In this document: in pieces, positions 1 to 28,400 of the stretch
Position numbering within the stretch: position 1 is the first letter of the stretch
Layout of the letters: each line of letters starts with the position of its first letter
From: a virus
IMG/VR virus record: IMGVR_UViG_3300030060_005856
Coordinates: 1-28,400 of that record
Direction: 5' to 3' (one strand)
Length of the DNA stretch: 28,400 nucleotides
Position numbers and translations under genes: made by a program
Notes under the pieces: generated by a model
Seen by the model: only the letters and a program-made list of their open reading frames with translations
Databases searched by the model: none
Told to the model about the DNA's origin: nothing

Positions 1-54
1 GGTGCTTTTGATAATTGGAAACCACAACCTAAATATTATATGGAGGCAGTATGA
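1..54 (+). CDS. 3' end of an upstream gene (partial)
   Basis: An open frame runs from base 1 and ends at a TGA at 52-54, giving the last 17 residues of a protein (GAFDNWKPQPKYYMEAV). Its stop overlaps the ATG of the next gene in an ATGA arrangement, as at many other junctions here, which supports it being a real translated gene end. Too little is visible to name the product. The GGAGG inside this tail (42-46) serves as ribosome binding site for the gene at 51. Confidence 0.6.
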   Translation, partial: GAFDNWKPQPKYYMEAV

Positions 55-1406
55 AACGTTCAGTAGTTATGATTGCACCTTTTAATACCCGTAGTGGTTA
101 TGGTGACCATGCTCGTTCTCTTTTTTATTCTATTATGGATAGAGAAGATTTGGATATCAAATGCCTTGATGTTAAGTGGGGAAACACACCACGAAATCAT
201 CTTAGACCTGAAGTTCCAAGACATAAAAAGTTATTAGATAGTTTTGTAAATCAAGAACAAATACAAGGTCAACCAGATGTTCTTATTGATATTCGAATAC
301 CTAATGAGTTTGCAAATGGTGCTAAGGTTAATATTGGTATAACTGCTGGTGTAGAAACAGATGTTGTGTCTCCTGAATTTTTAGAGGGTATAAACCGAAT
401 GAACTTTAACATAGTTCCATCTAAATTTACAGCAGATACTTTTAATCGTTGTACATATGATAAGATGCAAGACCTACCTAATGGCCAAAAACAAAAAGCT
501 GGTGAGATAAAGAATGAAAAACCTATAGCTGTGTTGTTTGAAGGAGTTGACACAGACATATATTCCCCTAAACAAAAACATGAATTAGAAAAAGATGTAT
601 ATGATAAATTAAATGAACTTATTAAAGAAGATTTTGCCTATCTTCATGTAGGACAATGGGGTAAAGGTGGTTTCGGTGAAGATAGAAAAAATATAGGAGT
701 TTTAATAAAATCATTTTTGAAAGCATTTGCTAATATATCTAATCCACCAGCACTCGTTCTTAAAACTAATGGTGCCAATTTTAGTCTTCTTGATAGAGAA
801 GAGACTAAAAAGAAAATACAACAAGTAAAAGATATGTTTACAGGAGTAGACCTACCCAATATTTATTTAATACACGGTGACTTTACCATTGAAGAGATGT
901 CAACACTTTACAACCATCCAAAGATTGGTGCTTTCATTACTTGTACTCATGGTGAGGGGTTTGGTAGACCAATGTTAGAGGCTAGTTGTTGTGATTTACC
1001 TGTAATTGCTACTAAATGGAGTGGTCATCTTGACTTCCTTACCGATTCAGAATCTATGTTGATAGATGGATTTTTAAAAGAAGTTCCAAAGTCTGCTTTA
1101 TGGCCTCCTATAGTAGTTGAACCAAGTAAATGGTTTAATGTTAATGAAGCCGATGTAGTTAGAAAGATAAGAACTTTTCATAAAAAAAGAAAACTAATAC
1201 AAAAGAAAGCTACTCGTTTGGGTAAAAGAAATAGAAGAGAGTTTTCTTTGAAAGCTATGGCTGATAAATTTAATGGTATTATTAATGATGTGTTAAAAGA
1301 AGTACCACAAGCCGTGAGTTTGAACTTACCAAAACTTAAAAAAGTAGGTGGTGACTCACCACAACCAGCAAAAATAAAATTACCTAAACTTAAAAAGGTA
1401 ACTTGA
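51..1406 (+). CDS. GT-B fold glycosyltransferase (GT4-like) with KLKKV-repeat tail
   Basis: This 451-aa protein is a probable retaining GT-B glycosyltransferase that would transfer a sugar from a nucleotide donor. The C-terminal half carries the family signature: G301-E-G-F-G-R-P-M-L-E310 is the EX7E donor-site motif, followed by a 'DLPVIATKWSGH' stretch typical of GT4 enzymes. A 'LHVGQWGKGGFGEDRKNI' segment opens the C-terminal Rossmann half. The start is the ATG at 51, preceded by GGAGG at 42-46. The extreme C-terminus is basic and contains the heptad LPKLKKV twice (residues 426-432 and 444-450), which is not part of the GT fold. The gene overlaps the stop of the upstream gene by 4 bases and its own TGA overlaps the next ATG. 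Its neighbours look like phage core genes, so it may belong to a virion module rather than the sugar island. Acceptor and donor cannot be told. Confidence 0.82.
   Translation: MKRSVVMIAPFNTRSGYGDHARSLFYSIMDREDLDIKCLDVKWGNTPRNHLRPEVPRHKKLLDSFVNQEQIQGQPDVLIDIRIPNEFANGAKVNIGITAGVETDVVSPEFLEGINRMNFNIVPSKFTADTFNRCTYDKMQDLPNGQKQKAGEIKNEKPIAVLFEGVDTDIYSPKQKHELEKDVYDKLNELIKEDFAYLHVGQWGKGGFGEDRKNIGVLIKSFLKAFANISNPPALVLKTNGANFSLLDREETKKKIQQVKDMFTGVDLPNIYLIHGDFTIEEMSTLYNHPKIGAFITCTHGEGFGRPMLEASCCDLPVIATKWSGHLDFLTDSESMLIDGFLKEVPKSALWPPIVVEPSKWFNVNEADVVRKIRTFHKKRKLIQKKATRLGKRNRREFSLKAMADKFNGIINDVLKEVPQAVSLNLPKLKKVGGDSPQPAKIKLPKLKKVT
1326..1400 (+). repeat. Two coding repeats of LPKLKKV at the end of the glycosyltransferase
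   Basis: Bases 1326-1346 and 1380-1400 encode the same heptad LPKLKKV, separated by 11 residues rich in G, S, P and Q. Synonymous differences between the copies (CCA/CCT, AAA/AAG) suggest the peptide rather than the DNA has been conserved. The repeat is lysine-rich and could form a tethering or nucleic-acid-binding tail; this role is inference. Confidence 0.7.
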
Positions 1407-1825
1407 TGTACGATGATTTTGTTTTAAGAGTAAAATGTCCTATATGTTTATCTGATGGTGAAGAAGAAAATATAGAAGACACTCTAATATTACTTGGTGA
1501 TGAAGAACAAAATATGCAGTGTTTGGGTTGTGGTTTTGGTTCTAATAACAATATGAAAACTCATATAAGTGATAATCCATTTCCACAAGAGTTTAAAGAT
1601 ATCTGTAGAAAAATAAAAGATAGGTATTGGGCACCATCTGTTTTCACGACAGAAAATTATCAAGTAGTTCCTTTGGTAGATAAAAAAAAATTGAAGTGGA
1701 GAGTATTTGCCCATCAAGATCCTCAAACAGAAGTAGTAGTTCCAACCTTTGGTGATGCTTTTAAAATGGTAGAAAAAATGGAGAATTTAATTGGCGAGAC
1801 GGTACAACAACAGAAGGATAATTAA
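1406..1825 (+). CDS. Small zinc-ribbon protein, conserved phage-type hypothetical
   Basis: The product is 139 aa. It begins with a probable zinc ribbon: C11-P-I-C14 and C39-L-G-C42, two CxxC knuckles 24 residues apart. The rest has no domain I can name; a 'YWAPSVFTTENYQVVPL' stretch and a C-terminal amphipathic segment follow. I chose ATG 1406, which shares its A with the TGA stop of the glycosyltransferase; an in-frame TTG lies one codon upstream at 1403. I associate this architecture with small proteins of T4-like marine phages, but that is recollection, not a search result. Function unknown; metal binding is the only property the sequence supports. Confidence 0.72.
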   Translation: MYDDFVLRVKCPICLSDGEEENIEDTLILLGDEEQNMQCLGCGFGSNNNMKTHISDNPFPQEFKDICRKIKDRYWAPSVFTTENYQVVPLVDKKKLKWRVFAHQDPQTEVVVPTFGDAFKMVEKMENLIGETVQQQKDN

Positions 1826-2249
1826 ATCCTTTCAAACAGTTCCACCTCGTAGACTACTACCTGGTATGATAGTTACTTTTAACTATGCTGAAACAGGTGT
1901 TATGGATCCTCGTCCTATTTTACTTTTTTTACATCAAAACAACAAGACAAAAAATATTGAAGGTTTAAACTTAAATTATCTTAACCCAACGAAGTTAAAA
2001 AAATTATTCCAAGTAATGGACTTTAAAAAAACTAAATTGGATGAGGTGGAGAATTTAATTAACTTAACGGAAGATTACTTTCGTATTCAAATTTCTAATC
2101 CAAAGAAAAGGTCTGCTATGTCTACTAAAAGGTTTTATAGTGATGTTATATTAGCTGATAAATTTTTCAAAGATGCATATAGAGCCTATAAAATAGGAAA
2201 CTTGACATCATTAAAAGTTACACAAATTAATTTAAAATTTATTACTTGA
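1791..2249 (+). CDS. Conserved marine-myovirus-type protein of unknown function
   Basis: The product is 152 aa, basic at the N-terminus (MARRYNNRR). It contains 'LLPGMIVTFNY', 'DPRPILLFL' and 'GLNLNYLNP'. I recognise this pattern (an entry segment PG-x-x-(I/V)-x-F-x-Y, a P-R-P-I-L strand, then G-(L/I)-N-L-x-Y-L) from proteins common in T4-like marine phages whose role is not settled. The start is TTG 1791, supported by GGAG at 1780-1783 with a 7-base spacer; the next in-frame ATG is far downstream and would cut off the conserved part. It overlaps the zinc-ribbon gene by 35 bases. It is the strongest hint that the window comes from a phage, but the family assignment was not verified. Confidence 0.68.
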   Translation: MARRYNNRRIIKSFQTVPPRRLLPGMIVTFNYAETGVMDPRPILLFLHQNNKTKNIEGLNLNYLNPTKLKKLFQVMDFKKTKLDEVENLINLTEDYFRIQISNPKKRSAMSTKRFYSDVILADKFFKDAYRAYKIGNLTSLKVTQINLKFIT

Positions 2250-2261
2250 TTATATCACCAT

Positions 2262-2278
2262 TTTATATTAAATTATAT
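2262..2278 (+). promoter_or_regulatory. Candidate promoter-like AT motif, copy 1 (diverged)
   Basis: The 31-base gap 2250-2280 contains TTTATATT-AAAT-TATAT, matching the pattern TTTATATT-N4-TATAT found in the gaps before 16695 and 23476. It ends 2 bases before the ATG at 2281, so if it is a promoter the transcript would be nearly leaderless; no Shine-Dalgarno is visible for that gene. In such AT-rich DNA a chance match is possible. Confidence 0.28.
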
Positions 2279-2280
2279 CA

Positions 2281-2916
2281 ATGAAAATTAGTTATTCTAT
2301 ATTGGTTCATAATGAAACCGACACTCTTGAAAAGTTATTAGAATTTTTAGTAAAATTTAAACAACCACAAGACGAGATTGTTGTATTAGACGATTACTCT
2401 ACTGAGGAAAAGACTAAAGCTATTTTGGACTATTATTCTTCAGCAGAGGGTATTGTATTAGACCAACGAAATCTATTACATGACTTTGCTAGTCAAAAAA
2501 ACTATCTTAAGAATATGTGTTCTGGTGATTATAGTTTTAACTTAGATGCGGATGAAATCGTATCTCATTGGTTTATGAAAGATATACACGATATACTTGA
2601 AGGTAACGAGGTTGATTTGATTTATGTTCCAAGAATAAATACTGTAGAGGGAATAACGGAAGAACATTGTAGAATGTATGGGTATCAAGTAAATGAAAGG
2701 GGATGGATAAACTATCCTGATTGGCAAGGTCGTATCTTTCGTAATCGACCAAATATTCGTTGGGAAAAACCTGTACATGAACAAATAGTGGGTTTTCAGA
2801 CTTATGCTCACTTACCAGTAGAACAAAAGTATTCTATCATTCATCCCAAAACAATAGAAAGACAAGTAGAACAGAATAAGTTTTATAATGAAGAAATAAG
2901 TGGAAATATAAAATGA
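2281..2916 (+). CDS. GT2 (GT-A fold) glycosyltransferase, WaaE-like
   Basis: The product is 211 aa. The N-terminus MKISYSILVHNE is a classic GT2 opening for the nucleotide-binding strand, followed by 'DEIVVLDDYST' and a D-A-D-E motif in 'SFNLDADEIV' that fits the metal-binding DxD. 'DFASQKNYLKN' before it resembles WaaE-type LPS-core glucosyltransferases ('FAaqRNyal'), and 'HEQIVG' later fits the catalytic region of that group. It is likely an inverting cytoplasmic enzyme adding a hexose to a surface glycan. The start ATG lies right after an AT-rich gap and lacks a clear Shine-Dalgarno. The stop overlaps the next gene in ATGA. WaaE-like is a resemblance by eye only. Confidence 0.8.
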   Translation: MKISYSILVHNETDTLEKLLEFLVKFKQPQDEIVVLDDYSTEEKTKAILDYYSSAEGIVLDQRNLLHDFASQKNYLKNMCSGDYSFNLDADEIVSHWFMKDIHDILEGNEVDLIYVPRINTVEGITEEHCRMYGYQVNERGWINYPDWQGRIFRNRPNIRWEKPVHEQIVGFQTYAHLPVEQKYSIIHPKTIERQVEQNKFYNEEISGNIK

Positions 2917-3107
2917 AGCATAAAAATAAACATGGTATTGAACTTTCTTATGAAGGACACAGAAATGATACGAGTGTTCAATTAGTGAAAGAAGTATTGA
3001 GGAAAGCAATAAAAATTGGTGATAAAAAGATTTACAGTAAATATCCAAGACAAGGTTGGGTTGAGGTAAAAGAATTTATAAATGAGAATTTTTCTTTAGA
3101 TGATTAA
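2913..3107 (+). CDS. Small basic hypothetical protein, 64 aa
   Basis: This short frame starts with an ATGA overlap on the preceding glycosyltransferase and ends 8 bases inside the next gene, so it fits the overlapping operon pattern and is likely translated. It is lysine-rich, with 'SVQLVKEVLRKAIKIGDKKIYSKYPRQGWVEVKEFINENF'-type alternation of helix and strand, no cysteines and no membrane segment. I do not recognise a family. It could alternatively be a remnant of a larger gene. Confidence 0.5.
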   Translation: MKHKNKHGIELSYEGHRNDTSVQLVKEVLRKAIKIGDKKIYSKYPRQGWVEVKEFINENFSLDD

Positions 3108-4125
3108 AATAAAAATACAAAATCCTACGGTTTATAGAAACGAACCTACCTTTAGACCATTTTTTTTTATTCAAAATATGTTGAGGGACTATAGTATTGA
3201 ATTCACTAATTCTAATGATTTTGATTATCTATTTATTGGAATGCATGATTTTATTGATAAGAAAAAAACATTACAAGATAGTATTGACTATGGACTTGAA
3301 AATTTATCAAAAGTAACTGGTGATTACTTTTTATTTGAGGGTTCGGATTCCACATCACTAATGGGTGGTTATGAAGTTTTTGAAAAAAGTGATGCTATTT
3401 ACTTGTTTAAAAACCAAATGTTGCCATCGCAAAATGCTTATAAAGTTCCTTATGCTCACAATAAATGGTTTTGGGGTAGTGGTAGTGATTTAGATTTATC
3501 ATATGATATTCCCGATGACTTGTGGAATAGAATAAAATTTACAGGTTGGAATGTAGGACAACTTGTACAAAATTATAGAAATTTTCAACCAATAAAACAA
3601 AATAAAACTATCGATGTATGTGCTATTTTTCAAGGTAAGCATAATTACAATGAAGACCATAAAAGTAGAAATGATCATCTTTACACATCTCATAGAAATG
3701 GTTTATGGGATATATTAGAACCTTTAAAATCAAAATATAATATGATTTATGATAGGTTACCATTTGAGGAATATATTAAAAATTTAATGAATTCTAAAAT
3801 ATCTTTTTCACCATTTGGTATGGGTGAAATCTGTTTTAGAGATTTTGAATGTATGCAGTATGGGACTATAATGATAAAACCTAATCATGATTTAGTTAAA
3901 ACTATACCAGATATATATGAAGCCGGTCAAACATATATTGATGTAAAATACGATTGGTCTGATTTAGAAGAAAAAATTGATTACATTTTATCAAATTTCG
4001 ATGAACTGAATATTGAGATAAATGAAAATATTAGAAAGAAATTTATAGATGGATATGACTATGATAAACTATGTTTACATTGGTATAACATATTTAAAAA
4101 TTTAAATACTGTTGAGGTGGTATAG
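3100..4125 (+). CDS. Glycosyltransferase, CgeB/exostosin-like GT-B
   Basis: The 341-aa protein looks like a GT-B enzyme of the loosely defined CgeB-like or exostosin-like group. The main clue is the C-terminal donor region 'KISFSPFGMGEICFRDFECMQYG' (split here across residues of about 230-250), where a small-residue stretch is followed by F-R-x-F-E and 'G-T-I-M-I-K-P', the usual way these enzymes bind the nucleotide sugar. The N-terminal half has no recognisable motif. The ATG at 3100 overlaps the preceding small gene by 8 bases; the stop TAG overlaps the next GTG by 1 base. Substrate unknown. Confidence 0.66.
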   Translation: MIKIKIQNPTVYRNEPTFRPFFFIQNMLRDYSIEFTNSNDFDYLFIGMHDFIDKKKTLQDSIDYGLENLSKVTGDYFLFEGSDSTSLMGGYEVFEKSDAIYLFKNQMLPSQNAYKVPYAHNKWFWGSGSDLDLSYDIPDDLWNRIKFTGWNVGQLVQNYRNFQPIKQNKTIDVCAIFQGKHNYNEDHKSRNDHLYTSHRNGLWDILEPLKSKYNMIYDRLPFEEYIKNLMNSKISFSPFGMGEICFRDFECMQYGTIMIKPNHDLVKTIPDIYEAGQTYIDVKYDWSDLEEKIDYILSNFDELNIEINENIRKKFIDGYDYDKLCLHWYNIFKNLNTVEVV

Positions 4126-5054
4126 TGAAAATACTAGTTACAGGTGGACTTGGATTTATCGGCTCTCATATTGTGAATAGATTTATAGATATAAAATATG
4201 ATGTTATAATATTAGACAATCGTGGTCACACATCTTGTCTGAGCAGAGTAAATACTAAAAAATATAATCCTAAAATTATAGTTGGTAATATTCAAGATGA
4301 GAGTGTTTACGAAGTCCTTGATTCTGATTTTGATTTAGTAATTAACTCCGCGGCTGAAACTCATGTCGATGAGTCATTTGAAAGACCAACAGATTTTATT
4401 GATACTAATATTTTGGGAATACATCATCTTAGTAAATTTTGTATTAAGACAAAAACACCTTTATTACATTTAAGCACAGATGAAGTAATCGGAAACGGAG
4501 AGCCTTTATATGAGAATTCTATGACACTACCTACAAATCCATATTCAGCTACTAAAGCTAGTGGTGAATCTATTTTACATGCTTATGGTTATTGTTATGG
4601 GTTAGATTGGAAAGTTGTTAGACTAAATAATACATACGGAACAATGCAATTTCCTGATAAATTAATACCTTATTTTATTAGTAAGTTACAAGATAATAAA
4701 AAATTACCAATACATGGTTCTGGTAAACAAGTTAGATTTTTTTTAAACATAGATGATTTTGTAGATGCTGTTGAAGTAGTTATGGATAAAGGTGTAAATA
4801 AAAACATTTACAATGTATCTACGGATGAATCCTATACTGTGTTGGAAGTTACAAAAATGATTTGTGATGATATGGGAGAGGATTTTAATGATTGTGTAGA
4901 GTATGTAGATGATAGATTATTTCAAGATCCAATTTACCTATCAAATAGTGATAAATTAAGGTCTTTGGGTTGGTTACCGACAAGAACTTTGAAACAAACT
5001 TTACCAAAATTAATAGATTGGTATACATCTAAGGATAATTTTTTCAATGAATAA
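4125..5054 (+). CDS. NAD-dependent epimerase/dehydratase, RmlB-like (NDP-hexose 4,6-dehydratase)
   Basis: This is an extended SDR of 309 aa. The Rossmann motif G7-G-x-G10-x-x-G13 opens the protein. S117-T-D119-E120 is the T-D-E signature of 4,6-dehydratases (the Asp-Glu pair performs water elimination), and Y140-S-A-T-K144 is the YxxxK pair. 'AAETHVDESFERP' and 'GSGKQVRFFLNIDD' are also typical of RmlB-type enzymes. A likely reaction is NDP-glucose to NDP-4-keto-6-deoxyglucose. It is shorter than typical RmlB (about 340-360 aa). The start is GTG 4125, with GAGGTGG at 4114-4120. Its last codon and stop lie inside a copied fragment of the HAD gene (see 5047-5097), indicating that the HAD gene once followed directly. 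Confidence 0.82.
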   Translation: MKILVTGGLGFIGSHIVNRFIDIKYDVIILDNRGHTSCLSRVNTKKYNPKIIVGNIQDESVYEVLDSDFDLVINSAAETHVDESFERPTDFIDTNILGIHHLSKFCIKTKTPLLHLSTDEVIGNGEPLYENSMTLPTNPYSATKASGESILHAYGYCYGLDWKVVRLNNTYGTMQFPDKLIPYFISKLQDNKKLPIHGSGKQVRFFLNIDDFVDAVEVVMDKGVNKNIYNVSTDESYTVLEVTKMICDDMGEDFNDCVEYVDDRLFQDPIYLSNSDKLRSLGWLPTRTLKQTLPKLIDWYTSKDNFFNE

Positions 5055-5097
5055 TAAACCAAAAACAACATTTTTTGATATAGGCAAAATGTTTTAA
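5047..5097 (+). pseudogene. Truncated copy of the 5' end of the HAD phosphatase gene
   Basis: Bases 5047-5083 match 7075-7111 at 34 of 37 positions. The copy would encode MNNKPKTTFFDIGKMF and then stop at 5095-5097; the intact gene reads MNNKPKTIFCDIDGTL, so the catalytic second Asp (D13) and everything after are gone. In both copies the upstream gene's TAA stop falls at the same offset (+5) in the repeat. The fragment fills most of the gap 5055-5111; the rest holds only a weak ribosome site for the radical SAM gene (AGAAGAAA, 5097-5104). Confidence 0.82.
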
Positions 5098-5111
5098 GAA
5101 GAAACTATAGT

Positions 5112-6218
5112 ATGCCAAGAACAGAAAATAAAAAAGATATAACTAGAGTTTATGAAAGTAAAAATCTACATGATGTAATAAAAAAATATGTAGACTCTGA
5201 TGCCTATGATGACTATAGAGAGTTATGGCAAAGGTCATATGAGTTAGGACCTGTTCCAGACTTTCCAATTCAATTAGACTTTGAGTTAAATTATTCTTGT
5301 AATTTTAGGTGTCCAATGTGTACTTGGAGTGAAGAAGTTACTGGTAAATATGGCAAAGAAACTTGGTTTGATTTTGAAGTTTATAAGGAAGTTATAGATG
5401 AAGGTGTTAAAAAAGGACTAAAGTGTATTAGACTAAATTATATAAATGAACCATTAATTAGAAAAGATTTAATTAAGTTTATAACTTATGCTAGAGATGC
5501 TGGTATTCTTGATATATATATGAGCACTAATGGTTCATTATTAACTGAAAAAATATCAAAAGAAATTATCACTTCGGGTTTGACACGACTACAAATATCC
5601 CTAGATGCTGCTACTAAAGAAATTTTTGATATAATTAGAGTTGGTGGTAATTTTGACAAGGTAATATCTAATGTTAATAGATTTATGAAAATTAGAAGTG
5701 AAATGAAATCCGAATTACCAACTGTTAGAGTTAATTTTGTCCAAACAGATACAAATGAACATGAGATGGAAGATTTTATTGAGTATTGGAAAGATAAAGT
5801 TGATGCTGTTGCGATACAAGATTTGGTAAATATTGTGAAACCAACAGAAGGTGTTAAGGTTGCGGGAATAAAGGAATTTAAGTGTCCACAGCCATTTAAT
5901 CATATGGCAATAAGATACAATGGTGATATATTACCTTGTTGTACTTTTTTCGGTGCGGAATTATCTGTAGCTAAACTGAAAAGTAACACAAAACCGGATG
6001 TAAAATATTCTACAACTGAAAATATTGGTGAGAGACAATCACCATTGGAATCAAGTAAGGATAAGAGTAAGTTAGTTATGAGAACTATAGAAGAGACTTG
6101 GAAAAGTCCAGAACTTAAATTTTTAAGAGATATACATAGAAAAGGCGAATATTGGAAACATCCTGTTTGTAATAAATGTGTATCTTCACTTTCACATCAC
6201 GATGAAACACAAGGGTAA
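5112..6218 (+). CDS. Radical SAM/SPASM enzyme
   Basis: The product is 368 aa. C63-N-F-R-C67-P-M-C70 is the CX3CX2C motif that binds the 4Fe-4S cluster for reductive cleavage of S-adenosylmethionine. 'LNYINEPLI' and 'ISLDAATKE' are further core strands of the TIM barrel. The C-terminal region has C258, C276-C277 ('LPCCTFFG') and C353-N-K-C356, the pattern of a SPASM-type auxiliary cluster region. Related enzymes modify peptides, sugars or nucleosides by radical chemistry; in a sugar island, an epimerisation, dehydration or oxidation of a sugar or its linker is the simplest guess, but the substrate is not visible. It is one of two genes inserted between the epimerase and the HAD gene, flanked by the direct repeat at 5047 and 7075. 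Confidence 0.85.
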   Translation: MPRTENKKDITRVYESKNLHDVIKKYVDSDAYDDYRELWQRSYELGPVPDFPIQLDFELNYSCNFRCPMCTWSEEVTGKYGKETWFDFEVYKEVIDEGVKKGLKCIRLNYINEPLIRKDLIKFITYARDAGILDIYMSTNGSLLTEKISKEIITSGLTRLQISLDAATKEIFDIIRVGGNFDKVISNVNRFMKIRSEMKSELPTVRVNFVQTDTNEHEMEDFIEYWKDKVDAVAIQDLVNIVKPTEGVKVAGIKEFKCPQPFNHMAIRYNGDILPCCTFFGAELSVAKLKSNTKPDVKYSTTENIGERQSPLESSKDKSKLVMRTIEETWKSPELKFLRDIHRKGEYWKHPVCNKCVSSLSHHDETQG

Positions 6219-6221
6219 AAT

Positions 6222-7082
6222 ATGAGAATAGCTTATACAATAAATGGTTTAGTTGGGGGATTTGGTACAGAAAAAAATGTAGATTCTGCTGCTAAGGATG
6301 ATTATAAATACTTATCAGGATTAGCGTTAAGATACACTTCTAAATTTTTAAGGAAATATGTAGTAGATGAAAATGATGTAGATATTTTTATTTTTAGTTG
6401 GGAAACAGATAAAGAGAATGAATTCAAAAAAGAATTAAACCCCAAAAAGATGAAATTAATACCACAAATTGACTTTGAATGTCCGGAACACTTGAAATAT
6501 GGAAATACCAGAAGAGTATTTGCATATCAAAGTAGGTGGTATGGATTTAAAGAGGTGATGAAACTTAAAAGTGAATATGAAAAAGAGAATAATTTTAAAT
6601 ATGATTTAGTTGTTAATGCTAGATTTGACTTGTGTTTTAATAAACCATTTGATTTTAGTAAATTGGTAAAAATGAATGAATTGGAATGGTTGTATCAATA
6701 CAGTAAATTTCATATTCCAATTTTTCCTGATGAACCTACTTATGGATGGCCTGATGGGGGAAAACATACTTCTATTGAAATATTAGATCACATTTTCGCA
6801 TCTAGTTCTGAAAATATGGATAATTTTACAACTTTATTTGATAAAATAGATGAATATACTTTACCAGGTCAATGCCCACAATGGAATACGATATCAAATC
6901 ATTTTTTAATGGTGTGGCATTTAAGAAAGTTAGGACTATTATCAACAGATATAGTTAAAAAATCATTTAGTACATATACTCCAGCTATGGTTGATAATCA
7001 AGAAGGAAAAACTGATTATGACATAATAAGATATAGAAATTTATCTGAAGAGGATATTTTAAAGGAATTAGAAAGTGAATAA
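6222..7082 (+). CDS. Putative glycosyltransferase of uncharacterised GT-A-like family
   Basis: The protein is 286 aa. No textbook motif is complete, but 'YAYQSRWYGFKEVMKLKSEYE'-like text (mid-protein) followed by 'YDLVVNARFDLCF' is a pattern I associate with uncharacterised capsule or LPS glycosyltransferases, where R-F-D-x may replace the DxD metal site. 'FPDEPTYGWPDGG' and 'DHIFASSSENMDNF' follow the same group. The ATG at 6222 is 3 bases after the radical SAM stop. The last codon GAA and stop TAA are supplied by the repeat that begins the HAD gene at 7075. A glycosyltransferase role is moderately supported; the substrate is unknown. Confidence 0.55.
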   Translation: MRIAYTINGLVGGFGTEKNVDSAAKDDYKYLSGLALRYTSKFLRKYVVDENDVDIFIFSWETDKENEFKKELNPKKMKLIPQIDFECPEHLKYGNTRRVFAYQSRWYGFKEVMKLKSEYEKENNFKYDLVVNARFDLCFNKPFDFSKLVKMNELEWLYQYSKFHIPIFPDEPTYGWPDGGKHTSIEILDHIFASSSENMDNFTTLFDKIDEYTLPGQCPQWNTISNHFLMVWHLRKLGLLSTDIVKKSFSTYTPAMVDNQEGKTDYDIIRYRNLSEEDILKELESE

Positions 7083-7446
7083 TAAACCAAAAACAATATT
7101 TTGTGATATAGACGGAACTTTATGTCATTATCCATATTCATCAGAAATGGGTGATTACGATTTCGATAAAAAAGTCATGCGACCATTACCTGAAACCTTA
7201 AAAAAATTATGGGATTGGGATAAGGCTGGTCATATGATTATATTGACCACTGGTAGAAAAGAAGGTATGAGAGAAACAACAGAAAGACAACTAAGAGAAG
7301 CTGGTATAATTTACGATAGACTAATCATGGGAATCGGTGGTGGCACAAGAGTTTTAATTAATGATTTAAAGCCACATAGAAATGGTGATACTGCAATTGC
7401 AATAAATTTGAAACGAGATACAGGAGTTAAAGATGTCGAAATATAG
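7075..7446 (+). CDS. Small HAD-family phosphatase
   Basis: The product is 123 aa from GTG 7075. D11-I-D13-G-T-L is HAD motif I, with nucleophile D11 and acid/base D13. T58-T59-G-R61 is motif II, and 'LINDLKPHR' near residue 100 carries the acidic motif IV region. The protein has essentially no cap domain, as in small sugar-phosphate or polysaccharide-associated HAD phosphatases. It likely dephosphorylates a sugar phosphate for the adjacent nucleotidyltransferase-kinase and isomerase. It overlaps the previous gene by 8 bases and the cupin gene by 14. A truncated copy of its 5' end lies at 5047-5097. Confidence 0.8.
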   Translation: MNNKPKTIFCDIDGTLCHYPYSSEMGDYDFDKKVMRPLPETLKKLWDWDKAGHMIILTTGRKEGMRETTERQLREAGIIYDRLIMGIGGGTRVLINDLKPHRNGDTAIAINLKRDTGVKDVEI

Positions 7447-7909
7447 TCACATTGAAGATGCTTGGGTAAAAGAAGCATTGGAAGAATACAAAGATAAAAT
7501 AGATGAGAACAAATCTCATCGTTTGGACATTAGTTCATACAGAGTTGAGAAGCCATGGGGATATGAACTATGGTTAGAATTAAATGAACATTATGCTTAT
7601 AAACTAATTCACATGAACAAAGGCTACCAAAGTAGTTTACAATGGCATGAGAAAAAAGTAGAAACCAATTATGTTATTGAAGGTGAGGCTGAAGTTCTAT
7701 TGCAAAATGAAGATGGAACAATGGAATCGAGAACTTATAAAGCTGGTGATGGTTGGTGTGTTCCATTAAAGACTAAACATAGAGTTATAGCTACAACAGA
7801 TTATACTGCACTTGAATGTTCTACTGCACATCTAAACGATTGTATTAGATTCGAGGATGATTCGGATAGAGGAAGTGGTAAAATAAATACAGAGCACGAA
7901 GGAAACTAA
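7433..7909 (+). CDS. Cupin protein, type II phosphomannose-isomerase-like
   Basis: The 158-aa protein is a single-domain cupin. 'VEKPWGYELWLE' and 'LIHMNKGYQSSLQWHEKKVETNYVIEGEAEV' features (quoted by their key residues W-G, S-L-Q-W-H72, E78-x-N-Y-V-I-E-G) match the C-terminal cupin domain of bifunctional mannose-6-phosphate isomerase/GDP-mannose pyrophosphorylase. A free-standing version could isomerise a hexose or heptose phosphate. The ATG at 7433 has GGAG at 7423-7426. It ends directly before the TTG start of the fusion enzyme at 7910. Isomerase activity is inferred from family resemblance; a regulatory or binding role is possible. Confidence 0.75.
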   Translation: MSKYSHIEDAWVKEALEEYKDKIDENKSHRLDISSYRVEKPWGYELWLELNEHYAYKLIHMNKGYQSSLQWHEKKVETNYVIEGEAEVLLQNEDGTMESRTYKAGDGWCVPLKTKHRVIATTDYTALECSTAHLNDCIRFEDDSDRGSGKINTEHEGN

Positions 7910-9508
7910 TTGAATAAATTCTGTATATTAGCTGCTGGTCGTGGGACTAGAAATACAAATGTTTCTGGTCTACATAAGGCGTTATTACCATTAGAAAATA
8001 AACCTGTTATATCACATATAATAGATAAAGTAAATGGTGAAGTTGAAATTGTAATTGCTTTGGGTTATAATGCTGAACAAGTAAGAAGTTATGTTGAGTA
8101 TGTGCATAGTGATAGAAAATTAACTTTCGTTTATGTTGATAATTATGATGAACAAGGTTCTGGTCCTGGTTATAGTTTGTTGTGTTGTGAAAAAGAATTA
8201 CAAGATTCTTTTATGTATACCGCTGTAGATACTATAGTAGATGAAGATTTTTATCTTCTACCAAAAGATAAAAATTGGATTGGTGTATCAAAAATAGATA
8301 AGGAAATTTCTTTAAATTATTGTTTGGTTAGAGGCGACAAGCATCTTGATGAGTTATACTATGGTGTTGGTGATAAAGCATTTATAGGTATGTGTGGAAT
8401 CTATGATTATAAAACATTTTGGACTAAGTTGAAAATGAAGTCGGTAGTTAAAAATGAATACCAAGTAGATTCTGGTATAATAGGTTTGGATAAAATGAAT
8501 ATTATAGATTTTACATGGTACGATACAGGTAATAATAAATCGTATATGGAGACTAAAAAATCATTCCCAAACGATGTGGTTGCAAACAAAAGTGATGAGG
8601 CTATCTTCATTGATAATGGTAAAGTCATAAAGTATTTTGACAATATACAAAAGGTTAAGATGAGAGTTGACAGATTAAAATATCTAAAAAATTGTCCTGA
8701 TGTCCAAGTGATTAATGATAATATGTATGCCTACGATTATATTCGTGGTAAACTACTATCTAATATTTCAGATGAAAGTTTGATGAAAAAATTTTTAGAT
8801 GAGTGTCAATCTTCGTTATGGTTTACTCAACAACCAAGCGATACATTTTTTGAAGATTGTAAAAACATGTATGAAGTTAAAACTAAGGAAAGGATTAAAT
8901 CATTATCTGGTTCGGAACTTGATAATATTTCTGTTATAAATGGAATTAGTGTTAGACCTGTTGAAGATATGTTAGATGAAATTGATTGGAACTGGTTAAT
9001 TACTAATGGTAAACCTACACACTTTCATGGTGATTTACAACCAGAAAATATACTCTATGATGAGGATAATGATAAATTTGTATTGATAGATTGGAGACAA
9101 CAATTTGGTAGTAATTTAGAAGTAGGTGACACTTACTATGATTTAGCTAAATTATATCATGCCATACTAATAAATGGTAAATGTATTTTGAATGATATGT
9201 TTGATTATACTATAACTTCCAACACAGCAAACTTAAACTTTTATGCGAAAAGTAATTTAGTATTTTTTAACCAGATTTTTCTTGATTTTTGTCACAAAAA
9301 TAATTATATTTGGAGTAAGGTTGAGTTATTAGGTATATTACAATATTTGAATATTTGTACATTGTATGATAATTTTAAAGATGGTAAGTATGGAAATTTT
9401 TTATTTTTATATGGTAAATATTTGTTATCAAAATTTATAAGTAGAGGTGGTTATGAAAAAAACAAAGTTAATAAATTTATACAAGCAAGAGTCGGTAGAG
9501 GTATTTAA
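7910..9508 (+). CDS. Nucleotidyltransferase fused to an aminoglycoside/choline-kinase-like phosphotransferase
   Basis: This 532-aa protein has two enzyme domains. Residues 1 to about 220 form a sugar-1-phosphate or choline-phosphate nucleotidyltransferase: L7-A-A-G-R-G-T-R14 is the nucleotide loop, K23 in 'LHKALLPL' is the usual phosphate-contacting Lys, and 'DEQGSGPGYSLL' is the donor-site loop. Residues from about 230 onward form an APH/choline-kinase fold: H373-G-D375-L-Q-P-E-N380 is the catalytic loop and D394 in 'IDWR' the metal-binding Asp. One chain could phosphorylate and then activate a sugar or alcohol. The start is TTG 7910, with AAGGAAA at 7899-7905, immediately after the cupin stop. 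Its last 56 bases overlap the SIS gene. The LicA/LicC phosphocholine pathway is an analogy, not an assignment. Confidence 0.82.
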   Translation: MNKFCILAAGRGTRNTNVSGLHKALLPLENKPVISHIIDKVNGEVEIVIALGYNAEQVRSYVEYVHSDRKLTFVYVDNYDEQGSGPGYSLLCCEKELQDSFMYTAVDTIVDEDFYLLPKDKNWIGVSKIDKEISLNYCLVRGDKHLDELYYGVGDKAFIGMCGIYDYKTFWTKLKMKSVVKNEYQVDSGIIGLDKMNIIDFTWYDTGNNKSYMETKKSFPNDVVANKSDEAIFIDNGKVIKYFDNIQKVKMRVDRLKYLKNCPDVQVINDNMYAYDYIRGKLLSNISDESLMKKFLDECQSSLWFTQQPSDTFFEDCKNMYEVKTKERIKSLSGSELDNISVINGISVRPVEDMLDEIDWNWLITNGKPTHFHGDLQPENILYDEDNDKFVLIDWRQQFGSNLEVGDTYYDLAKLYHAILINGKCILNDMFDYTITSNTANLNFYAKSNLVFFNQIFLDFCHKNNYIWSKVELLGILQYLNICTLYDNFKDGKYGNFLFLYGKYLLSKFISRGGYEKNKVNKFIQARVGRGI

Positions 9509-10085
9509 CAACATACCAACACAAAAGATTGTTGAGTTTGTTGATATGGTTTTCGAGGCATATGAAAACGAACAAACAATATTTGCTTGTGGCAATGGTG
9601 GAAATGTAGCATCTGTCCAAAACTTAGTTGTAGATATGAACATGCATCCTTTCGTATCAGAAGATAAAGGAGCTCAGACTATTCCACGAAACAAATTCAA
9701 ATGTGTTAGTTTGTGTAGTGACCAAGCTAGTATTACTGGCATCGGTAATGATTTAGGGTTTAGATTTATATTTAGTGAACAACTAAAGTATCAAGGTGTT
9801 GAGGGTGACATTGTATTTGGCATGTCTGGTTCAGGTAATTCTAAGAATGTTTTAGAAGCATTTAGAGTTGCTAAAGATAGAGGTATGAAAACAATATTAG
9901 TTACAAGAAACTCAGTTAATAATTGTAATGACTTTGCTGATTTAACTATATCACTTGAAGGTACATCAGAATTTCCTGGTCAAACAGGTGGTAATAACAA
10001 TAACTTCCACTTCGAAGATATTTTGTCTAAGATAACTCATATCTCTGTGGGGTTATTAAAGGAGAAAGTACACAATGAAAATTAA
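9453..10085 (+). CDS. SIS-domain phosphosugar isomerase, GmhA-like with altered metal residues
   Basis: The product is 210 aa from ATG 9453; GAGGTGG at 9444-9450 decides this start over GTG 9447. C46-G-N-G-G50 and S125-G-S-G-N-S130 are the phosphosugar-binding loops, and 'IGNDLGFRFIFSEQL' matches GmhA (sedoheptulose-7-phosphate isomerase). By eye-alignment to E. coli GmhA, the Ser after GNGG is N51, His61 becomes N57, Glu65 becomes D61, Gln172 becomes Glu (in 'HFEDILSKITH') and His180 is kept, so the zinc site looks changed. It likely isomerises a ketose phosphate to an aldose phosphate, perhaps using the product of the adjacent transketolase. It could also be a non-isomerase SIS binding protein. 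Confidence 0.8.
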   Translation: MKKTKLINLYKQESVEVFNNIPTQKIVEFVDMVFEAYENEQTIFACGNGGNVASVQNLVVDMNMHPFVSEDKGAQTIPRNKFKCVSLCSDQASITGIGNDLGFRFIFSEQLKYQGVEGDIVFGMSGSGNSKNVLEAFRVAKDRGMKTILVTRNSVNNCNDFADLTISLEGTSEFPGQTGGNNNNFHFEDILSKITHISVGLLKEKVHNEN

Positions 10086-10851
10086 TCCAAACATACTAAG
10101 AAAGAAAGTAATAGACATGGTTGTAGCTAAACAATCAGGTCATATAGGTGGGGCTTTCTCTATGGCTGAACTAACTGCTGTACTGTATGAAGACTATGAT
10201 ATTGGTGGTAAAGATAAATTGATTTTATCTAAAGGACACGCTGTTCCAATTATATATGCTGTGTTGCACGAGTTAGGTCAGATTAGTGATGATGATTTAG
10301 ATTTATTTAGAGAAATTGATTCACCACTTCAAGGACATCCTGATAAGTTAAGATTGCCACTAATGGATGCTACAACAGGTTCATTAGGTCAAGGATTGAG
10401 TATCGCTATCGGACACTCACTTGGTAAAAAACTAAGGGATGAAGAAGGAACTGTATTTTGTGTTTTAGGTGATGGAGAATTACAAGAAGGTCAAGTGTGG
10501 GAGGCTTTGATGTATTATCCAAAAACTGATTTACATAATTTAGTATGTATTATCGATTGGAACAAAGGTCAGAATGACGGATACTCAAAAGATTTTAGTA
10601 TTATGTATGATAATCTACAAGAAAGAATATCTTCATTTGGATGGAGTTGTAATGTTATAGATGGTCATGATATTAATGCTATCAGATCTCAATTGTTAGA
10701 GGTTGGTAATGTTACACATCATATGCCACAATGTATTATATTGGATACTATTAAAGGTAAGGGAGTTTCTTTTATGGAAGATCCAAGTTGGCATTGTAAA
10801 GTTCCTACGGAAGATGAATATGAAATCGCTATGAAAGAGTTAGGAGTTTAA
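10075..10851 (+). CDS. Transketolase, N-terminal (TPP-binding) subunit
   Basis: The product is 258 aa. It has G132-D133-G134-E135 with N163 28 residues after D133-G134, the thiamine-pyrophosphate/Mg2+ motif (GDG-x26-30-N). 'KGHAVPIIYAVL', 'GHPDKLRLP' and 'ATTGSLGQGLSIAIG' are classic transketolase segments. Length and content fit the N-terminal half of split transketolases. It moves two-carbon units between sugar phosphates, together with the subunit at 10853. The ATG at 10075 has GGAGAA at 10061-10066, and it overlaps the SIS gene by 11 bases. In this setting it may make a sedoheptulose- or modified ketose phosphate for activation rather than serve central metabolism. Confidence 0.9.
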   Translation: MKINPNILRKKVIDMVVAKQSGHIGGAFSMAELTAVLYEDYDIGGKDKLILSKGHAVPIIYAVLHELGQISDDDLDLFREIDSPLQGHPDKLRLPLMDATTGSLGQGLSIAIGHSLGKKLRDEEGTVFCVLGDGELQEGQVWEALMYYPKTDLHNLVCIIDWNKGQNDGYSKDFSIMYDNLQERISSFGWSCNVIDGHDINAIRSQLLEVGNVTHHMPQCIILDTIKGKGVSFMEDPSWHCKVPTEDEYEIAMKELGV

Positions 10852-10852
10852 G

Positions 10853-11776
10853 ATGAGGGCTACAAGAGAAGCATTTGGAGAACACTTACCTGTAATGGGT
10901 GAGAAACATAATAATATAGTGGCATTAGATGCTGACTTAGGTAAGGCTACTAAGATTGCTAGTTTTGGACAAACACATCCTGATAGATTCTTTCAGATGG
11001 GTATTGCTGAGGCTAATATGATTGGAGTCGCATCTGGTATTTCTGAATATGATTATAAAGTATTTTTAGCATCATTTGGTTCATTTCTTACTGGTAGGTA
11101 TGACCAGATAAGATGTAGTATAGCATATTCTAATAGACCAGTTGTTTTGGTTGGTACTCATGTTGGTATGGCTATTGGTAAAGATGGTGTAACTCAAATG
11201 GGGTTAGAAGATGTTAGTATTATGAGAGCACTACCTAATATGAAAATATTGAATCCTGCTACATTTTCGGAGGCAATAAAGGTTATTGAATATTTGTGTG
11301 AAACAGATTTGGACTCTCCATATTATTTGAGGTTAGGTAGACAACCAGTTGAGGATATAGAAATGCCATTTGAATTTGGTAAAGGACAGATTGTGTTAGA
11401 AGGTAATGACATTACTCTATTATCTACTGGTTGTATATTAGGTGATGTTCTAAAGTCAGCTCTTATCATTGAAGAGAAAACATCTATGAGTGTAAGGGTT
11501 ATAAATATCCCAACACTAAAACCAATAGATGAAGATATAGTAGTGGATTCTGCTAAACACACCGACCACCTATTTACAATAGAGGACCACTCAATCATTG
11601 GTGGTTTAGGTAGTGCAGTTTCAGAAGTATTATCCGAAAAACATCCAACTAAAATAACTCGAATTGGACTCAATGATGTGTTTCCTGAATCAGCACCACC
11701 TGCTGACTTATACGAAAAATATGGATTGAGTTCAAATAAAATAACTGAAAGGGTGTTGAGTGAATTGGATAAATAA
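10853..11776 (+). CDS. Transketolase, C-terminal (pyrimidine-binding) subunit
   Basis: The product is 307 aa, one base after the N-terminal subunit. E53 in 'MGIAEANMIGVASG' is the conserved Glu that activates the thiamine aminopyrimidine. 'FGSFLTGRYDQIRCSIAYSN' features and 'GTHVGMAIGKDGVTQMGLEDV' are typical of the pyrimidine domain; the C-terminal Rossmann-like domain ('LLSTGCILGDVL', 'TIEDHSIIGGLGSAVSEVL') is complete. It pairs with the upstream subunit in a heteromeric transketolase of the 1-deoxyxylulose-synthase-like layout. The start ATG 10853 follows 'TTAGGAGTTTAAG', with GGAG at 10843-10846. The last 17 bases overlap the next gene. Confidence 0.9.
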   Translation: MRATREAFGEHLPVMGEKHNNIVALDADLGKATKIASFGQTHPDRFFQMGIAEANMIGVASGISEYDYKVFLASFGSFLTGRYDQIRCSIAYSNRPVVLVGTHVGMAIGKDGVTQMGLEDVSIMRALPNMKILNPATFSEAIKVIEYLCETDLDSPYYLRLGRQPVEDIEMPFEFGKGQIVLEGNDITLLSTGCILGDVLKSALIIEEKTSMSVRVINIPTLKPIDEDIVVDSAKHTDHLFTIEDHSIIGGLGSAVSEVLSEKHPTKITRIGLNDVFPESAPPADLYEKYGLSSNKITERVLSELDK

Positions 11777-12416
11777 AGATACAGAGATATACTGTTCATT
11801 TGCTAAGGATGCTGGTAACACAGGTTGTCAGATGATGAACACAGCATTCTATTATCATGGATTGAATAAGATATATAAATCTTTTTCAGTAAGGAGCATT
11901 GAGGATGCTATTAATGCAGTATTGACTTTAGGTATTAAAGGGTTTGCTATAACAATGCCATATAAAGTAGAAGTATTGAAGTATGTTCATGATATGGAAG
12001 ATTCTGTTAAGGAGATAGGTGCTGCTAATACTGTTATTAATAATAATGGTCGTTTACATGCATATAATACAGATGCTTGGGCTGCTAAACAATTCCTATC
12101 TGATTATGATAATAGAAAACCATTGGTTATATTAGGTAATGGTGGTTATGCTAAAGCTGTAAAATGGGCTGCTGAGAAAAGTGGATTTACAATAGAACAA
12201 CGAACAAGAAAAGAAAATGGAATTCATATGGGATTGGGTATGACACATAAATCAATTATTTATAGTTGTATACCAGAAAGTTTAAAGTACACACTACATA
12301 CCAAGTCTAATGAATGGATTGATTGTTTAGTGGATACAGATACAGGAAAGCAATTGGCTAGGTTACAAGCATCTAAACAATTTGAAATGTACACAAGTAA
12401 GAAATTTCCATTATGA
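11760..12416 (+). CDS. Short shikimate dehydrogenase-like (AroE-like) oxidoreductase
   Basis: The product is 218 aa from GTG 11760. The N-terminal catalytic domain is recognisable: K69 in 'FAITMPYK' corresponds to the catalytic Lys of AroE and D105 in 'AYNTDAW' to its catalytic Asp; 'EIGAANTVINNNG' is the GAxNT region between them. The nucleotide-binding part begins at 'LVILGNGGYAKAVKWA' (GxGGxxxA). It is about 50 residues shorter than typical AroE, mainly at the C-terminal end. Coupled to a transketolase and SIS isomerase, it may reduce a keto-cyclic or keto-sugar compound, possibly quinate/shikimate-like, rather than serve aromatic amino-acid synthesis, since no other aro gene is present. 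The stop overlaps the start of a truncated gene copy at 12416. Confidence 0.72.
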   Translation: MNWINKDTEIYCSFAKDAGNTGCQMMNTAFYYHGLNKIYKSFSVRSIEDAINAVLTLGIKGFAITMPYKVEVLKYVHDMEDSVKEIGAANTVINNNGRLHAYNTDAWAAKQFLSDYDNRKPLVILGNGGYAKAVKWAAEKSGFTIEQRTRKENGIHMGLGMTHKSIIYSCIPESLKYTLHTKSNEWIDCLVDTDTGKQLARLQASKQFEMYTSKKFPL

Positions 12417-12505
12417 TGGTTAAAGCTATATTCATATCAGTAAGAACTGGTTCATCTAGGTTACCCAATAAGTCTATTTTAAAAATAAAAGTTTTTTTAA
12501 ATTAG
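12416..12505 (+). pseudogene. Truncated copy of the 5' end of the cytidylyltransferase-aminotransferase gene
   Basis: Bases 12416-12491 match 13236-13311 at 73 of 76 positions. The copy encodes the first 25 residues of the nucleotidyltransferase domain (including RTGSSRLPNK) and then diverges to VFLN and a TAG at 12503-12505. It is therefore a dead 5' fragment left before the inserted methyltransferase gene. It accounts for most of the 107-base gap; the remainder (12506-12523) holds the CGGAG ribosome site at 12510-12514 of the next gene. Confidence 0.88.
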
Positions 12506-12523
12506 ATAATCGGAGTATATAAA

Positions 12524-13243
12524 ATGAGTGATAAATTTAAAACATATTCTAATATATATAATGATTTATATGATAATTATAAATACAATCCTGGTGAAGG
12601 CAATAAGGTGTCCATAAAAAGGATGTTAGACGAATCGTGGTATAAATCACTACCCTCAAAATGGAAACTGTTAGACATTGGATGCTCAAGTGGTGGTTTT
12701 CTTACACTAGTCAATGATAGAGTTAATGAGGAAAATGTTGTATGTGAATTACATGGCATTGATATTGCTAAAAAAGCCGTAGAGTTAGCTAATGATAAAG
12801 GTATTGCGAATTGTATAGTAGGCTCTGTAACTGATATGGACTATGAAGATTCTACTTTTGATGTTATTCATACAGCAGACGTATTGGAACATTTATTTCC
12901 TAAAGATAGAGTGCCAGCTCTTAAAGAAATAAACAGAATATTAAAGTCAGACGGTATATTATTTGGTGAAGTTTGCTTAACTAATGAATCACATACAGAG
13001 TCTCATAATGGACTTTTAGTTGAGTATGGTATTAAAGATTTACATATAGATCCAATTATAGATGATGAATGGGTAGAACTATTTGAAGAAAATAATTTTG
13101 AAGTTACGTATAGATATACTTTTATGAGAACCGAGGATGACAAAAAAGACTACATGGAAAGCATCTGTAGAGATCCAAAAGATGGTTTTACAACTGGAAT
13201 TGGTCAATGTCATTTAAAATTTACATGTCAAAAACATGGTTAA
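12524..13243 (+). CDS. Class I SAM-dependent methyltransferase
   Basis: The product is 239 aa. D51-I-G-C-S-S-G is motif I for S-adenosylmethionine binding, 'ELHGIDIAKKAVELA' carries the acidic residue at the end of strand 2, and 'FDVIHTADVLEHL' plus 'EINRILKSDGILFGEV' are motifs II/III of the Methyltransf_11/23 type. It likely methylates a sugar or nucleotide-sugar. The ATG at 12524 has CGGAG at 12510-12514. The gene is an insertion: a dead copy of the next gene's 5' end lies before it and its final residue and stop come from the live copy at 13236. Confidence 0.85.
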   Translation: MSDKFKTYSNIYNDLYDNYKYNPGEGNKVSIKRMLDESWYKSLPSKWKLLDIGCSSGGFLTLVNDRVNEENVVCELHGIDIAKKAVELANDKGIANCIVGSVTDMDYEDSTFDVIHTADVLEHLFPKDRVPALKEINRILKSDGILFGEVCLTNESHTESHNGLLVEYGIKDLHIDPIIDDEWVELFEENNFEVTYRYTFMRTEDDKKDYMESICRDPKDGFTTGIGQCHLKFTCQKHG

Positions 13244-15125
13244 AGCTATATTCATATCAGTAAGGACTGGATCATCTAGGTTACCTAATAAGTCTATTTT
13301 AAAAATAAAAGGTAAACATACTATTGAGTATGTCATAGATAGTGTAAAAAAATCAAAATATGCTGATAAGATTGTTTTATGTACGACTTTGAAGAGTGAA
13401 GATGATATTTTATATGATATTGCAAAAAAGAATGGAATTGATGTTTTTAGGGGCAGTGAACATGACAAACTCGATAGATGGTGGTGGGCTTTATTAACAT
13501 TTCAAGCTATTGAATCTGTTGTTACTGTTGATGGTGATGATTTATTTTATGACCATAAATTAGCAGACTTATGCTTTGAACAATTAGAGGATAGTGATTT
13601 TGTTAACGGTCAAGGTTTGTATAATGACACTTATGGTTTTAAAGATAATTTTTTAGAAGAAGTTATAAAAGCTAAAAAAGACCAAATTATTGAGCCACAT
13701 GAAATTGTAAACTTTTTAAAAAATAAAGATTTTAAAGTAAGTCAACTAACAGATGTGCCTCATTATTTTAAAAAACAAAATATAAGAATGACACTAGACT
13801 ATCAAGAAGATTTTGAGTTCTTTAAAAATGTGATAGAAAATTTAAATGATAATTTTACATTTAAAGATGTGTTGAATTATCTTTTAAAAAATGAGTCGGT
13901 TGTTGATATAAATTATTTTAGAGAAGAAGAATGGAAAAAAAACCAATTAGGTGTGGATAAGGGTTGGAGATTTAGAGGAAATGAAACTGATTACTTAACT
14001 AAGACTTTAGATAGTGGGTTTAGTGCTGGTGAAGATGGGACTATGGTTGAGAGAGTAGAGAGATTATTTTCAGAAAAACACAATCAAAAATATGCTATAG
14101 GTTTCAACTCAGGAACATCAACTTTACATGCTGCTCTAAATGCCTTTGGAGTTGGAGTTGGTGATGAAGTTATTGTCCCCGCATTAACACCTGCTATGTG
14201 TGGATATTCAATATGGCAAACAGGTGCAGTTCCTGTTTTTTGTGATGTCAGAGAAGATACTTTTCTTATGGATTGTAAAGATGTGGAAAATAAAATTACA
14301 CATAAAACTAAAGCTATAATGGCAGTTCACATATATGGTTTAATGTGTGATATGGATTCTATAATGAATATTGCTGATAAGTATGGATTATATGTATTAG
14401 AGGATTGTGCTCAATGTTTTTTAGCAAAAGATAATAATGGTGATATATCAGGTACTATCGGACATATAGGTAGTTGGAGTTTTGAAAATTCAAAGCATCT
14501 ATCGTGTGGTGATGGTGGGATAGTTACTACTAACGATGAAAAATTAGCAAAAAGTATGAGACAATTTGGTGGTGTAGGATTTAAAAATTTAACTGCTAGT
14601 AGTGGAAAAGTTAGAATATCAAGAGATAAGTTTCAAGATCCTAATTGGAAACGACACAATGTTATGGCTTACAATTACAGAATGCCAGAGTTATGTGGTG
14701 CTGTTGCCTTAGCTCAAACTGAAAGAATGGAAGAATTTTGTGATAAGAGAATTAAAGCTGGCAATTCGTATTTAAAAACAATACTCGATAGTAATACTGA
14801 TTTGTTGAAACCACAGAAGTCACCTGATGGTTTTATTAATTCTTATTATACATTTGGTGCTTTGTTTAATGGTGAAAAATACGGTATTGAATGGCAAACT
14901 TTTAGAAAAAAATATATTGAGTTTGGTGGCGATGGGATTTATGCTGCTTGGAAAACTCAAAACCAAGAACCTTGTTTTAAAGATAACAAAATAGGTTGGG
15001 GTGATGTTCCTATTGCTGAAAAACTACAAAAAAATTTAATGCAATTTACAACTAATCAAAAAGATGATAATGAAATAAAAGTTCAAGTAAATGCTCTTAA
15101 AAAAACATTGGAGTATTTTGATTAA
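13236..15125 (+). CDS. SpsF/KdsB-like cytidylyltransferase fused to a DegT-type PLP aminotransferase
   Basis: This 629-aa protein has two domains. Residues 1 to about 225 form a nucleotidyltransferase of the SpsF/CMP-sugar synthetase type: 'VRTGSSRLPNKSIL' (residues 9-22) is the CTP loop, and 'VFRGSEHDKLDRW' and 'VTVDGDDLFYD' follow as in that family. Residues from about 255 to 629 form a complete DegT/DnrJ/EryC1 aminotransferase, with 'FNSGTSTLHAAL', 'HIYGLMCDMDSI', 'VLEDCAQ' and the PLP-binding K420 in 'SFENSKHLSCGDGG'. One chain could thus aminate a keto-sugar and supply a CMP-type activation. It overlaps the methyltransferase by 8 bases and the SDR by 1. NeuB follows two genes later, so a CMP-nonulosonate role for the N-terminal domain is plausible but not proven. 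Confidence 0.84.
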   Translation: MVKAIFISVRTGSSRLPNKSILKIKGKHTIEYVIDSVKKSKYADKIVLCTTLKSEDDILYDIAKKNGIDVFRGSEHDKLDRWWWALLTFQAIESVVTVDGDDLFYDHKLADLCFEQLEDSDFVNGQGLYNDTYGFKDNFLEEVIKAKKDQIIEPHEIVNFLKNKDFKVSQLTDVPHYFKKQNIRMTLDYQEDFEFFKNVIENLNDNFTFKDVLNYLLKNESVVDINYFREEEWKKNQLGVDKGWRFRGNETDYLTKTLDSGFSAGEDGTMVERVERLFSEKHNQKYAIGFNSGTSTLHAALNAFGVGVGDEVIVPALTPAMCGYSIWQTGAVPVFCDVREDTFLMDCKDVENKITHKTKAIMAVHIYGLMCDMDSIMNIADKYGLYVLEDCAQCFLAKDNNGDISGTIGHIGSWSFENSKHLSCGDGGIVTTNDEKLAKSMRQFGGVGFKNLTASSGKVRISRDKFQDPNWKRHNVMAYNYRMPELCGAVALAQTERMEEFCDKRIKAGNSYLKTILDSNTDLLKPQKSPDGFINSYYTFGALFNGEKYGIEWQTFRKKYIEFGGDGIYAAWKTQNQEPCFKDNKIGWGDVPIAEKLQKNLMQFTTNQKDDNEIKVQVNALKKTLEYFD

Positions 15126-15796
15126 TGAGAGATATAATAATAACAGGTTCATCTGGTCTAATAGGTACTGAAGTTACATCTTATTTCAAAAAAACTGATA
15201 GAGTAAAAGAATGTGATTTATCACTTGGTCACGACTTAAACGATGAGTCTTTTGTAAAAGATTTTTTCAAAGAAAATAAAGCTGATTATTTAATCAATGT
15301 ATTTGCTTTAAATCATCACATAAGTAAGGATGGTGGTGAGACATTATTTGATATATCTTTAGATTCTTTTGACGATTACTTAAAGGTAAACTTAACATCT
15401 TTATTTTCTGTATGTAGAGAATTTGCTAGAAATAACAACAAAGGTTCTATTGTTAATTTTTCTTCAACATATGGTTGTGGTTCTCCAATACCAAGTATGT
15501 ATACGAATGGTGAAAAACACATTGGATATGGTGTATCTAAAGCTGGAGTAATACAATTGACTAAACATTTAGCCGTACATTTAGCTCCTAATATTAGAGT
15601 GAACTGTGTTTCTCCTGGCGGAGTTGAATTTAATCAAGATGAAGAATTTATTCAACAGTATAGTAATCACGCTCCTATGAAAAGAATGATGAGGGTTGGT
15701 GAACTAAATGGTTTGTTGAGTTTTTTATGCTCAAAGGAGTCCAGCTATATGACTGGTGAAAACTTAAAAATAGATGGGGGGTGGACATCGTGGTAA
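15125..15796 (+). CDS. Short-chain dehydrogenase/reductase near NeuB (PtmA-like)
   Basis: The product is a 223-aa classical SDR. 'TGSSGLIG' is a variant of the TGxxxGxG cofactor loop, S-S-T in 'NFSSTYG' supplies the catalytic Ser, and Y135-G-V-S-K139 is the YxxxK pair. The C-terminus 'SYMTGENLKIDGGW' is typical of SDRs. It starts at ATG 15125, sharing a base with the previous TAA. Its position between a cytidylyltransferase fusion and NeuB recalls the SDR PtmA of Campylobacter legionaminic acid loci; this is context-based inference. The G-rich end (15777-15784) also provides the ribosome site for the next gene. Confidence 0.83.
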   Translation: MRDIIITGSSGLIGTEVTSYFKKTDRVKECDLSLGHDLNDESFVKDFFKENKADYLINVFALNHHISKDGGETLFDISLDSFDDYLKVNLTSLFSVCREFARNNNKGSIVNFSSTYGCGSPIPSMYTNGEKHIGYGVSKAGVIQLTKHLAVHLAPNIRVNCVSPGGVEFNQDEEFIQQYSNHAPMKRMMRVGELNGLLSFLCSKESSYMTGENLKIDGGWTSW

Positions 15797-16632
15797 ATTT
15801 TAAAACATTAGATGATTTATATTTTATTGCCGAAATTGGTATAAATCACAATGGTGATATTGACATAACAAAAAAATTGATTGATGCTAGTTTTGCGACT
15901 TCTTGGGATTGTGTCAAGTTCCAAAAGAGAAATCCTGATGTGTGTGTGCCAGACCACCAAAAAGATGTTATAAGAGATACGCCTTGGGGTAGAATAACAT
16001 ACTTGGAATATAAACACAAAGTGGAGTTTGGTAAAGAAGAGTATGATTATATTAATGATTATTGTAAAGAAAAACCGATGGATTGGACAGTATCAGTTTG
16101 GGATATAGATAGTGTAAACTTTATATCAAACTATGATGTACCATTTATAAAGATACCATCTGCTATGTTAACTAATGATGAATTGATAGAAGCAACAGTT
16201 GGAACGAAAAAACAAATAATTTTAAGTACCGGTATGAGCACGATAGAAGAGATAGACCACGCTGTGGATGTTTTAGGAAAAAGTGACTTTACTTTATTAC
16301 ATTGTAATTCAACCTATCCAGCTCCAGAAGAAGATTTGAATTTAAATAATATAAAAATGATGCAAGATAAATATAATGTCCCAATAGGATATTCTGGTCA
16401 CGAACAAGATTTAGAGGCTTGTATGGTTGCTGTTACTTTAGGTGCTAACATAATAGAAAGACATATAACTTTAGACCATAATATGTGGGGAACAGATCAA
16501 AAATCTAGTTTGGAAGTCGTAGCTATGGATATGTTAAAAAAGAGGTGTAATAATATTCAGACAATGCTTGGTAAGTATGAAAGAACAGTATCTTCATCTG
16601 AAAAGGAAATAAGAAACAAACTAAGAGGGTAG
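15790..16632 (+). CDS. neuB: NeuB-family nonulosonic acid synthase lacking the SAF domain
   Basis: The product is 280 aa. It condenses phosphoenolpyruvate with an N-acyl hexosamine-type sugar to a nine-carbon acid. The TIM-barrel motifs are all present: E15-I-G-I-N-H-N-G22, 'VKFQKR', 'KIPSAMLTN', 'LSTGMSTIEE', 'LHCNSTYPAP', 'GYSGHE' and 'ERHITLD'. The C-terminal antifreeze-like SAF domain of typical enzymes (about 340-350 aa) is absent: the protein ends right after the barrel. I chose GTG 15790 because GGTGG (15780-15784) stands 5 bases before it; GTG 15781 is an alternative adding three residues. Whether the product is sialic, legionaminic or pseudaminic acid cannot be read. No hydrolysing 2-epimerase is seen in the window. 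Confidence 0.88.
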   Translation: MVNFKTLDDLYFIAEIGINHNGDIDITKKLIDASFATSWDCVKFQKRNPDVCVPDHQKDVIRDTPWGRITYLEYKHKVEFGKEEYDYINDYCKEKPMDWTVSVWDIDSVNFISNYDVPFIKIPSAMLTNDELIEATVGTKKQIILSTGMSTIEEIDHAVDVLGKSDFTLLHCNSTYPAPEEDLNLNNIKMMQDKYNVPIGYSGHEQDLEACMVAVTLGANIIERHITLDHNMWGTDQKSSLEVVAMDMLKKRCNNIQTMLGKYERTVSSSEKEIRNKLRG

Positions 16633-16663
16633 TTTTGAAAAAGTTTTATAGTTATGAAAAAAA

Positions 16664-16682
16664 GTTTATATTTATGTATATA
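16664..16682 (+). promoter_or_regulatory. Candidate promoter-like AT motif, copy 2
   Basis: The 62-base gap 16633-16694 contains a 19-base string (16664-16682) that recurs exactly at 23439-23457, again just before a gene. It lies 12 bases upstream of ATG 16695. A -10-like TATATA is at its right end. It may start a transcript for the 16695 gene cluster. On the other strand it contains CATAAATA, close to the T4 late-promoter TATAAATA, but that would point away from the genes. Confidence 0.42.
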
Positions 16683-16694
16683 TAATAAAAAGTA

Positions 16695-17384
16695 ATGGTT
16701 ATTGACAAAAATAGTTATTCAGTAGAAAATAGTATAGCAATATTATGTAGAGGTAAGTCGTTAAAATTTATCGACAAGATACCAAATGTTGACGAGTACA
16801 TAATTGTTAATAGATTTGGTGATGAGTTAGAGCAAAAAAATGTTAGTAATAAATTATATGAGCAAGATATAACACAAGTTCTAAGTTTAGTTCCAGATGA
16901 ACCAACTTTAATGATACAGAGAGGTCATTATAAAAAATTCAAAATAAATAAGTTGGTACTACCATATGTAAGAGAAACTGTGCCAGGCTCAGCACAATCC
17001 ATCGAAGGGTATGATGGTAAAACAATACCATCATATGTATTAAGTGATATACACAAAGATTATATGTTTAAGAGAGGTACTAGACCAGATGGAGATACAA
17101 GATATGCTTATTCATATCCAACTTCTGGTATTGCTGGAGTTGTTCATGGAACAATTGATTATGGTAAAAAGAATATTTTTATCATTGGTTTAGACTTTTA
17201 TCAATCAGATTACGCGTATGGTAAGTCTAAAGCTGACTTGGTATCAAGAGGAGAAGACCCGAAAATGATGAGAGATTTCTTAACTAATTTTTTGTCTACA
17301 CAAAAAGAAAAGAACTTTACCATAGTTACCACTACTGATTATGATTGTGATTTTAGTAATGTAAATGTAATAAGGGTAAAATAA
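16695..17384 (+). CDS. GT42-like (sialyltransferase-like) protein
   Basis: The product is 229 aa. The opening 'SIAILCRGKSLKFIDKIP' followed by 'EYIIVNRFG' parallels the GNGPSL...N donor region of CstII-type sialyltransferases, and 'YPTSGIAGVVHG...KNIFIIGLDFYQSDYAYG' parallels the TSG...SGIDFY segment of the same enzymes. This suits a neighbour of NeuB. However, the catalytic His expected shortly after in CstII is absent; the corresponding text reads 'GEDPKMMRDFLTNFL'. It may be an inactive or differently catalysing relative, or a DUF115-like protein. The gene follows the AT-motif gap, with no good Shine-Dalgarno. Confidence 0.55.
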   Translation: MVIDKNSYSVENSIAILCRGKSLKFIDKIPNVDEYIIVNRFGDELEQKNVSNKLYEQDITQVLSLVPDEPTLMIQRGHYKKFKINKLVLPYVRETVPGSAQSIEGYDGKTIPSYVLSDIHKDYMFKRGTRPDGDTRYAYSYPTSGIAGVVHGTIDYGKKNIFIIGLDFYQSDYAYGKSKADLVSRGEDPKMMRDFLTNFLSTQKEKNFTIVTTTDYDCDFSNVNVIRVK

Positions 17385-17612
17385 ATGAGTGAAAAGAATT
17401 TATTATCCTCGGTTGCACATGAGGGTAGATATGTTACACAAATAATTCACTTTAAAGAAGGTTATAGAAAAACTATTCATGGGATAGATACATTATCAAT
17501 AGAACAAGGGCAATTTACTAAATTTAAATGTAAGGATGGTCGTTATATAATGATAAATGATAATAATGTTTTGATGGTGGAAGTATTTTCGGAGGAAGAT
17601 AATGGAAATTAG
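17385..17612 (+). CDS. Small hypothetical protein, 75 aa
   Basis: The gene starts immediately after the preceding stop and overlaps the aminotransferase by 11 bases, so it sits inside the operon frame. It is predicted mostly beta ('RYVTQIIHFKEGYRKTIHG', 'GQFTKFKCKDGRYIMIND'), with one Cys and no transmembrane segment. I recognise no family. Its end contains GGAGG (17592-17596), the ribosome site for the next gene. Confidence 0.55.
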   Translation: MSEKNLLSSVAHEGRYVTQIIHFKEGYRKTIHGIDTLSIEQGQFTKFKCKDGRYIMINDNNVLMVEVFSEEDNGN

Positions 17613-18750
17613 AGATAAGATGTTACCGGTATTAGCTCCCAAAGGTGGGAAAGAAGAGATACAGGCTCTTCAAGAAGTCATAGAAAGTGGATGGTGGGGC
17701 AAAGGTCCTAAAGTGGCTGAATTTGAAGAGAAGTTTGCAAAAATGGTTGGTCACAAATATGCTGTGGCTGTCACAAGTGCGTCTCACGGTCAAGATTTGG
17801 TCATGAAAGCTATGGGATTCAAAGGTATTGATGTTATTAATCCAACGATATCTTTTATAGCCACAGCGATGATTCCATTATGGAATGGGTTTACTACTAA
17901 CATAGTTGATGTAAAGAGAGATACATTGTGTATAGATCCAGAAGATGTAGAAAAGTATAAGAAACCAAATAGTGAAGTTATGATAGCTGTAAATCAAGCT
18001 GGTGTCTCCGCTGATTACGAAGCTCTAAGAAAAGTATTTGGTGGGTTCATACTTGAAGATACTGCTCATAGTTGTTACACACCAGGTGCTGGACAAGGTG
18101 GTGATGTGGCAGTTTGGTCATTTCAAGCAGTCAAGACAATGCCGTGTGGTGATGGTGGAATGATTACAAGTAATGATAAAGAATTAATTGAAAAGTGTAG
18201 AGAGATGACTTGGTTTGGAGTATCATCTACTTGGAGTAGAGCTAGTGGTGCTACACCAGGATATGCTTGGGATTATCAAGTAGACATACTTGGTTACAAG
18301 TATTACATGATTGATATAGCAGCTGCTATTTGTTTAGAACAGATGAAAAAACTACCAGCTAATTTGGAGTTTCGTAGGCATGTGCAAAAAAGATATAATG
18401 AGGAACTACATCCTATATTTGAAAGACCACCACATTCAGAAACCGTACAATATTATTGTCCAAGAATACCAGAAAAAATAATAAATCCAGCACCAGATGG
18501 TAGTGGTTATAGTAGTAAGGTAACGAGAGATAATTTGATTGATTATTTAGCAGAAAAAAAAATACACACATCGGTACATTTCAAACCACTTCATATGTAC
18601 AAACCTTTATTACAAAATAGACACTATTCGGTAGCAGATACAGAATGGTTGAAGTTTATATCTTTACCAGTTCATAATAGAATGGTTGAAGAGGACATTG
18701 ATTATGTAATTTATTGGTGTAATAAGTGGGTAGAGGATAAATATTTATGA
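17602..18750 (+). CDS. DegT/DnrJ/EryC1 aminotransferase
   Basis: The product is 382 aa. It is a PLP-dependent sugar aminotransferase: 'ESGWWGKGPKVAEFEEKFA' is the family start, 'AVTSASHGQDLVMKA' the phosphate-binding region, and 'LEDTAHSC' plus K178 in 'SFQAVKTMPCGDGG' the PLP site. 'HFKPLHMYKPL' near the end is typical of the family. It probably converts an NDP-4-keto-6-deoxyhexose to an aminosugar, for instance the product of the RmlB-like enzyme or of the GDP-mannose dehydratase at the right edge (a perosamine-type route); which one cannot be decided. The ATG at 17602 has GGAGG at 17592-17596. The stop overlaps the next gene in ATGA. Confidence 0.88.
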   Translation: MEIRDKMLPVLAPKGGKEEIQALQEVIESGWWGKGPKVAEFEEKFAKMVGHKYAVAVTSASHGQDLVMKAMGFKGIDVINPTISFIATAMIPLWNGFTTNIVDVKRDTLCIDPEDVEKYKKPNSEVMIAVNQAGVSADYEALRKVFGGFILEDTAHSCYTPGAGQGGDVAVWSFQAVKTMPCGDGGMITSNDKELIEKCREMTWFGVSSTWSRASGATPGYAWDYQVDILGYKYYMIDIAAAICLEQMKKLPANLEFRRHVQKRYNEELHPIFERPPHSETVQYYCPRIPEKIINPAPDGSGYSSKVTRDNLIDYLAEKKIHTSVHFKPLHMYKPLLQNRHYSVADTEWLKFISLPVHNRMVEEDIDYVIYWCNKWVEDKYL

Positions 18751-19628
18751 TAGGTTTATTTGGTTCTAATGGTTTGGTTGGTTCACACATTGATTTTGCT
18801 GATTTTAAATTCGATAGAAAATCATGTGATTTGCATGATTTAGATAAAATCACCAAATGTATATCTGAAAACAACATAAATACAATCGTCAATTGTGCAG
18901 CATATCAAAGAAATCACAAAACAATGAGTGAAAACCAAGCAGATCACTTTCATCAAAATACATCAATTAATTTAAATGTTTACAAAGCTGGAGAATTATG
19001 TAAAGTAAAAAAAATAATATCAGTTTCATCTATAAATGCTATTCAAGGAGTTGGTGTTGTGGTTGAAAAATATTTGTGGAAAACTAATCCGTCTGATTTT
19101 TGTTATGCCGAATCTCATAAAAATAGAGTTTTACACATTCTTTCTAAATTGTATAGCGAACAGTATGGAATAAAATGTATAACGCCAATGTTGTCTAACA
19201 CTTATGGTTTAAACGTTGAAAAAAAAGATAATGGAGTAATACCCATATTAATTTGTAAGTTCATAGATTCAATTAAAAATAAAACTGACATTGAGTTAAA
19301 GGGTGACGGTAAATCTTCGAGAAACTTTATTTACGGCAAAGATGTTAACAAGGTTTTAAATTTATTATCATTGGATGATTTTTCATATACAGAACCTTTT
19401 ATAGTATCTTCTAATGAGAGTGCTTCTGTGCGAGAAATAGTTGAAATTATGGTAGACCATTTTAATTATAAGGGAAAAATCAATTGGGACACTAAAGGCT
19501 ACACATCTGATACTAAACTATGTTCTAATGATTTATTTAGAAGCCATTTTCCATCTTTTAAATTTACACGATTAGAAGATGGTATTAAAGAAACAATTAA
19601 TTATTTTATGGAGAAATATAATGTATAA
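18747..19628 (+). CDS. GDP-fucose-synthase-like epimerase/reductase with displaced catalytic Lys
   Basis: The product is 293 aa, an extended SDR resembling WcaG/GMER or RmlD. 'GLFGSNGLVGSH' is the GxxGxxG loop, 'INTIVNCAAYQRN' and 'ISVSSINA' follow, and 'GDGKSSRNFIYGKDV' matches the substrate loop of GDP-L-fucose synthase. The YxxxK motif is odd: the sequence is Y120-A-E-S-H124-K125, so the Lys is one residue late and His occupies its place. It may use the product of the GDP-mannose dehydratase at the right edge, but the altered motif leaves activity in doubt. It overlaps both neighbours (ATGA upstream, 8 bases downstream). Confidence 0.75.
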   Translation: MIGLFGSNGLVGSHIDFADFKFDRKSCDLHDLDKITKCISENNINTIVNCAAYQRNHKTMSENQADHFHQNTSINLNVYKAGELCKVKKIISVSSINAIQGVGVVVEKYLWKTNPSDFCYAESHKNRVLHILSKLYSEQYGIKCITPMLSNTYGLNVEKKDNGVIPILICKFIDSIKNKTDIELKGDGKSSRNFIYGKDVNKVLNLLSLDDFSYTEPFIVSSNESASVREIVEIMVDHFNYKGKINWDTKGYTSDTKLCSNDLFRSHFPSFKFTRLEDGIKETINYFMEKYNV

Positions 19629-20499
19629 AGAAGGTATTGATTTTGTTATAATTAGTCATTGTAAACCAAGTTATGCGAAAATGGCTGTTAAAAGTATCCA
19701 CAAATATGTTAATGGAATAGACTATGGGATTTACATAGTAAATAATTATGTTGATGAAGATAAAGAAAGAAAAGAATTAGAGGATATATTTGAAGGAGAT
19801 GATAAGATAACTATTTTAAAAGGTGCAGATCAATCACAAACAAGTATAATAGGTAACGATGGTACTTTTAGACAAAATGGTAATATTGTTTTTAAAGGTA
19901 AAATTGATGGTTGTGAAGTTGCTTCTGGTAGTAAATATGGTGAGCTAGGATATGCAATTGGGATGAAAGCTGGTAAAAGAAAATATGTTTGTTGTATGGA
20001 TCAAGATGCTATATTTTTAAATGAATGGGTTGATGATATCGTACCAATGTTAGAAAAATATCTTTTCATATCGAACAGATGGGATCCTGGTACTTTATTT
20101 AAAGAGGCTAAAAATCCTAAACCTGAGTTAGGTATGGCAAGACCTATGTTTTGGTTAATGAAGAGAAATATGATGGAAGAACATGATTTGTATCCAAATT
20201 GTGATTATAGAGATATTTGGGGTAACATAACATATTTTGCACAACAAAATGATTATGATTTTTATATATGCAAAAATTCATATTGGAATGAAAATAAAAG
20301 AATCGCTTATAGAATTGAAAAAGGTCATATTTCAGATTGGCATATGTCCTCTAAGGAGCATGTTATAGATGTAGTTGATGCTGAACAAGCTTGGGTAAAT
20401 GACAAACCATTTCTTCTTCACCAAACGAGAGGAGCTTATAGGCCTGAAGCCTCTTTGGTAGAATGGTTAGAAAAAACTAATGAGTATTTAAATGAGTAA
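19621..20499 (+). CDS. GT-A glycosyltransferase (paralogue of the gene at 21087)
   Basis: The product is 292 aa. I start at ATG 19621, with GGAG at 19610-19613, rather than the longer frame from 19579. 'DFVIISHCKPSYAKMAVKSI' and 'YIVNNYVDE' form the GT2-like nucleotide-binding half; D127-Q-D129 in 'CMDQDAIFLNEW' is the DxD metal motif. The C-terminal 'EQAWVNDKPFLLHQTRG' is shared with the protein at 21087 ('EQGWINDKPFVYHYGRG'), so the two arose by duplication. It likely adds a sugar to the glycan. Substrate unknown. Confidence 0.72.
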   Translation: MYKEGIDFVIISHCKPSYAKMAVKSIHKYVNGIDYGIYIVNNYVDEDKERKELEDIFEGDDKITILKGADQSQTSIIGNDGTFRQNGNIVFKGKIDGCEVASGSKYGELGYAIGMKAGKRKYVCCMDQDAIFLNEWVDDIVPMLEKYLFISNRWDPGTLFKEAKNPKPELGMARPMFWLMKRNMMEEHDLYPNCDYRDIWGNITYFAQQNDYDFYICKNSYWNENKRIAYRIEKGHISDWHMSSKEHVIDVVDAEQAWVNDKPFLLHQTRGAYRPEASLVEWLEKTNEYLNE

Positions 20500-21094
20500 C
20501 AGATTTCTACATATAGGATGTGGTCCTAACATTTTACCATCACCATTTGAAAATCTTGATGGGAGAGACTTTGATGGTGTAGACCATGTTAGTTCAGCCG
20601 ATGACCTTTCTCAATTTGACGATAATACTTTTGATATGATTTACGCATCTCATATATTAGAGCACTATCCAAGAAACGATGTGGAAAGAGTTCTTAAAGA
20701 ATGGGTTAGAGTTGTTAAGGTAGATGGTATAGTCAGAATTTCAGTTCCATCATTTAAAAGTGCTCTTGAAATATATGACAAGACAGATAAATTAGAAAAT
20801 GTTTTAGGTCCTTTAGTTGGTGGTCAAACATATGATTTTGAATTTCATTATTGTTTGTTTGATGAAAGAACTTTAACCGCATTAATGAAAATATGTGGAC
20901 TAACTGCTATTCATCCTTGGTTGTATACGAGAACACGACACTCTGATTATTGGGATTTTTCACAAGCTGTAACACATGGTATTCAAGTTTCTTTAAATTT
21001 AGAAGGTAGAAAAAGACAAACAGCATTGGATGACGGTCATAATTATTTTGAAACAAAAAAAGATAAAATTAAACAAGGGATTGAATATGTCTAA
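20492..21094 (+). CDS. SAM-dependent methyltransferase (Methyltransf_11-like)
   Basis: The product is 200 aa. 'RFLHIGCGPNILP' carries motif I (H-I-G-C-G at residues 7-11), 'FDMIYASHILEHYPRNDVERVLKEWVRV'-type text follows, with the E-H of 'LEH', and 'DGIVRISVPSF' is motif III. The arrangement is typical of small methyltransferases in O-antigen clusters. It lies between two paralogous glycosyltransferases and overlaps each by 8 bases. It may cap or methylate the sugar they add; this is inference. Confidence 0.8.
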   Translation: MSNRFLHIGCGPNILPSPFENLDGRDFDGVDHVSSADDLSQFDDNTFDMIYASHILEHYPRNDVERVLKEWVRVVKVDGIVRISVPSFKSALEIYDKTDKLENVLGPLVGGQTYDFEFHYCLFDERTLTALMKICGLTAIHPWLYTRTRHSDYWDFSQAVTHGIQVSLNLEGRKRQTALDDGHNYFETKKDKIKQGIEYV

Positions 21095-21878
21095 CATTGA
21101 TTTTATTACGGTAAATTGGAAAACTCCAGATCTAGTAAAAACTGTATTGGAAAGTATAGAAAAATTTGTCAAGATACCATATAAATTTTATGTGGTTAAC
21201 AATGGTGATGTTCGTGATATGGATGTATTAAATGAATTGTTTAAAGATAATGATAATGTCCATATCGTGAAGGGAGTTGAACAATTACCTGATAGTTCTA
21301 TTCCTGGATTAGAAAAGGACATAGAAGATCCTTGGATACACACAAAACATGATAGAAGAAAAGTTCATTTAGCAAGTTATTCACTTGCAGAAGGTCTTAA
21401 AATAGGTTTACTTGCTGGAAAGAGTAAGTATGTCAGTTTTATACAAACCGATGTTGTGTTTTTAAATGAGTGGACAGATGATATATTACCGATGTTAGAA
21501 GAAAACGAATTTGTATGTTATGCTTGGAGACATGATATTGACCAAGCAAATTTACCACAATGGTCGGTAATGAAACGATCAATATTTGATTCCGATTACT
21601 TGTTTGAAAAAGGTGATTTGTACCCTAATATTCATTACAAAGATACTTTAGGATTATTGTCATTATGGGCAAGAGAGAAAAATAAAAAGTTTTATATTTG
21701 TGAAAATAGTTTAAACCAAAGTGAATTAAAAAAATATCATATTTTAGATTTACCACACGGAGAACAAGGTTGGATAAATGATAAACCTTTTGTGTATCAT
21801 TATGGTAGGGGAACAACAAGAGGTGATGACTTAAAAGACTTGTGGATAAAAACAATAACGCAATATTTACGAGCTTGA
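21087..21878 (+). CDS. GT-A-like glycosyltransferase paralogue with altered DxD
   Basis: The product is 263 aa from ATG 21087 (AAGGGA at 21074-21079), rather than the longer frame from 21030. It aligns with the 19621 protein: 'FITVNWKTPDLVKTVLESI', 'YVVNNGD', 'FLNEWTDDILPMLEE' and 'EQGWINDKPFVYHYGRG'. At the metal motif it reads I-Q-T-D122 where the paralogue has M-D-Q-D, so the first Asp is replaced by Gln. It may still be active with one Asp or have changed function. The TGA stop overlaps the likely TTG start of the next gene. Confidence 0.68.
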   Translation: MSNIDFITVNWKTPDLVKTVLESIEKFVKIPYKFYVVNNGDVRDMDVLNELFKDNDNVHIVKGVEQLPDSSIPGLEKDIEDPWIHTKHDRRKVHLASYSLAEGLKIGLLAGKSKYVSFIQTDVVFLNEWTDDILPMLEENEFVCYAWRHDIDQANLPQWSVMKRSIFDSDYLFEKGDLYPNIHYKDTLGLLSLWAREKNKKFYICENSLNQSELKKYHILDLPHGEQGWINDKPFVYHYGRGTTRGDDLKDLWIKTITQYLRA

Positions 21879-23422
21879 TAAAATTTTTAGGACATGCGTG
21901 TATTTACATAAAGAGTAATTATGTTTCAATAGTTACTGATCCTTGGTTCTCAAAGACTGGTGCGTTTTTACATAATTGGCATCAATTTCCTGATAATAGT
22001 CAAATTGATATGACATGGAAAGATGAGTTAGACTTTGTTTGTATTTCACATGAACACCAAGACCACTTCGATCCACTATGGTTGAAAACACTAAATGATA
22101 AAGTAAAAGTAATAATTCCAAAATTCAGAAACCGAAGATTTTATAATCTAATATCAGATGCCATAGATAATGAAATAATAGAAGTTCCGACCAAAAAAAC
22201 AATCGACCTAAAAGGGATTCAGTATACACCAATTATTTGCACACCAGGTTGGGATGATGCGTGTTTGATTTTTAAAACCGACTCCGAAGTTATAGTAAAT
22301 GCGAATGATATGAATTTGTCAACTGATGATAAAAAGTGGATAAATAATAATTTTGATAATGTGGATTACTTATTTTTTCAAGTAGCAGGCGCCTCATGGC
22401 ATCCACATTCTTATGAGTATTCGGATGAGGAACAAAGAAGGATTAGACAAAGTAAGATAAAATCATATTTGAAAAAAGCTGAAAATACGGTCAAGGCTTT
22501 GAATGCTGATATTTCGATTCCTTGTGCAGGTCCTCCATGTTTCTTGGATGAAGAATTTTTTCATTTAAATTTTATTGAAGATTCAATTTTCATGACCGGT
22601 GATTTTATTTATGAAAAACTTAGTTCAAAACTAAATAATCAAATATTATTGGTTACACCAGGCGATGAGATTACAAAAGACAATTGTGAATTAATATCTG
22701 AAAATAATTTGAAAAAGGAGTTTTATTCTGACAAGAGAAATTATTTAAAAAAATATAAAGACAGAAGAACAAAGATAATAAAAGAAAGTATGGAAAAAAT
22801 TTCTGAGCCAACTCAAACTAGTTTGTTGACAGATTGTAAAAATTATTTTGAACCATTAATAGAATCAAATAAATTTTTTAGAGAAAATAGTAAAGGTAAG
22901 TTATTGATAAATGTTTTCGGTTCTATTAGAGAACAAATATTAATTGACTTTTCGAAAGTTAGTAATGGTGTTAGTCAACATCACACGACTCAGGCTTTAT
23001 GGTCTGAGCAATATTGGTATAAGTTCGATATAGATGCTAAATATTTAAACTTAATTTTTAAAAAAGAATTATTTTGGGAAGATTTGTTTTTAAGTTTTAG
23101 ATTTAAAGTCTTTCGAAAGCCTGATGAATTTGACCAACTATTAATCAATTTCTTAAAATTTGCTGACGAGGACTGTTTTCGATATTTGGAGAAACATCAT
23201 AAATTGATGGAAAGGGATAAAAAACTTCAAGAAACATTCATTAAAGAAATCAATGGTCAGAGGCTAGAGATTCAAAGGTATTGTCCTCATGCACTAGGTG
23301 ATTTATCTAACGGAAGAATTGAAGGTGAAAATCTTTATTGTCCTCATCATGACTGGTGCTTTTCTTTAAAAAGTGGAAAGGGTATAGGAAATAAATTAAA
23401 CATAAAAATAAAAAATGCTTGA
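21875..23422 (+). CDS. Metallo-beta-lactamase/Rieske protein resembling CMP-Neu5Ac hydroxylase (CMAH)
   Basis: The product is 515 aa from TTG 21875, which overlaps the previous TGA (TTGA) and gives M-I-K-F-L-G-H-A, the usual start of UlaG/CMAH-type folds; GTG 21842 would add 11 residues. The metal site H59-E-H61-Q-D63-H64 matches HxHxDH. 'VTDPWFSKTGAF', 'GASWHPHSYEYSDEEQR' and 'LFWEDLFLSFRFKVFRKPDEFDQ' parallel segments of vertebrate CMAH in the same order. At the C-terminus C470-P-H472-x16-C489-P-H-H492 is an intact Rieske 2Fe-2S motif (CxH...CxxH). In vertebrate CMAH the Rieske domain precedes the hydrolase-like domain; here it follows it. It could be a monooxygenase acting on the nonulosonate made by the NeuB-family enzyme. 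Substrate is inference. Confidence 0.78.
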   Translation: MIKFLGHACIYIKSNYVSIVTDPWFSKTGAFLHNWHQFPDNSQIDMTWKDELDFVCISHEHQDHFDPLWLKTLNDKVKVIIPKFRNRRFYNLISDAIDNEIIEVPTKKTIDLKGIQYTPIICTPGWDDACLIFKTDSEVIVNANDMNLSTDDKKWINNNFDNVDYLFFQVAGASWHPHSYEYSDEEQRRIRQSKIKSYLKKAENTVKALNADISIPCAGPPCFLDEEFFHLNFIEDSIFMTGDFIYEKLSSKLNNQILLVTPGDEITKDNCELISENNLKKEFYSDKRNYLKKYKDRRTKIIKESMEKISEPTQTSLLTDCKNYFEPLIESNKFFRENSKGKLLINVFGSIREQILIDFSKVSNGVSQHHTTQALWSEQYWYKFDIDAKYLNLIFKKELFWEDLFLSFRFKVFRKPDEFDQLLINFLKFADEDCFRYLEKHHKLMERDKKLQETFIKEINGQRLEIQRYCPHALGDLSNGRIEGENLYCPHHDWCFSLKSGKGIGNKLNIKIKNA

Positions 23423-23438
23423 AGTTTTTGATAAAATA

Positions 23439-23457
23439 GTTTATATTTATGTATATA
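23439..23457 (+). promoter_or_regulatory. Candidate promoter-like AT motif, copy 3
   Basis: The 53-base gap 23423-23475 holds the same 19 bases as 16664-16682, ending 18 bases before ATG 23476. A TTGATA (23427-23432) stands 18 bases before the TATATA at its right end, which would make an acceptable sigma-70-like pair in this copy; the other copy lacks as good a -35. No hairpin terminator is visible in the gap. Confidence 0.42.
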
Positions 23458-23475
23458 CAAAATAGGTTTTATTAA

Positions 23476-24288
23476 ATGAAAAATGTTGTATTCCTAATAG
23501 CAGCAGCAAGTCAACATGAATACTTAAATAAAAAACATGGTGGATTTAAATACTTTAAATATTCAATCCCATCTTGGGAGTATTGGTGTGAAAAAAACAA
23601 TGTTGAACTTGTAATTTATGACACGCCTTCTGATGATGAACATGTTAAACATAAGATAACTTGGCAAAGATGGTTTGATTTATTTGACCAATTAGATAGA
23701 ACTAAAATAGATTATAATAAGATAGCATTAATAGATGCTTGTACAATCATTAGATGGGATACGCCAAACTTTTTTGATTTCGTTAATAATGGCGAGGTAA
23801 ATTTATTTAGGTCACTTGAAAATATTAGGTGGGTAAATGAAGGTGTTACAGGTTATGAGGAATTTTTTAAAAATCATTATTCAAATTTTAGATTTGATTT
23901 AAAAAAATATTCTAGTTGTGGGTGGCAGATATTTGATAAGGAACACAAAGCTTTTTTAGAAAAACTAAAAAGTTTTTATTATGATAATTATGACGATATA
24001 ATGATATTACAAAATGATAAAGTAAAACGAGGAACAGATCAACCGGTTTATAACTATCTATTACAAATAGAAAATGTCAATGTCGTTCATAAATTACCAC
24101 CATCTTATTACTTAAATCATTTACATAGGTTTGATTGGCTAAGTCACAACTGGCAACTCAAACAAGACGAAACACCTTTTTTTATAAAACATGGTTACAT
24201 ATGGTTTTATAGTGGTTTTCCACAAAGGGGTGGTAGGGAAGATATGATGAGACAAACTTGGGATGCAATAAAAGGAATGTATATATGA
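23476..24288 (+). CDS. Putative GT-A glycosyltransferase (paralogue of the gene at 25193), altered DxD
   Basis: The product is 270 aa. Segments shared with the protein at 25193 include 'SWEYWCEKNNVELVIYD', 'KITWQRW', 'NFFDF', 'GWQIFDKEHKAFLEKL' and 'GTDQPVYNYLL', so the two are duplicates that have diverged. At the metal motif it reads D87-A-C89 where the paralogue has D-A-D. It is expected to be a nucleotide-sugar transferase of the GT8-like superfamily, but loss of the second Asp makes activity uncertain. It follows the AT-motif gap and has no strong Shine-Dalgarno. Confidence 0.62.
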   Translation: MKNVVFLIAAASQHEYLNKKHGGFKYFKYSIPSWEYWCEKNNVELVIYDTPSDDEHVKHKITWQRWFDLFDQLDRTKIDYNKIALIDACTIIRWDTPNFFDFVNNGEVNLFRSLENIRWVNEGVTGYEEFFKNHYSNFRFDLKKYSSCGWQIFDKEHKAFLEKLKSFYYDNYDDIMILQNDKVKRGTDQPVYNYLLQIENVNVVHKLPPSYYLNHLHRFDWLSHNWQLKQDETPFFIKHGYIWFYSGFPQRGGREDMMRQTWDAIKGMYI

Positions 24289-25196
24289 AAGCCTTAGTTA
24301 CAGGTGGTGTTGGATTTGTAGGCACTAACTTAATAAAAAGATTAATGAAAGACGGATATGAGGTCATTTCAGTAGATAATTACTCCACAGGTAAGAAAGA
24401 GAATGAACAAAAAGGTTGTCAATATTATGACAAAGACTTATCAGATAGTATTTGGTGGGCTCTATGGGATGAGGACGAATGTGATACTACCTGTGATTGT
24501 CAAATCGAACCGGTTGATATAATATTCCATCTTGCTGCACTTCCAAGAATAGTTCCATCTTTTGAAAAACCAGTTGATACATTTAAATCAGGTCCGATGA
24601 CAACAATAAATGTTTTAGAGTGGGCTAGACATTGGGAGACACCTGTGATTTATGCTGGTTCTTCTTCTGTAACTGGTGATGTTTACGCAAACCCTTATAC
24701 ATTTACTAAGTGGCAGAATGAACATTTATTGAATTTATACAATAAGATATACGACTTACCAACTTCTGTATGTAGGTTTTACAATGTTTATGGTGAACAT
24801 CAAGCAACAGAGGGTGCTTACTGCAATGTGTTAGGTATTTTTGAAAGGTTGTATGAAGAAGGAAAAGCTCTAACAGTTACAGGTGATGGAGAACAACGAA
24901 GGGATTTTACATATGTTGGTGATATTGTAGATGGATTAGTTAGATGTGGAGAAGCTCATTTAGATGTTTGGGGCAATGGTGATGTAAATGGGCAATCATT
25001 TGAGTTGGGTAACGGTAAGAATTATTCTATTCTTGATTTAGTAGATGCTTTTGGAGAGACAGAAGTTGAGTATATACCAGCAAGACCTGGTGAAATGAGA
25101 GAAACATTAAATGAAGATACAAAAGCTAGGGATGTGTTAGGTTGGAAACCAAAAGGTGACATAATAAAGTTCATTAAAGACAAAATTGTAAGATGA
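24285..25196 (+). CDS. NAD-dependent epimerase (GalE/WbpP-like) with a Cys cluster
   Basis: The product is 303 aa from ATG 24285, with AAGGAA at 24271-24276. G7-G-V-G-F-V-G13 binds NAD, S-S-S-V supplies the catalytic Ser, and Y138-T-F-T-K142 is YxxxK. 'LPRIVPSFEKP' and 'GDGEQRRDFTYVGDIV' match UDP-hexose 4-epimerases of the GalE/WbpP type. An insertion between strands holds C66-x3-C70-x-C72, with C45 nearby, which is unusual for the family. It likely epimerises a UDP-hexose(NAc). It stands between two paralogous glycosyltransferases with ATGA overlaps on both sides. Confidence 0.83.
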   Translation: MKALVTGGVGFVGTNLIKRLMKDGYEVISVDNYSTGKKENEQKGCQYYDKDLSDSIWWALWDEDECDTTCDCQIEPVDIIFHLAALPRIVPSFEKPVDTFKSGPMTTINVLEWARHWETPVIYAGSSSVTGDVYANPYTFTKWQNEHLLNLYNKIYDLPTSVCRFYNVYGEHQATEGAYCNVLGIFERLYEEGKALTVTGDGEQRRDFTYVGDIVDGLVRCGEAHLDVWGNGDVNGQSFELGNGKNYSILDLVDAFGETEVEYIPARPGEMRETLNEDTKARDVLGWKPKGDIIKFIKDKIVR

Positions 25197-25939
25197 AAAA
25201 AAATATAGTATTCATACCAAAAGTTAAAGGAACAGATGAAAAACGTTTACTCGAAGTTGCATACGACTTATCAGTAAAAAGTTGGAAACATTGGTGTGAT
25301 ATAAACGATTGTAAATTAGTTGTAATGGAAGATTTAATTTATGACTATGATGAAATGAAAATAACTTGGCAAAGATATCATGCCTTAGAGATGTTAGAAA
25401 ATGATGGTGTTGATTATGACCAAGTTTTAATGGTAGATGCGGATACATTAGTTCACCCAAACTGCCCAAACTTCTTTGAACTCACAGAACATAAATACGC
25501 TGGTGTTCATAACTATGGTAGTATGGATTGGGTTATAAGGAGCATGGAAAACTATAGTCATTATTTTTTTGATAATAAAATGTTTCCATACTATGAGTAT
25601 ATAAATGGTGGTTTTCAAATTTTTAATAAAAAACATAAAGAGTTTTTGAAATCTGTTATTGAATTTTATTTAAATAATAAAGACAATTTATTACAAATAC
25701 AAAATAAATTATTTAATGGGACAGATCAAACACCGATGAATTTTTTACTAAAAAAACATAATATTGATTTAAAGATATTACCATATGAATTTAATATGCA
25801 AGATATGAATAGATTTGAAGTCTTGGGAAATGATATGTTGCATACTAAATATGGATGGGTATATCATTTTAACTGTGGTGTAAAACCACATCCCAGAGCG
25901 TGGATGGAAGCAACTTATAATTACTTATATGGAAAATAA
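25193..25939 (+). CDS. GT-A glycosyltransferase with intact DxD
   Basis: The product is 248 aa. D82-A-D84-T in 'VLMVDADTLVHP' is a DxD metal site of GT8-like enzymes, followed by 'NGGFQIFNKKHKEFLK', where the N-G-G-x-x-x-F pattern is also typical. 'GTDQTPMNFLL' and 'YGWVYHFNCG' complete the fold. It is a paralogue of the gene at 23476, and it ends inside the possible early start of the methyltransferase. The nucleotide-sugar donor is not evident. Confidence 0.72.
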   Translation: MKKNIVFIPKVKGTDEKRLLEVAYDLSVKSWKHWCDINDCKLVVMEDLIYDYDEMKITWQRYHALEMLENDGVDYDQVLMVDADTLVHPNCPNFFELTEHKYAGVHNYGSMDWVIRSMENYSHYFFDNKMFPYYEYINGGFQIFNKKHKEFLKSVIEFYLNNKDNLLQIQNKLFNGTDQTPMNFLLKKHNIDLKILPYEFNMQDMNRFEVLGNDMLHTKYGWVYHFNCGVKPHPRAWMEATYNYLYGK

Positions 25940-25940
25940 A

Positions 25941-26555
25941 ATGATAATTACTAAAGAAGAAATAATGAAAAATACTAAAGATAAAAGAGATGCATATGCT
26001 ACAACTACAAGTAAGTTTAAATCGGATTTGATAGATTTTTTTATAGATAAAAATTTAAATACGATAGCTGAAGTTTCTGGTTGGGGTGGTCATACGACTA
26101 GAATTTTAAGTTATTTGTTTAAAAATATTTTATTTATCGAACATCCAAATAATTTCGACACTAGAATAATGGGAAAAATAGGAGACACGCCATATACCTA
26201 TTTAAAGGATAGAGATAATGTTAAGTTTATTCCGCTAGATGCTTATGCTACGGAGTGGAACTTTCCGGAATTAGATGCTATATTTATCGATTGTGTTCAT
26301 AGATATGAAGAATGTTGCTCTGATATAACAAATGGTTTAAAGTATGTAAAGATGGGAGGTTATTTTGTGTTTGATGATTATACACTTAGCGAAGATAACT
26401 TTGGTGTTAGACGAGCAGTTCACAAATTTATAAAAGATGAAAAATTAGAATTTATATCATATCTTGGGGAAGAAATGGAATTTTATGAAAAAAAACCTGT
26501 AAAAAATAAAGATTTAGATGAAACATGGGAAGGGATACTCTGTAAAAAAATATGA
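25941..26555 (+). CDS. Class I methyltransferase (Methyltransf_24-like)
   Basis: The product is 204 aa from ATG 25941 (GGAAAA at 25931-25936); ATG 25929 would add four residues and overlap the previous gene. 'TIAEVSGWGGHTTRIL' occupies the motif I position, with Ser-Gly-Trp replacing the usual Gly-rich loop. 'DAIFIDCVHRYEECCSDITNGLKYVKMGG' features (I-D-x-x-H-x-Y-E...D-I) and 'FVFDDYTL' match methyltransferases of the TylF/Methyltransf_24 group. It probably O-methylates a sugar, but the odd motif I reduces confidence. The stop overlaps the next ATG in ATGA. Confidence 0.66.
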   Translation: MIITKEEIMKNTKDKRDAYATTTSKFKSDLIDFFIDKNLNTIAEVSGWGGHTTRILSYLFKNILFIEHPNNFDTRIMGKIGDTPYTYLKDRDNVKFIPLDAYATEWNFPELDAIFIDCVHRYEECCSDITNGLKYVKMGGYFVFDDYTLSEDNFGVRRAVHKFIKDEKLEFISYLGEEMEFYEKKPVKNKDLDETWEGILCKKI

Positions 26556-27598
26556 AAGTACATAATAAATATATAATTGGAACGCATATCATGTTCTATG
26601 AAATTGATATGGTTAAAGAACATATACAAAGTTTGATTAATGCTGTTAATACGGTTGAAAATAAAGATAATATTACGATAGATTTATTCTATAATATTTC
26701 TGAGTTTTTTGAAAAAATAAATAGAGAAGAAATATCAAAGGGTGATTTGATAGAAAAGTTTTTAAAATTAGTAAAGTCAGTTGAGTCTACTGGTTGTAAT
26801 GTTACATATAAAATATATGAAGATAATGACAATCCTATTACAATGGTAGATTATAGAAGAGACTTAAACTATTATGGTTGTGTAGATAATGATTATGTAA
26901 TATGGGGTGAGTCAGATGCATTGTTACCAAAAGAGACATTTGGTACACTAGATTCATTGAAAGAGTATGCTAATCAAAATAACATATACAGATATGTAGT
27001 TACATTTGCATTAAGAAAAATGTGGGATGATTCTTGGAAGGTTTTAGAGCATAACGAATTTACTGATAAACAATATTACGAAACTGAGTTACCAGATGGT
27101 ACAAGAAATGAAAAGGCATTTACAGAACCACATAGTATTAGATACTCAATGTCTATTGATGAGATGAATGAGATAAATGAAAGATGTGATGAATTGGATG
27201 TTCGAGTTTTAAAACAACCTCAATTTGATGGATCTATTTTGGTGTTGAGTTCGGATTTGTTAAAAAATGGTGTGAATGTTCCAAGATGTATTTTAGGTCA
27301 TGCGGTTGATGATACTAGTATGATGAGTAGTTGTAAACAAATAATGGGAGATGCCTATGTTCAATTTGTTATAAAAAATATTTTGAAAGTTCATAATAGA
27401 AATCACCCAAAGAAAAGAAGATATTGTTTACAAATGGAAGGTGATAGAATATGTACACAAGAAAAAGGACCAAACCAACGAGGTGGTTGGTATGAGAATT
27501 TGAAACATTTGGCTAATGTAAATTTATCAACATTTGGAAAATCACAAAATAGATTTAATACATATGAAGATTTTAAAAATATAATGGAGAAAAAATGA
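26552..27598 (+). CDS. Putative GT-A-like glycosyltransferase, 348 aa
   Basis: I do not recognise a named family. 'IIGTHIMFYEIDMVKEHIQSLINAV' at the start resembles the first strand and helix of GT2 enzymes, and 'DYVIWGESDALLPKETF' in the middle looks like the strand ending in a DxD-type metal site (E-S-D). The C-terminal third has 'ILGHAVDDTSMM' and a basic stretch ('HPKKRRYCLQ'). Context, between a methyltransferase and GDP-mannose dehydratase, agrees with a glycan-building role. GGAG at 27586-27589 in its tail serves the next gene. Confidence 0.5.
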   Translation: MKVHNKYIIGTHIMFYEIDMVKEHIQSLINAVNTVENKDNITIDLFYNISEFFEKINREEISKGDLIEKFLKLVKSVESTGCNVTYKIYEDNDNPITMVDYRRDLNYYGCVDNDYVIWGESDALLPKETFGTLDSLKEYANQNNIYRYVVTFALRKMWDDSWKVLEHNEFTDKQYYETELPDGTRNEKAFTEPHSIRYSMSIDEMNEINERCDELDVRVLKQPQFDGSILVLSSDLLKNGVNVPRCILGHAVDDTSMMSSCKQIMGDAYVQFVIKNILKVHNRNHPKKRRYCLQMEGDRICTQEKGPNQRGGWYENLKHLANVNLSTFGKSQNRFNTYEDFKNIMEKK

Positions 27599-28400
27599 AT
27601 ACAGCATTAATAACAGGTATTAATGGCATGGACGGTAGCCATCTTGCTGATTTCTTATTAGAGAAAGGTTACACGGTATTCGGTATGGAGAGACGAACCT
27701 CTTATCCTAATCGATTAAACACCTCACACTTAGAGGGAAAAATAACATTTTTAAATGGTGATTTAACAGACCAAAACTCTTTGTTTAGGTGTATAAAAGA
27801 ATGTGATCCGGATGAGATATACCATTTGGCTGCTCAATCATTTGTTGGTGAGAGTTGGAATACACCAGAACAAACAGGTGATGTAACAGGTCTTGGTGCT
27901 TTAAGAATGTTGGAAGCTATAAGAGAATATGGTAAAGAGATTAAGTTTTACCAAGCATCAACATCTGAAATGTTTGGTCGTATGGTAGAGAATCCAGCAA
28001 GTGAAACTACACCTTTCTATCCTCGTTCACCTTATGGTGTCGCTAAATTATATGGTCATTGGATTACAAAGAACTATAGGGAATCATATGATATGTTTAA
28101 TGTTAGTGGTATTTTATTTAATCACGAATCAGAAAGACGAGGTATAGAATTTGTAACTCGTAAGATTACTGATGGTGTTGCTAAAGTATACTTAGGATAT
28201 GAAGACCACATAAGGTTAGGTAACTTAGATTCTAAAAGAGATTGGGGATACTCACCTGATTATGTTAAGTCAATGTGGATGATGTTACAACAAGATGAAC
28301 CTGATGATTATGTTATCGCTACAGGTGTAGAACATACCATTGGAGAATTTTTAGATGTCGCCTTTAAACGAGTTGGTATAGATGATTGGAGTAACTATGT
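27595..28400 (+). CDS. gmd: GDP-mannose 4,6-dehydratase (5' part, cut by the window end)
   Basis: The first 268 residues are visible. The enzyme converts GDP-D-mannose to GDP-4-keto-6-deoxy-D-mannose, the precursor of GDP-fucose, rhamnose and perosamine. 'TGINGMDGSHLADFL' is the NADP loop, 'STSEMFG' carries the catalytic Thr and Glu, and Y147-G-V-A-K151 the YxxxK pair. 'NHESERRG' and 'GNLDSKRDWGYSPDYV' are diagnostic of GMD as opposed to other dehydratases. The reading frame stays open to the last base, so about 60-100 residues are missing. It is the natural partner of the GDP-fucose-synthase-like protein at 18747 or of the aminotransferase at 17602. Confidence 0.95.
   Translation, partial: MNTALITGINGMDGSHLADFLLEKGYTVFGMERRTSYPNRLNTSHLEGKITFLNGDLTDQNSLFRCIKECDPDEIYHLAAQSFVGESWNTPEQTGDVTGLGALRMLEAIREYGKEIKFYQASTSEMFGRMVENPASETTPFYPRSPYGVAKLYGHWITKNYRESYDMFNVSGILFNHESERRGIEFVTRKITDGVAKVYLGYEDHIRLGNLDSKRDWGYSPDYVKSMWMMLQQDEPDDYVIATGVEHTIGEFLDVAFKRVGIDDWSNY

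Follow-up and report, generated by a model that had tools for sequence, protein, structure and literature searches.

A T4-like marine phage encodes a predicted NamH/CMAH-family sugar N-acyl hydroxylase linked to nonulosonate genes

Vertebrate CMAH carries its Rieske domain at the N-terminus. In mycobacterial NamH, an N-terminal UlaG-type domain precedes a C-terminal Rieske domain (PMC10050696), and the enzyme turns N-acetyl- into N-glycolyl-muramic acid (PMC10050696; PMC6481270). CMAH is a published distant homologue of NamH-type genes, and both enzymes are described as monooxygenases producing N-glycolyl groups (PMC6481270). Here we analyse P0001, a 515-aa phage protein that we consider likely to belong to the NamH/CMAH family and to hydroxylate sugar N-acyl groups with O2, a judgement that covers enzyme class and reaction type, not a nonulosonate (NulO) substrate. 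It is best called a NamH-family sugar N-acyl hydroxylase with a putative substrate.

The window—the whole stretch of DNA analysed, 28,400 nucleotides long—comprises bases 1–28400 of an IMG/VR record of 37,034 bases. Immediately after it, a nucleotide-sugar epimerase gene is broken by a 10-N assembly gap (G000 28401–28410; L002 1402–1411). Beyond the gap lie genes for an HNH endonuclease, a peptide deformylase, and proteins of the MazG-like and UV-endonuclease types, and the gap-free contig G001 joins homologues of genes from either side. A relative with the same glycosyltransferase backbone, G005, encodes a polymerase, clamp, clamp loader, helicase, UvsX and ssDNA-binding protein, i.e. a T4-like replication set. 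The record thus derives from a marine phage of the T4-like kind, confirming the hydroxylase gene as virus-borne, and the T4-like gene set points to a bacterium as host. The nearest named phage with such an island, Flavobacterium phage immuto (Immutovirus), has a comparable locus with genes for glycosyltransferases, aminotransferases and nucleotide sugars, in which a flanking glycosyltransferase shows 48% identity, but its island contains no NamH-like hydroxylase gene. As a separate observation, a phage peptide deformylase (L002 8045–8653) is fused to a C-terminal SecC-like metal-binding motif.

Table 1. Features of the hydroxylase gene and of the sugar island in the window.
Feature	Position	Strand	Basis or remark
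CMP-NulO synthetase-like (NeuA/KdsB type) fused to LegC-family aminotransferase, 629 aa	13236..15125	+	
SDR oxidoreductase of the NulO gene set	15125..15796	+	Accompanies NeuB and NeuA-DegT in L200 and L199
NeuB-family synthase, 283 aa, divergent, short	15781..16632	+	PF03102, E 2.2e-72
Probable CMP-NulO glycosyltransferase, CstII (GT42)-like, 229 aa	16695..17384	+	Predicted fold
DegT/DnrJ-type sugar aminotransferase	17602..18750	+	
NAD-dependent sugar epimerase/reductase	18747..19628	+	
Glycosyltransferase-like gene directly upstream of the hydroxylase	21030..21878	+	Stop overlaps hydroxylase start (TTGA)
NamH/CMAH-family MBL-SCP2-Rieske hydroxylase (predicted), P0001, 515 aa	21875..23422	+	TTG start at 21875
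HxHxDH metal motif (H59, H61, D63, H64)	22049..22066	+	Translation; invariant in all aligned family members, distant ones included
SCP2-like domain, Rv3818 (NamH) type, residues 317-441	22823..23197	+	PF25451, E 6.8e-10
Rieske [2Fe-2S] motif CPH-x16-CPHH (C470, H472, C489, H492)	23282..23350	+	PF00355
Glycosyltransferase-like protein, 270 aa; usually follows the hydroxylase	23476..24288	+	
Nucleotide-sugar epimerase/dehydratase, common to G001	24258..25196	+	

Residues of P0001 are numbered from the TTG at 21875 as residue 1. This start is plausible because it overlaps the stop of the upstream gene at a point where the 79%-identical homologue (phage contig L003) reads ATGA; an alternative GTG at 21842 would yield 526 aa. 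Pfam matches to the MBL (residues 2–80, E 1.6e-9), SCP2 and Rieske domains (residues 456–505 of 515, E 4.7e-8) all exceeded the gathering cut-offs. The HxHxDH site and the intact C-terminal Rieske motif reported in the initial annotation are encoded at precisely the residues it gave, and the MBL/Rieske hydroxylase architecture proposed there is supported by the Pfam domains and conserved ligands: across the aligned full-length relatives, all four Rieske ligands, the metal ligands, D128, N144 and D145 are kept. The neighbour of D128, D127, is a clade-specific acidic residue. The two motifs never arose jointly in 100,000 shuffles of P0001, and the dN/dS ratio against the 79%-identical homologue was ~0.11/1.34 = 0.08 (Nei-Gojobori). 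P0001 is a gene under purifying selection, not a chance reading frame.

Loss of the gene was nevertheless encountered in one lineage. In G516 and G517, only an internally deleted, frameshifted piece of the hydroxylase gene is left, still in its usual place with its neighbours unchanged (L200 13229–13500 in G516), indicating that the gene is dispensable. That P0001 might likewise be an inactive, decaying passenger in this phage is scarcely credible, given a full-length ORF in both G000 and G001, ligands that are all intact and the low dN/dS ratio. CMAH has been lost in the human lineage, and the loss in G516/G517 forms a phage parallel to it.

Over its full length, P0001 is colinear with actinobacterial (Nocardia) NamH-type proteins, with the same domain order and 27–28% identity. 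Its UlaG-type MBL domain with HxHxDH, its Rv3818-type SCP2 domain and its C-terminal Rieske domain, ligands included, all match NamH (Rv3818). The initial annotation had described a CMAH-like protein with inverted domain order. The order is indeed inverted with respect to CMAH, compared here by description only, whose Rieske domain is N-terminal. As a novelty, however, it had to be rejected, since MBL-SCP2-Rieske is the standard order of NamH (Pfam, alignment, PMC10050696), and by architecture P0001 is of the NamH rather than the CMAH type. What it has in common with CMAH are MBL and Rieske domains and, at the gene level, linkage to NulO synthesis and CMP activation (its island also holds genes for NeuB, NeuA and a CstII-like protein); a NulO substrate would also be shared if our best reading holds, whereas the electron donor of P0001 would need to come from the bacterial host. 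A non-systematic search recognised no CMAH-type proteins with an N-terminal Rieske domain among the fetched Thermoproteota and Cyanobacteria matches, and no CMAH came up in the PDB searches.

In a maximum-likelihood tree of 44 proteins, P0001 fell into a nine-member clade with support of 100/100, comprising five phage lineages (the window, L003, L093, L091 and L207), two Nitrosopumilaceae and two Yinghuangia; a second tree gave the same picture. The initial annotation had raised the question of whether C-terminal-Rieske homologues form a clade, and P0001 does group in one, separately from the 20-member NamH branch with Mycobacterium and Nocardia (100/98). Within the P0001 clade, a phage-only sub-clade was weakly supported (83/61), and the viral label requires at least four changes on the tree. 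P0001 belongs to a new branch of the NamH/CMAH family, whose members come from phages, archaea and actinobacteria.

This placement bears on whether P0001 is simply a true NamH, converting host UDP-MurNAc to UDP-MurNGlyc and thereby altering the host wall during infection. We regard this as highly improbable. The common architecture, the full-length identity to actinobacterial NamH and the N-glycolyl muramic acid that NamH yields (PMC10050696; PMC6481270) would all accord with it, but P0001 lies outside the NamH branch, in a fully supported clade that includes archaea, and its gene sits within a phage glycan island beside NulO genes and is absent from same-backbone phages without NulO genes. 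The archaea nearest to P0001 are expected to lack murein, and MurNAc is therefore not the general substrate of the clade. P0001 is a NamH-family protein, yet not NamH.

Full-length relatives are rare in cellular genomes. They were found in 4 of 244 cyanobacterial genomes, in 4 of 200 from the Nitrosarchaeum family and, as a single relative, among 299 sampled Pseudomonadota genomes; 250 Thermoproteota genomes yielded one full-length relative and one split form. No P0001/NamH-like homologue was detected among 50,697 GenBank phage records, and matches on plasmids were solely to actinobacterial NamH-type and haloarchaeal MBL proteins. Two large viral records (163 and 181 kb) each harbor a distant NamH-family gene of 26–27% identity (L209 9995–11440 and L210 9995–11383); these group with an Embleya protein, and the records contain no NeuB and no recognised sugar genes nearby.

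The AlphaFold model of P0001 (pLDDT 84.6, pTM 0.85) found its best PDB fold match in CmlA, closely followed by FrsH, both of which are diiron oxygenases with an MBL fold; no full-architecture match was present in a library of viral structures. Profile search identified the HxHxDH of P0001 as the same motif as in CmlA and FrsH, so that by fold and profile these are the nearest characterised enzymes of known reaction type to its MBL domain. The shared features are the MBL fold and HxHxDH with carboxylate ligands, but the match covers the MBL part only. In CmlA and FrsH this part sits after ~250 other residues, while in P0001 it begins at residue 2; the CmlA type has an N-terminal domain ahead of the MBL and no Rieske domain, and P0001, which has a Rieske domain, fits neither feature. 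The profile alignment gave no confident placement for an equivalent of CmlA E377. We also considered a Rieske non-heme oxygenase alpha subunit and ruled it out, as the catalytic part of P0001 is an MBL and Pfam identified no mononuclear-iron catalytic domain of that type.

CmlA and FrsH act on amino acids bound to a peptide synthetase. As such enzymes do, P0001 might hydroxylate a target other than a sugar N-acyl group, e.g. a methyl branch, a phosphonate or a peptide residue. This would fit the high fold ranking of CmlA, a beta-hydroxylase, and of FrsH, a monooxygenase, as well as the distant split MBL/Rieske pair in an archaeal phosphonate cluster (L149). We judge it unlikely, however, as the CmlA/FrsH match is restricted to the MBL part of the profile, sequence and architecture indicate NamH, and the genomic context consists of sugar-nucleotide genes. 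The split pair itself, from Thermoproteota genome G117 (L149 9049–10670), consists of an MBL-SCP2 gene and a separate gene for a 98-aa Rieske protein; it adjoins a PEP mutase gene and genes resembling phosphonopyruvate decarboxylase, and is possibly a hydroxylase in an archaeal phosphonate cluster.

Hydroxylation of an N-acetyl group by a Rieske-fed diiron site is the economical reading, because it unites the likeness to CmlA/FrsH with the description of NamH and CMAH as monooxygenases (PMC6481270). A host reductase would supply electrons, which the Rieske [2Fe-2S] domain would relay to a pair of metals, probably iron, in the MBL domain, liganded by H59, H61, D63, H64, D145 and probably D128. 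At this pair, O2 would be activated and one of its atoms inserted into the N-acetyl methyl group (to CH2OH) of a nucleotide-activated amino sugar, giving an N-glycolyl group. In this scheme we infer diiron chemistry, hydroxylation and the N-acetyl target; what the analysis itself shows is the architecture and its conservation, purifying selection, a predicted fold, the place of P0001 in the tree and its co-occurrence with NulO genes.

Upstream of the hydroxylase, the window encodes a candidate NulO pathway (Table 1). The NeuB-family gene, placed ~6 kb upstream by the initial annotation, was located 5.2–6.1 kb away; its product scored 239.5 of 399.65 bits in NCBIfam, falling under the NeuB and PseI equivalog cut-offs. 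Fusion of NeuA- and LegC-type domains recurs in several phage contigs, and the two are separate genes in others (L093, L199). The 229-aa protein had no Pfam match, but its AlphaFold model (pLDDT 77.5) found CstII (1ro7) as the top PDB fold match (prob 1.00, E 2.1e-3, TM ~0.5). With moderate confidence, we assign it to the CstII-like sialyltransferase type; it is kept in the NulO islands of G000, G001, G516, G538 and G1002. Pfam revealed neither an N-acyltransferase nor a dedicated reductase in the window, a point against our best reading. At 7075–11776, beside the NulO genes, lie genes for a HAD phosphatase, a cupin, a nucleotidyltransferase-kinase fusion, a GmhA-like SIS isomerase and a split transketolase, a heptose-like module suggesting that an unusual sugar of the heptose type is also among the products of the phage.

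Linkage to nonulosonate genes, which the initial annotation proposed as a comparison to make, recurs across independent phage lineages: rather than never being linked to such genes, phages of the P0001 clade all have NulO genes (G000; G001/G509; G003; G005; G1002). NulO pathways and gene positions differ among them. In G001, flanks are ~61–93% and the hydroxylase 79% identical to the window, but the NulO pathway is a different one: its NeuB shows only 28% identity, and NeuA is joined by a LegB/PseB-type dehydratase and an epimerase of the NeuC type. Downstream of the hydroxylase, G005 and G1002 have a gene for a glycosyltransferase of the 270-aa type and then, directly or one gene later, NeuA. 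In G003, hydroxylase and NulO genes lie ~7 kb apart, across the backbone on its other side, so that the link goes beyond position alone.

In a set of records retrieved through a backbone gene, all of them fragments, the hydroxylase or its remnant was present in 7 of 15 NulO-positive and 0 of 17 NulO-negative same-backbone records (p 0.002). Removal of near-copies left 4–5 of 8 versus 0 of 8 (p 0.04–0.013). As records with NulO genes are also, judged by backbone identity, the closer relatives of the window, this confounded co-occurrence is support for, not proof of, a link; many NulO-positive phages have no hydroxylase gene. We rejected the idea that the hydroxylase is specifically paired with the 270-aa glycosyltransferase downstream, since the gene for the latter occurs without a hydroxylase in many phages. 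Phage G538 (L199 4953–6251) encodes an MBL protein related to P0001 with no recognised Rieske domain beside WbpB/WbpD-like genes and a NulO cluster.

In cellular genomes, family members keep more varied company. Archaeon G925 encodes one, from a different branch, ~50 bp from a NeuC-like gene, which is followed by a NeuB cut by the contig end, and a WbpD-like acyltransferase lies on the other side. The non-NamH relatives of Cyanobacteria overlap or adjoin WbpB/WbpE- or PglD/PglE-type genes, and in Embleya both types lie near the family member. No Wbp/Pgl-type neighbours were seen within ~10 kb of the NamH-clade loci sampled. These observations point to the wider NamH-related family acting on nucleotide-linked N-acyl amino sugars.

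They also raise the possibility, to which we give substantial though minority weight, that P0001 performs the same chemistry on the N-acetyl or another N-acyl group, but in an amino or diamino sugar that is made by the same island and linked to UDP, GDP or dTDP, its co-occurrence with NulO genes reflecting only that both belong to complex phage glycans. Relatives at four loci (L146, L147, L148 and L029) adjoin WbpB/WbpD/WbpE- or PglD/PglE-type diamino-sugar genes, and the window itself contains a second DegT aminotransferase and several epimerases. Moreover, both Yinghuangia genomes and archaeon G848, all with members of the P0001 clade, contain no NeuB, so that NulO is an unlikely substrate there. 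Against an amino- or diamino-sugar substrate, a dedicated WbpD/PglD-type N-acyltransferase was not recognised in the window, the gene tracks NulO genes in phages over two different NulO pathways, and the neighbouring glycosyltransferase genes are widespread without it.

The initial annotation had suggested a CMP-activated nonulosonate as substrate. The recurrent NulO linkage in phages favors this proposal, the NeuB-free clade members and the sister branches in UDP-diamino-sugar clusters weigh against it, and it stands as plausible. What we infer of substrate identity and biological role is accordingly graded: we put first, as the single most likely substrate though short of an even chance, the NulO (free or CMP-activated) that the NeuB and NeuA enzymes of the phage would make, another NDP-amino sugar second, and leave the remainder to other targets. 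Tentatively, and with the same reserve, P0001 may be a viral counterpart of CMAH with NamH-type architecture: the phage would make a CMP-nonulosonate and hydroxylate its N-acetyl group to give an N-glycolyl NulO, which the CstII-like transferase would go on to attach to a glycan of the phage or of the host surface.

According to a 2019 review, the N-glycolyl literature essentially covers either Neu5Gc or N-glycolylmuramic acid (PMC6481270). The non-NamH clade and its relatives in NeuB/NeuC and diamino-sugar clusters predict further N-glycolyl sugars, some of them virus-made. If the reading of P0001 is true, phage glycans would be decorated in a novel way, and P0001 would belong to a broader microbial family, as yet unrecognised, whose members make N-glycolyl sugars other than that of MurNAc. 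The family also supplies bacterial and archaeal relatives for studies of the CMAH/NamH mechanism. Viruses may thus make a kind of hydroxylated sugar so far met only in the sialic acid of animals and in certain bacterial cell walls.
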